Shown: positions 1-64,000, counted from the first letter of the stretch. The stretch: 64,000 nucleotides of DNA from Bacteroidota bacterium (GCA_014382445.1 JACNJS010000084.1:2089-66088); one strand, 5' to 3'. Numbers and translations are program-made. Notes: generated by a model from the letters alone, not told the origin.

Positions 1-80
1 GATATCTCCATGAAATTATCATCCTTACTCAGCAATTTTATTTCCGATTGTTGGTCACCAACTTTAATTTCGTATCCCAT
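1..80 (-). CDS. Biotin carboxyl carrier protein (partial, N-terminus only)
   Basis: Only the first 26 codons lie in the window; the gene runs off the left edge. It begins at the ATG on the minus strand at 78-80 and reads MGYEIKVGDQQSEIKLL, with no stop before the edge. The biotinyl-lysine motif is outside the window, so the assignment rests on position: it starts 21 bases after the stop of a biotin carboxylase gene on the same strand. In Bacteroidota a small biotin carboxyl carrier protein commonly follows the biotin carboxylase, with a carboxyltransferase after it. Inference from context and a generic N-terminus, not from a diagnostic motif. Confidence 0.55.
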   Translation of the reverse strand, partial: MGYEIKVGDQQSEIKLLSKDDNFMEI

Positions 81-101
81 AATTAACTTCTAACGATTTA
101 A

Positions 102-1610
102 TTATAAACGTGTAACATTCTTTTTTCTGCCAAATGTTTTCCAATTATTAAGCTGTGGTTTACAGAAGCGTTGCTCCTTATATTTATCAAGATTATTCAG
201 ATAATCAACAAAAGCAGCAATAGCCGAAATATCTTTCACTCGCTGAGGCGGATTTTTATCAGCTTTGAGATATTTCTCATTATCCTGAATAAAATGAGTG
301 TTGTATTTTCCATTAACAAAATCAGGTACATCAAGTATTCTGCTCAAGAAAGGTATTGATGTTTTAATTCCTGTTATTTTATAGGCATATAATGCCCGTT
401 TAAGTCTGTCAATAGCTTCCGAACGCGTTGATGCCCAAACAATAAGTTTGGAAATCAGGGGATCGTAATGAACAGGTATTTCATAACCTGCATAAACATA
501 GCCATCATGCCTTACACCAAATCCTAAGGGTTCTGTAATATGTTCGATTTTACCGGGATTTGGCATAAAATTATTATCAGGGTCTTCAGCATATATTCTA
601 ACTTCAATAGCATGCCCGTTCTGTTTAAGATCTTCCTGTTTAAACTTTAATGGTTCACCATTTGCAATATTAATTTGCGTTTTTACAAGGTCAACACCTA
701 CAACTCTTTCGGTAATGGGGTGTTCAACCTGTAGCCTTGTATTCATTTCCAGAAAATAGTAGTTCAGTTCATCGTCAACAATAAATTCAATTGTACCGGC
801 CCCTGAGTAATTTACTGCTTTTGCAGCAGCAACAGCATGTTTACCCATTTCAGACCTAACTTTAGCAGTCATTATTGGAGAAGGTGTTTCTTCTACTACT
901 TTTTGATGACGGCGTTGCACCGAGCATTCACGTTCAAACAAGTGAACACAGTTTCCATGTTTATCAGCAACAATTTGAAATTCTATATGATGCGGAGAGT
1001 TAATATATTTCTCAATATAAACAGCATCATTGGAAAAGGATGCTAACGCTTCCGACTTGGCAGATGTAACAGCAGAAACAATATCCTCTTTTTTTGTAAC
1101 CAATCTCATCCCTTTTCCCCCACCGCCGGCACTTGCTTTAATCATAACAGGTAAACCTATTTGGTGAATAATTTCAATTGCCTTATTAATATCAGTTATT
1201 GGTTCCGTAGTCCCAGGCACAACAGGTACATTAGCACTCTGCATTTTCTTACGAGCCGTTATTTTATCACCCATTGTATTGATTGCGTATGATGAAGGGC
1301 CAATGAAAATTATTCCTTCTTTCTCACACCTATCAGTAAAATTGGCATTTTCCGACAAAAATCCATAGCCGGGATGAATAGCATCCGCACCGCTCTTTTT
1401 GGCAACTTCAATAATATTGTCAATAACCAGGTAGCTTTCATTTGAAGGAGCAGGGCCAATATTATAAGCCTCATCAGCGCTACGTACATGCGATGAGGTC
1501 CTGTCCGCATCAGAATACACAGCTACACTCTTAATGCCCATCTCCCGACAACTTCGTATTATTCTGATCGCTATCTCTCCCCTATTGGCTACAAGTATTT
1601 TTTTAATCAT
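102..1610 (-). CDS. accC: Biotin carboxylase subunit of acetyl-/propionyl-CoA carboxylase
   Basis: ATP-grasp enzyme that carboxylates biotin on a carrier protein using ATP and bicarbonate. The start MIKKILVANRGEIAIRI is the classic biotin carboxylase N-terminus. The HPGYGFLSEN motif, the glycine-rich ATP loop GGGGKGMRL, the EMNTRLQVEHP segment and the biotin carboxylase C-terminal domain (RIYAEDP onward) are all present in order. At 502 aa it is longer than the roughly 450 aa of the E. coli subunit and matches the 500-residue forms that serve acyl-CoA carboxylases in Bacteroidota. The carrier protein follows 21 bases downstream. Whether the partner carboxyltransferase uses acetyl-, propionyl- or another acyl-CoA cannot be told from this subunit. 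Confidence 0.93.
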   Translation of the reverse strand: MIKKILVANRGEIAIRIIRSCREMGIKSVAVYSDADRTSSHVRSADEAYNIGPAPSNESYLVIDNIIEVAKKSGADAIHPGYGFLSENANFTDRCEKEGIIFIGPSSYAINTMGDKITARKKMQSANVPVVPGTTEPITDINKAIEIIHQIGLPVMIKASAGGGGKGMRLVTKKEDIVSAVTSAKSEALASFSNDAVYIEKYINSPHHIEFQIVADKHGNCVHLFERECSVQRRHQKVVEETPSPIMTAKVRSEMGKHAVAAAKAVNYSGAGTIEFIVDDELNYYFLEMNTRLQVEHPITERVVGVDLVKTQINIANGEPLKFKQEDLKQNGHAIEVRIYAEDPDNNFMPNPGKIEHITEPLGFGVRHDGYVYAGYEIPVHYDPLISKLIVWASTRSEAIDRLKRALYAYKITGIKTSIPFLSRILDVPDFVNGKYNTHFIQDNEKYLKADKNPPQRVKDISAIAAFVDYLNNLDKYKEQRFCKPQLNNWKTFGRKKNVTRL

Positions 1611-1712
1611 CTTATTTTCTTTATACTACTGTTTTTCAAATCGTTGAGTATATTAGCCTTGTGTTTTTGAGTGCGTAAAGATATAAAAATATAAAAGCAT
1701 GGTTTGCAACAT

Positions 1713-1745
1713 TTCTTATTTAATTAAACAAAAGGGCTATCTTTG
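1713..1745 (+). promoter_or_regulatory. Putative Bacteroidota-type promoter of the hybrid kinase gene
   Basis: TATCTTTG at 1738-1745 fits the Bacteroidota -7 consensus TAnnTTTG, and a TTG at 1713-1715 sits 22 bases upstream as a possible -33 element. The box ends 22 bases before the ATG at 1768. The match is by eye and the spacer is at the long end. Confidence 0.35.
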
Positions 1746-1767
1746 TTATTTAATCAGGTGATTACAT

Positions 1768-3669
1768 ATGAAATTCATTAAGGCTATTATTTTCATTTTT
1801 GTAATTCATTTTTCAACAACTGTTTTAGGACAGGTTGAAAAAATAAAAGAGTTTTCTGTTGCTAAAAAAGCTCTTTTAATTGACAGTCTTGAAAATTGCT
1901 TAACAACCTCTTCAGATTACGAAAATGCAAATTTAATTTTTGAACTTGCTATACTTTATAATCATATTGACTTAGATCAATCAGAAAAGTATGCTATAAA
2001 GTATTTAGCCATTAAGGATAGTATTTTTTCAGTTGAAAAGCGAAAAATAATCTATGGCATGCTGTCACAAATGTTTAAACAAAAAGGCAACGGTGATTCA
2101 TCTTATTATTATTTATCAATGCAATATGCTCTTATTGATAGCTCATTTGACGAAAAAAACGAAATTCTAAAAAGAAAATATTTAGGTAATATTGCCTTTA
2201 AAAAAAATGAAAAAGGCTTTTTAGGATTATCGTCTATACAGCAATATTTAATATTGGGTTCTGGAGTATTGCTAATTATGGTTATAATTTATTTTTGGGT
2301 TATTAAAAGGAGATTCAGAAAAGAAGAAGCCAAAAAAAACATAGAACTCGAAGAAGCAAACATAAAATTTATAGAGTTTAATGAAAGTATTGAACAGGCA
2401 GTTATCAATAACATTAAAACCCATACTAGTGAATTAGAAAAAAGTAACAATAAATTTATTGAGCTACGGAAGTCGCTTAAAAAAGCGGAAGAATCAAATT
2501 ACCTGAAAAATGCTTTTCTTGGTAGTATGAGCCATCAGATTAGGACTCCTTTAAGTGGCATAATGGGATTTTCTGACCTGCTTGAAATAGAGCTTGCCGT
2601 GATGGGAAACGAAGAACTTTATGAGTATGCCAAAAACATCCAGGAAAGTGGTGATAAGCTCATGAACTTAATTACAAACATAATTGACATTTCAAGCATA
2701 GAAGCTAATCTACTTGAACTCAATATTTCGTCATGTGATGTAAATAAAATAATTAAGGATTTTGAAAAGACTTATTTGTTTAAAGCCAGGGAAAAAGGTC
2801 TTGTTTTTAAAACGAAACTTGATACAAGCCTATCTAAAATATCCGCCGACAAGAATAATCTAGTAAAGGTATTGGATGTAATATTAGATAACGCCTTAAA
2901 ATTTACTAACAAAGGTTTTGTTACTGTTTCAACAAAATATAACAGTAATAATACTGCCACTATTGAAATAAAAGACAAAGGAATTGGTATCGACGATAAA
3001 ACTCTGGAGATGCTACTTAATTCATTCGACTATGAAAAACATGGAAGTTTATTGACTTATCAGGGGCGCGGACTTGGTTTAATACTTGCCCACAGGTTAA
3101 TCAACTTAATGAATGGCAAGTTGGAAATTACCTCAAAAGTTGGTAAAGGAAGTGAAGTAAGTGTTACGCTGCCATGTATGGGTGCTTCCGAAAAAGATGA
3201 TGATACAACGATAACAATTTCTGAAGAGGCTTCAATAGTAAGCGCTCCTGAATATGGCAGGATCAAAATTTTTATTGTTGAAGATGACCGCATGAATCGC
3301 TTGGTACTTGAAAAAATGCTGAAAAAATCAGGTGATATAACCCTTGCTATTGATGGTAATGACGCGTTAAAAGTTCTTGAAAAAAGCAGTAAATCGGGGC
3401 AAAAGTTTGATGTGATGCTTATTGATATCAACCTCCCTGAACCATGGGACGGTGTAATGCTGATGAAAGAAATAAAAAAAGAATTTCCATACTACAAAAA
3501 CCTTCCGTTTATTGCACAAACAGCCTATGCTATGGCAGAGGATAAAGACTTATATATAGATGCCGGGTTTAATGACTATATCTCTAAGCCCATTAATAAA
3601 AACGAACTTCTCACTATGATACAACAGCAATTTGAAATATCCAAAAAGGAAACTGCTGTTGAATCATAA
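1768..3669 (+). CDS. Hybrid histidine kinase with C-terminal receiver domain
   Basis: Membrane sensor kinase of 633 aa. A signal peptide (residues 1-21, ending VLGQ) leads into a short periplasmic helical region of TPR-like character. A transmembrane helix at about 160-180 (LILGSGVLLIMVIIYFWV) is followed by a coiled-coil linker. The HisKA domain has the phosphoacceptor H256 in MSHQIRTPLSG. The HATPase_c domain shows an N box (LDNALKF), DKGIGID and GRGLGL. A receiver domain (about 500-625) has acidic residues near its start (VEDD) and the phosphoacceptor D553 in LIDINLP. The residue after the phosphoacceptor His is Gln, where Glu is usual. With its own receiver it could feed a phosphorelay through an Hpt protein, such as the stand-alone one at 25175-25528, but that link is only a guess. 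Stimulus unknown. Confidence 0.9.
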   Translation: MKFIKAIIFIFVIHFSTTVLGQVEKIKEFSVAKKALLIDSLENCLTTSSDYENANLIFELAILYNHIDLDQSEKYAIKYLAIKDSIFSVEKRKIIYGMLSQMFKQKGNGDSSYYYLSMQYALIDSSFDEKNEILKRKYLGNIAFKKNEKGFLGLSSIQQYLILGSGVLLIMVIIYFWVIKRRFRKEEAKKNIELEEANIKFIEFNESIEQAVINNIKTHTSELEKSNNKFIELRKSLKKAEESNYLKNAFLGSMSHQIRTPLSGIMGFSDLLEIELAVMGNEELYEYAKNIQESGDKLMNLITNIIDISSIEANLLELNISSCDVNKIIKDFEKTYLFKAREKGLVFKTKLDTSLSKISADKNNLVKVLDVILDNALKFTNKGFVTVSTKYNSNNTATIEIKDKGIGIDDKTLEMLLNSFDYEKHGSLLTYQGRGLGLILAHRLINLMNGKLEITSKVGKGSEVSVTLPCMGASEKDDDTTITISEEASIVSAPEYGRIKIFIVEDDRMNRLVLEKMLKKSGDITLAIDGNDALKVLEKSSKSGQKFDVMLIDINLPEPWDGVMLMKEIKKEFPYYKNLPFIAQTAYAMAEDKDLYIDAGFNDYISKPINKNELLTMIQQQFEISKKETAVES

Positions 3670-3706
3670 TTTTGTAATATAATTTCATATTTAAAACTAT
3701 ACAAAA

Positions 3707-4786
3707 ATGATATATAAAATTTCCAAAATAGTAAAACCTGGTGTTGTGTTTGGTGATGACTTACAGACCATCCTCACGATTGCCAAGGAAAACAATTTTG
3801 CAATTCCTGCAGTCAATGTTGTTGGAACCAACTCATCAAATGCTGTAATGGAAGCAGCAAAAATTGTAAACTCACCTGTAATTATACAGTTTTCAAACGG
3901 TGGTGGAGCTTTTTATGCAGGAAAAGGGTTGTTGAATGAAAATGAAAAGGCAGCAATTGCCGGATCAGTTTCAGGAGCATTACACGTACACAAACTTGCC
4001 GAACTTTACGGTATACCTGTTATTCTTCATACCGATCACGCAGCTAAAAAGCTACTACCTTGGATTGATGGATTATTAGATGCCGGAGAAGAATATTTTA
4101 AGACAAACGGCAAGCCTATGTTCAGCTCACACATGCTCGATCTTTCAGAAGAACCCTTAGTGGAAAATATTGAAATATCAAAAAGATATCTCGAGCGTAT
4201 GAGTAAAATTGGCATGACTCTCGAAATAGAATTGGGTATAACCGGTGGAGAAGAAGATGGTGTAGATAACACAGATGTCGACAGCTCAAAACTATACACT
4301 CAACCTGAAGAAGTTGCTAAAGCTTATGAAATGCTTTCGCAAGTTAGCAGTAATTTTACCATCGCTGCAGCATTTGGAAATGTTCATGGTGTTTATAAAC
4401 CAGGAAATGTTAAACTTGAACCCATAATTCTTAAAAACTCACAAAATTATATACGCGAAAAATTCGGAACAGAATATAACCCTGTAAATTTTGTTTTCCA
4501 TGGTGGATCCGGTTCTGAACCGGAAAAAATAAAGGAAGCCATTTCGTACGGTGTAATTAAAATGAATATTGACACCGATACTCAATGGGCTGCATGGGAT
4601 GGTGTACGTACTTATGAAGCTAAGCACCATGCCTATTTACAATCCCAAATCGGAAATCCTGAAAGCGAAGATGCTCCTAACAAGAAATACTACGACCCCA
4701 GAAAATGGCTTCGCGCCGGGGAACAATCAATGGTAGAAAGGCTTAAGCGTGCTTATGAGGAACTGAATTGTGTTAACCGGTATTAG
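3707..4786 (+). CDS. fbaA: Fructose-bisphosphate aldolase, class II (type A)
   Basis: Zinc-dependent aldolase interconverting fructose 1,6-bisphosphate with dihydroxyacetone phosphate and glyceraldehyde 3-phosphate in glycolysis and gluconeogenesis. The 359 aa length is that of the FbaA subgroup. Recognisable segments are FAIPAVNVVGTNSSNA near the N-terminus, ILHTDHAAKK with metal/substrate residues, the EIELGITGGEEDG stretch, the zinc-ligand region AAFGNVHGVY, FHGGSGS phosphate binding, and KMNIDTDTQWA. It starts 37 bases after the kinase gene and ends 5 bases before the repeat-protein gene at 4792, so the latter is probably co-transcribed. Confidence 0.96.
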   Translation: MIYKISKIVKPGVVFGDDLQTILTIAKENNFAIPAVNVVGTNSSNAVMEAAKIVNSPVIIQFSNGGGAFYAGKGLLNENEKAAIAGSVSGALHVHKLAELYGIPVILHTDHAAKKLLPWIDGLLDAGEEYFKTNGKPMFSSHMLDLSEEPLVENIEISKRYLERMSKIGMTLEIELGITGGEEDGVDNTDVDSSKLYTQPEEVAKAYEMLSQVSSNFTIAAAFGNVHGVYKPGNVKLEPIILKNSQNYIREKFGTEYNPVNFVFHGGSGSEPEKIKEAISYGVIKMNIDTDTQWAAWDGVRTYEAKHHAYLQSQIGNPESEDAPNKKYYDPRKWLRAGEQSMVERLKRAYEELNCVNRY

Positions 4787-4791
4787 TTCAT

Positions 4792-5193
4792 ATGCTACAC
4801 TACCCTGCTAAAATACTGCTCGCATTTGGTGAAACTTTTAACGTTAGCAGCAATGAGTTTTACAATTGGTTACTGGAAAATGGATATCCCGAGTTGGCGG
4901 CTCTTAGTAGCGGGATAAGAGGAAGCAGGGAGGCCATTAATTGGTTACTAAAAAACAATTATCCACAATACGCAGCTTTGGATGGCGCAATAGATAACAA
5001 ACCAGATGCATACGCATGGTTGCGAAAAAATGAATTTGACTTTCTTGTAGTATTTGCCGATGCAATAAATGAAAAACCTGAAGCTATTGCATGGTTAAAT
5101 AAAAACGATTTGAAGATATTTATTGTGCTTGCCGCAAAAATAAATAGCTATCGCAATAATCAAACATTTGATTATCATAAGTTGCATTTTTAA
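4792..5193 (+). CDS. Small protein of tandem 25-residue helical repeats
   Basis: 133 aa with no recognised domain. Four consecutive 25-residue repeats occupy residues 25-124 and begin NWLLENGYPEL, NWLLKNNYPQY, AWLRKNEFDFL and AWLNKNDLKIF. Each has the pattern [N/A]WL-x2-N, then a hydrophobic stretch, Ile at repeat position 18 and a closing acidic-Ala pair in the first three copies. Residues 6-24 look like the second half of one more repeat. The heptad-like hydrophobic spacing suggests two short helices per repeat, hence a small alpha-solenoid. There is no signal peptide, so it is probably cytosolic. The gene begins 5 bases after the aldolase stop. Function unknown; a protein-protein interaction role is an inference from the fold type only. 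Confidence 0.8.
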   Translation: MLHYPAKILLAFGETFNVSSNEFYNWLLENGYPELAALSSGIRGSREAINWLLKNNYPQYAALDGAIDNKPDAYAWLRKNEFDFLVVFADAINEKPEAIAWLNKNDLKIFIVLAAKINSYRNNQTFDYHKLHF

Positions 5194-5319
5194 AGACTTT
5201 ATTTAAAGTAGTCCTTCAAGCATCAGCTTTTGGTGCACCGGGGAGCCAGGAGTCAGGTACCAGGAGTAGCAATCACAATCCTGAATCCTGATTCTTGCCA
5301 CACTTCACATAGTGCTGTT
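5194..5319. other. Intergenic spacer with CAGGAGTCAGG-type short repeats
   Basis: Between two convergent genes. It contains imperfect direct repeats of the type GCCAGGAGTCAGGTACCAGGAG (about 5245-5266), followed by AATCCTGAATCCTGATTC (about 5279-5293). Similar low-complexity spacers are common in Bacteroidota genomes. No ORF and no clear terminator hairpin with a T run was found. Confidence 0.4.
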
Positions 5320-6327
5320 TTATATTGGGTAATCCTTAAAAATCTTTCCCGACTTCATTAGTATGTCTACATATTGTGCTCTACGATAGGCAAATGGATC
5401 ATCGATTTTTTTCTGCGACAAGTTACCTCTAAACTCATCAAGGGTATGGTATTGTTTGTTGGCCATCCAAATTTCCATATCCTCAAGCATTTTTGTAATC
5501 TGCTGCGGTCCATGTTTATAAACGGTACTTACAACCTCAACAACATTAGCACCGGCTAATATCATCTTTATCACATCTTCCCCAGTAAACACACCTCTGT
5601 TTGCACATATATCGGCATTAATATTATCATATAACAAACCTACATAGCGTAAAGGTAAACGGTTATCGTATTCCGAACTAAAGTTTGGCGCAAAGCTCAT
5701 TTTTTCGAGATTAATATTGATATCTGGATGAAAAAGCCTGTTAAAAAGAACAAAACCATCAACACCTTTTCGATCCATTTCACGAAAAGTATATAACGGG
5801 TTTGTGTAAAACGGACTTAGTTTAACACTTACTGGAATACTAACAGATTTTTTAACAATCTCAATAATATCAAGCTCAGCGTTAATAATTGAGCGACCCT
5901 CCATCTCGAAATCCTTAGGGTTATTGTAAAAGTTCAACTCAAGAGCATCAGCACCTGCATTTTCTAGTTTCTTAGCATATTCTTGCCAGCTATCATCATA
6001 AATAGCATTCAAACTGGCAATAACAGGAATGTTAACAGCCTTTTTAGCCTCAGCAAACTGCAATAAAAAATCTTCAGGACCTGAGTCGAATGTATCATTA
6101 AATCCCGATGCCATTTCTGCATGACGCTCATCAATGCCTGACATTGTTTGATCCATTTCAAGGTTTTCCAGATGTATTTGCTCTTCAAATAAAGATTTAT
6201 ATACAATTGCAGCAGCACCGGCGGCCTCAAGCTTCTTCATTGTCTCAAGGTTGGTTACAAGATTGCTTGCCCCAATAATTATTGGGTTTTTCAATTCTAA
6301 TCCTAAGTATTTTGTTGATAAGTCCAT
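5320..6327 (-). CDS. Dihydroorotate dehydrogenase-like FMN protein
   Basis: 335 aa TIM-barrel flavoprotein of the dihydroorotate dehydrogenase-like group. It starts MDLSTKYLGLELKNPIIIGA, has a conserved Asn/Lys-rich core (VIASLNAIYDDSW, ALELNFY, IPVSVKLSPFY) and a C-terminal FMN-phosphate region (ANRGVFTGEDVIKMILAGANVV). It differs from true PyrD in the active-site loop, and Bacteroidota usually carry a separate pyrD, so pyrimidine synthesis is not assumed. It is divergent from pyruvate:ferredoxin oxidoreductase with a 203-base gap; this pairing recurs in Bacteroidota and suggests, without proof, a role near that enzyme. Substrate unknown. Confidence 0.85.
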   Translation of the reverse strand: MDLSTKYLGLELKNPIIIGASNLVTNLETMKKLEAAGAAAIVYKSLFEEQIHLENLEMDQTMSGIDERHAEMASGFNDTFDSGPEDFLLQFAEAKKAVNIPVIASLNAIYDDSWQEYAKKLENAGADALELNFYNNPKDFEMEGRSIINAELDIIEIVKKSVSIPVSVKLSPFYTNPLYTFREMDRKGVDGFVLFNRLFHPDININLEKMSFAPNFSSEYDNRLPLRYVGLLYDNINADICANRGVFTGEDVIKMILAGANVVEVVSTVYKHGPQQITKMLEDMEIWMANKQYHTLDEFRGNLSQKKIDDPFAYRRAQYVDILMKSGKIFKDYPI

Positions 6328-6530
6328 AACATATTTTTTAACATTATTATTGTAGGTTGTAAATTTACGACAATTTCATTTCCTATCTAACAGCTTGCAA
6401 TCTAAATTGATTTTAAATTGCATATTTATTAAAACTAATTAGCGAAAACAAGCCACTTAAATTGTTGAATTGAGTAAATTCGCAAAAATTATAAAAAGGA
6501 TCATTTTTACTCCTTTATAAAGATACAGAT
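6328..6530. promoter_or_regulatory. Divergent intergenic region (DHOD-like / nifJ)
   Basis: 203 bases between two divergent starts, very AT-rich, with no ORF. Both promoters should lie here. I could not pick out a convincing TTG/TAnnTTTG pair for either direction; TAAATTCG at about 6475-6482 is only a partial -7 match for nifJ. Confidence 0.4.
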
Positions 6531-9500
6531 ATGAACAGAAAGAAAAAATTTATTACTTGTGAAGGCAACTATGCTGCCTCACATATTGCTTATATGTTTA
6601 GCGAAGTTGCTGCTATTTATCCTATTACTCCATCATCTGACATGGCCGAGTACATCGACCTTTGGTCTGCCAATGGCCGGAAGAATATTTTTGGTGAAAC
6701 CGTAAAAGTTACTGAAATGCAATCGGAAGGTGGCGCTTCAGGGGCATTGCACGGATCGTTGCAGGCGGGTGCTTTAGCAAGTACATTTACTGCTTCACAG
6801 GGATTATTGCTGATGATACCAAATATGTATAAAATGGCTGGCGAATTGCTACCAGCAGTTTTTCATGTTAGTGCTCGAAGCCTTGCGGCTCAAGCTCTTT
6901 CAATTTTTGGCGATCATAGCGATGTTATGAGTGTACGTCAGGCAGGCTTTGCCATGCTTGCAACGGGTAGTGCACAGGAAATTATGGACATCGCAGGTAT
7001 TGCTCATCTTACAGCAATTAAATCCAGAATACCTTTTATTCATTTTTTCGATGGTTTCAGAACCTCTCATGAATTAATGAAGGTAGAAGCGATGAATCAG
7101 AATGATATGGCCAAACTAGTTGATTATGATGCACTCCAAAGATTTAGGGATAATGCCCTAAATCCTGAACATCCCGTTACAAGAGGAACTGCACAAAATC
7201 CTGATATTTACTTCCAATCGAGAGAAGCTTCGTCTAAGTTTTATGATGTTATTCCTGATATGGTTGAAGATTATATGCAGGAAATTAATAAGATAACCGG
7301 TCGTGAGTATCATCCATTTACTTATTACGGTGCCGAAGATGCCGAAAACATTATTGTTGCTATTGGATCGATTACAGAAGTTATAAAAGAAGTAATTGAT
7401 TATAAAAATGCTACTGGCGAAAAATTAGGGCTTATAACTGTTCATCTTTACAGGCCGTTTTCAGAAAAATACTTCATGAAAGTTTTACCGAAAACCGTTA
7501 AAAGAATTGCCGTATTAGACAGAACAAAGGAAATTGGTGCCAATGGTGAACCTTTATACCTCGACATCAGGGGTATGTTCTATGAAAAAGATACTGCCCC
7601 TATGATTGTTGGAGGACGTTATGGATTAAGCTCGAAGGATACAACACCTGCTATGATGATTTCGGTGTACGATAACCTGGCATCTAAAAATCCTAAAAAT
7701 GGTTTTACGGTAGGAATAGTTGATGATGTTAAGCATACATCATTACCGTTATTACCAGAAATAAGTGTTGCTCCGAAAGGTACTTACGAAGCTAAATTCT
7801 ATGGTTTAGGCGCGGATGGTACTGTAGGTGCCAACAAAAACTCAATCAAAATTATTGGCGATTCAACCAACAAATACTGCCAGGCTTATTTCTCATACGA
7901 TTCCAAAAAATCTGGCGGTATAACTATTTCACACCTTAGGTTCGGCGATAACCCTATCCGTTCTCATTACTTGGTGGGAACTCCTGATTTTGTAGCCTGT
8001 CATGTGCCTGCATATCTCGAAAAATATGATATGCTTAAAGGTCTTAAAAAGGGAGGAACATTCCTGCTCAACAGCATATGGGATACTGAAGAAACAAAAA
8101 AGAGACTTCCCGATCATATGAAGAAATATCTTGCTGAAAATGATATTACCACCTACATCATTAATGCAACAGAGATTGCTCATAGAATAGGTCTTGGAAA
8201 CCGTACAAATACAATCATGCAATCGGCTTTCTTTAAAGTTGCTGAAGTAATACCTTATGAAAATGCTGTAAATGAGATGAAAACAGCCATTATGAAAACT
8301 TACGGCAGTAAAGGTGAAGAAATTGTAAACATGAATTATGCCGCTGTTGATGCAGGTGATGATGTAGTAAAAATTGACATTCCTGATGAATGGAAAGGTA
8401 TTGTTGTTAGTCCAAAGGTAGATAACAAAAATATACCTGACTTCATAAAAAATGTTGCCAATCCAATAAACTTACAAAAGGGCGACACTTTACCTGTTAG
8501 TACTTTTAATGGTCGTGAAGATGGCACTTTTCCTGCAGGTACTACAGCTTACGAAAAACGTGGTGTTGCTTCCGATGTACCTGAGTGGTTAGAAGAAAAC
8601 TGTATCCAGTGTAACCAATGTTCATATGTTTGTCCTCATGCTGCAATTCGGCCCTTCTTGTTAACAGATGAAGAAGCTGGCAATGCTCCTGATGGCACAA
8701 AAGTTCTTCAGGGTGCCGGCCCGATTAAGGCCTATAAATATAAAATACAAGTAAGTGTACTTGATTGTACTGGTTGTGGCATTTGTGTGGAAGTTTGTCC
8801 GTCGAAAGAAAATTCTCTTGTAATGAAACCTATTGGTACCCAATTTGATGAAATTGACAAGTGGAACTATATGCACGATAAAGTTGGTTACAAAGAGAAT
8901 GTAGTTGACAAAGATAAGAGTGTTAAAAACAGCCAGTTTGCTCAGCCATTATTCGAATTTTCAGGTGCATGTTCAGGTTGTGGTGAAACACCATATATAA
9001 AAACTATTACTCAACTGTTTGGCGAAAGAATGATGATAGCTAATGCTACTGGTTGTTCTTCAATTTACGGAGGTTCTGCACCTTCAACACCTTATTGCAA
9101 ACATGCAGTATCAGGCAAAGGACCTTCCTGGGCTAATTCATTGTTTGAAGATAATGCTGAATTCGGCTACGGAATGGCTCTTGGCACTGAAAAACTGCGA
9201 GATCGTCTTACCATCAAAATGACTGATGCAATCGGTAGTAGTGGTTTTACAGATGCTTCAAAACAAGCGATGCAGACATGGATTGACAATAAAAACAATG
9301 CAAATGCATCTGTATCAGCTTCTGAAAATGTGGTTGCAACTCTAAGCAAAGAAAACGACCCTCTTGCAAAAGAGATGCTTGCCCTTGAACAATACTTGAT
9401 CAAAAAATCGCAATGGATATTTGGTGGTGACGGATGGGCCTATGACATTGGATTTGGAGGATTAGACCATGTTCTTGCCTCAGGCGAAGATGTAAACGTG

Positions 9501-10067
9501 CTTGTTATGGATACTGAAGTATATTCAAATACCGGCGGCCAGGCTTCAAAGTCAACTCCAACGGGTTCGGTTGCCAAGTTTGCAGCATCAGGCAAAAAGA
9601 TAAGGAAAAAAGACCTTGGCGCAATGGCAATGACCTACGGTTATGTTTACGTTGCACAAATTGCGATGGGAGCTAGCCAATCGCAGGCATTTAAGGCCAT
9701 AAAAGAAGCAGAGGCCTATCCTGGTCCATCTCTCATTATTGCATATTCACCTTGTATTGCACATGGAATTAAAGGAGGAATGAGTGGAGCAATGAATGAA
9801 GAAAAATATGCTGTTGAAGCCGGATACTGGCATAATTACAGATTTAACCCCATGTTAGAGAACGAAGGTAAAAACCCATTTACTCTTGATTCAAAGGAGC
9901 CTGATTGGTCGAAATATCAAGAGTTCCTTAACAATGAGGTTAGATATGCTTCACTTAAGAAATCATTTCCTAAGGAAGCACGCAAGCTATTTGCACGCAA
10001 TGAAGATGATGCCAAATGGAAATATAGAAATTACATTAGGCAGGCGAATATCGATTATTCGAAATAA
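6531..10067 (+). CDS. nifJ: Pyruvate:ferredoxin (flavodoxin) oxidoreductase
   Basis: Single-chain 1178 aa homodimeric-type enzyme that oxidatively decarboxylates pyruvate to acetyl-CoA, CO2 and reduced ferredoxin, a central reaction of anaerobic metabolism. The order is: pyruvate-binding domain with AIYPITPSSDMAE, gamma-like domain, ferredoxin domain with two 4Fe-4S motifs (CIQCNQCSYVCPH and CTGCGICVEVCPS), then the thiamine diphosphate domain with its own cluster cysteines (CSGCGETPY and ATGCSSIYG). The TPP/Mg motif is GDGWAYDIGFGG followed by EVYSNTGGQ. Length and domain order match full-length NifJ/Por and no lesion is seen. A strong terminator follows at 10091-10120. Confidence 0.97.
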   Translation: MNRKKKFITCEGNYAASHIAYMFSEVAAIYPITPSSDMAEYIDLWSANGRKNIFGETVKVTEMQSEGGASGALHGSLQAGALASTFTASQGLLLMIPNMYKMAGELLPAVFHVSARSLAAQALSIFGDHSDVMSVRQAGFAMLATGSAQEIMDIAGIAHLTAIKSRIPFIHFFDGFRTSHELMKVEAMNQNDMAKLVDYDALQRFRDNALNPEHPVTRGTAQNPDIYFQSREASSKFYDVIPDMVEDYMQEINKITGREYHPFTYYGAEDAENIIVAIGSITEVIKEVIDYKNATGEKLGLITVHLYRPFSEKYFMKVLPKTVKRIAVLDRTKEIGANGEPLYLDIRGMFYEKDTAPMIVGGRYGLSSKDTTPAMMISVYDNLASKNPKNGFTVGIVDDVKHTSLPLLPEISVAPKGTYEAKFYGLGADGTVGANKNSIKIIGDSTNKYCQAYFSYDSKKSGGITISHLRFGDNPIRSHYLVGTPDFVACHVPAYLEKYDMLKGLKKGGTFLLNSIWDTEETKKRLPDHMKKYLAENDITTYIINATEIAHRIGLGNRTNTIMQSAFFKVAEVIPYENAVNEMKTAIMKTYGSKGEEIVNMNYAAVDAGDDVVKIDIPDEWKGIVVSPKVDNKNIPDFIKNVANPINLQKGDTLPVSTFNGREDGTFPAGTTAYEKRGVASDVPEWLEENCIQCNQCSYVCPHAAIRPFLLTDEEAGNAPDGTKVLQGAGPIKAYKYKIQVSVLDCTGCGICVEVCPSKENSLVMKPIGTQFDEIDKWNYMHDKVGYKENVVDKDKSVKNSQFAQPLFEFSGACSGCGETPYIKTITQLFGERMMIANATGCSSIYGGSAPSTPYCKHAVSGKGPSWANSLFEDNAEFGYGMALGTEKLRDRLTIKMTDAIGSSGFTDASKQAMQTWIDNKNNANASVSASENVVATLSKENDPLAKEMLALEQYLIKKSQWIFGGDGWAYDIGFGGLDHVLASGEDVNVLVMDTEVYSNTGGQASKSTPTGSVAKFAASGKKIRKKDLGAMAMTYGYVYVAQIAMGASQSQAFKAIKEAEAYPGPSLIIAYSPCIAHGIKGGMSGAMNEEKYAVEAGYWHNYRFNPMLENEGKNPFTLDSKEPDWSKYQEFLNNEVRYASLKKSFPKEARKLFARNEDDAKWKYRNYIRQANIDYSK

Positions 10068-10084
10068 TCATTAAACTCTAAACC

Positions 10085-10120
10085 AAAAAAGGATGCTTTC
10101 TTCAAAGCATCCTTTTTTTT
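10085..10120. terminator. Bidirectional intrinsic terminator
   Basis: A perfect 9-bp stem GGATGCTTT (10091-10099) / AAAGCATCC (10104-10112) with a CTTC loop, followed by eight T on the plus strand and preceded by six A (10085-10090). It can therefore end transcription of nifJ rightward and of the small Lys-rich gene leftward. The T run overlaps the stop codon of that small gene (10119-10121). Confidence 0.9.
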
Positions 10121-10223
10121 AATTTCTATTAGCTTTCTTTTCTCTTTTTTCTGCCTTTTTTTCTTTTGCGCTTTTTTGCGCATCTTTTTTTACGTTTTTC
10201 TTTGCGTCTTGTGATTTAGCCAT
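10119..10223 (-). CDS. Lys/Ala-rich micro-protein (34 aa)
   Basis: An ORF below common size cut-offs starts at the ATG at 10221-10223 and reads MAKSQDAKKNVKKDAQKSAK then EKKAEKREKKANRN. It is extremely basic and probably unstructured or a single charged helix. Similar tiny Lys-rich proteins beginning MAKSQD/MAKQ are familiar in Bacteroidota, but their role is not known; nucleic-acid or ribosome association would fit the charge. Its stop codon touches the bidirectional terminator, consistent with a real transcribed unit. Confidence 0.6.
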   Translation of the reverse strand: MAKSQDAKKNVKKDAQKSAKEKKAEKREKKANRN

Positions 10224-10272
10224 GATCGTTCAATTTAGATATTTGTAATTAGTTTTTTGATTCAATAATAAA

Positions 10273-12051
10273 CTAATTCACTTCCATGAAAAAAGGCATT
10301 CTTGCTTGCACGCCTTTCATGTTTTTTAAAGTCTGCATTTTTTGATAATACGTGTAATATTCACCCAGCTCATGTTTTACAATTTTTTGGCTGGCCTGAC
10401 CTGTTAACTCATCCATAAGCTGTTCGAGGAATTCTTTTCTTTTTGGATAAGTTGAGATACGGTAGTTGTCGCCCAAATCGGCTTTTTCAGCTGCATAGGC
10501 GATAGCATCTTCAATACCACCAAAATCATCAACTAAACCTAGGTCTTTTGCATCCACTCCCGACCATACACGTCCTTTAGCAATACTGTCAACATAGGCA
10601 ATATCTAAGTTACGAGTACGTGCAACTAACTCAGTAAAGTCGGTATAAATTTTAGTGACAAGTTCATCAAGCTTAGCATGTTGAAAAGGACTAAGGGGTT
10701 TCATAACATCAAGAAAATCAGAATTTTCATTTGTCATAACATCATCAATATTAATACCCAGCTTGTTTTTGAAAAGACCTTCAAGATTTGGAATAATTCC
10801 AAACACACCTATTGAACCAGTTATGGTTGTTGGTTGTGCAAAAATGTAATTTGCATTGGTTGAAATCCAGTAACCCCCAGATGCGGCAAGGTTACCCATT
10901 GAAACTATAATTGGTTTGTCGTTACCGGCAAGTTCCACTTCGCGCCTTATAACCTCAGATGCAAGGGCATCGCCACCAGGAGAATTAACCCTGAAAACAA
11001 TTGCCTTTACCATTTCATCTTTCCGGGCTTCGCTAATAGCTTTTGCAATCACAACCGATCCAATATTTTGTTCATCGCCTTTTCCCTGAACTATTGCACC
11101 TTCTGCAAAAACAATAGCTATTTTATTCCTTTTTAACCCTTTGTCATCTTTAACCTTTGCCTTTGTGTATTTATTAAAAGCAACATAATGAAGCTTTTCG
11201 TCTTCCTTACGACCAGTTTTTTCTTTTAGTTTTGAAATAACTTCATCGCGATAAATGGCGGCGTCAACAATGTTATAATCAACAGCCTTTTGTGCGGTTG
11301 TGAGCTCAAGTTTATCAGCAATAGCCATAAGTTCGTCAACGCCAATTCCTCTGCTGTCTGAAATTGATGTAATTATTTTACCCCATATTGAATTAAGCAG
11401 TTCCTGAGTTTGTTTGCGGTTTGCCTCACTTATATGATCAAGCATGAATGGTTCAACAGCACTTTTGTATTTATTATCCGGGCCCCTAACTATTTGCATA
11501 TCAATATCCAATTTTTTGAGCATGTCTTTAAAAAACATTAGCTGGGCATGGAGTCCTTTAAAAAGTATTAGCCCCTCAGCATTAAGGTAAATTTCATCAG
11601 CTACGCTTGCCAGGTAATATGCTTTCTGATCATAACCATTAGCATAGCTAACAATAAACTTTCCCGACTCTTTAAATTCCTTTAGCTTATTTCTTATCTC
11701 TTCCGATGTAGCTATACCTGCAGGAATAGTTTCCATATCCATAAAAATACCATCAATTCTGGAGTCGTTGGCTGCTTTATCAATATTTTTGAGAATATCG
11801 TATAAACCAATAGGTTTTTTCGATTGCATCGTGGTAAAATCAAATCCTTCAAAAGGATTATCAGATGTTCTGTCCTTAATTTCCGCATTCCATTCAATAT
11901 GTAATATCGAATGTTCTTTTACTTTAACCTCCTCATCTCCAGACATTGTAACAAGTGAGGCAATCATTCCTGCAAATAGCAAAAAAATGAAAATAAACGT
12001 AAGTATAGTGCCTACGAAAGAGGCAAACATAAATTTAAAAAACTGTTTCAT
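10273..12051 (-). CDS. sppA: Signal peptide peptidase SppA, 67 kDa type
   Basis: Membrane-anchored serine protease of 592 aa that degrades leftover signal peptides. One N-terminal transmembrane helix (about residues 8-33) is followed by two tandem ClpP-like domains, as in the long E. coli form. The Ser/Lys dyad is split between domains as expected: K196 in DNKYKSAVEPF of the first and S391 in NLAASGGYW of the second. Other conserved pieces are FRVNSPGGDALASE and TITGSIGVFG. It is a single gene with no operon partners: the glucosaminidase gene is divergent 109 bases away. Confidence 0.95.
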   Translation of the reverse strand: MKQFFKFMFASFVGTILTFIFIFLLFAGMIASLVTMSGDEEVKVKEHSILHIEWNAEIKDRTSDNPFEGFDFTTMQSKKPIGLYDILKNIDKAANDSRIDGIFMDMETIPAGIATSEEIRNKLKEFKESGKFIVSYANGYDQKAYYLASVADEIYLNAEGLILFKGLHAQLMFFKDMLKKLDIDMQIVRGPDNKYKSAVEPFMLDHISEANRKQTQELLNSIWGKIITSISDSRGIGVDELMAIADKLELTTAQKAVDYNIVDAAIYRDEVISKLKEKTGRKEDEKLHYVAFNKYTKAKVKDDKGLKRNKIAIVFAEGAIVQGKGDEQNIGSVVIAKAISEARKDEMVKAIVFRVNSPGGDALASEVIRREVELAGNDKPIIVSMGNLAASGGYWISTNANYIFAQPTTITGSIGVFGIIPNLEGLFKNKLGINIDDVMTNENSDFLDVMKPLSPFQHAKLDELVTKIYTDFTELVARTRNLDIAYVDSIAKGRVWSGVDAKDLGLVDDFGGIEDAIAYAAEKADLGDNYRISTYPKRKEFLEQLMDELTGQASQKIVKHELGEYYTYYQKMQTLKNMKGVQARMPFFMEVN

Positions 12052-12160
12052 GATAAATATTTTTTAATGATAATTCCGAAAGTACAATATTAACAAATAA
12101 CTGTGAATAAAAAAACAGTAATCATGTAAAATATTGCTATATGATTTAGACATTTATCGC

Positions 12161-12907
12161 ATGGCAAAATTCACAGCTGCGTATACCGATCTGCTGATTC
12201 CTGTCAGGAAATTCTTGCTGACATTTTTGTTTATATTATTTAGTTTCGGGTCATATACTTATTCTGAAATAGCAATTCATCCTACAGAGCCTATAAAAAG
12301 AACCACCACTAATTTATTATTTTTAAATTCATTCAATTCTGATTTTTCGCTATATTATTTAACCACAGGCACATATTTAAAACGAAACTCTGAAAAAAAA
12401 GTAATCTTTAATGTACCATCCGAAAGTATTATGGATGAGGGTAAGATAAAATCATCAACACTTGCCAGATTTTTAATAAACAATAATCAAAATATTGATT
12501 TTTCATATGTGCAAACGCTTGCTGATTTATACATTGAAGAAGCTAGTTTTGAAGGCGTAAACCCCGATATTGCATTTACTCAGATGTGTCATGAAACCGG
12601 ATTCCTTAGATTTGATGGAGATGTTGATCATCATCAAAATAATTTTTGCGGACTTGGAGTTACAGGCAATGGTGTTAAAGGTCTCTCGTTTAAAGATATT
12701 CGCCATGGAATAAGAGCTCATATTCAACACCTTAAAGCTTATGCATCAACTCAGGAGCTCAATAACAAACTTGTGGATGCGAGATTTTATCTTGTTAAGA
12801 GGGGTAGTGTAACACATTTGGGCGGTCTGACCGGAAAATGGGCAACTGATATTAAGTACGATAAAAAAATCAGAAGGTTATTAAACCGTTTATACAAGCT
12901 ATCCTGA
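12161..12907 (+). CDS. Exported glucosaminidase-domain protein (peptidoglycan hydrolase)
   Basis: 248 aa from the ATG at 12161; an in-frame TTG at 12134 would add nine residues, but TTG starts are rare here. Residues about 18-35 form a hydrophobic export signal (FLLTFLFILFSFGSYTYS). The C-terminal half is an LytG/FlgJ-type glucosaminidase: AFTQMCHETGFLRF carries the catalytic E145, followed by NNFCGLGVTGNG and GIRAHIQHLKAYAS. It probably cleaves the glycan strands of peptidoglycan in the periplasm. The N-terminal 100 residues are not recognised. It stands alone, divergent from sppA. Confidence 0.82.
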   Translation: MAKFTAAYTDLLIPVRKFLLTFLFILFSFGSYTYSEIAIHPTEPIKRTTTNLLFLNSFNSDFSLYYLTTGTYLKRNSEKKVIFNVPSESIMDEGKIKSSTLARFLINNNQNIDFSYVQTLADLYIEEASFEGVNPDIAFTQMCHETGFLRFDGDVDHHQNNFCGLGVTGNGVKGLSFKDIRHGIRAHIQHLKAYASTQELNNKLVDARFYLVKRGSVTHLGGLTGKWATDIKYDKKIRRLLNRLYKLS

Positions 12908-13117
12908 TAGTACCAGATAATCAATATAATTCCAAGAATTATCCCAACCCGAAATAACGACCCATTTCACACTTCTAAGTCCAAGGGTAATTTAGAAGGT
13001 GTTATCTATCAAAAATTTTATGGAGTGTAAGTATGTAAAATTTTAAAGAGTTCAACTGTTTTTTGGGTGTTTAGATTTGCTAATTTTGTTTCTTTCTTAT
13101 TATAAAAAATTATTGGA
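12908..13117. other. Intergenic region upstream of folK
   Basis: 210 bases without an ORF. TAATTTTG at 13081-13088 matches the -7 promoter consensus and lies 29 bases before the folK start, but the nearest TTG (13063-13065) is only 15 bases upstream, closer than the normal spacing. No terminator hairpin was seen for the upstream gene. Confidence 0.35.
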
Positions 13118-13624
13118 TTGAATCAGGTATTTTTACTATTAGGGAGCAACATTGAACCAAGAATTAAATATCTTGAAGAAGCGGAGAAAAAAATATCCAA
13201 GTATATCGGTAATATTGTACGTTGGTCCGCAATTTATGAATCCGAGCCGTTGGGGTTTAGCGCAAATACAACTTTTTTAAACCGTGTACTATTAGTTTAC
13301 TGCAAGTTATCAGCAATAGATATTCTTTATAAAATACTAGACATCGAACAAGAAATGGGAAGAATAAGATCATCTTTAGGTTATTCATCACGCACTATCG
13401 ATATTGATATTCTGTATTTTAACAACGATATTATCAAAACAGAGAATATTACTATACCGCATCCAAGATTGCATAAGCGTAAGTTTACCCTTAAACCTCT
13501 TTCTGAAATCGCTCCTCATTTTATTCATCCGGTACTAAATCATAATAATAAAATGCTATTGGATAACTGTTCAGATGACTCTGAAGTTGACATTTATAAA
13601 TTTCAGCAGACAGATGAAATATAA
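13118..13624 (+). CDS. folK: 6-hydroxymethyl-7,8-dihydropterin pyrophosphokinase (HPPK)
   Basis: Transfers pyrophosphate from ATP to 6-hydroxymethyl-dihydropterin in folate synthesis; cytosolic. The 168 aa protein shows the family hallmarks: FLLLGSNIEPR at the N-terminus, YESEPLGF, EQEMGRIRSS, SSRTIDIDILYF with the Mg-binding aspartates, and IPHPRLHKRKFTLKPL. The start must be the TTG at 13118 (or an unusual ATT), because an in-frame TAA lies at 13103 and the conserved N-terminus begins at once. Its 3' end overlaps the next gene by 11 bases, so the two are translationally coupled. Confidence 0.93.
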   Translation: MNQVFLLLGSNIEPRIKYLEEAEKKISKYIGNIVRWSAIYESEPLGFSANTTFLNRVLLVYCKLSAIDILYKILDIEQEMGRIRSSLGYSSRTIDIDILYFNNDIIKTENITIPHPRLHKRKFTLKPLSEIAPHFIHPVLNHNNKMLLDNCSDDSEVDIYKFQQTDEI

Positions 13625-14246
13625 CTTTATTGCCATAGAAGGAAACATTGGGGCGGGAAAAACATCCCTTGCCTCGCTTATAGCGAATGATTTTAATGCA
13701 AAACTAATACTTGAGCAGTTTGAGGACAATTCATTCCTGCCAAAATTCTATCAGGAACCTGACAAATATGCCTTTCCATTGGAGATGTCGTTTTTGGCTG
13801 CAAGGTTTCAGCAGTTAAAGGATCAGCTCGGACCTCAGGATTTATTCAAATCGTTTACTATTAGCGACTATTATATTGTTAAATCACTAATTTTTGCGCA
13901 AAAAACTCTCGCCGAGGATGAGTTAAAGCTTTATACCCGTTTCTTCAATATTATTCAACAGCAGTTACCAATGCCCGATTTATTTATCTATTTACATGTA
14001 ATAACACCTAAGCTTCAGGAAAATATTAAAATCAGAGGCAGGTCGTATGAACAGAATATAAAAGGTGAATATTTAGAAAAAATCCAGGATGGATATTTTG
14101 AATACATCAAGCAGCAAAGCAAGTTTCCGGTTTTGATAATCGACACAAATAACGTTGATTTTGTTCATAACAAGAAACATTATAATAACATTGTATCTAT
14201 CATCAGCAAAGATTATTTACCGGGAGTATATCGGATACTTTTATAG
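13614..14246 (+). CDS. Deoxynucleoside kinase
   Basis: Salvage enzyme phosphorylating deoxyadenosine/deoxyguanosine or related nucleosides. The start is set at the ATG at 13614 (MKYNFIAIEGNIGAGKTS), inside the end of folK, because the Walker A loop GNIGAGKT must sit close to the N-terminus; a longer reading to 13575 adds 13 residues that are only folK shadow. Other family marks are ILEQFEDNSFLPKFY, the lid-type IRGRSYEQNI, and a length of 210 aa. A folK-dNK pair of this kind is frequent in Bacteroidota. The exact base preference is not readable from the sequence. Confidence 0.9.
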   Translation: MKYNFIAIEGNIGAGKTSLASLIANDFNAKLILEQFEDNSFLPKFYQEPDKYAFPLEMSFLAARFQQLKDQLGPQDLFKSFTISDYYIVKSLIFAQKTLAEDELKLYTRFFNIIQQQLPMPDLFIYLHVITPKLQENIKIRGRSYEQNIKGEYLEKIQDGYFEYIKQQSKFPVLIIDTNNVDFVHNKKHYNNIVSIISKDYLPGVYRILL

Positions 14247-14255
14247 ACAAAAAAA

Positions 14256-14636
14256 TCACTTGATGACTTTCTTTTCTATAAACTCTATCTTAGCTTTAGT
14301 AAAGACAATATTATCATAGCCGATGGAAACTATTGATTTAATTTTATTTTCATCAGTTTTTTTGTTTGAGATTGTAAAAACCAATTGAGGCGAATTACCT
14401 GGAATTATAGGTACAAGATATTTAACCTGACCGATTTTCTTCATAAAAAGTTTTTTGTCAATATTTTTTTCTACCAGCTCTTTTACAATTTGAAGTTGAA
14501 TTACTCCTGGTACTACAGGCTTGCCGGGGAAATGTCCATTATAAACTTCATGGTCTACATTAAGTTTAATGGTTGCAGTAATATCTAAGCCATTTGAAGC
14601 TACTTCTATTGTTTTGTAAAAACCTTTAATTAGCAT
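14256..14636 (-). CDS. FabZ-like 3-hydroxyacyl-ACP dehydratase with Glu-to-Gln substitution
   Basis: 126 aa single hot-dog domain. The FabZ signature is clear: YNGHFPGKPVVPGVIQLQ, with catalytic His at H35. The position that is normally the catalytic Glu of FabZ (14 residues after that His) is Gln49, so activity may be altered, or the protein may only bind acyl-ACP. It is the last gene of the leftward aryl-polyene-like locus, separated from the fused ketosynthase by a 147-base repeat-bearing gap, and converges with the deoxynucleoside kinase gene 9 bases away. Expected role: dehydration or binding of the 3-hydroxyacyl intermediate during polyene chain extension. Confidence 0.8.
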   Translation of the reverse strand: MLIKGFYKTIEVASNGLDITATIKLNVDHEVYNGHFPGKPVVPGVIQLQIVKELVEKNIDKKLFMKKIGQVKYLVPIIPGNSPQLVFTISNKKTDENKIKSIVSIGYDNIVFTKAKIEFIEKKVIK

Positions 14637-14678
14637 AATGTAATAATTTTCAAATATTTTTAATTCGGAGTACTATAA

Positions 14679-14773
14679 TGGATTACAAATCCAATCCTCA
14701 TTACATCCGGATTACAAATCCGGCTGAGCAGGAATCCTCTTTAAATCCGGATTGCAAATCCGGATGAGCAGGA
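14679..14773. repeat. Three tandem palindromic repeats (ATCCGGATTACAAATCCGG type)
   Basis: Unit 1 is TGGATTACAAATCCA at 14679-14693. Units 2 (14705-14733) and 3 (14745-14773) are near-identical: ATCCGGATT(A/G)CAAATCCGG(C/A)TGAGCAGGA, with a 40-base period. Each unit folds into a hairpin with ATCCGG/CCGG-type arms. They lie between the fused ketosynthase and the dehydratase and may stabilise or attenuate the transcript; more likely they belong to a dispersed intergenic repeat family. Confidence 0.85.
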
Positions 14774-14783
14774 TTATCAACTT

Positions 14784-17084
14784 TTATGGTTTCGCCAACA
14801 GTATCAAACTATGATTGATATTTCTAAATTGATTATAAATAAGCACATTGCGTATTTCCCTTTTCTGACTTCCTTTTCTTAATAATATTTCAGGAATCTT
14901 GTTTTCCTTTAAAATTCTTGATGCAACCCACATAGCAAATGATGTTGAAGTATCGTATTCCCCACAAAGGTGTTTATAATATGTAATTATATTATTTGCA
15001 AACATCCTATTTTCAATATGATTGTAGATACTATCAAATTCGCTATCTCCATTATTCCCCTGAATTACCAAATCGATATCACTTACCAATAAAGAATGAT
15101 TTTTTATGAATGATAAAATCCGATTTTCAATAACTCTATTGTTTGTAGGTTTAAAAAACATATCAACACCAATTACCTTCGCATAAGAATTTTCAGTTAT
15201 ATTATTTGATAGCACAAAAAATGAACTCCCCTCGCCCGCCTGTGCACCTTTTTGATTATCAACTAACACTTTCGGGTTGCTCACAGGATTGGTTTTGTAA
15301 TAATCAATTTTAGTTTTTATTAACCAGCTTTCCTCAGTAATTTCATCAAATCCACCTAGCAAGATATTTTTAGCCTTTTTTTCTTCTAACAAAAGCATAC
15401 TATCTAGCAGTGCACTCTCGAAACTGAAGGTGCGATGTACGTATGTAAGGTTATAGTTGTGATTCTTCTGCCCTAGCGCAATTGAACCACCTACTGTATT
15501 GTGTGTTGATTGAATAAACGAAGTGGGTGTTAGCAATCCCTCGTTATTTTCAATCATTGAATTCAAGAACTTTTCAGTATCTACCTGGCATCCCATACCA
15601 GTTCCTGTTAAAATTGCATCTGGTTTGCCGATATCAGCATCCTGCAATGCAACAGTAGAGGAAACAATACCCATGCGCACGATTTTACTCATACGGCGTA
15701 GTAATTTTGGATCTATAAAATCACGATAGTCAGGTTTGAGAATCTCCAAAAACCTGCTTTCTGTTTCTGCAATGTCTTCGAGGAAAGTATCTTTTACCAG
15801 AGTATTTTGAGGTGAAACACATCCGGCACCAATTATATAAACAGGGCTTTTGCTTTTGACAATTAGTGGTTGCGTTTCATTTACTGCATTATTTTTTATT
15901 GCAGAAAAAACCACAGATGAATCGTTACCTCCAAAACCAAATGAATTAGTAAGTACGTGTTCGACTTTGTTAAGTTTTGTGACATCCGAAACCGGTACAA
16001 TTCCAATTTCCTTAATTGCATTCTCAAAATTAATATTTGGAAATGCGACTTTGTAATTGAGAGAAAGTATTGCAATTACCGATTCGATTACTCCTGCAGC
16101 ACCAAGGGCGTGTCCTGTAAATGCTTTTGTCGAGCTGAAGGGCGGAATATTTTCACCAAACAGTCGTATTATTGCTTTCCCTTCTGTTAGGTCGTTGTTG
16201 TCGGTACCCGTTCCGTGGGCGTTAATATAATCAATGTTTGAAGGTAAAATTCCAGCCACATCCAAAGCATTTTGCATAGCAAGGAAAGGTCCCTCACCAT
16301 TTTCTGAGGATGCTGTTTGATGGTGAGCATCATTAGCATTTGCATAACCGCTTACTTCGGCATAAATCTTTTTTCCGGAAGCAATAGCAGATTCCATTTC
16401 TTCAAGAACAAGATAAGCAGAGCCCTCACCAAGATTAAGTCCCATACGGGTATTATCGAAGGGTCTACAATGTTCCTTATCGAGAATCATCAGCGTATTG
16501 AAACCATTTAGCGTAAATTTTGATAGTGCATCAGTTCCGCCAACAACTGCAATTTTTGTGTGGCCATTTTTGATTAGCCGTGTACCAAACATCACACTAT
16601 TCAATGAAGATGAACAAGCCGTACTGATTGTTGTAATCAAACCGTTTAAGCCACATTGTTCGGCAATCATTTCCGTGCTGTTGCCAACGTGGTGGGTATC
16701 AATATATTTATGATGTACCGCTTCGGTTAGCAAATCCTTGTAGTATAACTCGCTGCGATCCATACCGCCAACTGTACTTGCCGAAACAAGGGCAACATTT
16801 TTATTAACATCAATCCCGGAATCACTAATAGCCTGCTTTGCTGCGATTATGCCAAGTAAGGAGGTTCTTGTCCATGTTGATTTTTTACCAACCCCGGCAA
16901 GCTCAATTAATTCATTATGAGTAAGTTTGATTTCTCCAACCAAAAACTCATGTTTATGAATCGTTTCAAGTATATCAATATTGCCAATTCCGCTCCTTTT
17001 TTCAATGAGTGAATTAAAAGTTTCCTGAAGGTTATTACCTATGGAGCTTATAATTCCGATGCCGGTTACAACGACCCTGATCAT
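14784..17084 (-). CDS. Fused ketosynthase - chain-length-factor-like protein (KS-CLF)
   Basis: 766 aa made of two thiolase-fold halves. The first (about 1-395) is a complete beta-ketoacyl-ACP synthase with C157 (STACSSSLN), H290 (NAHGTGTDNND) and H325 (FTGHALGAAG). The second (about 410-766) begins VYIIGAGCVSPQ and keeps the fold (TGTGMGCQ, FIQSTHNTVGG, LGGFDEI), but the active-site Cys position is T552 (YVHRTFSFES) and the HGTGT motif is replaced by QGNNGDS. This resembles the catalytic KS plus inactive chain-length factor that aryl polyene and type II polyketide systems make as two proteins; here they are one chain. Its start overlaps the ACP stop by one base. It should elongate ACP-bound acyl chains in the cytosol. 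Confidence 0.88.
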   Translation of the reverse strand: MIRVVVTGIGIISSIGNNLQETFNSLIEKRSGIGNIDILETIHKHEFLVGEIKLTHNELIELAGVGKKSTWTRTSLLGIIAAKQAISDSGIDVNKNVALVSASTVGGMDRSELYYKDLLTEAVHHKYIDTHHVGNSTEMIAEQCGLNGLITTISTACSSSLNSVMFGTRLIKNGHTKIAVVGGTDALSKFTLNGFNTLMILDKEHCRPFDNTRMGLNLGEGSAYLVLEEMESAIASGKKIYAEVSGYANANDAHHQTASSENGEGPFLAMQNALDVAGILPSNIDYINAHGTGTDNNDLTEGKAIIRLFGENIPPFSSTKAFTGHALGAAGVIESVIAILSLNYKVAFPNINFENAIKEIGIVPVSDVTKLNKVEHVLTNSFGFGGNDSSVVFSAIKNNAVNETQPLIVKSKSPVYIIGAGCVSPQNTLVKDTFLEDIAETESRFLEILKPDYRDFIDPKLLRRMSKIVRMGIVSSTVALQDADIGKPDAILTGTGMGCQVDTEKFLNSMIENNEGLLTPTSFIQSTHNTVGGSIALGQKNHNYNLTYVHRTFSFESALLDSMLLLEEKKAKNILLGGFDEITEESWLIKTKIDYYKTNPVSNPKVLVDNQKGAQAGEGSSFFVLSNNITENSYAKVIGVDMFFKPTNNRVIENRILSFIKNHSLLVSDIDLVIQGNNGDSEFDSIYNHIENRMFANNIITYYKHLCGEYDTSTSFAMWVASRILKENKIPEILLRKGSQKREIRNVLIYNQFRNINHSLILLAKP

Positions 17085-17338
17085 TATTTTTGGTTCTCCT
17101 TGATATACTTGGCCATAGTACTAAGAGAGAAGAATATTTTTTGCCCGTCTTTAGGGTTTTGAATTTTAATACCATATTCCTTTTCCAAAAGAACAATTAG
17201 TTCCAATGCATCTATCGAATCAAGTCCAAGACCTTCCCCAAATAATGGTTCTTCAGGATCGATATCTTCCGGCGCCATATCTTCAAGATTCAACTGCTCT
17301 ATAATCTGTAATTTCAATTTCTCTATAAGCTCTTCCAT
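17084..17338 (-). CDS. Acyl carrier protein of the polyene-like locus
   Basis: 84 aa acidic carrier protein. The phosphopantetheine attachment site is S41 in GLGLDSIDALEL, followed by helix III residues LLEKEYGIKI. It is distinct from the usual fatty-acid AcpP signature (DSLD) and belongs to the polyketide/aryl-polyene style (DSID). It sits between the ketosynthase-like 207 aa protein (7 bases upstream) and the fused KS-CLF (1-base overlap), so it is most likely the dedicated carrier on which the chain of this locus is built. It needs a phosphopantetheinyl transferase, not seen in the window. Confidence 0.93.
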   Translation of the reverse strand: MEELIEKLKLQIIEQLNLEDMAPEDIDPEEPLFGEGLGLDSIDALELIVLLEKEYGIKIQNPKDGQKIFFSLSTMAKYIKENQK

Positions 17339-17345
17339 CTGTATA

Positions 17346-17969
17346 TCAATAAATTAAATTGTATAATTTGTTTATTTCAAATGCATTATGTAGAATATTT
17401 CCTTCGTTTGAAACCCAATACAAAAAGGCCTCATAATCATTTTCCGACTGATTAACCCATCCGCCAACAAACGCGTTTGCTTTATGAGCCAAATATAAGC
17501 TATTGATATGATTTGTAATTATGTCGGCTTTAAAATTTTCCACAATAAAAAAAGCATTCTCCCCTCGTAATTTGTGCCTGATTGAAATTTCACCGATCAT
17601 AATGTTTGGGAGGGTGTATACAAACAACGACGGGCTCGGAAAAAAGTTATTATAATCATCAATTGTAAGCTGATGGTTTAAATCAGTAACTAGTGTTGAA
17701 TGCGAATTTGATAGTATTACGGCAATATCTTCCTCATTATACACTGTAAGATTAACGCCTGAAAGCAACACTTCTGCAGCAAGAAAACCAAGTTTACTTA
17801 TTTCATCCATCTTGAAAAACTTGTTGTAAGAAGGTTTAATATATCTATACCCTGATTTTGCAAATAAGCTCAAACTATCAGCTACTTTATCGGAATACAA
17901 AAGTTTACCATCAACAAAAATGCGGTTGTTTTTAATATGGCAGTAACTATTAATGAATAATTCCTTCAT
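17346..17969 (-). CDS. Ketosynthase-like N-terminal-half protein without active-site Cys
   Basis: 207 aa. Residues 20-200 resemble the N-terminal half of a beta-ketoacyl synthase: SKLGFLAAEVLL, DIAVILSNSHST, FPSPSLFVYTLPN, IMIGEISIRHKLRGENAFF. The expected Cys nucleophile after the FVYTLPN-type strand is absent, and so is the C-terminal half with the two histidines. Such KS-like small proteins (Ketoacyl-synt_2 type) accompany aryl polyene clusters. It is closely packed between ketosynthase and ACP (gaps of 9 and 7 bases). Likely a structural partner or acyl-ACP binder rather than a condensing enzyme. Confidence 0.7.
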   Translation of the reverse strand: MKELFINSYCHIKNNRIFVDGKLLYSDKVADSLSLFAKSGYRYIKPSYNKFFKMDEISKLGFLAAEVLLSGVNLTVYNEEDIAVILSNSHSTLVTDLNHQLTIDDYNNFFPSPSLFVYTLPNIMIGEISIRHKLRGENAFFIVENFKADIITNHINSLYLAHKANAFVGGWVNQSENDYEAFLYWVSNEGNILHNAFEINKLYNLIY

Positions 17970-17978
17970 AGCTAATTG

Positions 17979-19139
17979 TCAAACTTTCGATATTATCAAC
18001 GCAGCATTGCTTCCTCCAAATCCCGAGGCCATTTTTAAACAAGTATTGATCTCCATATTAAAAGTATGGTTGATAATGTTTATTGGATGGCTTATACCCA
18101 ATTCTTCAAATCCGGCAGTTTTTAGTAGTATATTTTGCCTCATTTCTTCCAACAATATAACCGTTTCAATTATCCCGGCTGCGCCAAGTGTATGACCTAA
18201 ATAACCTTTAATGCTATTTACAGGAACACTTTCAAGATGATGCCGATCTATAGAAATACTTTCCATCTCATCGTTGTATGGAGTTGCCGTACCATGTGAA
18301 GATATGTGATCAATTTGTTCAGGTTTAATATTTGACTGAAATATTGCTTTTTTAATTGCAATATATGAACCATCGCCCTTGCGGGATGGGCCTGAAATAT
18401 GGTTAGCATCATTTGCCGTTGCACCACCTTTAAATATAATGTTTTGCCGGTGCATATTTTTGTGTTTGCTAAGAATTACCGTTCCGGCGGCTTCTCCCAA
18501 AGATAAGCCATCACGATTTTTGTCAAATGGTTTACAAGCGGTAGGACTTAACGACATAAACGACATAAAACCACTAACTACAAATCTGGTAACTAAATCA
18601 CCCCCGGTTACTATTACATTGTCGAATTGTTCACTTTCAATATACATTGCAGCAATATTTATTGCTAGCGCGCCTGAAATACAAGCATTTGAAACGACGA
18701 TTACCTTATTAGGGTTTCCAAAAAAATCTTGAATTATGTCACCTAATTTCCAAAGTAGTATACGTTCGGGTTCAAAAGTTTCTTCATTTTCGTTGGATAC
18801 AAGGTTGATATTGCCTTTGGTAGTTGACAGTATAATTGCTGTACGTGAAGAATGAATTTCGATATCGGTTAAAGATAATGCATCATTAACCGAAACAATA
18901 ATCATCTTTTCAAGTTTAGTATAACTGTTATTGTTGGAATATTGATCAGCAATAATTTGAAACTCTTTGTTAAGCCTCTCTTCATCAATCATTGAAGCGG
19001 GGAATGCTTTGGGATAATACTTTTGATCAACTATAGTTTTAATACCAACTTCACCGCTTACCATCGAAAAGAAATTTTCTTCAGTACCGAAGCCAAGTGA
19101 TGAAATAATGTTGTCGGATCTAAAATAAACCATTTGCAA
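17979..19139 (-). CDS. Beta-ketoacyl-ACP synthase (second, complete KS)
   Basis: 386 aa FabF-type condensing enzyme with an intact triad: C153 in VSNACISGA, H282 in SSHGTATPYNDE and H316 in GYLGHTLGAAG, plus the C-terminal ASGFGGSNAA loop. Its start is the ATG 6 bases after the thioesterase stop. Together with the fused KS-CLF it gives the locus two active condensing enzymes, as in aryl polyene and flexirubin clusters where separate ketosynthases handle priming and elongation. Which step this one does cannot be read from the sequence. Confidence 0.92.
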   Translation of the reverse strand: MQMVYFRSDNIISSLGFGTEENFFSMVSGEVGIKTIVDQKYYPKAFPASMIDEERLNKEFQIIADQYSNNNSYTKLEKMIIVSVNDALSLTDIEIHSSRTAIILSTTKGNINLVSNENEETFEPERILLWKLGDIIQDFFGNPNKVIVVSNACISGALAINIAAMYIESEQFDNVIVTGGDLVTRFVVSGFMSFMSLSPTACKPFDKNRDGLSLGEAAGTVILSKHKNMHRQNIIFKGGATANDANHISGPSRKGDGSYIAIKKAIFQSNIKPEQIDHISSHGTATPYNDEMESISIDRHHLESVPVNSIKGYLGHTLGAAGIIETVILLEEMRQNILLKTAGFEELGISHPINIINHTFNMEINTCLKMASGFGGSNAALIISKV

Positions 19140-19145
19140 TTATTC

Positions 19146-19565
19146 TTATAATCCAACTTTCTTTTTCCAATCTAACAAAAATTGTGGCGGATATAGTATC
19201 ATTTCCTTGTTAATATCGATAAAAACCTGTGTGCTTTCAGAAGTTGCGACTAATTCATTATCCGACTTTCTGAATATCCTGAACTTGAAGATCATTTTTG
19301 CTGATTCGCTATTAACAAATTCTGTTTCAATTAGTAACACATCGCCATACTGCACCTGCTTTTTAAAATCGATATTCATATTAACAACCGGTGCCATAAC
19401 ATTATGCTTATAAATATCGAGATAAGATATGCCATATTTTTTACCAAAGGATTCGCGACCTTCTTCAATATATTTTACGTAGTTACCGTGCCATACAATT
19501 CCCATTGAATCCACTTCTCCAAAACGTACTACTACTTCAGTTGTGTCTGTTAAAATTTTACTCAT
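19146..19565 (-). CDS. 4-hydroxybenzoyl-CoA-type hot-dog thioesterase
   Basis: 139 aa from the ATG at 19563-19565; an upstream in-frame TTG would add 14 residues. The 4HBT signature is VVRFGEVDSMGIVWHGNYVK followed by YIEEGRE, with the catalytic Asp in EVDSMG. Thioesterases of this kind are standard parts of aryl polyene clusters, where they are thought to release or proof-read ACP-bound acyl chains. It is the first gene of the left segment of the locus: 6 bases before the ketosynthase and divergent from the outer-membrane protein gene at 19657. Confidence 0.88.
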   Translation of the reverse strand: MSKILTDTTEVVVRFGEVDSMGIVWHGNYVKYIEEGRESFGKKYGISYLDIYKHNVMAPVVNMNIDFKKQVQYGDVLLIETEFVNSESAKMIFKFRIFRKSDNELVATSESTQVFIDINKEMILYPPQFLLDWKKKVGL

Positions 19566-19596
19566 TGTTTTGCGATAACTTGCAAAAGTATGTAAT

Positions 19597-19627
19597 TTGA
19601 CATTCAATTAAAAATGCCTTAATTTTG
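19597..19627 (+). promoter_or_regulatory. Bacteroidota-type promoter of the outer-membrane protein gene
   Basis: TTG at 19597-19599, a 20-base spacer, and TAATTTTG at 19620-19627. This is a full match to the TTG / TAnnTTTG promoter of Bacteroidota. It lies 29 bases upstream of the ATG at 19657 and just upstream of the start of the divergent thioesterase gene. Confidence 0.6.
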
Positions 19628-19656
19628 TCAATCTGCTTAAACCCATAAACTCAGAT

Positions 19657-20238
19657 ATGAAAAAAGCAGCTATCATTTTAATAATTGCACTTATTGTTTT
19701 GATGCCTTCACATTTGAAATCACAAAATAATTATGTAGTAGGTTTTGCATTTGTTGGAATAGTATTGAATCAGGCATCTATTTCTTATGAATATTCATTG
19801 AACAAGAACAACTCACTTGGTGTACAGGCAACTAGTTCACTATTATGGTTTTATGCCCCAAACTATTCATCAGATAAAATAGTTGCGTATTACAGATATT
19901 ATTTTAATCCCAAACCTTCCAAGGGGATTACTTATTTTGCTCATGCTGAAGCCGGCTACTATAATTTTTATGAATATTACCTAGATTCATTTGATCATTA
20001 TACGATCAGCAATAATATATCAATGGGCTATTTAATTGGAGGAAGACGATATTTTGGAACGTCAGAGATGTGGTTTTCTGATTTTGCATTAGGAGTAAAC
20101 CTTGGGTACAGAATGCATGGAGGTGATGGACAATGGGATTATGATGGGGATTATAATCAATGGTATTATAGAGAATACCCCCCTGATAGATTTGTCATAC
20201 TACCAAGAGTGATTGTTGAAGTTGGATTTAGGTTTTAG
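19657..20238 (+). CDS. Probable outer-membrane beta-barrel protein
   Basis: 193 aa. A signal peptide (residues 1-22, MKKAAIILIIALIVLMPSHL) precedes a chain rich in aromatic residues alternating with polar ones (SISYEYSLN, YYRYYFNP, ITYFAHAEAGYYNFYEYY, LGVNLGYRMHG). It ends in Phe (VEVGFRF), the usual beta-barrel assembly signal. It lies opposite to all its neighbours and splits the polyene-like locus in two; its stop is one base from the stop of the RhaD-like gene. A link to exported product is possible but unproven. Family not recognised beyond small beta-barrel. Confidence 0.75.
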   Translation: MKKAAIILIIALIVLMPSHLKSQNNYVVGFAFVGIVLNQASISYEYSLNKNNSLGVQATSSLLWFYAPNYSSDKIVAYYRYYFNPKPSKGITYFAHAEAGYYNFYEYYLDSFDHYTISNNISMGYLIGGRRYFGTSEMWFSDFALGVNLGYRMHGGDGQWDYDGDYNQWYYREYPPDRFVILPRVIVEVGFRF

Positions 20239-20239
20239 T

Positions 20240-21001
20240 TCAAAACTCAATATCTTTCAATTGATCTAATTGATTAGTACTGAGCCCTTGAGGCAATGTG
20301 CCAACTGCAGCACACATCAAATAAATTTTAGTTGCCTTGGCAATAATATCAATCAAGTCGTAACAATCGTTGAGGTTGGAGGCAATACTAAAAACTCCAT
20401 GTTTTTCCCATAAAGCAATTGAATGATATTTCAGGGCTTCCACTGTGGCTGTCGCTATTTCGGATGAGCCCGGTAATTCAAACGGGACAAAACCAACCCC
20501 TGTGGGGATAAACATTATTGTTTCGGGATGCATTTGCCAAAGCATATTATTAAACCTGTCTTGATCACAGTATTTTTCAATATGTGTAAGCGCAATCAAC
20601 TCGGTAACATGAGAATGCATTACAGCTCTTTCATTACTGCTCCTTTGTGCTATCATACTGTGAATTGCAAGGTGTGTTGGTAATTCGGAAGTGGGCGTTA
20701 CCAGCGCAACTGAAAGAATAGAGTACATGTCGCCCTTGGAGTTTATTTTAAACACAACTGTATTTTCGGCAGGTGATCGGGCAATATCCCTCATTCGTTT
20801 GCCCTTACCGGTAACGATAAATACTTTATTGGCAAGTTCAGTATAAGGTTTGGGAAGTGGATAATGTTTGCCGGAATTTATTTCAAAGTCCAAATCAACC
20901 AGAATAGAAAAATTACCAGCATTTTTTTCGGCCCAGCCATTTTTGTGGAGTAATCCGGCAACTTCTGATATTTCGTTATAAACAACTGTTAGCGAGGACA
21001 T
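20240..21001 (-). CDS. Class II aldolase, rhamnulose-1-phosphate aldolase-like
   Basis: 253 aa zinc-dependent aldolase of the class II aldolase/adducin family, closest in layout to RhaD: KNGWAEKNAGNFSI near the N-terminus, PTSELPTHLAIH with the catalytic Glu, the zinc ligands in VMHSHVTELIALT, MHPETIMFIPTGVGFVP, and the third zinc ligand in LWEKHGVFS. RhaD splits L-rhamnulose 1-phosphate into dihydroxyacetone phosphate and lactaldehyde. No other rhamnose genes are near; instead it follows the ABC permease by 19 bases in the polyene-like locus, so its real substrate may differ. It converges on the outer-membrane protein gene. Confidence 0.8.
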   Translation of the reverse strand: MSSLTVVYNEISEVAGLLHKNGWAEKNAGNFSILVDLDFEINSGKHYPLPKPYTELANKVFIVTGKGKRMRDIARSPAENTVVFKINSKGDMYSILSVALVTPTSELPTHLAIHSMIAQRSSNERAVMHSHVTELIALTHIEKYCDQDRFNNMLWQMHPETIMFIPTGVGFVPFELPGSSEIATATVEALKYHSIALWEKHGVFSIASNLNDCYDLIDIIAKATKIYLMCAAVGTLPQGLSTNQLDQLKDIEF

Positions 21002-21020
21002 GGTTTTGATATTAGATTGT

Positions 21021-22313
21021 TTAATTTTCTTTACGGCTCATATTATAATACCATGCAATGCAAATACAAATTAAGAAGAAAATCATAAGCATTGCAACGT
21101 AATAAAGTATTTCGGAAATGCCTGCATTTCTTAAAAAAACATCATAATAACCGTTAAGAGCCCAGTTGAGTGGAGAAAATTTACTTACCAACTGCATTGT
21201 TTCAGACATGATAAACACCGGTACCCAAATACCACCAATGGCAGCAAATATCACTACCGAAATTGAACCAAATATTGATGATTGCTCCTGAGATGTGGCA
21301 ATAGATCCTATAACAACTCCATATCCCGCCGCTGCTAATGCAACCGATGCGGTTAGAAGTATCAAAGCAGAGTAGCTATCTCCGACAATAAGTTGCGGTA
21401 AACCAATTAATGGCAGAATTAACACTCCTATCAGTAGCATTGTTGCTGCCTGTAATAAACCAACAACGAAAAAAGTAGTTATCTTTCCCAGGATAAAAGG
21501 TAAATTTGAACCCGCCATAATTCTAAGCCTCATTGAAACACCACTTTCCCTTTCCTTAATAATATTACCTGCCAAGGGGATAACAATGAAAAACATAGCG
21601 AAGATTGTCCAGGCCGGAACATTGTGTTGAACCGAGTTTGGAACAACTATAACCTCATCATTAATACTTGCATACGCTGATTCAATCTCAACCAGATTAG
21701 TGAAATTCGCTTTATTTTTAATTTCCATACCCAACAATTCGCGGAAAAGCGATGAATAAATGCCAAACAATATTTTTGCTTCAACAGCTGACGAGAACTC
21801 ATGTAAAGCACTGGTAATAGATTGTTTGAAAGAATTTTTCGTGATCGGGTCGAAGTAGCTTTCAATCTTTGCAGCATTTTGCAATAACAAAGGTTCATCA
21901 CCAAAAATAAGATCTTCTTTTTCCGGAAGGAGTTGAACAATATTGAATTTGATATTGTTGCGCAATACATTTGTTGCATTTTTATGGATAACAACGCCAA
22001 TTTGAAAAGCACCTTTGGCAACCTGCATTTTCAGCTCATTTTCGGATTGTTCACCAATATCCGGCTGTTCGGTAACTTTAAAAAACTTCGACTTTTTTAA
22101 GCCTTCAACAATATTAATTCCGAAAGTATCTTTATCATAGTTTAATACAAGAATTGGCAACTTTTTTTCTTCAAGAGCTTTAAAGGTTGAATCCTGCAAC
22201 AACGTCATTATAATTATCAGAGCTGCCGGCATTAAAAAAAGCATTGCTAATCCAGCTTTGTCGCGTGACAAGATTATAAAATCTTTAATTGTTGATGCCA
22301 GGTATTTTAACAT
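21021..22313 (-). CDS. ABC-2 type exporter, permease subunit
   Basis: 430 aa membrane protein. One transmembrane helix near the N-terminus (LFLMPAALIIIMTLL) is followed by a large extracytoplasmic domain (about 40-225) and then five C-terminal helices beginning WTIFAMFFIVIPLAG. This is the ABC2_membrane_3/YhgE-like arrangement. The conserved KERESGVSMRLRI segment after the second helix is typical of drug, lipid or polysaccharide ABC-2 exporters. Its ATPase is upstream (143-base gap containing a G-rich repeat). Probably exports or flips the lipid-like product of the locus. Confidence 0.9.
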   Translation of the reverse strand: MLKYLASTIKDFIILSRDKAGLAMLFLMPAALIIIMTLLQDSTFKALEEKKLPILVLNYDKDTFGINIVEGLKKSKFFKVTEQPDIGEQSENELKMQVAKGAFQIGVVIHKNATNVLRNNIKFNIVQLLPEKEDLIFGDEPLLLQNAAKIESYFDPITKNSFKQSITSALHEFSSAVEAKILFGIYSSLFRELLGMEIKNKANFTNLVEIESAYASINDEVIVVPNSVQHNVPAWTIFAMFFIVIPLAGNIIKERESGVSMRLRIMAGSNLPFILGKITTFFVVGLLQAATMLLIGVLILPLIGLPQLIVGDSYSALILLTASVALAAAGYGVVIGSIATSQEQSSIFGSISVVIFAAIGGIWVPVFIMSETMQLVSKFSPLNWALNGYYDVFLRNAGISEILYYVAMLMIFFLICICIAWYYNMSRKEN

Positions 22314-22456
22314 GAATGCAAGATTAGAGGGAGATAGGTGGTATAAAGGTATAGGGGCAAAGTATGACGAACCGGAATGATTTCTCTTAATCCCTCATAT
22401 ACTCTTATTTCCAAAATTACATTAGTCTCCATATTAATACGTTTACCATAATTCCA
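22314..22456. repeat. G-rich GGTATAAAGGTATAGGG spacer repeat
   Basis: 143 bases between the ABC ATPase and permease genes with no ORF. The stretch AGGTGGTATAAAGGTATAGG at about 22335-22354 belongs to the same low-complexity family found at 43119-43165 (plus strand) and 58190-58265 (as its complement). Confidence 0.5.
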
Positions 22457-23209
22457 TTAATCCCTCAAACTTCTGCCTGTTATTTCCAAAAAAACATCTT
22501 CCAAATTGTAGCAATTGCTATATTTTCTTAATAATCCTGCAGGGCTGCCTTCAATAATTATTTTCCCCATATCAATTATGGCAATCTTGGTGCAAAATTT
22601 TTCAGCCTCTTCCATATGATGCGAAGTATATACAATTGTCGTCCCAAGTTCATTTAACTTTTTAAGGTATTCAATTATCACCGCACGCGACTGGACATCA
22701 ATGCCAACAGTGGGTTCGTCAAGAAATAATATTTCAGGTGAATGCAATATGCCTGCAATTAAGTTCATTCGGCGCTTCATTCCTCCTGAATAGGTATGTA
22801 TTTTTTGATGTGCTTTATTGGCGAGCCCAAAAGTTTTAATAAGTTGAATTATCTTTTCTTTAAGAATGTTACCTTTTAAGCCATACATATTTCCGAAAAA
22901 TCGCAAATTTTCATAGGCTGTGAGATTAGGAAAAAGTGCTATCTCTTGCGGCACAACACCAATTATCTTTTTAATATTGTCAGCATCCGATTTAAGGTTT
23001 ATGCCATTAATCATAACTTCGCCCGAAGTAGCAGTAATAAAATTACAAAGCACTGATATTATGGTAGTTTTACCGGCCCCATTAGGTCCTAATAAACCAA
23101 ATATTTCACCACTTTCAACTTCTAAACTCAAGTGGTTAATGGCTAAAGTTTCGGTATTTCGGTAGCGCTTTGAAAGCTCTTTAACCTCGATGGCAATATT
23201 TTTGTCCAT
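22457..23209 (-). CDS. ABC-2 type exporter, ATP-binding subunit
   Basis: 250 aa nucleotide-binding subunit. Walker A is GLLGPNGAGKTT, the signature is YSGGMKRRMN, Walker B is ILFLDEPTVGID, and the switch His is in YTSHHMEEAE. It begins 3 bases after the BtrH-like gene and is followed by its permease. It belongs to the ABC-2 family of exporters of drugs, lipids and polysaccharides. In flexirubin-type clusters of Bacteroidota an ABC pair is often found beside a BtrH-domain protein, so it probably moves the acylated product. Confidence 0.95.
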   Translation of the reverse strand: MDKNIAIEVKELSKRYRNTETLAINHLSLEVESGEIFGLLGPNGAGKTTIISVLCNFITATSGEVMINGINLKSDADNIKKIIGVVPQEIALFPNLTAYENLRFFGNMYGLKGNILKEKIIQLIKTFGLANKAHQKIHTYSGGMKRRMNLIAGILHSPEILFLDEPTVGIDVQSRAVIIEYLKKLNELGTTIVYTSHHMEEAEKFCTKIAIIDMGKIIIEGSPAGLLRKYSNCYNLEDVFLEITGRSLRD

Positions 23210-23212
23210 TTT

Positions 23213-24283
23213 TTACCTGATGCTCTTTTTAAGTTTTTTAAAAAACTCCTCTTCCCTGTCAGCAATGACAAGTAGTAAGTCGGCAGCCTTGTTGTAACTT
23301 TCGTCCTCAGTATTACGATTTTTTACAATACGTGCTGCTATAACGGCAAATTCTCGCCAAAGGTCACCTATTTCGGTTATTTCGTACGACAGTTTTTTCA
23401 ACTCACCATTATTAATTACAATTGAAGCTTCCTGTAAAAAGGCACCATACATGTACCTGAAACCTGCACCTCCTGTACCTATCTCTTCCTGGGCACGCAC
23501 AATTTGGCCAATATATGAAGCTGCCTTTTTTGGTCCGAGTTTACCTGGATAGTTTCTAACCTTTTTAGATAAAAACCTTATACCTTTTACACCAAACATT
23601 GGCAAAGGAATTGTTAACATATCTTTGCATGTATGCTTAATTCCTTTAATTATCGCACTCTCCAGGTTGATATTTTTTGGAATACGCTCAGCCCAATACA
23701 TATGTCCTTCGGGTGCAAAAGTACCTTTAGCATATCTCACTCTTAACAACTCGTCGTATGTAAGAACTTCACTGCCCTCCATAATCGGGTCGCTTATAAG
23801 GTAGCTGCCATTCTGGCGGCCATAAACAACTATGTTATGTGCATTAAAATGGAACCTGTATGGATCGGGGAAATATGTGAGATGATAAACCCCCACCAAC
23901 ATTCCGGTTGGAATACTATTTTTCAAGTTAATATCCAGGGCCATCATAGCTTTATGAGGGTTGGAAAATTTATGTTTTTCGAATTCTACACCAAGTCGTT
24001 TTGAGATTCGTTTGAAAATTATCCCAGGGAGTGGTCTAAAAGAAGTAACCGGAATACCATTAACTTTAAGAAAAGGCATATGCGAAAAGAAAAATCCTGA
24101 ACCGATACCAAACACCATAGGTTCGCTTAACTCAATGCCATAATATCGCAACAAGTTACTAACCACCCCATTTTCACAATGCGCCGATTGTTTGTGTTCG
24201 AATTTCAATTCTATATTCATTCTATTATTCGCCAGGGCTGGCTGGGAAAAGTTATTTGTATTCATCAATTGTAATTTTAACAT
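23213..24283 (-). CDS. BtrH N-terminal-domain protein (putative acyl-ACP transferase)
   Basis: 356 aa from the first ATG; M22 (ATG at 24218-24220) is the more family-like start. It has a papain/NlpC-type fold like butirosin BtrH, which moves an acyl group from an ACP to an amine. Visible catalytic candidates are C36 in SAHCENGVVSN, the His in FNAHNIVVYGR, and the Asp in LISDPIMEG. The C-terminal part (about 230-356) is helical. It lies 3 bases upstream of the ABC ATPase and downstream of the 137 aa gene. Proposed role: transfer of the polyene acyl chain from the ACP onto an acceptor before export. The acceptor is unknown and the function is inferred from BtrH only. Confidence 0.75.
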   Translation of the reverse strand: MLKLQLMNTNNFSQPALANNRMNIELKFEHKQSAHCENGVVSNLLRYYGIELSEPMVFGIGSGFFFSHMPFLKVNGIPVTSFRPLPGIIFKRISKRLGVEFEKHKFSNPHKAMMALDINLKNSIPTGMLVGVYHLTYFPDPYRFHFNAHNIVVYGRQNGSYLISDPIMEGSEVLTYDELLRVRYAKGTFAPEGHMYWAERIPKNINLESAIIKGIKHTCKDMLTIPLPMFGVKGIRFLSKKVRNYPGKLGPKKAASYIGQIVRAQEEIGTGGAGFRYMYGAFLQEASIVINNGELKKLSYEITEIGDLWREFAVIAARIVKNRNTEDESYNKAADLLLVIADREEEFFKKLKKSIR

Positions 24284-24332
24284 TCCTGATTCATAGCTCT
24301 TGCTTCCTGAATCACAAAATCATTTGTGGTTA

Positions 24333-24746
24333 TTATTTGTCATTAAGTTGATCAATATCAACAAGTTCATGTTTATTTATTCCAAATACTAAAGCGTATT
24401 TTTCGAGCACATCATCACTTAACTTCGAAAAGTTATAAGGCTTAAGATGTTTTTTAATTTTCCATTTAGGCATGTACATATATTTTGCAACTAGTGCAGT
24501 ATCCATAATATTTTTCTCAATATAATAAGCTATAGGACTTAATTTGCCGTTAATTACATTTTGTCTAGCTTGCTCGATTTTTTCATTTACCCTATCCCAT
24601 GCTTCTTGCATAACAGCATTTTTTGGTTCCCACCCAACTGAGGGGATGGTTGTATAATTACCATTCTCATCGAGTGAATAAACAGGCTCTTTAAATTTGC
24701 CCTGCATCATATTTGCATCATCCTGTGGTACGTCTGTGGTTTTCAT
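24333..24746 (-). CDS. Conserved-locus hypothetical protein with HTH-like C-terminus
   Basis: 137 aa, cytosolic, no confident family. The N-terminal half is polar (EPVYSLDENGNYTTIPSVGW). A helix at about 45-75 (AVMQEAWDRVNEKIEQARQN) leads into a C-terminal region, MDTALVAKYMYMPKWKIKKH onward to ALVFGINKHELVDI, spaced like a phage-repressor (XRE) helix-turn-helix. That resemblance is weak. It sits between the ApeP-like dehydratase (8 bases) and the BtrH-like gene (49 bases), so it is probably a dedicated part of the locus, perhaps a regulator or an enzyme partner. Confidence 0.55.
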   Translation of the reverse strand: MKTTDVPQDDANMMQGKFKEPVYSLDENGNYTTIPSVGWEPKNAVMQEAWDRVNEKIEQARQNVINGKLSPIAYYIEKNIMDTALVAKYMYMPKWKIKKHLKPYNFSKLSDDVLEKYALVFGINKHELVDIDQLNDK

Positions 24747-24754
24747 AAGTTAAA

Positions 24755-25174
24755 CTATTGTAAAAATATTTTCATTTCACACTCGGCAATTAATCTGTTG
24801 TCAAGCATAACTTCACCTTTAATAATTATAACTTTCATTAACTGATTTATTATTGTAATCTTTGTTTGCAGTTTATCATCATCGTTAGGCAGCTTATAAA
24901 TGATCATATTTTTAATAGCCCCAATAAATCCAATAGCAGGCTTTTCCTCATTCTCCATTACTTTGTACCCTGCACGCAAAGCTGCCGTTTGAGCTATGTT
25001 TTCGATCAAACCAATTTCCTGGAAATAACCATTGCTACAAAAAATATTGTCTTTGCTGAGACTGAGTTTAGATATTGTAGTTGTTTTATCATTGTTTATC
25101 AGGCCATCAACCATAACCATTGGATGTTTTTGAGGAATAAGTTCAAGCACATAATTTTTATCTGCAATTATCAT
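24755..25174 (-). CDS. ApeP-like hot-dog dehydratase
   Basis: 139 aa. The N-terminus has the ApeP/FabZ-related motif LIPQKHPMVMVDGLI (His17), and the hot-dog helix is IGLIENIAQTAALRAGY with acidic E58 in the catalytic position. This pattern is that of 3-hydroxyacyl-ACP dehydratases in aryl polyene clusters, which create the conjugated double bonds. Unlike the FabZ-like protein at 14256 it keeps the acidic residue, so it is the likelier working dehydratase. Its ATG directly abuts the Hpt gene stop with no spacer, tying biosynthesis to the regulator genes. Confidence 0.82.
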   Translation of the reverse strand: MIIADKNYVLELIPQKHPMVMVDGLINNDKTTTISKLSLSKDNIFCSNGYFQEIGLIENIAQTAALRAGYKVMENEEKPAIGFIGAIKNMIIYKLPNDDDKLQTKITIINQLMKVIIIKGEVMLDNRLIAECEMKIFLQ

Positions 25175-25528
25175 TTAATATTTTTTGATTTCCGAAAGAA
25201 ATAATAATTTCATTTTATTTACATTATCAACTAATTTTATTAAATAATTATTCAGGTTTTCTTCCTTATTATTTAAGCGAACAATATCCTCAATTTTTCT
25301 AACATCTTCAAGAATATCATTCATCTCGAACACGTCAAGCGATGGCTTTATTCTATGTGTAATTTTTAATATTTCTTCCCATTGTTCTTTGTAAGCCAGT
25401 TCTTGCAGTTGCATAATATCTGGTGGCACAGTGTCTATGAAAAGGGTTAACATCTCTCTAATCTGAGTTGTATCATTACCAAAGTATTGCGAAAGCTTAT
25501 TAAGTTTAAATGGTTGTTTTGTAGGCAT
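25175..25528 (-). CDS. Stand-alone Hpt (histidine phosphotransfer) protein
   Basis: 117 aa, all-helical. The phosphotransfer motif is EILKITHRIKPSLDVF with phospho-accepting H58, equivalent to the usual AHxLKGSA helix. It lacks kinase and receiver domains, so it must accept phosphate from a hybrid kinase and pass it to a response regulator. The sigma-54 regulator gene lies 3 bases upstream and the ApeP-like gene begins at the next base after its stop. The most natural reading is a phosphorelay to that regulator. A hybrid kinase at 1768-3669 is in the window but not adjacent. Confidence 0.85.
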   Translation of the reverse strand: MPTKQPFKLNKLSQYFGNDTTQIREMLTLFIDTVPPDIMQLQELAYKEQWEEILKITHRIKPSLDVFEMNDILEDVRKIEDIVRLNNKEENLNNYLIKLVDNVNKMKLLFLSEIKKY

Positions 25529-25531
25529 AGT

Positions 25532-26872
25532 CTATAATTCTTTGTTCTTTAACATACGGTAAATAGTTGATTTACCAACGTCAAGTTTTTTTGCAGCAAG
25601 CATTACGTTCCCATCATATTTATCTAAAAAATATCTGATTATACGACTGTTAAATTCGGTAAGAGTACACTCATCAACAAGAAAATTTGATACAGAATCG
25701 GTAGAGTTGAAATTAATATTATCAGAGGAAATTTCTTCATCATCCGATAATACAACTGCTAATTCAATAACAGCTTTTAACTCCCTAACATTACCTGGGT
25801 AACTGTATTTGATTAGTTTATCATTTGCATCAGGTGATATTTTCTTGAGTGCTATTTTGTTTTCCTTACAGAATTCATCGATAAAATACTTTGCAAGGAA
25901 AATAATATCATTACCTCTCGATCGTAACGGAGGAAGCTCAATTGGCAAACCAAGCAAGCGATAATACAAATCCTCCCTGAATGTCCCTTTTTTAACTTCT
26001 TCGCCAAGGTTTCGATTTGTTGATACAATAATTCTGGAATCGAGTTTTATTACTTCATTTCCACCAACTCTTGTAAGCTCTTTTTCCTGAAGAACACGCA
26101 ATAACTTAGCCTGCATATTAAGGTCCATTTCCCCGATTTCATCTAAAAACAAAGTGCCCTTGTTTGCCTGCTCAAATTTTCCAATTTTGCGAGTATTGGC
26201 ACCGGTAAAAGCACCTTTCTCATAACCAAACATTTCGCTTTCTATAAGTTCTGAAGGCACTGCAGCAACATTAACTGCAACAATTGGAAAATTCCTGCGT
26301 GTTGAATTATAATGTATGGCCTTGGCTACCAACTCCTTGCCGGTTCCTGTTTCGCCTGTAATGGAAACCGTTATTCCTGTTTTTTGTGCTTTGTCAATTA
26401 ACTTAAAAACATTTTTAATAGCCTGACTGTTTCCTTTAATATTATTAAAACTATACTTTATACCAACTTCTTCTTTAAGTACATCAATCTCCGTTTTTAA
26501 TTGCTCCCTTTCGCGAAGCTTATTAATTAAGTTCCATAACCTGTCCTTTGTGTCATTATCCTTAACAAAATAGTCATATGCACCTTTTTTAAGAAGTTCA
26601 ATCGCAGTTTTCACATCCTCTTGTCCTGATACAATTACTATCGGAAGGTCGGGATATTCGATATGAACTTTTTTCATAACTTCAGATCCTGAAATATCAG
26701 GTAATCCATAATCAAGGGATATTAAATCGGGCTGCAGATGAATATTATCAAGACATTCCCTGCCATTTTTATATAAAAATACCTCATTGTCGGGATTCAA
26801 TTGTAGATGTCGTTTTAGCAATTCACCGTAAAACGGATCGTCTTCAACAATAAATAACTTAAAATAATTCAT
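25532..26872 (-). CDS. Sigma-54-dependent response regulator (NtrC family)
   Basis: 446 aa. The receiver domain (1-120) has acidic E10/D11/D12 and the phospho-accepting D54 in LISLDYGLPD. The AAA+ domain has Walker A GETGTGKEL, the sigma-54 contact loop GAFTGA, and the LFLDEIGEMD Walker B. A Fis-type helix-turn-helix sits at the C-terminus (NVMLAAKKLDVGKSTIYRML). It activates sigma-54 promoters when phosphorylated. It heads the leftward cluster of regulators, dehydratase, BtrH-like protein and exporter, so it may control the locus itself. The region upstream shows no obvious TGGC-N8-TTGC promoter. Confidence 0.94.
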   Translation of the reverse strand: MNYFKLFIVEDDPFYGELLKRHLQLNPDNEVFLYKNGRECLDNIHLQPDLISLDYGLPDISGSEVMKKVHIEYPDLPIVIVSGQEDVKTAIELLKKGAYDYFVKDNDTKDRLWNLINKLREREQLKTEIDVLKEEVGIKYSFNNIKGNSQAIKNVFKLIDKAQKTGITVSITGETGTGKELVAKAIHYNSTRRNFPIVAVNVAAVPSELIESEMFGYEKGAFTGANTRKIGKFEQANKGTLFLDEIGEMDLNMQAKLLRVLQEKELTRVGGNEVIKLDSRIIVSTNRNLGEEVKKGTFREDLYYRLLGLPIELPPLRSRGNDIIFLAKYFIDEFCKENKIALKKISPDANDKLIKYSYPGNVRELKAVIELAVVLSDDEEISSDNINFNSTDSVSNFLVDECTLTEFNSRIIRYFLDKYDGNVMLAAKKLDVGKSTIYRMLKNKEL

Positions 26873-27001
26873 CTGATTAAATTTTAAATGACGTTGAAAA
26901 TAAGCTTAATATTTTACAAAAATAAAACTTATTCCACGATATGGAAAATTTCCAACCCTTTTTTCAAATGGATTTTATAATTTTGCATCAATAATATTAA
27001 A
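26873..27001. promoter_or_regulatory. Divergent promoter region (regulator / PHP protein)
   Basis: 129 bases between divergent genes. TAATTTTG at 26978-26985 is a -7-like box for the rightward gene, and TATTTTTG on the minus strand (26917-26924) is one for the leftward regulator. Neither has a well-placed TTG. A short palindrome TGGAAA-A-TTTCCA (26942-26954) lies between them and could be an operator. Confidence 0.35.
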
Positions 27002-28201
27002 ATGAAAAAACTTTTTCGTGCCTTGTTGCGATTTATTACCTACTTGTTAATTATTGTTACAGGTATTCTAATAATGTATTATTTACTAGCTCCTGTTTAT
27101 AAATTTTCCGGTCCTGTACCATTTACCGGAAATAAACTTTATAACCCATACCAGTCAATTGATTCGGCAAATTGGAGAAAATACAATTTTCAGGTGCAGT
27201 CGAAGGCATGGTTAGGGATTACCGATGGTCGAAAAAACACAAATGAATTGATTGATAGTGTATACAAAGTGCTTGGATATGATCATGTTGCAACATCCGA
27301 TTATCAAAAAATCAATATTTTTGGTAAGGATGACTCGGCCTATATACCAACTTATGAGCATGGTTATAACATTTTTAAAACACATCAGGTTTGTATTAAT
27401 GCCGATAAAGTATTGTGGGTTGATTTGATGTTTGGCCAAACGCTTAGTATGAAGCAATGGATACTGGATCAGCTAAGTGAACATTCAGAAATAGTTGCTC
27501 TTGCTCATCCGTTACTAAGGCATGGCTATACTATTAACGATATGAAATACCTCACAAACTATGAGGCCATTGAGGTGTTAAATAATATAAGGGTTTCTGT
27601 GGCTCATTGGGATGCAGCACTTTCAACAGGACAAATTGCGTATATTATTAGTGATGATGATGCTCATGATGTGTTGTACAGTAATGATGTTGGCCGAAGA
27701 TTCACTATGATAAATTCACTTACTTTAAACCGGAATGAAATTCTGTCCAATCTGAAAAAAGGTGCTTCATATGGTATTGATTTTTTCAGAATTGATGATG
27801 AGCCGATGAAGGATAAAGCAGAGCGATCGAAATATATTCCTAAGTTAACATCAGCAAAACTTATTGGTGATACTTTGATTGTTTCTGTGGATGCTAATGC
27901 TCTCCTATTCAGGTTTATTGGAAATAATGGAGAAGTTTTACATGTAGTGGAAAATAGCGACACAGCATTGTATGTTATTGAAGATACTGACCCGTATGTA
28001 AGAACAGAAATAATGTTTCACGATCATTCAGTGATGTACTTAAATCCTGTGCTGCGTTATAATGGTGAATTTCCAAAAACGTTAAAAACCGCTGAAGTAG
28101 ATAAATCTGCCACCTTACGGTTAAGGATTGTATATTTCCTCGTAGCAATTATTATTGCCTACTTATTTGCCAGATTGAGAATGAGGAAAAAAAGAAAATA
28201 G
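27002..28201 (+). CDS. Membrane-anchored PHP-fold phosphoesterase-like protein
   Basis: 399 aa. An N-terminal transmembrane helix (about 10-32) is followed by an extracytoplasmic domain with metal-ligand-like motifs of the PHP family spread in order: YDHVATSDYQ, YEHGYN, VALAHPLLRHGY and YIISDDDAHDV. A second helix near the C-terminus (VYFLVAIIIAYLFA) leads to a basic tail. Substrate unknown; PHP proteins hydrolyse phosphate or nucleotide esters. It is followed 4 bases later by a glycosyltransferase gene, so a part in envelope glycan assembly is likely. No polymerase domain is present. Confidence 0.75.
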   Translation: MKKLFRALLRFITYLLIIVTGILIMYYLLAPVYKFSGPVPFTGNKLYNPYQSIDSANWRKYNFQVQSKAWLGITDGRKNTNELIDSVYKVLGYDHVATSDYQKINIFGKDDSAYIPTYEHGYNIFKTHQVCINADKVLWVDLMFGQTLSMKQWILDQLSEHSEIVALAHPLLRHGYTINDMKYLTNYEAIEVLNNIRVSVAHWDAALSTGQIAYIISDDDAHDVLYSNDVGRRFTMINSLTLNRNEILSNLKKGASYGIDFFRIDDEPMKDKAERSKYIPKLTSAKLIGDTLIVSVDANALLFRFIGNNGEVLHVVENSDTALYVIEDTDPYVRTEIMFHDHSVMYLNPVLRYNGEFPKTLKTAEVDKSATLRLRIVYFLVAIIIAYLFARLRMRKKRK

Positions 28202-28205
28202 CCCT

Positions 28206-29777
28206 ATGGATAGCAAAAAGAAATATAGTAATTATGTACTTTATCTGATTGTTATATCAACCATTATAAGGGGTTTGCTTGCAGGCACACTGGAATTGGG
28301 CAACGATGAAGTTTATTACAGATTATATGCGCTTTATCCTGATTGGTCGCATTTTGATCATCCGTTGATGGTTGGTTGGTTTATGCAGCTTACTACGTTT
28401 AACCTGCTATTTCAAAGCGAGTTTTTCTTACGACTAGGAGCAGTTATAACCGGAGCAATCAATATTTGGATAATATTTAAAATCGGCGGGCAAATTAAAG
28501 ATGCCCGAACAGGATATTACGCATCGCTGTTATATACCGCTTCTGTTTATTCATCAATAATTACAGGCGTTTTCATCCTTCCCGACACACCACAAAGTCT
28601 GTTTTGGTTATGGGCAATATATCTGATGATTAAAACAGTGCCGATGTGTCCACATGTACCTATGTCGGGTATTAACATGTTGAAAATAGGCATTGTAATC
28701 GGATTGGGGATATTATCAAAATACACATCAGTATTTTTATGGTTTGGAATTGTTGCTTATATACTGATTTACAATCGTGAATGGTTAAGAAGTAAGTGGT
28801 TGTATATTGCAATTATAATTACGGTTATTTTTTCATTACCAATAATAATCTGGAACCTCCAAAACGATTTTATCAGCATTTCATTTCATTCAGGAAGGGT
28901 TGCCATGAGTGGTTATTCAATTAAATTTGATTATTTGCTAACTGAGCTCGCCGGTGAGATACTTTATAATAACCCTGTTAATTTTGTATTGATTATTATA
29001 GGTGTATTAGCAGCTATTAGAGGGAAGCTCACAATTGAAAATAAATTTTCCAGAATATTGCTATTGTCGGGGTTACCTTTAATATTAACATTTTTAGTGT
29101 TTTCACTTTTCAGAAGCACGCTCCCGCACTGGACAGCTCCCGGATACACTACATTAATCCTGCTAGCAGCTGTTTATTTGTCGCAGCACGGATCAGCAAA
29201 TAAAAAGGGATTACCTGTTCCCATAATATCATCCCTGATATTACTTTTTGTAATAATTATTATGGGATTATCTCAAATTAATTACGGAATATTTACGATA
29301 GATAAAAGTACTGAATATAATCGCATTGGCAAAAACGACCCTTCTCTTGATATGTATGGTTATAAGCAAACCTGTGAAGCTTTTAAGCTTATTGTAGATC
29401 GTGATATTAAACAGGGCATTATGTCAGAAAACAGCATAATTGTTGGCTCAAACTGGTTTCCTCTTGCTAATTACGATTATTATGCGGCAACTCCTGCAGG
29501 TTTAAAATGTTATGGAATTGGTGAACTTGGTAATATTCATAAATATGCCTGGATAAACCATGAGCAGGGCGGATTTAATTTAGGCATGGATGCATATTAT
29601 TTAACTGACAGCAGAGCGTATCACGAACCAGATATTTTTTTTCACAATTATTTTGAGGAAGTTATTCCGGCTGATACAATTCAAATTTACAGAAATGGCA
29701 AAGTAGCAAAAAGAGCTTTTGTTTTCAGAATGAAAAACCTTCAAACAATACCGGAGGACATGTTAAACCCTTATTAA
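28206..29777 (+). CDS. GT39/ArnT-type membrane glycosyltransferase
   Basis: 523 aa polytopic membrane protein of the dolichyl-/undecaprenyl-phosphate-sugar transferase type. The first outer loop carries the catalytic acidic residues GNDEVYYRLYA and the following HFDHPLMVGWF motif, both hallmarks of the family. About ten hydrophobic helices span 10-360, then a soluble C-terminal domain. It should transfer a sugar from a polyprenyl phosphate donor to lipid, protein or glycan on the periplasmic face. It lies between the PHP protein and a GT2 enzyme, all rightward with short gaps. Confidence 0.88.
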   Translation: MDSKKKYSNYVLYLIVISTIIRGLLAGTLELGNDEVYYRLYALYPDWSHFDHPLMVGWFMQLTTFNLLFQSEFFLRLGAVITGAINIWIIFKIGGQIKDARTGYYASLLYTASVYSSIITGVFILPDTPQSLFWLWAIYLMIKTVPMCPHVPMSGINMLKIGIVIGLGILSKYTSVFLWFGIVAYILIYNREWLRSKWLYIAIIITVIFSLPIIIWNLQNDFISISFHSGRVAMSGYSIKFDYLLTELAGEILYNNPVNFVLIIIGVLAAIRGKLTIENKFSRILLLSGLPLILTFLVFSLFRSTLPHWTAPGYTTLILLAAVYLSQHGSANKKGLPVPIISSLILLFVIIIMGLSQINYGIFTIDKSTEYNRIGKNDPSLDMYGYKQTCEAFKLIVDRDIKQGIMSENSIIVGSNWFPLANYDYYAATPAGLKCYGIGELGNIHKYAWINHEQGGFNLGMDAYYLTDSRAYHEPDIFFHNYFEEVIPADTIQIYRNGKVAKRAFVFRMKNLQTIPEDMLNPY

Positions 29778-29812
29778 GAATATTCATATTTTAAAAAAAA
29801 TTACAAATCTCG

Positions 29813-30826
29813 ATGATCAATCACCCTAAAGTATCGGTTATCCTTCCTTTTTTTAATGCCGAAAAAACAATTGAAAGTGCCATAAAGAGCATTTCTTCGC
29901 AGAGTTTTACAGATTTTGAATGTATCCTAATCGACAATAATTCAACAGATAGCAGCTGGCAAATTGCCCAAAAGTTTGTTGATAATGACCATCGGTTTAA
30001 ACTAATTTCTGAAAAAGTACAGGGGGTTGGGTTTGCATCTAATGCAGGATGGAAAGAAAGCAAAGGAAATTACATTGCCCGCATGGATGCTGACGATTGG
30101 TCTCATCCCAATAGGCTAAAAATACAAAACGAATTTTTAGATAACAACTCCGGTTATGGAGCCGTAGCCACATTGGTTAAGCATATTAGTCATTCGGAGT
30201 TTTCAGGTGGGATGCCCCGTTTTGTTGAGTGGAGCAATGCAATAGTTACTTACGAAGAAATTTTAAATTCCAGATTTGTTGAACTACCGATTGTAAACCC
30301 ATCTGCAATGTGGCGACGTGAAATCGCACAGAAACACGGTATGTATCTTCATGGTGATTTTCCTGAGGACTATGAAATGTGGTTGAGATGGTTCGATAAT
30401 GGAGTTAAAATAAGAAAGCTGAAAGATGTCTTGCTAAATTGGCATGACTCTGACACCAGGTTATCACGAACGAACCCAATATACAGCGACAAATCATTTT
30501 ACCAAATCAAAACTAAATATCTCGCAAAGTGGCTTAAAAAGCATAGCCCGTTTTACCCAAAAGTTGCTATTTGGGGAGCGAGTAATATATCACGGAGAAG
30601 AGCACGATTACTGGAATCACACGGCATTGAAATTTGTTGCTATATTGATACAAAAAAAAATAAACGACACCTTGACCAAAAGGTGTACTTCTATGAAAAT
30701 ATTCCTTCAGCAGATGAAATATTCGTACTAACCTACATTAAACAAATGAATGCGAAGGAGGAGATTAAAGAGTTTTTATCAAAGAAAGGATTCGAAGAGG
30801 GTAAAAATTTTCTTCTTGTCTCTTAA
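29813..30826 (+). CDS. Family 2 glycosyltransferase with C-terminal Rossmann-like extension
   Basis: 337 aa. The GT-A domain starts KVSVILPFFNAEKTI, has the nucleotide-binding IDNNSTDSS and the metal-binding DxD in ARMDADDWSHPNRL, and an acceptor-side EDYEMWLRW. After about residue 240 an extra domain begins (FYPKVAIWGASNISRRRA, then CYIDTKKNK) that looks like a Rossmann nucleotide-binding unit, an addition seen in some Bacteroidota GT2 proteins. Its 3' end overlaps the convergent FkbM gene by 4 bases. Donor and acceptor sugars are not predictable. Confidence 0.9.
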   Translation: MINHPKVSVILPFFNAEKTIESAIKSISSQSFTDFECILIDNNSTDSSWQIAQKFVDNDHRFKLISEKVQGVGFASNAGWKESKGNYIARMDADDWSHPNRLKIQNEFLDNNSGYGAVATLVKHISHSEFSGGMPRFVEWSNAIVTYEEILNSRFVELPIVNPSAMWRREIAQKHGMYLHGDFPEDYEMWLRWFDNGVKIRKLKDVLLNWHDSDTRLSRTNPIYSDKSFYQIKTKYLAKWLKKHSPFYPKVAIWGASNISRRRARLLESHGIEICCYIDTKKNKRHLDQKVYFYENIPSADEIFVLTYIKQMNAKEEIKEFLSKKGFEEGKNFLLVS

Positions 30827-31605
30827 CGATAACTGTTTTTCCATGCCCAAATAATATCATTTTTAAAATTAATTTTGAATGCGTTATTTTTGAGATAATT
30901 AATTAGCGAAACCGCATTTTCATTCTCCTCCTTTCCAGAGTGAGTTTCAATGGACATAATTGAAATTTTGTTAAGTATAGAAGTTGGTGCATCATATAGT
31001 ATCGCATATTCTGAACCTTCGCAGTCTAACTTTAAAAAATCAATATTATCCAGTTTATTATCATAAATAATATCTTGCAAACAGGTTGTTTTAACTTCAA
31101 TACTATCGGCTCGGCTACTGGCATCGAAAATACTGGCATCAGTAGTAAATGAGTCGGTACTATCATAGTTTAGGGTAATCGAACCCTGTCCCTTACTACT
31201 TACTGCTTTATTAATTACCGCAAAATCAAGAGTACTGTTTTCCTGCATATATTTACTTAGTAATTTAAAATTTACAGGCATTGGCTCAAACGCAATTACT
31301 TTTGCTTTAGGAAAATTAGCTAACATAAATAATGAAAAATAACCAACGTTAGCCCCAATATCTACTACTGTTTTAATTTGCTTACCAACAATACTTTTCG
31401 GTAACCCCTTAAAGTAAGTTTCATCAAAAAAGCATTCCTTGTAAGTCTGTAATAATCTTTGAGGTACTATGATTTTTAGCCCACTTCGACATTTAAAAGT
31501 AAACTCTTTCTTTTTGGAAGAAGTATATTTGAAAATATAGTAACTAAACCAATTTGAGTGGTTACTAATATTATTTAGTATTCTTCTCATAAGCGAATAC
31601 TTCAA
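30823..31605 (-). CDS. FkbM family SAM-dependent methyltransferase
   Basis: 260 aa. The SAM-binding motif I is VVDIGANVGYFSLF, followed by VIAFEPMPVNFKLL, and then the FkbM-typical NIDFLKLDCEGSEYAIL and MSIETHSG. FkbM enzymes O-methylate hydroxyl groups on polyketides or surface sugars. Its neighbour is a glycosyltransferase (4-base tail-to-tail overlap), which favours a sugar substrate. The start at 31605 lies just downstream of fumC (4-base gap on the same strand), so it may be read with it. Confidence 0.88.
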   Translation of the reverse strand: MKYSLMRRILNNISNHSNWFSYYIFKYTSSKKKEFTFKCRSGLKIIVPQRLLQTYKECFFDETYFKGLPKSIVGKQIKTVVDIGANVGYFSLFMLANFPKAKVIAFEPMPVNFKLLSKYMQENSTLDFAVINKAVSSKGQGSITLNYDSTDSFTTDASIFDASSRADSIEVKTTCLQDIIYDNKLDNIDFLKLDCEGSEYAILYDAPTSILNKISIMSIETHSGKEENENAVSLINYLKNNAFKINFKNDIIWAWKNSYR

Positions 31606-31609
31606 CCGG

Positions 31610-32995
31610 TTAAATCATTTTTGAAGGATCAACCAATTCAGTGAATTTTTCATCAGTAAGAAATCCTAGTTCAAGTGTTGCTTCGCGTAACGTTGAGCCT
31701 TCTGCATGAGCTTTTTTAGCAATCTTAGCGGCTTTTTCGTAGCCAATATGTGAGTTAAGAGCAGTAACCAGCATCAGTGAATTTTCTAATTTCTCCTGAA
31801 CTATACTATGGTTGGGTTCAATACCAATAACCGCATTTCTGGTAAACGAAACGCAAGCATCGCCCAATAACCTGGCTGATTGAAGAAGATTAGAAATCAT
31901 AACCGGTTTAAAAACATTTAACTGAAAATGTCCTTGCATTCCGCCAACCGTAATTGCAGTATCGTTACCGATAACCTGAGCACAAACCATTGTTAGGGCT
32001 TCGTTTTGTGTTGGATTAACTTTGCCTGGCATAATAGATGAACCCGGCTCATTGGCAGGAAGTTGAATTTCGCCAATGCTGCAACGCGGACCGGAGGCAA
32101 GCATACGAATATTATTTCCAATGTGCATCAAACTTACGGCAAGCTGTTTAAGAGCTCCCGAAGTTTCAACAATTGCATCATGGGCCGACAAAGCTTCAAA
32201 TTTATTTTGAGCCGTAACAAATGGATATCCGGTTAATTCTGCAATTTTTGAAGCAACTTTTACGTCATAATTTTTAGGTGTATTTAATCCGGTACCAACG
32301 GCTGTTCCACCCAGAGCCAGCTCAGTTAGATGAGGTAAAGTATTTGAAAGAGCCTTCAATCCAAAATTAAGCTGGGTAACGTATCCCGAAAATTCCTGTC
32401 CTAACGTAAGCGGTGTTGCATCCATAAGATGTGTACGACCTGTTTTTACGACATTTTTAAAAGCCTCAACTTTTTCTGCAAGCGCATCTCTGAGCATAGC
32501 AACACCCGGAATTGTATTTTCAACAATCAGTTTATAAGCAGCAATGTGCATTGCCGTTGGAAATGTATCATTTGATGATTGTGATTTATTTACATCATCG
32601 TTTGGATGAAGGACCTTAATACTATCACTAAGTGAGCCTCCATTTATAACATGTCCGCGGTTTGCAATAACTTCGTTCATGTTCATATTCGACTGGGTAC
32701 CTGAACCTGTTTGCCAGATCACCAACGGGAAGTTACCATCAAGCTTTCCTTCAAGTATTTCATCGGCGGCTTTTCCAATTAATTCGGCTTTTTCAACTGC
32801 CAATACTCCAAGTTCGGCATTAGTCAATGCTGCAGCTTTTTTTAAATATGCAAAAGCATTAATTATCTCTTCAGGCATTGAAGCTTCGGGGCCAATTTGA
32901 AAATTCATTTTTGATCTTTGTGTTTGTGCTCCCCAGTAACTATCAGCAGGAACCTGTACGTCACCCATAGTGTCGTGTTCAATTCTATATTTCAT
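31610..32995 (-). CDS. fumC: Fumarate hydratase, class II
   Basis: 461 aa iron-independent fumarase converting fumarate and malate. The N-terminus [22 protein letters not shown] and the superfamily signature [15 protein letters not shown] are diagnostic, and the catalytic His region is [17 protein letters not shown]. Length matches FumC. It follows arsC on the same strand with a 70-base gap. Confidence 0.96.
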
Positions 32996-33065
32996 GTTTT
33001 ATATTTTGATTTTGTTATTATTAAATGTGAGAATGATTAAATGCCTAGATGAATGACCAATTAAA

Positions 33066-33410
33066 TTAACTAAAAAATACAGCAAGATTATCAGCGGGGT
33101 CGCCCAATACTGCTTTGTTTCCTTTAACCACTAAAGGGCGTTTAATAAGTTTTGGATTTTCAACCATGATTTTAACCCACTCGTCGTCGGTAAAGTTCTT
33201 TCCTTTATAATTGGATCTATAGATTGCCTCCTGAGTACGAACTATATCGTGCGGCTTGAGATTTAGCTTTATCAACAAATTTTTTAATACGTTTTCGCTT
33301 ATTGGATTTTTCAAATATTCAATCACTTCAAAATCATTAGTACGTTCTTGTACATAATGTAATCCTGCCCTTGATTTTTTACATCGTGGATTGTGATATA
33401 TCTTAATCAT
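33066..33410 (-). CDS. ArsC-family reductase (arsenate reductase-like)
   Basis: 114 aa thioredoxin-fold protein of the glutaredoxin-linked ArsC/Spx family. C10 in YHNPRCKKSR is the arsenate-binding Cys, and the C-terminal RPLVVKGNKAVLG has the conserved Arg-Pro. Unlike Spx it lacks the CxxC pair. No arsenic transport or ars repressor genes are near, so its in vivo role may be general thiol chemistry. It stands between the terminator after the etf genes and fumC. Confidence 0.87.
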   Translation of the reverse strand: MIKIYHNPRCKKSRAGLHYVQERTNDFEVIEYLKNPISENVLKNLLIKLNLKPHDIVRTQEAIYRSNYKGKNFTDDEWVKIMVENPKLIKRPLVVKGNKAVLGDPADNLAVFFS

Positions 33411-33446
33411 GATTAATGTTTTTTTGACGTGTCAAATTTACTCAAA

Positions 33447-33480
33447 TAAAAAAACCTGACCATAGTTGTAGCCAGGTTTT
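33447..33480 (-). terminator. Intrinsic terminator after the etf operon
   Basis: On the minus strand AAAACCTG (33473-33480), a 14-base loop and CAGGTTTT (33451-33458) form a stem followed by a T-rich run (33444-33450). It lies downstream of etfA in its direction and before arsC, so it should end the leftward etfB-etfA transcript. Confidence 0.65.
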
Positions 33481-33488
33481 ATAAAAAA

Positions 33489-33658
33489 TTTGTAACTAAT
33501 CAGTGTCACGCCGAAAGATCAAGAAATAAATGAGATTTGTTTAACCTCCCCCTGCCCCCTCCAAAGGGGGAAACCTACCCCTGCACTCCTTCAAGCAGCG
33601 GATTATAGGTATTTATTTCTTGATTTTTCCTCAATTGACTATACTGATTAGTTACAAA
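33489..33658. repeat. Nested imperfect inverted repeat element (about 170 bp)
   Basis: Outer arms TTTGTAACTAATCAGT (33489-33504) and its complement (33643-33658) enclose inner arms ATCAAGAAATAAAT (33518-33531) and ATTTATTTCTTGAT (33610-33623). The centre holds a further hairpin CCCCCT-CCAA-AGGGGG (33555-33570). No ORF. This looks like a non-coding mobile or MITE-like repeat, or a dispersed palindrome, lying between etfA and its terminator. Confidence 0.7.
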
Positions 33659-33678
33659 AAGTTTATGTGTTAAAAAAA

Positions 33679-34647
33679 CTAAGCTTTCATTTGCTTTATT
33701 CCTTCGATTAATTGTGGTATAACCTTATTTACATCTCCAATTATACCATAATCTGCTGTTTCAAATATGGGCGCTTCTGCATCTTTGTTAACAGCAACAA
33801 TAACTTTTGATGAACTAACACCACCAAGATGCTGGATAGCTCCCGAAATACCAAAAGCTAAATACAAGTTTGGGGCGATTATCTTTCCTGTTTGTCCAAC
33901 ATGCTCAGCGTGTGGACGCCAGCCTTCATCAGAAACAGGCCGTGAACATGCCAAACCTGCACCGAGTAAATCTGCCATTTCTTCTAATCCTGTCCAGTTA
34001 TCACCGCTTTTCATACCACGACCTCCAGCAACAACTACTTCTGCATCTGTTAATAATACTTTGCCGGTAATTTTGTTAGTTTCTTTAACCGTTGTAGTAA
34101 AAATACCCTCGTTAACGGCAGGGTTAAATGATTCAATAACTACATTGCTTTCGGTTTCAACTACTTTGTAAGAGTTTTGAGCAAAAGTCATTACTTTAAC
34201 GTCCGTGTCAAATTTAACTTTTGCAAATGCCTTTCCTGTGAACACTTTCTTTTTAACTACAAAAGGATTGTAACTTACGGGTAAAGCATTAACTCCGGAA
34301 ACTAATCCTGCGTTTAATTTAACCGCTACTCTTGGTGCTATGGCTTTACCAAGATTGGTGTGTGCGAAAAGAACCACCTTTGCCCCTTCCTCTATGGCAG
34401 CAGTCCCAATAGCAGTTGAAAGGGCTTTGTTATCAAGGGAGTTATATTTTTCATCGTTTAGATTAAGCACTTTATTTGCACCATAATTTCCGAGAGATGT
34501 TAATTCATCTTCACTAACATTACCTATTGAAATGGCTGTAACTGAAGTTTCCAATTGATTAGCTAGTGTTGCGGCATACGAAACAAGCTCATAGCTTAGT
34601 TTTTTGAATTTGCCGTCCCAGTTCTCTGTATATACTAATATTGACAT
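33679..34647 (-). CDS. etfA: Electron transfer flavoprotein, alpha subunit
   Basis: 322 aa FAD-binding subunit that takes electrons from acyl-CoA dehydrogenases. The C-terminal FAD domain shows VVAGGRGMKSGDNW, the GAGLACSRPVSDEGW stretch, GQTGKIIAPNLYLAFGISGAIQH (split here as GQTGKIIAPNLYLAFG then ISGAIQHLGG) and AVNKDAEAPIFE. It is the downstream partner of etfB, but a 357-bp four-helix-bundle gene is inserted between them. An acyl-CoA dehydrogenase lies upstream on the same strand. Confidence 0.95.
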   Translation of the reverse strand: MSILVYTENWDGKFKKLSYELVSYAATLANQLETSVTAISIGNVSEDELTSLGNYGANKVLNLNDEKYNSLDNKALSTAIGTAAIEEGAKVVLFAHTNLGKAIAPRVAVKLNAGLVSGVNALPVSYNPFVVKKKVFTGKAFAKVKFDTDVKVMTFAQNSYKVVETESNVVIESFNPAVNEGIFTTTVKETNKITGKVLLTDAEVVVAGGRGMKSGDNWTGLEEMADLLGAGLACSRPVSDEGWRPHAEHVGQTGKIIAPNLYLAFGISGAIQHLGGVSSSKVIVAVNKDAEAPIFETADYGIIGDVNKVIPQLIEGIKQMKA

Positions 34648-34685
34648 GATTATTATTATTTATTTGTGAATTTGAATATTATACC

Positions 34686-35080
34686 ATTTGAAAATTTATC
34701 AACTTTTTGATTTCTTTGTGGTTGAGATTATTTTTGAAATAACTTTTTCAATTACTGAGATTTGTTCCGAAAGCTCCTCATCATATGGGTAACCATCAGA
34801 ATATTTTGCGAGATCTAACCAATATATAGTTTCATCAACTTCTTTTGCCGCAATTTTCAGCTTATGAATAAAATCTGCCTTGCTTTCAGCATTTTGTGCT
34901 TCTCTTACATTTGCACCAATTGAAGTCCCTGATTTTAATAACTGATTAGCAACAACTGTTTTTCCATTGCTACTCAATTTTTCTGAAAAAGAAATAATCT
35001 TCAATGCAAATTTGAATGTTAACTCAACAATTATATTTGGTTTGTCATTTCTCAATTTTCAAATCTCTAAATTTTCAAAT
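34686..35080. mobile_element. Candidate four-helix-bundle element framed by 12-bp inverted repeats
   Basis: ATTTGAAAATTT at 34686-34697 and its exact complement AAATTTTCAAAT at 35069-35080 bracket the four-helix-bundle ORF almost to its ends (one base from its stop, 13 bases from its start). The unit separates etfB from etfA, which are adjacent in most bacteria. This suggests an inserted cassette. No target-site duplication or transposase is visible, and the arms are AT-rich, so mobility is inference. Confidence 0.4.
34699..35055 (-). CDS. Four helix bundle protein (23S rRNA intervening-sequence type)
   Basis: 118 aa, all-helical and basic. It carries the family marks ELTFKFALKIISFSEKL, NQLLKSGTSIGANVREAQNA and KLKIAAKEVDETIYWLDL. 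These proteins are encoded in intervening sequences of 23S rRNA and in stand-alone intergenic loci, and are related to the Avd accessory protein of diversity-generating retroelements. No reverse transcriptase or template repeat is near. It sits oddly inside the etfB-etfA operon on the same strand. Confidence 0.88.
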   Translation of the reverse strand: MRNDKPNIIVELTFKFALKIISFSEKLSSNGKTVVANQLLKSGTSIGANVREAQNAESKADFIHKLKIAAKEVDETIYWLDLAKYSDGYPYDEELSEQISVIEKVISKIISTTKKSKS

Positions 35081-35083
35081 TAC

Positions 35084-35821
35084 TTATAGTACTTTAGCTT
35101 CCTCATGAAGTAAAGTGATAATCTCTTTGGCATTATCTTCATTTACCATTTTACAAGCAGCTTTTGGAGGGGGTAATTCAAAGCTCTCGAACGAGGTTCT
35201 TTCGTCAGCGCTAACAGGTTCAACAACATTTAATGGTTTTTTGCGTGCCATCATAATGCCTCTCATTGCAGGAATCCTTGGCTCTTTTGCTATTCCCTTC
35301 TGCACTATGCACACGGCAGGAGTTCCTATTGTAAGCACTTGTGAACCACCATCAATTTCGCGGTTGACAACAAGTACGCCATTTTCGATATTGAGTCCCG
35401 AAACAGCAGATACAGAGTTGTATTCAAGAATTTCGGCTAACATTCCGCCCACAGCAGAACCATTATAGTCGGAAGCTTCAATACCTGCCAAAATAATATC
35501 ATAACCGCCGGCAATTTCCGACAATTGTTTAGCAACAAAATACGCATCTTTAGCTTCGGCATTTACTCGGGTAGCATCGTCGGCACCCACAGCAAGTGCT
35601 TTTCTTAAGGTTGGTTCAGTAGCAATAGTACCTACATTGGCCACTGTAATTTGTTCAATTCCACCGGCTTCTTTAAGTTCCATGGCTCGGGTAAGTGCAA
35701 GTTCGTCCCATGGATTAATTATCCATTGAACCCCTGTCTGGTCGAAAGCAGTATTGTCGCCAGTAAACCTTATTTTGGTGGTTGTATCCGGCACATTGCT
35801 TATCAAAACAAGTATTTTCAT
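35084..35821 (-). CDS. etfB: Electron transfer flavoprotein, beta subunit
   Basis: 245 aa AMP-binding subunit. The start MKILVLISNVPDTTTKIRF, the NPWDELALTRAMEL segment, ADDATRVNAEAKDAYFVA and the signature-like EIDGGSQVLTIGTPAVC with RIPAMRGIMMARKKPL are typical. With etfA it forms the heterodimer passing electrons from acyl-CoA dehydrogenase to the quinone or ferredoxin side. It heads the etf transcript. Confidence 0.95.
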   Translation of the reverse strand: MKILVLISNVPDTTTKIRFTGDNTAFDQTGVQWIINPWDELALTRAMELKEAGGIEQITVANVGTIATEPTLRKALAVGADDATRVNAEAKDAYFVAKQLSEIAGGYDIILAGIEASDYNGSAVGGMLAEILEYNSVSAVSGLNIENGVLVVNREIDGGSQVLTIGTPAVCIVQKGIAKEPRIPAMRGIMMARKKPLNVVEPVSADERTSFESFELPPPKAACKMVNEDNAKEIITLLHEEAKVL

Positions 35822-36372
35822 ATTTTATAATTTATTTAATGAATTTGATTTCTAACACCATTATTTGAAAAACAACAAATTTCGTAAAAAAAACATTATA
35901 ATTTGTAATGCGTGCATAATATTTTTTATACACACAAAAAGTGTAATTGTTAATGCTATTTTGTTTTTGTAACTTTCATTATACATTTTAATCTATTTTT
36001 CACAGAACAGTTTAATTGATCTTGCTGACCAATTTTATAAATCAGGCGGTGAATACATTTTTCTGGATGAAATACACAGTTACTTTAATTGGTCGGCTAA
36101 AATAAACCACTATGAACTGAAAGTACCATAGTTTTATACTTCGAATTAAATTCGTGATTCATATTCTTCAATAATTTGACCGAAATTGGAAATCAGAAGT
36201 TTGAAATGGAAAGAAACAAGAACTTCAGTCTTCCAACTTCAAGCTTCCGTCCCATAACTGTATAAAGTTTATAGAAGCTGAAAGGAAATGCACAAAGTGC
36301 ATACCTGACTGCTAGATTTCCCGTCGAAGGAGGGCAGGCAGGGTTTTAACTAATAATGTGACCACTAAAGAA
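35822..36372. other. Gene-poor spacer with decayed sequence
   Basis: 551 bases without an intact gene between acyl-CoA dehydrogenase and etfB. It contains the AAA-ATPase relic described at 35991-36131 and, at 36217-36262, low-complexity text of the CTTCCAACTTCAAGCTTCCG type seen in many Bacteroidota spacers. A promoter for etfB should lie near its left end but I could not pick one. Confidence 0.5.
35991..36131 (+). pseudogene. Relic of a DUF4143-type AAA ATPase
   Basis: Reading in one frame gives YFSQNSLIDLADQFYKSGGE, then YIFLDEIHSYFNWSAKINHY and a stop at 36129-36131. This is the Walker B region (FLDEIH) of the AAA ATPases with a DUF4143 C-terminus that are abundant in Bacteroidota. No Walker A, start codon or downstream domains remain, so only a fragment of about 45 codons survives. 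Confidence 0.65.
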
Positions 36373-37515
36373 CTAATCCTTCAGCAAATCCCTCGAAATA
36401 ACAATCTTCTGTATTTCCGAAGTGCCTTCGTAGATTTGAGTGAGCTTTGCTTCGCGCATTAAACGCTCAACATGATATTCTTTAACATAACCGTATCCGC
36501 CAAGTATTTGAACTGCATCGGTGGTTACTTCCATAGCTATATCGGCGGCGTACTGCTTTGCCATTGCACTAGCTAAAGTGATTGATCGCTTATTGTCCTT
36601 TAACCATGCTGCCTTGAGGCACAGGTTACGTGCATTTTCCACTTTAACAGACATATCGGAAAGTTTGAATGCTATTGCCTGGTGGTTAGCAATTTCTGTA
36701 CCAAAAGCTTTACGTTCTTTAGCATAGGCGGTTGCTCTTTCCATTGCTCCGCTTGCTAATCCAAGTGCCTGAGCTGCTATCCCAATGCGGCCTGCTTCGA
36801 GAACCTGCATAGCAAATTTAAAACCAAATCCATCTTCTCCAATACGATTTTCCTTAGGCACTTTAACATCTGTAAACATTACCGAATGTGTATCAGAGCT
36901 TCGCATTCCCATTTTATCTTCGTGAGGGCCTAATGAAATTCCGGGAGAGTTTTTTTCAATAATAAACGCATTTATCCCACGGTGTTTTTTATCAGGATGA
37001 GTTTGAGCCATCACAATGTAGGTTGATGCTGAATTTGCATTGGTAATCCAGTTTTTGGTGCCATTTAATAAATAATAATCGCCTTTGTCTTCAGCGGTGG
37101 TATGCTGATGAGTGGCATCGGATCCGGCTTCAGGTTCGGAGAGTAAAAAAGCGCCGATAATCTGTCCGCTTGCCAGTGGGATAAGATATTTTTGTTTTTG
37201 CTCTTCTGTTCCAAATTTATTAAGGCCAAAACAAACCAGTGAATTATTAACTGATATTACGACACTTGTGGAGGCATCAACTTTTGAGATTTCCTCCATT
37301 GCTAGGATGTATGAAACTGTATCCATTCCGCTGCCCCCATATTCGGGGTCAATCATCATTCCCATAAAACCAAGTTCGGCGAGGTTTTTTATATGTCTTT
37401 CGGGGAAAATCGACTTTTCATCTCTTTCCAGTACATCCTGAATTAGTTCGCGTTGAGCATAGTCGCGAGCTGCTTGCTGTATCATTAATTGCTCTTCAGT
37501 AAAATCAAAGTTCAT
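36373..37515 (-). CDS. Acyl-CoA dehydrogenase (short-chain/butyryl-CoA type)
   Basis: 380 aa FAD enzyme introducing the 2,3 double bond in acyl-CoA. The FAD/substrate motifs are LSEPEAGSDA, NGTKNWITNANSAS and EDKMGMRSSDTHSV; the catalytic base is the Glu in LTQIYEGTSEIQK; and the C-terminus VILGGYGYVKEY-type segment reads QILGGYGYVKEYHVER. Electrons go to the EtfAB pair encoded just downstream on the same strand. Exact chain-length preference is inferred only from similarity to the short-chain group. Confidence 0.94.
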   Translation of the reverse strand: MNFDFTEEQLMIQQAARDYAQRELIQDVLERDEKSIFPERHIKNLAELGFMGMMIDPEYGGSGMDTVSYILAMEEISKVDASTSVVISVNNSLVCFGLNKFGTEEQKQKYLIPLASGQIIGAFLLSEPEAGSDATHQHTTAEDKGDYYLLNGTKNWITNANSASTYIVMAQTHPDKKHRGINAFIIEKNSPGISLGPHEDKMGMRSSDTHSVMFTDVKVPKENRIGEDGFGFKFAMQVLEAGRIGIAAQALGLASGAMERATAYAKERKAFGTEIANHQAIAFKLSDMSVKVENARNLCLKAAWLKDNKRSITLASAMAKQYAADIAMEVTTDAVQILGGYGYVKEYHVERLMREAKLTQIYEGTSEIQKIVISRDLLKD

Positions 37516-37594
37516 GTCGTAAATTTTAATTGGAGATTTTCTACAAACTTAGAAAAATTAATATTAGAAATGATTCTAAATAACTATGCGCGCA

Positions 37595-38545
37595 TTATTT
37601 TACTTTATTCATCCGTCTCATCTTGTCAGATGTATGGTTAAACCCGATAATCAGATCGTTAATAATCCTGTGGACAGGTAGAATTTCTTTTACCATTGCC
37701 GAAATTTGCCCTATTTCAAGTTCACCTTCATCTATATTACCTTCAAACATTCCAAGTTTTGGTCTTCCTCTGCCAAGAATTTCACTTAATTCTTCATTAT
37801 TTTTTCCTTCCATGACTGCATTATGGATTCTGTTGAAAAACTCATTTCGAATTAAACGCACAGGTCCTAATTTTTTCAAAGTAAGGTAGGTCCCGCCATC
37901 ATCGGACTCAATTATTGCTTTTTTGAAATTTTCATGTGCTGATGATTCAATCGATCCTGCAAACAGACTTCCGATTTGAACTCCATCTGCTCCAAGCGCC
38001 ATCACTGCATACATTGCCTGCCCCGAACCGATACCTCCCGCTGCAATTATTGGAATATTGATTATTTCCTTTAGCATAGGAATAAGTACCATCGTGGTTG
38101 TTTCTTCTACGGCATTGTGGCCACCGGCCTCAAAGCCTTCAGCAACTATTGCATCTACTCTCGCCTCAGCAGCTTTTAGGGCGAATTTTTTATTGGCTAC
38201 AACATGCACAACCTTAATTCCGTTTTCTTTTAGTATTGAAGTATATTTTGCCGGATTTCCTGCTGATGTAAAAACGATTTTAATCCCCTCTCTGATTATT
38301 AATTCAATTATCTCGTCGGATTGTGAGTAGAGAAGTGGAACATTTACTCCAAACGGTTTGTTAGTAGCCACTTTACATTTTTTTATATGGATTTGCAAAA
38401 CCTCGGGTGTCATGCTTCCTGCCCCTATCAGTCCAAGCCCTCCGGCATTACTTACAGCAGAAGCCAGTTCCCAGCCACTGCACCAAATCATTCCTCCCTG
38501 TATTATTGGGTACTTTATGTTGAAGAGTTGTGTTATTTTTTTCAT
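37595..38545 (-). CDS. FabK/nitronate monooxygenase-family flavoprotein
   Basis: 316 aa FMN TIM-barrel. The N-terminus NIKYPIIQGGMIWCSGWELA, FGVNVPLLYS, the catalytic-site EGFEAGGHNAVEETTTM and PIIAAGGIGSG match enoyl-ACP reductase II (FabK) and the related nitronate monooxygenases. FabK would reduce enoyl-ACP in fatty-acid synthesis. The C-terminal ELEIGQISAMVKEI is also FabK-like. The family mixes both activities and sequence reading alone does not decide. It stands alone between acyl-CoA dehydrogenase and elbB. Confidence 0.85.
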   Translation of the reverse strand: MKKITQLFNIKYPIIQGGMIWCSGWELASAVSNAGGLGLIGAGSMTPEVLQIHIKKCKVATNKPFGVNVPLLYSQSDEIIELIIREGIKIVFTSAGNPAKYTSILKENGIKVVHVVANKKFALKAAEARVDAIVAEGFEAGGHNAVEETTTMVLIPMLKEIINIPIIAAGGIGSGQAMYAVMALGADGVQIGSLFAGSIESSAHENFKKAIIESDDGGTYLTLKKLGPVRLIRNEFFNRIHNAVMEGKNNEELSEILGRGRPKLGMFEGNIDEGELEIGQISAMVKEILPVHRIINDLIIGFNHTSDKMRRMNKVK

Positions 38546-38706
38546 CGCAATACGCTGGGTTCTTTTAAGATTAATAATCCGTTTACAAAAACACTTGAGT
38601 CATTGCAATGGGAGAAATCCTCTATGCAAAAAGTACTGTACTAAGTTATTCTCGCGCGCGACTTCGAACTAAGGGGATATCTCCTTCATCGTTCGATTGC
38701 AAAGCA

Positions 38707-39363
38707 TTACATCATCTTATCCATCATAGCCTTAACAACATTATTTGCACCGTCATCAATATCCAAAATTGTTGCATCAAGCATGTAGCACGGTGTTGTG
38801 AAAATCAGTTTATCCTCATCCATAACTACATCTCCGTGATCGGTTTCAACATGTGTTGCACCCATCGCCTCAATGGCTTTAGCCGTGCCCTTATCCTGCC
38901 CTATGGTAACGCTAACATCTTTTAATATCTTAGCAATAAATGCAGGAGCTATGCAAAGCGCACCTATTGGCTTTTTTAACCCAACCATCTGCAAAACTGC
39001 TTTTTCCACATCAGGGTTAACCTTAGCGTTATGACCATCAAAAGCAACTGTCGACAAGTTTTTGGCAGCACCAAATCCTCCCGGAAAAATCAGAGCATCA
39101 AAATTATTGCCATCAAATTCATTCAAGGGTTTAATATCACCACGGGCAATTCTGGCCGATTCGATTAACACATTGCGTGTTTCATTCATTTCTTCACCAG
39201 TAATGTGGTTAATTACATGGTGTTGCTGAATATCAGGAGCAAAACATTGGTAGGTTGCGCCATGATTCATAATTGCCAACATTGTTAGTGTAGCTTCGTG
39301 GATTTCGGCGCCATCATAAACTCCACTTCCGGCCAGTACTACAGCAAATTTTTTCTTTTCCAT
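38707..39363 (-). CDS. elbB: Isoprenoid biosynthesis glyoxalase ElbB (DJ-1/PfpI family)
   Basis: 218 aa DJ-1/PfpI-fold protein. FAVVLAGSGVYDGAEIHEAT, FAPDIQQHHVINH, FPGGFGAAKNLST and the nucleophile region IGALCIAPAFIAKIL are those of ElbB. E. coli ElbB has glyoxalase activity and is loosely linked to isoprenoid metabolism. It is divergent from the xanthine dehydrogenase operon with a 78-base gap to the xdhA start at 39442, so the two promoters share that region. Confidence 0.93.
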   Translation of the reverse strand: MEKKKFAVVLAGSGVYDGAEIHEATLTMLAIMNHGATYQCFAPDIQQHHVINHITGEEMNETRNVLIESARIARGDIKPLNEFDGNNFDALIFPGGFGAAKNLSTVAFDGHNAKVNPDVEKAVLQMVGLKKPIGALCIAPAFIAKILKDVSVTIGQDKGTAKAIEAMGATHVETDHGDVVMDEDKLIFTTPCYMLDATILDIDDGANNVVKAMMDKMM

Positions 39364-39441
39364 TTTATAATAATTTAATCTGTCACGTTATAGGTGCTAA
39401 AATACAAAATATCCGTTCTTTTATTAATTTTACGGCTTGTT

Positions 39442-40842
39442 ATGATTGAATTTATTCTAAATAAGGAACATATTAAAACTGAAATTCCTTCAGGAAGTAT
39501 TCTGCTTGATTTTATCAGGCAAAAAAAGCATTTGACAGGAACAAAAATAGGATGCCGTGAAGGTGATTGTGGAGCCTGCACCGTATTATCAGGGTCGCTT
39601 AATACGGAAGGAAAAGTTGATTACAAAGCTATTACTTCATGCCTTACTCCTATCGCAAGCGTTCATGGTAAACATGTTGTTACAATTGAAGGGTTAAATT
39701 TAACTGATGGATTAACCACGGTTCAAAATGCAATAAAGGAGAATAATGCAACTCAATGCGGGTTTTGCACTCCGGGGTTTGTAGTTTCGTTGACCGGATA
39801 TGCCTTGAACAAAAATATTTCAATAACCGGAATTAAAGATTCTATTAGTGGGAACATTTGCCGGTGTACCGGATATAAATCTATCGAAAAAGCTACAGAA
39901 GATATAACAAGTATTCTTGTTGAAAAAAACAATCACAGCACAAAGTGGTTAATTGAACGCAAATTCGTTCCCGAATACTTTACCGAAATTCCCGGGAAAT
40001 TATTTGATATTAAAGCAAAGATGAAAATTAACAGCAAAGGAACTATCGTTGGTGGAGGAACTGATCTCTATGTTACTCGGGCTAATAAATTTCAGGAATT
40101 GGATGTTGATTTAATTTCAGAAAATGACAACATCAACAAAATATTTATCAATAAAAATACATGTATTATTGGTGCCGGTGCAACGGTTTCTGATATTCTT
40201 AACTTCACACGATTACATGATTATTTTCCGGAATTAGAAAACTACTTCAAACTTATTTCGTCAAAGCAAATCCGGAACATGGCTACAGTGGGAGGCAATT
40301 TGGTAAATGCTTCTCCGATAGCCGATTTAGCAATTTTCTTTCTTGCTCTTAACAGTAAAATTAACATTAATGATAAACAGGGAGGTAATAGAATTATATT
40401 TCTTAAAGATTTTTTCAAAGGATATAAATCAATAGATATTAATGATGGCGAGATTATACAGGAAATTACTTTTGAGCTTCCTGAAGATGATCAATATTTT
40501 AATTTTGAGAAAGTTAGTAAACGTACACATTTAGATATTGCCAGTGTTAATTCCGCAATGAATATCAGTATTAAAAAAAAACTGATTAATGACATATATC
40601 TTTCAGCAGGTGGTGTTTCTCCTATTCCATTGTTTCTAAAAAACACCTGTTCGTTTCTAAAAGGAAAAGTTTTATCATCAGAAAATATCCAAAAAGCACA
40701 TTGTGTACTGAAAGAAGAAATTACCCCCATCAGCGATGTAAGAGGCAGTAAAGGATATAAGCGGTTACTAATCCGACAATTGTATTACGGGCATTTTATC
40801 AAATTATTTCCTGACATTATCAATATTTATGATATTAAATAA
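39442..40842 (+). CDS. xdhA: Xanthine dehydrogenase, small subunit (2Fe-2S and FAD)
   Basis: 466 aa from the ATG at 39442; an upstream in-frame ATG at 39394 adds 16 hydrophobic residues that the family lacks. An N-terminal plant-type ferredoxin domain (C38, C43, C46 in GCREGDCGACTV) is followed by the second 2Fe-2S domain (CGFCTPGF and CRCTGY), then an FAD-binding domain (IVGGGTDLYVT, ATVGGNLVNASPIADLA) and a CO-dehydrogenase-type C-terminus. It passes electrons from the Mo subunit encoded 11 bases downstream to NAD or another acceptor. It opens the purine-catabolism island. Confidence 0.93.
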   Translation: MIEFILNKEHIKTEIPSGSILLDFIRQKKHLTGTKIGCREGDCGACTVLSGSLNTEGKVDYKAITSCLTPIASVHGKHVVTIEGLNLTDGLTTVQNAIKENNATQCGFCTPGFVVSLTGYALNKNISITGIKDSISGNICRCTGYKSIEKATEDITSILVEKNNHSTKWLIERKFVPEYFTEIPGKLFDIKAKMKINSKGTIVGGGTDLYVTRANKFQELDVDLISENDNINKIFINKNTCIIGAGATVSDILNFTRLHDYFPELENYFKLISSKQIRNMATVGGNLVNASPIADLAIFFLALNSKININDKQGGNRIIFLKDFFKGYKSIDINDGEIIQEITFELPEDDQYFNFEKVSKRTHLDIASVNSAMNISIKKKLINDIYLSAGGVSPIPLFLKNTCSFLKGKVLSSENIQKAHCVLKEEITPISDVRGSKGYKRLLIRQLYYGHFIKLFPDIINIYDIK

Positions 40843-40853
40843 TTTTATCAGTT

Positions 40854-43106
40854 ATGAAGAATATTGATTCCATAAATCACGTACAAGGAAAGTCCATATT
40901 TATTGATGACATAACTGTTAACCATGGAACATTATATGGAGTTGTTTTTGGCTCACCATTTGCCTATGGGAAAATAACAAAGCTTAATATCGAAGATGCT
41001 CTAAAGATAGAAGGCGTTATCCGAATTTTTACTTATCACGACATCCCAGGTGTAAATCAAATAGGCGCCATTATTCAGGATGAGACACTTTTTGCAGAAT
41101 CAGAAGTTCATTATGTTGGCCAGCCCATTGCATTAATTGTAGCCGAAACTGAAAAAATCGCGCAAAAAGCCAGGGATTTGATTTATGTTGACTTAGATGA
41201 ATATGATCCTATTATTGAAGTTAGCGATGCAAAAGAAAAACAACAATTTATTATGCCTCCCCGTACTTTTAAATTGGGCGACACAAAAGCGGCGTGGAAT
41301 AACTGCGAGCACATTTTTGAAGGAAAAGCTACTACAGGTGGACAGGAACATTTATATCTCGAAACGCAGGGATCATATGCTATTCCGCAAGAAAACGGAA
41401 ATATAAAAATATTCTCCTCCACACAAGGTCCTACTGCAATTCAAAAAATAGGAGCAAAAGTACTTGGTATTCCTATGAATAAAATTGAGGTAGATGTTGT
41501 TCGGCTTGGAGGAGCTTTTGGAGGTAAAGAGGAACAGGCAACACTATGGGCAATAATGACGGCACTTGCTGTTTACCATTTGCACCTACCGGTAAAACTG
41601 ATATTAAGTCGTAATGATGATATGTTCATGACCGGCAAAAGACATCCCTACGAAACACAATTTAAAATAGGGTTATCCGGAGATCTGAAAATACTTGCTT
41701 TTGAGGCCGACTATCTGCAAAATGCAGGTGCATCAGCCGATCTGTCACCCGCCATAACTGAACGAACTTTGTTTCACTCAACTAACAGCTATTTTGTTCC
41801 CAATGTAAAGGCAACGGTTTACACCTGCAAAACAAATCTACCACCAAATACTGCATTCCGCGGATTTGGTGCACCACAGGGAATTTTTGTAATTGAAGCT
41901 GCCATTAATCATGCTTCAAATAAACTTAACATCCCCGCAAGGGAAATTCAGAAAATTAATTTACTTAAGGAAAATGACGAATTTCCATATGGACAGGCTG
42001 CAAAAGATGTTGAATTAACCCGCATCTGGAATACTGCACAAAACAATTTTAACATAAGCAAGCTTGAAAAAGAAGTTAGTGCCTTCAACAATTCAAATGA
42101 ACTGAAAAGAAGAGGGATATCACTTACACCAATCACATTTGGGATTTCATTCACAAATACAATGATGAACCATGCCCGCGCCTTAGTTCATATTTATCAG
42201 GATGGAAGCATAGGAATTAGTACCGGAGCTGTAGAAATGGGGCAAAGTGTGAATACAAAAATGGTGCAGATAGCAGCAAAAGTATTATCGGTAGTACCTG
42301 AAAGAATTAAAATCGAGTCAACCAATACCACTCGTGTAGCCAACACATCCCCTACAGCAGCCAGCTCAACTGCCGATCTCAATGGCAAAGCAGTTCAGCA
42401 AGCATGTGATGCTCTTTTAAAAAGGTTAAAATCAACTGCTGCTGCTAACCTTAAGGTGAAAGAAGATATGATTCATCTTAGAGATGAGGCAGTATTTATT
42501 GATAATGAAAAGACATCATTGACATGGGAACAACTTGTTTGGAAGGCTTTTGCAAACCGGGTGAGCTTAACAGAAAACTGTCATTACTCAACGCCGAAAA
42601 TCTACTTTAACAAAGCTAAAGGAAAAGGTCATCCATTCTCATATCACGTTTATGGTCTTGCCATAACAACAGTTACTGTTGATTGTATCAGTGGGTCGCA
42701 TGAGGTTGATTCTGTTAAAATTGTCCATGATTTTGGCAAAAGTATGAACCAAGAGATTGATAACGGACAAATTGAAGGAGCTGTTGTACAGGGAATTGGA
42801 TGGATGACCATGGAAGAAATTGTTTTTGATGAAAAAGGCAGACTTCAGTCAAATGCCTTGTCAACATACAAAATACCCGATATTTATTCAGCCCCTAATT
42901 CGATTGAGATAATACCACTTGAAACCGAGAGTAATGATGAAGCCATTCTAAAATCCAAAGCAGTGGGTGAGCCACCATTTATTTATGGAATTGGTTCATT
43001 TTTCGCTTTGCAGGATGCCATCAGGGCTTTTAATCCTAGTTATAAATCAGAATTTGATGCACCTTTGACGCCTGAGAAAGTGCTGCTGGGATTGTATGAG
43101 GAATGA
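40854..43106 (+). CDS. xdhB: Xanthine dehydrogenase, molybdopterin-binding subunit
   Basis: 750 aa Mo hydroxylase subunit. It begins with HVQGKSIFIDDITVNHGTLY and contains the Mo-cofactor motifs RLGGAFGGKEEQ and TAFRGFGAPQGIF (FRGFG followed by PQG is the xanthine dehydrogenase form), TGAVEMGQSVNTKM, and the catalytic Glu near the C-terminus in SKAVGEPPFIYG. It should hydroxylate hypoxanthine or xanthine, or run in reverse on urate under anaerobic conditions. It is co-transcribed with xdhA and followed after a repeat-bearing gap by ygeY. Confidence 0.93.
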   Translation: MKNIDSINHVQGKSIFIDDITVNHGTLYGVVFGSPFAYGKITKLNIEDALKIEGVIRIFTYHDIPGVNQIGAIIQDETLFAESEVHYVGQPIALIVAETEKIAQKARDLIYVDLDEYDPIIEVSDAKEKQQFIMPPRTFKLGDTKAAWNNCEHIFEGKATTGGQEHLYLETQGSYAIPQENGNIKIFSSTQGPTAIQKIGAKVLGIPMNKIEVDVVRLGGAFGGKEEQATLWAIMTALAVYHLHLPVKLILSRNDDMFMTGKRHPYETQFKIGLSGDLKILAFEADYLQNAGASADLSPAITERTLFHSTNSYFVPNVKATVYTCKTNLPPNTAFRGFGAPQGIFVIEAAINHASNKLNIPAREIQKINLLKENDEFPYGQAAKDVELTRIWNTAQNNFNISKLEKEVSAFNNSNELKRRGISLTPITFGISFTNTMMNHARALVHIYQDGSIGISTGAVEMGQSVNTKMVQIAAKVLSVVPERIKIESTNTTRVANTSPTAASSTADLNGKAVQQACDALLKRLKSTAAANLKVKEDMIHLRDEAVFIDNEKTSLTWEQLVWKAFANRVSLTENCHYSTPKIYFNKAKGKGHPFSYHVYGLAITTVTVDCISGSHEVDSVKIVHDFGKSMNQEIDNGQIEGAVVQGIGWMTMEEIVFDEKGRLQSNALSTYKIPDIYSAPNSIEIIPLETESNDEAILKSKAVGEPPFIYGIGSFFALQDAIRAFNPSYKSEFDAPLTPEKVLLGLYEE

Positions 43107-43184
43107 ATTGAGGAGATGGTAAATGGTATAAGGGTATAGGGTATAATGGGGATATGGTATAAGGGGTGTAAATTTAACATTATT
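43107..43184. repeat. GGTATAAGGGTATAGGG low-complexity spacer
   Basis: About 43119-43165 consists of irregular GGTATAAGGGTATAGGG and TATAATGGGGATATGGTATA units on the plus strand. The same family recurs at 22335-22354 and, as its complement, at 58190-58265. It lies just before the ygeY start. Confidence 0.6.
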
Positions 43185-44375
43185 ATGGAAGAAATATTTT
43201 CAACAATCAAAAATCTTTCTGAGAAATACTCAGAATACACAGCGCAGAATCTTTCAAAATTAGTTCAGATTAAATCGCTAAGCACGAAAGAAAAAGATGT
43301 GCAATTAGAGTTAAAACGTCAAATGGAAGAAGCCAGATTTGATGAAGTTAAAATTGACGGACTGGGCAATGTTATTGGACGGATAGGTAATGGCAGTAAA
43401 ATACTTGCAATTGACGGCCATATGGATACAGTTGATATCGGCAATCTAAGTAACTGGGATTTTGATCCACTGGGTGGTGAAATTAAAGATGGCTATGTGC
43501 ATGGCAGAGGCACAGTGGACCAGAAGGGAGGTGTTGCCGCTCTAGTTACTTCGGGAAGGATTCTGAATGAATTGGGTTTTGACAAAAACCTCACCATTTA
43601 TTTTGTTGGCAGCGTGATAGAAGAAGATTGTGACGGACTTTGCTGGAAATATATAATTGAAGAAGATAGGATTAAACCCGATTTTGTTATCAGCACCGAA
43701 CCAACTAACTTAAATATTTATCGTGGCCAAAGAGGAAGAATGGAGATGCATGTAAGTTTTTATGGTGTGTCCTCTCACGGATCAGCTCCGGAGCGTGGAA
43801 AAAATGCCATTTATATGGCGTCAAAAATTGCACTTGAAATAGAGAAATTGAATCAGCGATTAGCTGATGATGAGTTTTTAGGCAAAGGAAGTATAACTGT
43901 TTCCGAATTTGTTTCTGAAAGTCCATCATTGTGTGCCGTATCAGATTTTGCCCGATTACATATTGACAGGAGGCTAACATGGGGAGAAGACAAGATGGGT
44001 GCCGTAAAAGAAATTGAGAAGCTTATTGAGGGCATGAATGCAAAAGTAGATTTGTTGAATTACTATGAAGAGGCATATACTGGACTGAAATACGGTATGG
44101 AGAAATATTACCCGACATGGAAAATACCCGAAAATCACGAAATTGTTAGTGCAGGGGTTAGGTCATTCGAAAATCTCTATGGAATAAAACCAAAAATTGA
44201 TCGTTGGACTTTCTCAACAAATGGAGTTGCTACCAATGGGATTTATGGAATTCCAACCATTGGCTTTGGCCCCGGTAACGAAATACTAGCACATGCCCCT
44301 AACGAAAAGGTTGCGGTTGACGATTTGGTTGTGGCTTCAGCTTTTTATGCAGCGTTTGCTTATGAAATTAGCTAA
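43185..44375 (+). CDS. ygeY: YgeY-type M20 peptidase/deacylase
   Basis: 396 aa from the ATG at 43185; an upstream ATG at 43146 lies in the repeat spacer and adds 13 atypical residues. M20 zinc metallohydrolase with AIDGHMDTVDIGN, GRGTVDQKGGVAAL, the general-base region VIEEDCDGLCW, and the dimerisation-domain SSHGSAPERGKNA. YgeY is a standard member of the selenium-linked purine-degradation cluster, where it is thought to hydrolyse an acyl-amide intermediate after ring opening. ygeW follows. Confidence 0.9.
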   Translation: MEEIFSTIKNLSEKYSEYTAQNLSKLVQIKSLSTKEKDVQLELKRQMEEARFDEVKIDGLGNVIGRIGNGSKILAIDGHMDTVDIGNLSNWDFDPLGGEIKDGYVHGRGTVDQKGGVAALVTSGRILNELGFDKNLTIYFVGSVIEEDCDGLCWKYIIEEDRIKPDFVISTEPTNLNIYRGQRGRMEMHVSFYGVSSHGSAPERGKNAIYMASKIALEIEKLNQRLADDEFLGKGSITVSEFVSESPSLCAVSDFARLHIDRRLTWGEDKMGAVKEIEKLIEGMNAKVDLLNYYEEAYTGLKYGMEKYYPTWKIPENHEIVSAGVRSFENLYGIKPKIDRWTFSTNGVATNGIYGIPTIGFGPGNEILAHAPNEKVAVDDLVVASAFYAAFAYEIS

Positions 44376-44387
44376 CACGAAATTTTA

Positions 44388-44505
44388 TCTCTCGCAAAGC
44401 CACAAGGACGCAAAGGAAAAATAATTTAGATATAAGAAAAATAATAATGTTGTATTCAACAGGTTGCGACAGTTAAAAACTTAGCGTCTCCGCGGCTTTG
44501 AGAGA
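44388..44505. repeat. Inverted repeat TCTCTCGCAAAGCC...GGCTTTGAGAGA
   Basis: Left arm 44388-44415 (TCTCTCGCAAAGCCACAAGG then ACGCAAAG) pairs imperfectly with the right arm 44480-44505 (CTTAGCGTCTCCGCGGCTTT then GAGAGA). It fills the gap between ygeY and ygeW. This GCAAAG-GCGCAAAGACGC type of palindrome is a familiar dispersed repeat of Bacteroidota. Confidence 0.65.
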
Positions 44506-44520
44506 AAATATATATACCAT

Positions 44521-45708
44521 ATGAACATAAAAGATAGAATTACAATACTTAACAATCTTGAAACAAAGCTTTTCAAAAACGACTTCCTCCTTACATGGGA
44601 AAAAAGTGATGATGATCTGAAAGCAATACTAGAAATTGCCACCATACTAAAACAAATGCGAGAGGAAAACATTTCACCTCGAGTTTTTGACACAGGACTT
44701 GCTGTTTCCATTTTCAGGGATAACTCAACACGAACACGTTTTTCATACGCTTCTGCCGCCAATCTTTTGGGATTAGTTATTCAGGATATGGATGAAACAA
44801 AGTCACAAATTGCACATGGCGAAACTGTTAGAGAAACAGCAAATATGATTTCATTTTTAACCGATTTCATTGGAATTCGCGATGATATGTATCTGGGCGA
44901 AGGAAACAAATACATGCGAGAAGTTGCCTCTGCTTTGGACGAAGGATTTGAAAAAAATGTATTGCCATCACGTCCTGGAGTTGTAAATCTTCAATGTGAT
45001 ATGGACCATCCTACACAATCGATGGCTGATCTTCTTCATTTAAAAAATGAGTTTGGTTCGCTTGAAGCATTAAGAGGTAAAAAAATTGTAATGAGCTGGG
45101 CATACTCACCAAGCTATGGAAAACCTATGTCGGTACCACAAGGAATAATTGCATTGATGACAAGATTTGGGATGAATGTTGAACTGGCATATCCCGAAGG
45201 ATATGATCTTATTCCTGAGATAGTTGAATTAGCTGCAAAAAATGCTAAAGAAAGTGGTGGATCGTTTAATGTTGGTCATGATATGGAAGATGCCATAAAA
45301 GATGCCGATATAGTTTATCCTAAAAGTTGGGCACCTTATCATATTATGGAGCAGCGTACACAACTACTAAAAAACAAGGATGCCAAAGGACTTGCCGAAC
45401 TTGAACAACTTGCATTACTTAATAATGCAAAATTTAAAAACTGGGAATACACCGAAGAAAAAAGAAAACTTACAAAAAACGGAGATGCACTTTATATGCA
45501 TTGTTTACCTGCCGATATTTCGGGAGTTTCGTGTAAAGAGGGAGAGGTAGAAGGTGATGTTTTTGAGAAATACAGAATAAAAACTTATCATGAAGCCGGT
45601 TACAAACCTTATATTATTGCAGCCATGATGTTTGCCAATAAGTTTGAGAAACCTGCTCAAGTTCTGCAGAGTATTTTTGAAAAAGGATTGAAGAGAGTTA
45701 GGTATTAG
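44521..45708 (+). CDS. ygeW: Knotted carbamoyltransferase YgeW
   Basis: 395 aa, of the aspartate/ornithine carbamoyltransferase superfamily. The carbamoyl-phosphate motif is SIFRDNSTRTRFSYASA, with DMDHPTQSMADLLHL, DADIVYPKSWAPYH and MHCLPADISG further on. It is longer than ATCase/OTCase (about 310-340 aa), as is typical of the knotted YgeW group. In the purine cluster it is believed to work in the phosphorolytic direction, splitting a ureido compound into 2,3-diaminopropionate-type amine and carbamoyl phosphate, from which ATP can be made. No carbamate kinase is in the window. Confidence 0.92.
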   Translation: MNIKDRITILNNLETKLFKNDFLLTWEKSDDDLKAILEIATILKQMREENISPRVFDTGLAVSIFRDNSTRTRFSYASAANLLGLVIQDMDETKSQIAHGETVRETANMISFLTDFIGIRDDMYLGEGNKYMREVASALDEGFEKNVLPSRPGVVNLQCDMDHPTQSMADLLHLKNEFGSLEALRGKKIVMSWAYSPSYGKPMSVPQGIIALMTRFGMNVELAYPEGYDLIPEIVELAAKNAKESGGSFNVGHDMEDAIKDADIVYPKSWAPYHIMEQRTQLLKNKDAKGLAELEQLALLNNAKFKNWEYTEEKRKLTKNGDALYMHCLPADISGVSCKEGEVEGDVFEKYRIKTYHEAGYKPYIIAAMMFANKFEKPAQVLQSIFEKGLKRVRY

Positions 45709-45843
45709 CTTTATTAATATTCCAAATATTCTATACTTAAAATGGCGCACAACCTTTTAAATCCATCCGTTGTCACTATTTTTATATTAGATTTGCATGC
45801 TTATCAAAAAAATATTTTAATTATCAATAAAATAATTATCTTA

Positions 45844-47808
45844 ATGAAACATTTCTTATTATCTATTTCAATTCTGTTAATTTCCACGTTTTCTTTTTCG
45901 CAAATCAATAATGATTTAAACATTGAATACAAATGTTCACACAGTGCCCATCAAATAAATAAAAACTTAAGTTTTGACATATACAATTGGCAGAGTGAAT
46001 ATCTTGAGGACTATGATGTAACATTCTATTTTCTGGATATCGAGGTTTCTAACACAACGATATATATTAATGGCAACACAACAATAAATGGTGTTGCATT
46101 AGTTAACTTAGACACTTTTGCTATTGAACTAATTCCGGAGCAAACCATTACGCAGTTATTATTTAATGGTGTGGAATACACAACTTATCAACGGGATGGA
46201 AATAATGTTATCGTTCCTGTAAATGAAATTTCGGCGGGCTCATCATTCACGGCTCAAATATTCTATAACGGACAACCTCCAACAGGAGGGTTTTTTGCCG
46301 GTGTTACAACTGCCACTTCTGGTGCCTGGGGTAAGGATGTTACATGGTCATTATCCGAACCATTTGCAGCTTCCGATTGGTTTGCTGTTAAGCAAGATCT
46401 TGAAGATAAGGCTGATTCGGTTTGGGTTTTTCTTACAACTGACTCTACTAATATGGCAGGTTCGCAGGGTTTGTTAACAAATATGGTTGATGTTGGAAAC
46501 GGCAAAACAAGGTATGAGTGGAAATCAAATTATCCAATTGATTACTACCTTATTTCATTTGCTGTAGCAGAATATCAAGAATATAATATTTATGCGCATC
46601 CCGAAGAAATGAACGGTGATTCTATATTAATCCAAAATTTTATATACGATTCGCCAGGATGCCTTGAATATTATCAATCAGATATTGATGAAACAGCTCC
46701 CATGATTGAACTTTTTTCTGATTTATTTATTCTATACCCTTTCTGGCAAGAAAAATATGGCCATTGTTTAACCCAACTTGGTGGCGGTATGGAACATCAA
46801 ACAATGACTACAATAGGTGGGTTTCCATTTTGGTTAGTAGCACACGAATTAGGTCATATGTGGTTTGGAGATAATGTAACCTGTGCTACATGGAGCGATA
46901 TTTGGATTAATGAGGGCTTCGCAACTTATTCCAACTACCTGGCCGAAGAATTTTTACACGGCTGGAGTAGTGCCGTTTCCTTTATTGTTAATAAACAAAA
47001 TAGCGCAATGTCATCTCCTGGTGGCAGCATATACATACCTGAAAACCAAATATATCCCGGAAATGAATGGAGAATATTTGATAGTAGGTTATCATATAAT
47101 AAAGGTGCTGTTATTATTCATATGCTACGACATGAAATTCAGGATGATGAATTATTTTTTGATATTATGGAGACTTTTCAAACAGACTATACTGATAGTA
47201 CAGCAACAGGCGAAGATTTTAAAAATACTGCCGAAGATGTTACAGGAATGGATTTTGACCAGTTTTTTGATCAGTGGTATTATGGTGAAGGATATCCAAT
47301 ATTTGATATTGAGTATTATTACTTAAATGGAACAAATTATTTTACTTCGTTGCAAACAACCTCTTCATCAACTCCATTTTTTGAAATGTTGATGGATTTT
47401 AGATTGTATTTTGAGGATGGCTCTGATACATTAATTTCTTTCTACCAAAGTGATAACCTTGTTGAGTTTTCAGTAGAAACAGGAAAAGAGGTGATGAATA
47501 TCAATGTTGACCCTAATAATTGGACAATGGAACATTCAGAATTTAGTGTTTCTGTTGAGAAAACACAAACTCCTGTAACTTTTAAGCTTGGTCAAAACCA
47601 ATTAACTGATGTTATAACTCTGTATTTTTCAAATACTAAATATGGCAACAAGGAGGTTGTAATAACTGATATTTCGGGAAAAATTGTATATACAGGGCAA
47701 ACTTCCAACTCAAAGTTAAATATTAATACCTCATTTTTAAAACACGGTATTTATGTAATAAGAGCCTCTGATGATGGGCACTCATTTGTGAAAAGGTTTA
47801 TAAATTAG
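45844..47808 (+). CDS. Secreted M1 metallopeptidase with type IX sorting domain
   Basis: 654 aa from the ATG at 45844 (MKHFLLSISILLISTFSFSQ, a signal peptide); an upstream in-frame ATG at 45742 adds 34 residues that are not peptide-like. The gluzincin site is H334-E-L-G-H338 with the third ligand E357 (WINEGFATY), and the aminopeptidase GGGMEHQ motif precedes it. The last 70 residues (VVITDISGKIVYTGQ and HGIYVIRAS, ending VKRFIN) are a type IX secretion sorting domain. It is exported to the cell surface or medium to trim peptides. It lies inside the purine island but has no evident tie to it. Confidence 0.93.
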   Translation: MKHFLLSISILLISTFSFSQINNDLNIEYKCSHSAHQINKNLSFDIYNWQSEYLEDYDVTFYFLDIEVSNTTIYINGNTTINGVALVNLDTFAIELIPEQTITQLLFNGVEYTTYQRDGNNVIVPVNEISAGSSFTAQIFYNGQPPTGGFFAGVTTATSGAWGKDVTWSLSEPFAASDWFAVKQDLEDKADSVWVFLTTDSTNMAGSQGLLTNMVDVGNGKTRYEWKSNYPIDYYLISFAVAEYQEYNIYAHPEEMNGDSILIQNFIYDSPGCLEYYQSDIDETAPMIELFSDLFILYPFWQEKYGHCLTQLGGGMEHQTMTTIGGFPFWLVAHELGHMWFGDNVTCATWSDIWINEGFATYSNYLAEEFLHGWSSAVSFIVNKQNSAMSSPGGSIYIPENQIYPGNEWRIFDSRLSYNKGAVIIHMLRHEIQDDELFFDIMETFQTDYTDSTATGEDFKNTAEDVTGMDFDQFFDQWYYGEGYPIFDIEYYYLNGTNYFTSLQTTSSSTPFFEMLMDFRLYFEDGSDTLISFYQSDNLVEFSVETGKEVMNINVDPNNWTMEHSEFSVSVEKTQTPVTFKLGQNQLTDVITLYFSNTKYGNKEVVITDISGKIVYTGQTSNSKLNINTSFLKHGIYVIRASDDGHSFVKRFIN

Positions 47809-47949
47809 TATTTGATTTCAGAATTAAAAGAAAGCACAATACTCTCTGAATTAATTAATCAAAATTTTGATAAAGAATAGACAATATTAATTGAAAAAAC
47901 CACCTACAATTCCTGCTTTATACCTCAAAAATGATGTTACCTTGCGGTA

Positions 47950-49032
47950 ATGAAAAATGAAATGATAAGTAACGACTTAAAAGTAAATAGACCCGAACCA
48001 ATAAAATCGGGAGTTGAAATAGCATCTTTTATACAAGAAACAGACATTCAAAAAACTATTAATGCTTTACTTGCAGGTGAGTACATTTTAATAAAGGAAT
48101 TTTATAGCAATGGATTGGTTCTTTTAAATGAATTGCAGTTGTACCTCAAAAAAATGCATCCCAATGAATCTTTTCAGGAACAACGTGAGTTTCGCTCGGA
48201 ATATAGAAAATTATCTAACCTCATATTAATACAAGTTAAAGAACATAAATTAACCGCTAAAAAAGCCCCATGGATTGGATGGTTAGAAAAATTATATCCT
48301 GAAACGAATGATTTTCTTTTGCCTTTTCCTCAAATTCAAGGTTTAAATAGTGCTTGGCAATGGTATATTAATGGAGTTATAATCCCTGTAATAAGAAACA
48401 AGGTTCATCCTTATTATGGGGTTTATTTCCCAACACGTTTTGAGCATTTACAACTTTTCGATAATTGGTTAGTACGTTACAAAGGACCAAAAAAGTCAGC
48501 AATTAATGTAGGGATTGGAAGTGGCGTACTTTCATTACTATTGGTGAAGCATGGGTTTCAAAAATCATTTGGCACAGACATTAATCCCAATGCGATTATT
48601 GGTTTAAAAGAGTCAATGGAAGGAACGAAGTTATCTCGCAAGATAGAAATTGATTATGGGCATTTATTCGGTAAGTGGGAGAAACAAACCGAACTGATAG
48701 TATTTAATCCGCCATGGTTACCTGCCTCACATGATTTGGACCGCCTTGATGAAGCGATATATTATAATGACAAACTCTTTCCTGATTTTTTTGAAGAAGC
48801 AAAGAAACGACTGCTACCAGAAGGTAGGATTGTGCTACTATTCTCAAATTTAGGGCAAATAACCAACGCGACGAAAGAGCACCCAATTGAAAAAGAACTC
48901 CTTAATGGAAGCCGTTTTGAATTAGACAAATGTCTTAAAAAATCAGTAAAAGCTGCTTCAGAAAAAACAAAAAGAACCCAACATTGGCGTTCCACCGAAG
49001 AGGTGGAGTTATGGGTGTTAAAGCATAAATAA
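47950..49032 (+). CDS. SAM-dependent methyltransferase with NPPW motif
   Basis: 360 aa. The N-terminal 170 residues are not recognised. The C-terminal half is a Rossmann methyltransferase: AINVGIGSGVLSLLLVK (SAM motif I), FGTDINPNAI (acidic motif II) and LIVFNPPWLPA, the NPPx motif of amino-methyltransferases acting on nucleic-acid bases or protein Gln. It resembles PrmC/RlmG-type small-subunit enzymes but not closely enough to name. It lies alone between the M1 peptidase and the convergent dihydropyrimidinase. Confidence 0.75.
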   Translation: MKNEMISNDLKVNRPEPIKSGVEIASFIQETDIQKTINALLAGEYILIKEFYSNGLVLLNELQLYLKKMHPNESFQEQREFRSEYRKLSNLILIQVKEHKLTAKKAPWIGWLEKLYPETNDFLLPFPQIQGLNSAWQWYINGVIIPVIRNKVHPYYGVYFPTRFEHLQLFDNWLVRYKGPKKSAINVGIGSGVLSLLLVKHGFQKSFGTDINPNAIIGLKESMEGTKLSRKIEIDYGHLFGKWEKQTELIVFNPPWLPASHDLDRLDEAIYYNDKLFPDFFEEAKKRLLPEGRIVLLFSNLGQITNATKEHPIEKELLNGSRFELDKCLKKSVKAASEKTKRTQHWRSTEEVELWVLKHK

Positions 49033-49110
49033 AGCAGGAAGAACCAATTTTAAAGATTCCTCCAATGCCATTTAAACAACATTAAGAGTTGTCAAGTGTT
49101 GTGAGATTTT

Positions 49111-50478
49111 TTACTTTCTTTTTATAAGTTTCCCCCTTTTCATTCCACAAAATCGCTTTGCATTTTCAACAGCAATTTCTCCATTACAAATAACATATTC
49201 CGGATCTCCAAAGGTATAAAGCCCTTCATAAATATTATTATCACAATTTTGATGATGAGTTTTAGCCGAAATTATATTTTCTTTTTCCGGATTCCACACA
49301 ACAATATCAGCATCTGAACCCTCAGCAATAATACCTTTTGAAGGAAACAGATCGAATATTTTTGCAGTATTTGTGGATGTTAATGCAACAAACTGGTTAA
49401 GGGATATTTTGCCTGTAAGAACTCCATAAGTATATATCAAGGCGAGCCTGTGCTCAACTCCGCCAGCTCCATTTGGAATTTTTCTGAAATCATATTTACC
49501 ATTTTCTTTCTGTTTATTAGTAAAGGGGCAGTGGTCGGTACCTATGGTTTGAATTGTTCCGTTACTAATACCTTCCCAAAGTGCTTTCATATCCTCTTTT
49601 TTCCGTAATGGAGGGCTCATTACAAATGGCGCTACATTATCGAAATCCCCATAATACTTCGAGTCATCTAAAAGCAAATATTGGGGGCATGTTTCTGCCA
49701 TTACTTTCTGTCCTTTTTTTTGAGCTGCACTAATATATCTCAGCGATTGCTTTGTAGAAACATGGACAATATACAATGGGCAGTCTGCCTCTTTAGCTAA
49801 GTCAATTGCTTTTTTTACAGCACCGGCTTCCAATCTTGCAGGTCGGGACAAAAGATGATATTCGGGGCTTAGTTTGTTTTCGGAGGCAAATTTGTTTCTT
49901 AATTCTTCAATATCGTCGCCAAGCTCACAATGAACCGTTACCATCCCTCCTTCATTACCAACCGCTTTCATAACCTTCAATAACACATCATCATTTAAGC
50001 CAACCCTATCCTTATATGCCATATAAACTTTAAATGATTTCAGTCCAATACCAATACAATTTTTTATTTCGTCCTCAAGCGTATTTCGCCACTCAATAGG
50101 GCTAACATGCAGCGAATAATTTGTCAGGCTATTTTTTGCTTCCAGCTTACGTTTTTCGATAGCATCACTAAGAGTTTCGCCTTTTTGTGGAGTTACGAAA
50201 TCGATTATTGATGTTGTTCCGCCGAACAAGGCTGCTACGCTTCCTGATAAAAAATCATCGGAAGAAAACCCGGCGAATGAAGGCAGATGCATGTGTACGT
50301 GAGGGTCAATTCCTCCGGGTAATACGTAACAACCAGAAGCATCAATAACTTTATCATGTTTCGAATCCGGTATGAGGTTCTCACTAATCCTAATGATCTT
50401 GCCATCCCTACACATAACATCTGCTTTTATGCTGTTATCAGCATTTATTATCTTTCCGTTTTTTATGATTAGTATCAT
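49111..50478 (-). CDS. hydA: Dihydropyrimidinase / hydantoinase
   Basis: 455 aa from the ATG at 50476-50478; a reading to 50523 adds 15 residues inside a repeat and is rejected. Binuclear amidohydrolase with metal ligands DPHVHMHLP, the carbamylated Lys in SFKVYMAYK, TVHCELGDD, YIVHVSTKQSL and the Asp of GTDHCPF. It hydrolyses the cyclic amide of dihydropyrimidines or hydantoins. In the purine-degradation cluster (HyuA position) it is expected to open a hydantoin-like intermediate. Its strand is the one shared by ssnA, the Se-type dehydrogenase and ygfK. Confidence 0.92.
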   Translation of the reverse strand: MILIIKNGKIINADNSIKADVMCRDGKIIRISENLIPDSKHDKVIDASGCYVLPGGIDPHVHMHLPSFAGFSSDDFLSGSVAALFGGTTSIIDFVTPQKGETLSDAIEKRKLEAKNSLTNYSLHVSPIEWRNTLEDEIKNCIGIGLKSFKVYMAYKDRVGLNDDVLLKVMKAVGNEGGMVTVHCELGDDIEELRNKFASENKLSPEYHLLSRPARLEAGAVKKAIDLAKEADCPLYIVHVSTKQSLRYISAAQKKGQKVMAETCPQYLLLDDSKYYGDFDNVAPFVMSPPLRKKEDMKALWEGISNGTIQTIGTDHCPFTNKQKENGKYDFRKIPNGAGGVEHRLALIYTYGVLTGKISLNQFVALTSTNTAKIFDLFPSKGIIAEGSDADIVVWNPEKENIISAKTHHQNCDNNIYEGLYTFGDPEYVICNGEIAVENAKRFCGMKRGKLIKRK

Positions 50479-50519
50479 CGGTATTGTAAATAATTTTAAC
50501 AAAAATTCTAATCTCGATC

Positions 50520-50603
50520 TCATTTCGAACCCTATTCATCTTGAGAGAAATCCTCTGAAAACGTATTATGTTCAAAAGAGATTTCTCCCTCCGGTCGAAA
50601 TGA
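50520..50603. repeat. Dispersed palindromic repeat TCATTTCGA...GAGAAATC
   Basis: Arms TCATTTCGAACC (50520-50531) with GAGAGAAATC (50543-50552) and their near-complement GATTTCTC (50580-50587) ... CCGGTCGAAATGA (50591-50603). The text GTCATTTCGACCGGAGGGAG with AGAAATCTC is a repeat seen in intergenic regions of many Bacteroidota. Here it supplies the last eleven or so codons of the YgjV-like gene. Confidence 0.7.
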
Positions 50604-50961
50604 CAAAAAAAGTTATAGTATTCATTTCGGGTTTGTACACAAATCCCGGGAAAAAAATTTGAATTTCATCATTATGATAAGATAAAAACTTTAACAGATA
50701 TTTATTATCGCTCCTTATTTCGAGAGTGTCAAAAAGATTACTCTTTGTATAGATTTTTATCAAGTAAAAAAGATCAACCGAAACAATAAAACTATTCAGA
50801 ACCATTACCGGGAAAGCTCCAATTAGCATTCCGTAAATGGCAAAAGATAATGCACCAAAAAGATTAATCCATCTAAATTTCACAATCGAATTCATAGTCA
50901 TCGAAATGGCAATTACACCCGATGCTATATATCCAAACCAAAGTAATATATTTGAATCCAT
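50572..50961 (-). pseudogene. YgjV-like membrane protein, 3' end truncated by a repeat
   Basis: 129 aa ORF. Residues 1-70 are three transmembrane helices of the YgjV type (GYIASGVIAISMTMNSIVKF, NLFGALSFAIYGMLIGAFPV), then a short soluble part. Bacteroidota homologues as I know them continue into a GNAT-like acetyltransferase domain after the KPEMNTITFFV-type strand. Here the frame runs into the dispersed repeat and ends ISTGGRNLF. The missing C-terminal domain and repeat-encoded tail point to a broken gene, although the membrane part could still be made. Confidence 0.6.
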
Positions 50962-51037
50962 GTCTTATTTTAAAGGTTATTATTGGTAATTTTAAATAAA
51001 TGTGTCACACTATAACAAGTTTAAGTAAGAATGTGTA

Positions 51038-52309
51038 TTACAGTTTATCCCAAAGCCTGAGTGATTGCTCTTTAGTGAATTTATGGATTTCTTCTTCATC
51101 AATTGTTTGTATAATCTTATCCTTTACAATTAATTTACCATTCGAAATTACATGTTGAACATGATTTGATGTCAAACCAAAAATAGTGTGTCCTAAAAAG
51201 TTTTCTTCATTTATTTCAGTTGGAGAATCGTAATCCAAAATCACGATATTATTGTCACCATCTCCACTAAAATTATTCTCACTCAAATAATTATGAACTT
51301 TTCTAAACCGGTAGTAAGCAGAAGCGAAATCAATTTCATCATAATTCTGTCCAACAAAATATGAAGCCTTAGTGCTTCTAAGCATATCGCTATGCATTCC
51401 GTCGGTGCCAAGCATTATGTTATTGCCCAACCCACTTGAATTAAAATATCCTACCTTATTATTCAAATTACTTTCTGTATTCTGAACGACAAACGCCGGA
51501 GAATTTTTAATAATCATTCGTTCCTCACCATTAATATGCAAACAATGCGCAAGTATTGTTTTTGATGAATTAAGTACGCCGAAATCATTTAGCCTTTCAA
51601 CAACTCTACTACCATAATTTTCAATACAATGTTTCTGATCATAGTCATCCTCTGCAACATGTATATGAATACCTGAATTGGTTTTTTGCATCAGTTCAAC
51701 AGCCTTTTTTAGGGTAGCATCTCCAACCGTAAACGAAGCATGTAATCCAACTAATCCCTGGTTGTTTTTCAAATATGCTTCTGTCTCGTCCAAACATTGC
51801 TGCGCTTTATCCTTACCATCCCTATCTGTAATTTCATAACAAAGCAGATGACCAATACCAACTTTTTCAAAAGCATTAGCAATAACTTCGAGCGAACCAA
51901 CTATGAAATTAGGAGATGCATGATGATCGATTACAAAAGTAGCTCCAGCCTTTGCGCATGCCATTGCTGTAGCGAGTGCGCTGGCTTCAATCATATCTTT
52001 ATCAAGTGCTTTATCGATGTTCCACCAAATATATTTTAATATTTCAAGAAAATTGGATGGTTTCTTTTTGGGAGCAGGCATCCCTCTGGCTAAAGCCGAA
52101 TAGGTATGATGGTGGCCAACTGCGAACGACTTAGTTACAAACTTGCCGGCACAATCAATAATTTCATCTTTTGAAGAAATTGAAATTTCATCAAAATTAT
52201 CATGAAACTCAAGCGTGCCGTTTTTTCCTTCGCCAACTCGTATATTAGTTTTTGTGAAGATGAGATTCTTCCAGTTTATAAACGAAACATTTTTAAGTAT
52301 AATAGTCAT
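51038..52309 (-). CDS. ssnA: Putative aminohydrolase SsnA
   Basis: 423 aa amidohydrolase. The metal-binding AVGHHHTYSALARGMP and the following KPSNFLEILKYIWWNID are characteristic of SsnA, with HIHVAEDDYD, ILAHCLHI and MLGTDGMHSD completing the site. It deaminates or opens a reduced purine intermediate in the selenium-linked purine-catabolic cluster. It is followed, after a repeat-filled 478-base gap, by the Se-type xanthine dehydrogenase on the same strand. Confidence 0.9.
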   Translation of the reverse strand: MTIILKNVSFINWKNLIFTKTNIRVGEGKNGTLEFHDNFDEISISSKDEIIDCAGKFVTKSFAVGHHHTYSALARGMPAPKKKPSNFLEILKYIWWNIDKALDKDMIEASALATAMACAKAGATFVIDHHASPNFIVGSLEVIANAFEKVGIGHLLCYEITDRDGKDKAQQCLDETEAYLKNNQGLVGLHASFTVGDATLKKAVELMQKTNSGIHIHVAEDDYDQKHCIENYGSRVVERLNDFGVLNSSKTILAHCLHINGEERMIIKNSPAFVVQNTESNLNNKVGYFNSSGLGNNIMLGTDGMHSDMLRSTKASYFVGQNYDEIDFASAYYRFRKVHNYLSENNFSGDGDNNIVILDYDSPTEINEENFLGHTIFGLTSNHVQHVISNGKLIVKDKIIQTIDEEEIHKFTKEQSLRLWDKL

Positions 52310-52787
52310 GTGTCTGTTATTTGCATATAATAATCGCTTGATTTGTCATCCTGAGAACCAAGACCCGGAAAAGGGGGCGCACATAGTGTGATGACAAAAA
52401 TTCCAAATCTCAAAAATCATGAATTTTGTTTTATCATCGGATTTATCGGATTAAACGAATTTTCGTTTTTCGCATTGCGAAAAACTAATCTGCTAAATCC
52501 GTTAAATCCGATGATGGTTCTTTTATATTTTTTCATTAACTATTCGACATTCAAAATGTACTTGATAATTATCTAATTCAAGACCCGCCGGGTTTTTTCC
52601 AACCCGCCGGGTCTGATTTCATTTCATTTGGTAATTATCTAATATACAATATGTTCATATAAGTTGTCATTGGTAACAGAGTGAAGGATCTATTTTGAAA
52701 TACAATTGAGATTCTTAACTCGCTGCCCGCATATCCTCCGCAAATTCGTTCAGAATGACAAAAAGACGTTATTGCAAATATACCGAT
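52310..52787. other. Repeat-filled spacer between ssnA and Se-type xanthine dehydrogenase
   Basis: 478 bases without a supported gene. It holds a nested palindrome at 52433-52515 (arms ATCATCGGATTTATCGGATTA and its near-complement, with inner hairpin TTTTTCGCATTGCGAAAAA at 52466-52484), a perfect 14-bp inverted repeat AGACCCGCCGGGTT / AACCCGCCGGGTCT (52581-52594 and 52601-52614), and GTCATCCTGAG / TTCAGAATGAC fragments at about 52348 and 52750. A 62-codon ORF here is repeat-derived. A ssnA upstream promoter should lie at the left end. Confidence 0.7.
52581..52614. repeat. Perfect 14-bp inverted repeat (ACCCGCCGGGT)
   Basis: AGACCCGCCGGGTT, a 6-base T/C spacer, and AACCCGCCGGGTCT. A very stable GC-rich hairpin in AT-rich surroundings. 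With no T run after either arm it is more likely a dispersed repeat than a terminator. Confidence 0.75.
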
Positions 52788-55334
52788 TCATCTTTTCAAC
52801 GGCAACTTAAACCTCTTAACACCATCAAAAGCATAAAAAGCATTGGCCACTGCAGCAGCTGTGGGGACAAGTCCAATTTCTCCAATGCCTTTAGCACCAT
52901 AGGGTCCCACAGGATCTTTTACCTCAACTCCTTTCACAACTATTTCGGGAGTTTCGTGAGCGCGAAGGATTCCTAATTTCCTCATTTTGTCGTGAACCAA
53001 AAATCCATCTTTCATTGGCAATTCTTCGGTAAGTGCATAACCTAATCCCATGTGAACTCCACCTTCAATCTGACCTTCAAAAAGCATTGGGTTCATAATT
53101 TTTCCTGCATCGTGTGCAGCTACAACTTTCGATATATTTCCTTCATCGTCAAGTATACAAAGCTGTACAGCATATCCATACGAATAATGAATTATTGGAT
53201 TATTCTTACTTGACCCCGGCTTACTTGTCCAGTCGCACACAAACTCACCTTTGTAAGTTTTACCAGATAATTCTTTTAAGGACTTCGATTTTAAATCCGA
53301 TTTCAAACCTCTGGCGGCAACTATAACGGCTAGTCCAACTAATGCCGTTGCTCGTGACGATGTGGTCATTCCTGTTTTAATTTGAGCATCAGTATCAACA
53401 ACAACCTCAATTATATCAGGATCAACTCCAGTTTCCTCACAAAGAGTTTGTAATGCCATATTATGAACCCCTTGCCCCATCTCGGTCCAGCCATGTTTAA
53501 GAACAATATTATTATCAGAAATAATATCAATAATTACTTTTGACTCATCATTCATTCCGTTACCAATACCGGAGTTTTTTATTGCACAAGCAAGTCCTGA
53601 AAATTTGGCATTAATAAAATCATCTTTAACAGCTTCCAGACACGCCCTTATTCCAACACCTGCCAATCTTTGTCCGGTTGAAGTAGTAAGCCCGTTAACA
53701 AGAGCATTATCCCATCTAAACTGCCATCTGTCAAAGCCAGCTTTTTTGCAGATTTCGTCGATACAACTTTCTAAAGCAAAGGTAATTTGGTTAACTCCAA
53801 AACCACGCATCGCACCACTGGGGATATTATTAGTGTAAACAGTTTGAGCTTCAATGTCAATTTCAGGAATATAATAACCTCCTGAAGCATGACCGGCCAC
53901 ACGTTCCATAACTTTCATTCCAACGGAAGCATAAGCCCCGGTATCGCCAATAGCCCTTAGTTTGAGTGCTGTTAGTTTACCGTTGTTGTCAGCCCCAACC
54001 GATATATCCATAAACACAGGATGTCGTTTTGGATGTAACCTTATTGATTCTTCACGCCTAAGAGTAAGTTTCACTGGTTTGTCCAACAAAAATGCAAACA
54101 AAGCAGTTTGTCCCTGCACACTCAAATCTTCCTTACCCCCAAAGCCACCTCCATTTGGCACTAAAATTACACGCACTTTTTCTTCGGGCAAACCAAGTAT
54201 CAAAGCAACCTGCCTTCTGTCTTCATAAATCCCCTGACTCTGGCTAAAAAGTTCTATGCCACCACTTCCATCTGGTTGGGCAATAGCAGCTTCCTTTTCC
54301 ATAAAACCATGCTCAACACGCTGAGTTTCATATTTTCCGGAGCTTACATAAGTTGAGGCACTTAGTGCTACATCTGCGTTACCAATTGTGAACTGTGTAG
54401 TTTCAAAACTATTAGGTCTTTCAGGATGAATTCTATCTCCTCCAATTGCTTTAAATACATCGGTTATTGGTTCAAGAACCTGATATTCAATTTCAATCAA
54501 TTCAATAGCTTCACGGGCAATACGTTCAGAATCAGCAACCACACCGGCAAGTACATCGCCTATATAATTTGTAGTTTGACCTTCAGCAATTATTATCGGC
54601 CAATCATGGATAATTAGACCAACTTTCTGTTCGCCCGGGATATCCTTTGTAGTAAAAACATGGTTTACACCCGGATGTTTCTCGGCTTTTGTTGTATCAA
54701 TTTTAATGACTTTTGCTTTGGGATGATCGCTAAATTTCAATGCGGCATAAAGCATTCCATCAATGTGGATATCATCTACAAAATCTCGCTTTCCAATGGC
54801 AGTATTATATGCATCATATTTAGGATGAGAAACTCCAACTTTGCCGGAAGTTATATTAATTTCCAAATTTTCATTTTTACTGATGGCTTCACCGGCACAT
54901 ACAATTGCTTCTTCAATTTTTTTGTATCCCGTACAACGGCATAAATGTGGTTTAATGGCTTTTTGAATTTCCGCAATTGTTGGCTTAGGATTGTTTTGAA
55001 GTAGTACTTTAGTTCGACTAATAAATCCGGGACTACAAAAACCACACTGAACGGCTCCTTTATTTACAAAAGCTATGGCGATAGTATCCAGGACGTATCC
55101 AGGAAATCCTTCAGGTGTAAAAATCTCAGCATCTTTCAGTTTACTCATTTTGGTTACACACGAAAGCATTGCCTTACCATCAATTTCAACAGTGCAAGCA
55201 CCACATGCCGCCTGACCCGAGCAACCATCTTTTACAGAAGTAATATGTTTGTCGAGTCGTAAATATTCTAACAACGATCTATCAGGACTACCATCATAAT
55301 TTTGTATTTCTCCATTTAATTTAAAAGAAATCAT
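52788..55334 (-). CDS. Selenium-dependent-type xanthine dehydrogenase (fused 2Fe-2S and Mo)
   Basis: 848 aa. The N-terminal ferredoxin domain (DGCSGQAACGACTVEIDGK; C38, C44, C47 with a five-residue first gap) is joined to a second 2Fe-2S domain (CGFCSPGF, CRCTGY) and then the Mo-binding domain: NGGGFGGKEDLSVQG, GAMRGFGVNQ, GWTEMGQGVHN, and the catalytic Glu in GAKGIGEIGLVP. This single-chain layout without an FAD domain is that of the Se-dependent molybdenum hydroxylase group. Selenium in these enzymes is a labile cofactor, not selenocysteine, and no in-frame UGA is present. Its start overlaps the stop of the threonine synthase-like gene (ATGA). Confidence 0.88.
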   Translation of the reverse strand: MISFKLNGEIQNYDGSPDRSLLEYLRLDKHITSVKDGCSGQAACGACTVEIDGKAMLSCVTKMSKLKDAEIFTPEGFPGYVLDTIAIAFVNKGAVQCGFCSPGFISRTKVLLQNNPKPTIAEIQKAIKPHLCRCTGYKKIEEAIVCAGEAISKNENLEINITSGKVGVSHPKYDAYNTAIGKRDFVDDIHIDGMLYAALKFSDHPKAKVIKIDTTKAEKHPGVNHVFTTKDIPGEQKVGLIIHDWPIIIAEGQTTNYIGDVLAGVVADSERIAREAIELIEIEYQVLEPITDVFKAIGGDRIHPERPNSFETTQFTIGNADVALSASTYVSSGKYETQRVEHGFMEKEAAIAQPDGSGGIELFSQSQGIYEDRRQVALILGLPEEKVRVILVPNGGGFGGKEDLSVQGQTALFAFLLDKPVKLTLRREESIRLHPKRHPVFMDISVGADNNGKLTALKLRAIGDTGAYASVGMKVMERVAGHASGGYYIPEIDIEAQTVYTNNIPSGAMRGFGVNQITFALESCIDEICKKAGFDRWQFRWDNALVNGLTTSTGQRLAGVGIRACLEAVKDDFINAKFSGLACAIKNSGIGNGMNDESKVIIDIISDNNIVLKHGWTEMGQGVHNMALQTLCEETGVDPDIIEVVVDTDAQIKTGMTTSSRATALVGLAVIVAARGLKSDLKSKSLKELSGKTYKGEFVCDWTSKPGSSKNNPIIHYSYGYAVQLCILDDEGNISKVVAAHDAGKIMNPMLFEGQIEGGVHMGLGYALTEELPMKDGFLVHDKMRKLGILRAHETPEIVVKGVEVKDPVGPYGAKGIGEIGLVPTAAAVANAFYAFDGVKRFKLPLKR

Positions 55335-56569
55335 GATAATAGTTTTTTCAGGTTTTCAAGAGTAGGCCAAATTGAATCAGGTACATTTAATAATCCGCTA
55401 ACGGATCTTAAATCTTTTAATCCGCTACCTGTTAATAGTACTACATTATTTGAATTATCAGGTAATTTATTAGCTTTCTTATAGGAAAGTAATCCTGCGA
55501 AAGCAGCGGCAGCAGCAGGTTCAGCAAACAATCCTGTATTTTTAGATAGTATTGATGAAGCCTTCAGTATTTCATCATCAGTAACAGAAATATATTCTCC
55601 GTTATAATCATGGATATATTTTTGGGTCATGTAGAAATTACGAGGAATATCAACAGAAATTGAATCGGCAATAGTTGTGCTTTTCTTTATCTCAAATGTA
55701 GCATTATCAATATTTCTAACAAGATTATCACTTTTTTGAGATTGCACACCAACTATAATTGGCATATTATCAATTATCTGAAGTTTGAGCAAATCTTCAA
55801 ACCCTTTATAAACGCCCGAAATAATCACGCCATCGCCAACAGGTACAAAAATCCGGTCGGGAACAGTAAAATTCAACTGTTCAAGAAGCTCGAAAGCGAC
55901 AGTTTTTTTTCCTTCGATAGTAAGCGGATTAAAAGCAGTGTTACGGTTGTACCAGCCAAATTCTTTGGTAGCCTTTATACTAAGGTCGAATGTATCATCA
56001 TAAGTGCCTTTCACAGGAATTATTGTGGCACCATGCATTAAAATCTGAGTTAGTTTCGCTATGGGTGCTGATTCAGGAACAATTATAATTGCCTTTTGTC
56101 CTTGGGCAGCACAAATCCCCGCTAATGATGAACCGGCATTTCCTGTTGATGCTGCCACAATTATATCCCATCCCTTTTCTTTAGCATACGCTGAAACTAC
56201 TGCAGAAGCCCTATCTTTAAATGAATATGTTGGATTTTGGGAATCGTCTTTCAGGAAAAGATTAAATGATAGTTTTAGATTACCTATTCTGCGAACTTCG
56301 TACAAAGGAGTCTGTCCAACTTTCAAATTAGGTAGGCTTTCCAGTTTGCTAATTGGCAATAAATCTAAAAATTTATTTTTACTGAGTTTTTCAAAGTTGA
56401 CACCTAATTCAATTAGTCCTAAATAATCATAGTTCGTTTTCAGAACACCTACTGGAGGTAGATCTAAAGAGTTTAGTTTGGTACAATCAGGACATAGATA
56501 TGTTACTTGTGATTCATTATAAGTAGCACCACAATCAACACATTGGTAATGGAATTTTGAATTATTCAT
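55331..56569 (-). CDS. Threonine synthase-like PLP enzyme
   Basis: 412 aa from the ATG at 56567-56569; a TTG five codons upstream is unlikely. Fold-type II PLP enzyme with an N-terminal zinc-ribbon-like CxxC pair (YQCVDCG and YLCPDCT), the PLP lysine in PTYSFKDRASAVV, the phosphate-binding AASTGNAGSSLAG and LLTGSGLKDL. This is threonine synthase-like, but it is coupled by a 4-base overlap to the Se-type xanthine dehydrogenase and neighbours ygfK. A catabolic beta-elimination role, possibly on 2,3-diaminopropionate, is a reasonable but unproven alternative to threonine synthesis. Confidence 0.75.
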   Translation of the reverse strand: MNNSKFHYQCVDCGATYNESQVTYLCPDCTKLNSLDLPPVGVLKTNYDYLGLIELGVNFEKLSKNKFLDLLPISKLESLPNLKVGQTPLYEVRRIGNLKLSFNLFLKDDSQNPTYSFKDRASAVVSAYAKEKGWDIIVAASTGNAGSSLAGICAAQGQKAIIIVPESAPIAKLTQILMHGATIIPVKGTYDDTFDLSIKATKEFGWYNRNTAFNPLTIEGKKTVAFELLEQLNFTVPDRIFVPVGDGVIISGVYKGFEDLLKLQIIDNMPIIVGVQSQKSDNLVRNIDNATFEIKKSTTIADSISVDIPRNFYMTQKYIHDYNGEYISVTDDEILKASSILSKNTGLFAEPAAAAAFAGLLSYKKANKLPDNSNNVVLLTGSGLKDLRSVSGLLNVPDSIWPTLENLKKLLS

Positions 56570-56675
56570 AATGATAATTTCCAACTATTTACAAAATTAA
56601 ATCTTGGCGTCAATGCGTCATTGTAATATATATTTCATCCAAGACGCCATGGCACAAAGTAATTTTTGTTCTACT

Positions 56676-58145
56676 TTAAATATACTCCTTAATAACTCCT
56701 GTTCTTTCATTAAATTCCATTATTTTTTCATCCCAATCATCAACTTTTGCATAGCGCGATTTCCAATAATTTTCATCATACCATTGGGCATTTAACTCTT
56801 CAACTGTTTTACCTTGTTGCTCAATCCATGTGAAATATTTGAGATTATGCATACGTTTTTTCTGATAATAATTCATCTCGATCATATGATCGGTTGATAA
56901 GCTGAGCAAATCGGCATCAAAACTTACGGCAGCAACTCTATTAGTAAATTTTCCATGAATTTCATTTTCTTCTGCTAAACGTGATTGATACATATCCATC
57001 GAATCGGTGGCTACCGAAAACACAACATCATTCTCGTTCATTTCGTAATATTTTGCAAGTTTAATAGAGCCCATTAAATTAGCTATTGATGAAATACCGA
57101 ACAGTTTTAATTTATCAACTAAATCAGGATTAATATTTAATTCATTCTTCAGATAATCAATTCCGGCACTTTCGTTAAAAAGTCGCATTAATCGGATATT
57201 TGGATTATCGTCAATACCAGCAACCAAATCCATATTTCGAATATTATGAATCCATGGAACATGCTTGTCGCCAATGCCTTCAATGCGATGTTCGCCATAA
57301 CCATTTTCCAATAAAGTTGGGCATTGCAGTGCCTCACCTGCACACACTTTAATATTTGGATAAACCTCTCTTAAATAATCAGCACTACCCAATGTTCCAG
57401 CTGAACCTTGTGTTAAAAACATTCCTGTAAAACGGTCATTATCTTTTTTTACAGAATTAAAAACTTCTTCCATTGCCGGGCCGGTAACAGCATAATGCCA
57501 CATTGGGTTTCCAATTTCTTCAAATTGGTTGAGATTAACAATTTCATCACCACGCTCAGCAAGAAGCTCCTTTACCTTATCGTAGATTTCTTTAACATTA
57601 CTTTCGGTTCCTTGTGTTGCAAAAACCTCAGCACCAACTTTATGAAGCCAGTCGAAACGCTCTTGCGACATACCTTCAGGCAACACAGCAATCGACTCAC
57701 AGCCCAGCAAATATGAATCGTAAGCTCCACCACGACAATAGTTACCTGTTGATGGCCAGAGAGCTTTTTGTCGAGTTGGGTCGAAACGACCGGTAATCAG
57801 TTTTTCCACCAAAGGACCAAATGTTGCACCAACTTTATGAGCACCTGTGGGGAAATATTTTCCTATAAGTAATATAATTCTGGCTTTAACACCGGTTAAT
57901 TCTGATGGTAATTCCAAATAATTAACGTTACTAAAACCCCCACCAAAATCAACAGGGTCATTTTTCCAATTAATGCGAAATAAATTAAGTGATTTCAAAT
58001 CCCATAATCCAATATTTTTTAGTTTATCAACTATCTTTTCCGGGATGAGTTCAGGATTTCGCATTTGTTTATATGTTGGCAATATTATATGCCTTTCGCG
58101 ACATCTTTGAATTGTGTTTTCTAATATTTTTTCTTTAGTTATCAT
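56676..58145 (-). CDS. Fold-type II PLP-dependent enzyme of unknown substrate
   Basis: 489 aa. The PLP lysine is in FPTGAHKVGATFGPLV, and the phosphate loop is ALWPSTGNYCRGGAYDSYL, with LTQGSAGTLGSADYL as a second glycine-rich loop. It belongs to the TrpB/cysteine synthase fold but has long extensions at both ends (about 100 residues before the first motif and 130 after ESAGIDYL). It lies between ygfK (125-base repeat-bearing gap) and the threonine synthase-like gene, all leftward. It may be an ammonia-lyase or beta-replacement enzyme in the purine pathway. Not assignable to YgeX on the motifs seen. Confidence 0.72.
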   Translation of the reverse strand: MITKEKILENTIQRCRERHIILPTYKQMRNPELIPEKIVDKLKNIGLWDLKSLNLFRINWKNDPVDFGGGFSNVNYLELPSELTGVKARIILLIGKYFPTGAHKVGATFGPLVEKLITGRFDPTRQKALWPSTGNYCRGGAYDSYLLGCESIAVLPEGMSQERFDWLHKVGAEVFATQGTESNVKEIYDKVKELLAERGDEIVNLNQFEEIGNPMWHYAVTGPAMEEVFNSVKKDNDRFTGMFLTQGSAGTLGSADYLREVYPNIKVCAGEALQCPTLLENGYGEHRIEGIGDKHVPWIHNIRNMDLVAGIDDNPNIRLMRLFNESAGIDYLKNELNINPDLVDKLKLFGISSIANLMGSIKLAKYYEMNENDVVFSVATDSMDMYQSRLAEENEIHGKFTNRVAAVSFDADLLSLSTDHMIEMNYYQKKRMHNLKYFTWIEQQGKTVEELNAQWYDENYWKSRYAKVDDWDEKIMEFNERTGVIKEYI

Positions 58146-58270
58146 TCTTTAGTTACTTTATTACTAATCAATTATTATTTCCTATATACTTTTACACCAT
58201 ACCTTTATACCCTATCCCTTTATACCTCTATTCCTTATATCCTTTATACCCATTATACTCTATACAACTT
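58146..58270. repeat. C-rich complement of the GGTATAAAGGTATAGGG repeat
   Basis: About 58190-58265 reads ATACCTTTATACCCTATCCC and TTTATACCTCTATTCCTTAT on the plus strand; on the coding strand it is GGTATAAAGG-rich. Same family as 22335-22354 and 43119-43165. It separates the 489 aa PLP gene from ygfK. Confidence 0.6.
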
Positions 58271-61200
58271 TTATCCATAAAAACTAACAGCCCCCTGCAG
58301 TATCAAACTCATTTCAGCAGCAATTGTTAAATCCTCTTCAAAGTTAATTTTTTCTTTTAAGTCAATTTCAAAAAATCGCAGAGTTGTTCTATTTGCTTTT
58401 AAGGTATAAAGATCGGTTTCCAACACTGAATAATCATTCAAATTATAGTACCGGAATAATCGGTCATTTTGATAATATAATAGCTCTGTAATTTCAATAT
58501 CAACATCCAAGAAGTATCCATCTTTATTTTTTTCAAATTCTTTTCTCACAAGATAAAGATGTGGTTTATCCAAATATGGGCTACCCGAAGTAGGACAAAA
58601 TGTTGTGCAGTTACCACATTGATTACACCAATCGGCAATATGCAATATTTGATGTTTTTGTACTATCTCAAAAGTATTTCCTTCAGTTAATTTATGGTTT
58701 CCATCAACAATTTTTATAATCTGAGTGTTAATTTTAACAGGCTCAGTATTATAAGAATGGAATGCAAGGTTAGGACAGACTGTGGCGCAAATATTACAAA
58801 CCTCATCACATAGCAAACATCGTGAAGCCTCCATTATCGCTTCTTTAGCAGTTAATGTCGTGCTTACCAAGTTGAAATTTTTTCTGTTGTGCAAACTTGT
58901 TTCCCGCACAGATTGGGGAAATAACCTACTAGCTTTTTTAATCATTAACAGATTATAATTCTGCTCTTTTCGTGGTAATGCATTATTAGTGGAGAAATCT
59001 ATATTGGCAATCTTAATAATTTCCTGAGCAGCTTTCCGTCCATCACCTATCGCGTTAATTGCGGTTGAAGCACCTCTTAAGGCATCACCACCAATAAATA
59101 CATTAGGAATTTTTGTTTGATAGCTTCCTTCCTTTGTTACAAGATTATCAACATCCATAAAATCAATATCCAGATTTTGACCAATAGCAGGAATAACTGT
59201 GTCGGTGAGTAAATCAAATTCAGATCCGTAAATTTCGACCGGTCTTGCCCTTCCTGAATCATCCTTTTTTCCGAGTTTCATCTTCCTGCAAGTAATCGAA
59301 AATACTCGAGTATTTTTTGAATTAATTCTGAGAGGTGCAGTTAGTTCAAGAATATTAATTCCCTCTTTAATAACAGCATTAATTTCACCAAAATCGGCGG
59401 GCATCTGTTTAATGGTTCTCCTGTAAATCACGGTCACTTTTCCGTTTTCGCCAACCAAGCGGTAAGCTGTACGAGCTGCATCCATGGCTGTGTTTCCACC
59501 ACCGATTATCACAATATTTTGTCCTATTTCAGTATCTTGCCCTTCTTTAACTTTAACTAAAAAATCAAGAGGATCAAGTACTCCTGGTGATTCAATACCT
59601 TCAATTAACAAAGGTTCTGAAACTTGTGCGCCTATTCCAATATAGATATAATCACTATCCTTCCTAATCCTGTTAAATTCATTTAAAAATATTGGATGGT
59701 TATATTTAATAACAACTCCGGTAGATTCTATTTTTTTAATGTCAATATCTATAGCTTCATTGGTTAATCTAAATGATGGTATAGCACCTGAAACCATTCC
59801 ACCCGGCTGTGTTTTCGATTCATAAACCACCACATCCATTCCTGCTAAAGCGAGAAAATAGGCACAAGATAGTCCGGACGGTCCTGCACCAATTATTGCT
59901 GCTTTTTTGTTTAATCCATTAACAAAGTTTTTCTTTTGAATGATTGTTTTATTATCAGAATTCTCAGAAATAGTTCGTTTTATTTCCCTAATTAGAACTG
60001 GTTTATCGTAATTAATTCGAGTACATTTAGTTTGGCAGAGATGATCACATATCATTCCAGTAGTATGCGGAAATGGATTAGTTTGCTGAATAACTTCTGC
60101 AGCCTTGTCGAATTCACCTTTCGAAGTATAATACATATAATCTGGTATTCCCTGATTTGTTGGGCATGTATCAACACATGGAGCATGGGTACAATCAAAA
60201 TGTTTTAGTTGCCGATTAGTTTTTATGCTTGGGTTATTAAATCCATGTTTTTTATATGCGCTGTTTTCGATCAAATCTTCAACATAATGCTTAAGATTTT
60301 TAAGATAATCGATTTGGGAACAATCGATTTTCATTTTTTCCTTAAGCTCCTCAATATATTGGCATAATCTGCCATATCCGCCCGGCTTTAGTAAATCGGT
60401 ACAAACGGTAACCGGGGCAAGTCCGCAATTAACAACATCGGCAACATTAAAAGCATCAACACCTCCGGAAAAAGAAATATCCAATCCTCCATCAAATTCA
60501 TTCTGAAGCTCATATGCAAGATTAATGGATATTTGATGAAGAGCTCTACCACTCATGTACATCATTTTTTCATGCTCAGGAAATATATCTTTATTATTCA
60601 GACTTTCAAGGGTATTTGTTAATTTAACACTAAACTGAAGGTTGTTATTATCAGCACTTTGCCTAAGGTTTGTAATAATAGATATCGCATCTTTATATTT
60701 CAAATCGTGCTCAAAAGCAATATCCGGAACTATGGTTTCAAAACCTGAATTAACTATTATCTCATTCAACTTTTTTTTCCCGATTAAAGTTGGATTAAGT
60801 TTTATCGCTGTATGAAGTTTTTTTTCAGTAATGAGGTACTCACCTATCTTTTCAATTTCATCCGGCGGACAACCATGCATTGTTGACAATGTAATATTAT
60901 TTGAAATCGTAGGATTGATGGTAATATTAACCACATTGGGATAAATTGACTCAATACTATTAACTTTTTCGGTGATCTCTTTCGATGCATCAGCCATCTT
61001 TTTAAAAAACCACTGCACATTTTCTTTTTGTATTCCATCATAATCATAGCCTACACTCATATTAAATATTACACCAATATCCTTCGAGTTTGCCCACCCA
61101 AATTTATCACTAAGTATGTGAATAATAATCCAAGCATTTAAATATTGATCAAACGACTGTTTAATTTTTAATTCCTGCGACCACTCACAATTATATCCTT

Positions 61201-61513
61201 CATCCTGCATGTCGATACATGGCTTCGAGACTTCAATTTCATCTATTGTTTGTATTGTTTTCAGTTCAATAAATCTGGCTCCTGTTAACCAGGCAGCTAC
61301 AATATTTTGTGAAAGTTGTGTTTGAGGTCCGGCTGCAACGCCGATCGGAGTTTCAAGCAGAGAACCAAATCGCTTAAAGCGAAGAGATTCGTTAAATTTG
61401 GGATTAAAAAACAGTTCTTCGTTAATTCCGAGGATATTCCGGGAACTATCATACTGCTTTAAAATTATATTTAATAACCTGTTTAAGGGAATTAGCGAGA
61501 AAATGTCTGCCAT
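58271..61513 (-). CDS. ygfK: YgfK, purine-pathway iron-sulfur flavoprotein (putative selenate reductase subunit)
   Basis: 1080 aa from the ATG at 61511-61513 (MADIFSLIPLNRLL); a TTG nine codons upstream is rejected. An N-terminal dihydroorotate-dehydrogenase-like barrel (about 1-400, IGVAAGPQTQLSQNI, STMHGCPPDEIEKI) is followed by a 4Fe-4S region (CVDTCPTNQG and CDHLCQTKC), a GltD-like FAD/NADPH module (AAIIGAGPSGLSCAYFLA and IVIIGGGNTAMDAARTAY), and C-terminal ferredoxin motifs (CLLCDEVCNICATVCP and WCNQCGNCTTFCP). In urate/xanthine fermenters YgfK reduces the purine ring so that it can be opened. Divergent from mocA. Confidence 0.9.
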   Translation of the reverse strand: MADIFSLIPLNRLLNIILKQYDSSRNILGINEELFFNPKFNESLRFKRFGSLLETPIGVAAGPQTQLSQNIVAAWLTGARFIELKTIQTIDEIEVSKPCIDMQDEGYNCEWSQELKIKQSFDQYLNAWIIIHILSDKFGWANSKDIGVIFNMSVGYDYDGIQKENVQWFFKKMADASKEITEKVNSIESIYPNVVNITINPTISNNITLSTMHGCPPDEIEKIGEYLITEKKLHTAIKLNPTLIGKKKLNEIIVNSGFETIVPDIAFEHDLKYKDAISIITNLRQSADNNNLQFSVKLTNTLESLNNKDIFPEHEKMMYMSGRALHQISINLAYELQNEFDGGLDISFSGGVDAFNVADVVNCGLAPVTVCTDLLKPGGYGRLCQYIEELKEKMKIDCSQIDYLKNLKHYVEDLIENSAYKKHGFNNPSIKTNRQLKHFDCTHAPCVDTCPTNQGIPDYMYYTSKGEFDKAAEVIQQTNPFPHTTGMICDHLCQTKCTRINYDKPVLIREIKRTISENSDNKTIIQKKNFVNGLNKKAAIIGAGPSGLSCAYFLALAGMDVVVYESKTQPGGMVSGAIPSFRLTNEAIDIDIKKIESTGVVIKYNHPIFLNEFNRIRKDSDYIYIGIGAQVSEPLLIEGIESPGVLDPLDFLVKVKEGQDTEIGQNIVIIGGGNTAMDAARTAYRLVGENGKVTVIYRRTIKQMPADFGEINAVIKEGINILELTAPLRINSKNTRVFSITCRKMKLGKKDDSGRARPVEIYGSEFDLLTDTVIPAIGQNLDIDFMDVDNLVTKEGSYQTKIPNVFIGGDALRGASTAINAIGDGRKAAQEIIKIANIDFSTNNALPRKEQNYNLLMIKKASRLFPQSVRETSLHNRKNFNLVSTTLTAKEAIMEASRCLLCDEVCNICATVCPNLAFHSYNTEPVKINTQIIKIVDGNHKLTEGNTFEIVQKHQILHIADWCNQCGNCTTFCPTSGSPYLDKPHLYLVRKEFEKNKDGYFLDVDIEITELLYYQNDRLFRYYNLNDYSVLETDLYTLKANRTTLRFFEIDLKEKINFEEDLTIAAEMSLILQGAVSFYG

Positions 61514-61588
61514 GATCTTCTTAAAATAACTAAGCAACAAATCTAAATAAAAGATGCGATAATTATATATTTCCTCTATTTTTGACTT

Positions 61589-62173
61589 ATGATAAAAAAC
61601 GACTGTTCGGTAATTATACTTGCGGCGGGAAATTCATCAAGAATGAAACGGCCAAAATTTTTGCTTAGCACAACTGACGGAAATTCTTTTATTGAAAAAA
61701 TTATTCATCAATACGCTGATTTTGGTTGTTCAAATATTATTGTCATGCTTAACAGTGAAGGAATTGCCCTAATAAAAAAACATACGCAAAATCTTCCAAT
61801 ACAAACACAAATTGTATTAAATCCTTACCCTGATCTTGGTCGCTTCTTTTCAATTAAAACCGGACTCAAATTTGTGCATAATTATTATACTTTTATTCAT
61901 AATGTTGATAATCCCTTCGCAAACAAAAAAGTGCTGGAGCAACTCTATTCTGCTAAAACAGAAGCTAAAGTTATTAAACCTGTGTACAATAATAATGGAG
62001 GTCATCCGGTTTTAATTTCACCTACGGTTTGTGATTATATTTTGAATGAAAAAAAACACGATGTAAATTTTAAGGAAATTCTGAATAGATTTTCAACAAA
62101 GAAAGTAGAAGTTAAAGATGAAACAATACTACTAAACATAAATACATATGATGAATATTTGGAATTTTATTGA
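61589..62173 (+). CDS. mocA: MocA-type molybdenum cofactor cytidylyltransferase
   Basis: 194 aa NTP transferase. The nucleotide signature is VIILAAGNSSRMKRPKFLL, and the core has YTFIHNVDNPFANKKV (metal Asp) and the family tail NNNGGHPVLISP. It adds CMP to molybdopterin for the hydroxylases encoded in this island. A TATTTTTG box at 61577-61584 sits only four bases before the ATG, so if it is a promoter the transcript would be nearly leaderless. It overlaps the following xdhC by 26 bases. Confidence 0.85.
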   Translation: MIKNDCSVIILAAGNSSRMKRPKFLLSTTDGNSFIEKIIHQYADFGCSNIIVMLNSEGIALIKKHTQNLPIQTQIVLNPYPDLGRFFSIKTGLKFVHNYYTFIHNVDNPFANKKVLEQLYSAKTEAKVIKPVYNNNGGHPVLISPTVCDYILNEKKHDVNFKEILNRFSTKKVEVKDETILLNINTYDEYLEFY

Positions 62174-63104
62174 ACAAAAACTTAAGGAAGAAAAATCCAT
62201 TTTCCTGATGATTGTAATTGAAACCCATGGAAGCAGTCCGGGAAAGCAGGGCTTTAGCATGGTAGTTAGTAGCGATAGAGACTTGCATGGATCGATTGGT
62301 GGAGGCTCTGTGGAATTTAAACTTGTTGAAGAATGTAAAAGGATGCTGAGTGCCGGAGAACAACAAATCTTCATAAAACGACAAGTACATAAAGGGAATG
62401 TTACAGATGGCTCAGGGATGATCTGTTCAGGTGAGCAAACAGTAGCATTCATTCCGTTATCACAATCAGATATTCAAAATATTGCAAGTATTACGTCCTG
62501 CCTAAGTAAAAACAAATCAGGGATTTTTGAGCTAACCGAAAATAGTTATAATTTTCGCCTGTCAGATGAAATTCCGGAAACACAATACCAATGCACTATA
62601 ACAAACGAAAGCAATTGGTCGTATAGTGAGACAATTGGGTATAAAAACATTATTTACATCATAGGTGCAGGGCATGTGGGATTTGCCGCATCAAAACTAT
62701 TTTATCAATTGGGATTTAAAGTAGTGCTATATGATAACCGCCCAAACCTCACTATGCTTACCGACAATCCTTATGCTCATGAAAAGCAGGTTATAGATTA
62801 CAAAAAAACACATGAATATATATCGGAAGGTGACAATGCCTATGTTATAATTATGACTAACAATCATACGCACGACAAAGAAGTACTTAGTCTGTTACTA
62901 AGGAAAAATATCAAATATCTCGGCATGATGGGCAGTGAAGAAAAAGTAGCAGTTATAAAAAAACAGATGAGGAATGATGGCTTTATCGATGATGACTTTA
63001 GTCACGTACACGCTCCAATTGGTATATCAATTAATAGTGAAACCCCGGAAGAGATAGTAGTAAGTATAGCAGCAGAAATTATAAGGATTAAAAATTCAAA
63101 ATAG
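62148..63104 (+). CDS. xdhC: XdhC/CoxI-family molybdenum hydroxylase maturation factor
   Basis: 318 aa from the ATG at 62148 (a second ATG follows at once at 62151). The XdhC N-terminal domain has ETHGSSPGKQGFSMVV and HGSIGGGSVEFKLV; the C-terminal Rossmann domain shows IYIIGAGHVGFAASKLF and KYLGMMGSEEKV. XdhC proteins bind the Mo cofactor, sulfurate it and insert it into xanthine dehydrogenases. The 26-base overlap with mocA implies coupled translation. It probably serves both dehydrogenases of the island. Confidence 0.9.
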   Translation: MMNIWNFIEQKLKEEKSIFLMIVIETHGSSPGKQGFSMVVSSDRDLHGSIGGGSVEFKLVEECKRMLSAGEQQIFIKRQVHKGNVTDGSGMICSGEQTVAFIPLSQSDIQNIASITSCLSKNKSGIFELTENSYNFRLSDEIPETQYQCTITNESNWSYSETIGYKNIIYIIGAGHVGFAASKLFYQLGFKVVLYDNRPNLTMLTDNPYAHEKQVIDYKKTHEYISEGDNAYVIIMTNNHTHDKEVLSLLLRKNIKYLGMMGSEEKVAVIKKQMRNDGFIDDDFSHVHAPIGISINSETPEEIVVSIAAEIIRIKNSK

Positions 63105-63133
63105 GATTGGGTTTCATAATATAAAAACGTACA

Positions 63134-63161
63134 TGAACTTACGGGTTAACCCGTAAGTTCA
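63134..63161. repeat. Perfect 28-bp palindrome TGAACTTACGGGTT...
   Basis: The sequence TGAACTTACGGGTT and its exact complement AACCCGTAAGTTCA lie back to back, centred on GTTAAC. It lies in the gap between xdhC and the racemase gene. There is no T run after it, so as a terminator it would be weak. Operator or dispersed palindrome are the alternatives. Confidence 0.8.
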
Positions 63162-63196
63162 CTTATAGAGAATAATTATTTTTAAATTCTAAACAG

Positions 63197-63892
63197 ATGA
63201 AAACATTAGGCCTAATCGGCGGAATGAGTTGGGAATCTTCGGCAGTTTATTATGAACTGATAAATAAAAAAGTAAAGGAGGCTCTCGGAGGATTTCATTC
63301 GTGCAAAAGCATAATGGTTACTGTTGATTTTGCTGAAATAGAGAAATTGCAGCACCAAAATGAGTGGGAGGTATTAGACAGAATGATGGCACATTCGGCA
63401 AAACAGCTTGAGGCGGCAGGGGCAGATATTGTTGTCCTGTGTACAAATACGATGCATTTATGCAGTCATGCCATTATTGATAATATCTCAATTCCTTTCC
63501 TACACATTGCTGAAGCAACGGGTCTGGATATTAAAAATAAGAACTTAAAGAAGGTAGGTTTGTTGGGGACGAAATTTACAATGGAAAAGGATTTTTACAA
63601 GGAGTATATATTAAACAACTTTGGTATTGAGGTGATTATCCCTTCGGATGAGGAAAGGGAAAAAGTTCATAATATAATTTATCAGGAACTTGTTCACGGT
63701 ATGATTAAGAATGATTCAAGGGAAATTTATAAGAAAATTATCAAGAACCTAGAGCAAAGGGGTGCTGAAGGAGTAATACTTGGATGTACCGAAATCCCAC
63801 TGCTAATATCCGATTCGGATGTAGATATACACGTTTTTGATACAACTACGATTCATGCGGGAAAAGCTGTAGAGTGGGCATTATCTGATTAA
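63197..63892 (+). CDS. Aspartate/glutamate racemase-family amino acid racemase
   Basis: 231 aa PLP-independent racemase. The start [19 protein letters not shown] and the two catalytic Cys sites, [14 protein letters not shown] and [11 protein letters not shown], match the broad-specificity Asp/Glu racemase group (YgeA-like). It follows xdhC after a palindrome. Within the purine island it might act on an amino-acid product, but no substrate can be read. Confidence 0.88.
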
Positions 63893-63908
63893 ATTATCTG
63901 TAAAACTA

Positions 63909-64000
63909 ATGACAGAAACTATAATTATAGCACACCGTGGAGAATCATTTGATGCTCCCGAAAATACTCTGTCAGCAATTAAGCTTGCATGGGAAAGAAA
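63909..64000 (+). CDS. Glycerophosphodiester phosphodiesterase (partial, N-terminus)
   Basis: The ATG at 63909 begins [20 protein letters not shown] and the frame is open to the window edge. The motif AHRGxxxxAPENT is that of the GDPD family, whose His and Glu bind metal. It starts 16 bases after the racemase stop and may be co-transcribed with it. Only 30 codons are visible; any C-terminal domain lies outside. Confidence 0.8.

Follow-up and report, generated by a model that had tools for sequence, protein, structure and literature searches.

Two co-conserved fold-type II PLP enzymes as a candidate alternative ending of the reductive uric acid pathway

A reductive uric acid cluster without YgeX

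The window analysed here, a 64,000-nt stretch of the draft genome of a Bacteroidota bacterium (JACNJS010000084.1:2089-66088, GCA_014382445.1), carries a reductive uric acid degradation cluster that lacks YgeX, the usual terminal enzyme. The genes that concern us are listed below in window coordinates, with scores given against the curated cut-off of each model.

43146-44375, plus strand: YgeY hydrolase (PRK13004, 519.6 against 321)
44521-45708, plus strand: YgeW knotted carbamoyltransferase (TIGR03316, 633.8 against 500)
49111-50523, minus strand: HyuA-like hydantoinase/dihydropyrimidinase (TIGR02033, 546 against 393)
51038-52309, minus strand: SsnA-like amidohydrolase (PRK07203, 377 against 444), conserved beside THRCL and PLP489
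52788-55334, minus strand: selenium-dependent xanthine dehydrogenase-type enzyme, SeXDH (TIGR03311, 884.6 against 830.45)
55331-56584, minus strand: THRCL, a threonine-synthase-like fold-type II PLP enzyme and candidate 2,3-diaminopropionate (DAP) lyase (open reading frame, PF00291, TIGR00260)
56676-58145, minus strand: PLP489, a CysK/CBS-fold PLP enzyme and partner of THRCL (open reading frame, PF00291)
58271-61540, minus strand: YgfK, dearomatising reductase (TIGR03315, 925 against 835)

YgfK, the xanthine dehydrogenase, HyuA, YgeW and YgeY are all present above their curated cut-offs. SsnA is the best-matching family for the product of 51038-52309, yet this protein falls under its curated cut-offs (377 against 444 and 340 against 455). 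The cluster shares YgfK, SeXDH, an SsnA-like enzyme, HyuA, YgeW and YgeY with the reductive uric acid pathway described by Li et al. in 2025 (PMC12507026), but has THRCL and PLP489 where that pathway has YgeX.

A preliminary description of this DNA had placed two fold-type II PLP proteins beside ygfK at 55331-58145, the first of them coupled by ATGA to the selenium-type dehydrogenase. Both open reading frames were confirmed and both products match PF00291, and the stop codon of THRCL does overlap the start codon of SeXDH as ATGA. The description had also seen no YgeX, which is true of the window and extends to the whole genome, where nothing exceeds the TIGR01747 cut-off of 274 bits. The top genome-wide score belongs to THRCL itself, at 36.9 bits, and PLP489 reaches 20.5 bits. 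A ygeX elsewhere in the assembly, which would have spoken against a replacement, was looked for and not found, and YgeX was likewise not found above cut-off in any of 36 Bacteroidota relatives, including one with a one-contig genome (G403). YgeX (that of E. coli; TIGR01747), THRCL and PLP489 are all fold-type II PLP enzymes, but YgeX sequences have a TDGNHGRG asparagine loop, in place of which THRCL has STGNAGSS and PLP489 has PSTGNYCRGG.

Sequence and structure of THRCL and PLP489

THRCL has 417 residues when read from a TTG; translation more probably starts at an ATG six codons further on. The protein matches PF00291 at 243.7 bits (cut-off 35) and the threonine synthase (ThrC) model TIGR00260 at 181.9 bits (cut-off 167.1), and carries an N-terminal Cys4 motif resembling a zinc ribbon. 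Its AlphaFold model (pLDDT 88.5) has the threonine synthase fold, with Z scores of 36-43; the match to ThrC of the B. subtilis type (6cgq) covers 306 residues at 36% identity (Z 39.3, rmsd 1.9), and the two have in common the PLP lysine in SFKDR and an STGN loop. THRCL differs from B. subtilis-type ThrC in its extra N-terminal Cys4 region and in its phylogenetic position, as the THRCL sequences form their own clade (n=74, support 0.92). They also have a signature of their own in the alignment, RN[TAS]..NP...EGKK, VGDG and ADSI, against NSxNPxRxEGQK and PVGNAGN in ThrC. The latter two motifs, which we take to be the phosphate-site residues in the Thermus ThrC structure, are retained, apart from minor variation, by the B. 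subtilis-type ThrC sequences of the same alignment, whereas NSxNPxR.EGQ is missing from 68 of 68 aligned THRCLs.

The possibility that THRCL is the only threonine synthase of its genome had been raised as grounds for abandoning the idea of a replacement. Formally this is the case, since THRCL is the sole match to TIGR00260 above cut-off in the host genome, and one could read it on that score as an ordinary threonine synthase located here by chance. Such a reading is highly improbable. Homoserine dehydrogenase (PF00742) had no match in the host genome, whereas 14 of 14 control genomes were positive, and the best match to thrB (TIGR00191) scored 41.9 bits against a cut-off of 168, so that the host apparently cannot make O-phosphohomoserine. 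Three relatives (G403, G418 and G413) have a canonical thrC adjoining a bifunctional thrA-type gene, with THRCL located apart from these, alongside PLP489; in G403 this separation is seen within a single contig. With the ThrC signature lost and the gene coupled to that of a purine enzyme, THRCL was rejected as a plain threonine synthase. The ThrC enzymes of Thermus and Microcystis show ammonia-lyase (deaminase) activity (PMC12172450), which suggests that the evolutionary step from threonine synthase to ammonia-lyase is a short one.

PLP489, at 489 residues, matches PF00291 at 56.4 bits (cut-off 35) and comes near the cut-off of no NCBIfam model, the best being cysKM at 96 against 344 bits. A near-invariant lysine motif, FPTG.HK, and the PSTGNYCRGG loop recur in more than 100 homologues. 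Residues 36-399 of the model (pLDDT 88) align with CysK, cystathionine beta-synthase (CBS) and beta-cyanoalanine synthase at Z scores of about 31-35, the match to 3vc3 covering 312 residues (Z 35.3, rmsd 2.5) and placing the core in the CysK/CBS fold. PLP489 is set apart from these enzymes by an identity of only ~23%, by scores far under every NCBIfam cut-off, by its loop, and by an added C-terminal helical region of ~90 residues. Many fold-type II families tie in the structure search, such that lyase, synthase and racemase are not separable by it; the lack of DAP ammonia-lyase structures among the matches listed for THRCL carries no weight.

Conservation of the pair and its relation to YgeX

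Only weak CysK-type matches to PLP489 were found in an evenly drawn sample of the class (395 genomes, with no genus or family mates among them). Among closer Bacteroidota relatives PLP489 forms a family with 55-88% identity. In 19 of the 21 relatives that bear PLP489, THRCL was present too, either sharing its contig or elsewhere in its genome, and the neighbouring pathway genes were the same; of the relatives that lack PLP489, 0 of 12 had THRCL. In about 20 relatives the two occur together with YgfK, SeXDH, SsnA, HyuA, YgeW and YgeY.

A search across 84,980 species genomes gave at least 592 relatives of PLP489, of which the best 80 (56-88% identity) were used for a survey of loci, 72 of them usable. 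These 80 span Bacteroidota, Cloacimonadota, Chloroflexota, Acidimicrobiia, Halanaerobiales, Clostridia, Synergistota, Desulfobacterota, Spirochaetota and others. THRCL was found near PLP489 in 46 of the 72 loci, always on the same strand and with a median gap of 338 bp, and YgeX in one. The co-occurrence of THRCL and PLP489 is real, exceeds chance and extends across many phyla, among anaerobic bacteria that are not closely related. Genes of the urate-pathway type accompany the pair in Cloacimonadota, Chloroflexota, Halanaerobium, Desulfobacula and others; in Halanaerobium kushneri (L141), for example, PLP489, THRCL, YgeY, a carbamoyltransferase, a purine-type permease and XDH lie in a row. Reading by eye of a locus from Anaerolineaceae (L131) showed genes for F420 biosynthesis and for a hydantoinase, an SsnA-like enzyme and a luciferase-family protein as well, a content in keeping with the F420 variant of the pathway reported for Chloroflexota by Li et al. 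(PMC12507026). At least one pathway-type gene was present in 50 of the 72 loci and none within the examined stretch in the other 22; in Anaerotignum, the pair adjoins dapF, and ssnA lies on a different contig. These observations suggest that the role of the pair may extend beyond urate.

The preliminary description had proposed looking for an anti-correlation with ygeX in other ygfK-containing genomes. We drew Clostridia genomes by SsnA alone, which avoids a bias towards PLP489, and examined the 30 best places with their flanks. YgeX was present in 11 of these ssnA neighbourhoods and THRCL in five, with no neighbourhood holding both, although exclusion at the level of neighbourhoods (0/11 versus 5/19) is not significant (p=0.13). 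When THRCL was sought genome-wide by profile, with matches verified by motif or best hit, it was found in none of the 11 genomes with YgeX beside ssnA but in 10 of the 19 others (Fisher p=0.004, uncorrected for genome relatedness). In nine of the 30, no YgeX was seen near ssnA and no THRCL in the genome as a whole; several of these stretches are truncated by contig ends. YgeX beside ssnA and THRCL never co-occurred in this sample, but the exclusion is not absolute, as four PLP489-bearing genomes also have YgeX and three of these four have THRCL as well.

Individual arrangements bear on which member of the pair corresponds to YgeX. The gene order in SAR324 L151 is YqeA, YgeW, YgeY, YgeX, PLP489, and THRCL is absent from that genome; here YgeX fills the position that THRCL has in other clusters, and PLP489 still adjoins. 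In L236, THRCL lies back to back with ssnA and a UacX-like gene, with no PLP489 in the stretch. Four clusters (L093, L099, L100 and L117) have PLP489 without a nearby THRCL, but each of those genomes encodes THRCL elsewhere. Collectively, these arrangements favour THRCL as the YgeX equivalent. The earlier proposal that either protein could replace YgeX is supported with respect to replacement, by the absence of YgeX, the exclusion in Clostridia and the conservation of the pair with pathway genes; it needs revision with respect to 'either', as the two go together and THRCL appears to be the better lyase candidate.

A proposed ending for the pathway

On balance, we favour a last step carried out by this conserved pair in place of YgeX, with THRCL as a DAP ammonia-lyase and PLP489 as its partner. 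The pathway probably has a second ending. Judging by gene identity, urate would be converted to yanthine by the selenium-type XDH, reduced by YgfK and opened by the SsnA-like and HyuA-like hydrolases, after which YgeW and YgeY would remove the ureido groups to give DAP. At this point, where YgeX terminates the urate pathway, THRCL and PLP489 are proposed to act as a pair. THRCL, a lineage that diverged from threonine synthase and no longer carries the phosphate-site signature of ThrC, would most likely form the external aldimine of DAP, remove the alpha proton and expel the beta-amino group, yielding aminoacrylate and, from it, pyruvate and two ammonia. PLP489 would most likely share this C3 substrate; it could, for instance, handle the D isomer as a D-DAP lyase or a D/L racemase. 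YgeX acts equally well on both isomers of DAP, whereas HyuA is specific for the D form (PMC12507026); the stereochemistry of the ureido intermediates has been raised as a question (PMC12990295). Two stereospecific enzymes together would do the job of a single non-stereospecific YgeX, and the need for two proteins would be accounted for either by their dividing the isomers or by PLP489 acting as a racemase. Gene content, the lack of YgeX, the pairing, the exclusion and the signatures are observed; the substrate, the reactions and this division of labour are inferred. A further reading, plausible if somewhat short of an even chance, is that the pair evolved independently as a second terminus of anaerobic uric acid degradation, used in many phyla, with a former threonine synthase and a CysK-like enzyme dividing D- and L-DAP between them (or converting the C3 unit to another amino acid) in place of the single unselective YgeX.

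The roles could also be reversed, with PLP489 as the DAP ammonia-lyase and THRCL having another role, such as racemisation or action on another beta-substituted amino acid. The CysK/CBS fold of PLP489 is typical of beta-eliminating enzymes, its GNxxRGxA loop resembles the GNHGRGVA of YgeX, and there are the four clusters with PLP489 and no nearby THRCL; however, with THRCL present elsewhere in those four genomes, with THRCL adjoining ssnA away from PLP489 in L236, and with YgeX close to PLP489 both in SAR324 L151 and on a Bosea plasmid, where a second lyase would not be needed, we consider this reversal unlikely. It is less probable still that the pathway ends in something other than pyruvate, with PLP489 exchanging the beta-amino group of DAP for sulfide or another nucleophile (or adding the nucleophile to aminoacrylate). 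Cysteine or another amino acid would then be the product, and THRCL would supply or consume the other isomer. PLP489 does find its best structural matches among beta-replacement enzymes (CysK, CBS, beta-cyanoalanine synthase and O-ureidoserine synthase), but the fold by itself shows no reaction, the cluster of the window showed no gene that would supply a nucleophile, and no sulfur genes recurred in the loci examined. Finally, a ygeX could lie on sequence missing from the draft, which is 96% complete and in 97 contigs, with the pair serving a different route; given that YgeX is missing from all 36 relatives, the one-contig genome included, there is very little room for this explanation.

The published survey of the pathway marked YgeX by PF00291, and the term 'threonine synthase' is absent from that paper (PMC12507026). 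Such a survey could not see the ending proposed here, because THRCL and PLP489 also match PF00291. We found no description of an alternative pathway ending in the literature that we searched, outside which the main subscription papers lay. The finding is likely to represent a non-orthologous replacement within a known pathway.

The anaerobic urate pathway, which is medically relevant to gout, was elucidated only in 2023-2025. If a second, non-orthologous form of its ending is true, genome surveys relying on YgeX as their marker would miss uricolytic Bacteroidota and Chloroflexota, and those based on PF00291 would merge three different enzymes. The finding also bears on the stereochemistry of the ureido intermediates (PMC12990295). 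THRCL would be a candidate case of a threonine synthase turned ammonia-lyase, and PLP489 represents a widespread PLP family.

Settings of the two PLP enzymes beyond the uric-acid cluster

Pairing of THRCL (the threonine-synthase-like PLP enzyme) with PLP489 (its 489-residue, CysK/CBS-fold partner) also occurred outside a urate context: in Anaerotignum and another Clostridiales genome (L150:7489-12902; L140:9920-18784), the pair adjoins dapF and an aminotransferase, not urate genes. By eye, this aminotransferase resembles LL-diaminopimelate aminotransferase. Rhizobium NXC24 and Bosea vaviloviae have relatives of PLP489 (42-43% identity) on conjugative plasmids (L050:11962-13461; L051:11608-18876). 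Genes close by on the Bosea plasmid encode a protein homologous to YgeX (38%), an M20 hydrolase and RidA, a set that is perhaps for plant diaminopropionate-type amino acids.

In some Clostridia, THRCL is adjoined by divergent PLP489 relatives with 35-37% identity (L253, L256 and L264, from G575, G747 and G647, respectively); in G647, the one of these three examined for the loop, STGNFGIG replaces STGNYCRGG. In two draft genomes (L035 of G440 and L038 of the Bacteroidota relative G413), a single TAA or TGA breaks the PLP489 reading frame.

Other genes in and around the cluster

Two further features adjoin or lie within the cluster:

39394-43106, + strand, second xanthine dehydrogenase, canonical-type, two genes (small subunit and Mo subunit)
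50572-50961, - strand, 129-residue protein containing hydrophobic segments, encoded between hyuA and ssnA

The second dehydrogenase adjoins ygeY and ygeW, and its Mo subunit scored 800.6 versus 849.5 bits. The 129-residue protein had no match in Pfam or NCBIfam, and many relatives keep it in the same position (57-83%). Clusters of the Bacteroidota relatives G403 and G418 (L066, L067) include a carbamate kinase (YqeA), whereas none was found in the window cluster (43146-61540). Repetitive GTATAAAGG-like units lie in the gap between ygfK and PLP489 (58150-58270, - strand).

A neighbouring racemase-family gene

Near the uric-acid cluster lies one more gene:

63197-63892, + strand, aspartate/glutamate racemase-family protein (TIGR00035, 228.6 versus 93.1 bits)

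Its homologues (78-80% identity) adjoin the same genes in three genomes of the same genus (L053, L055 and L063), and the protein could have a bearing on the stereochemistry of the pathway.
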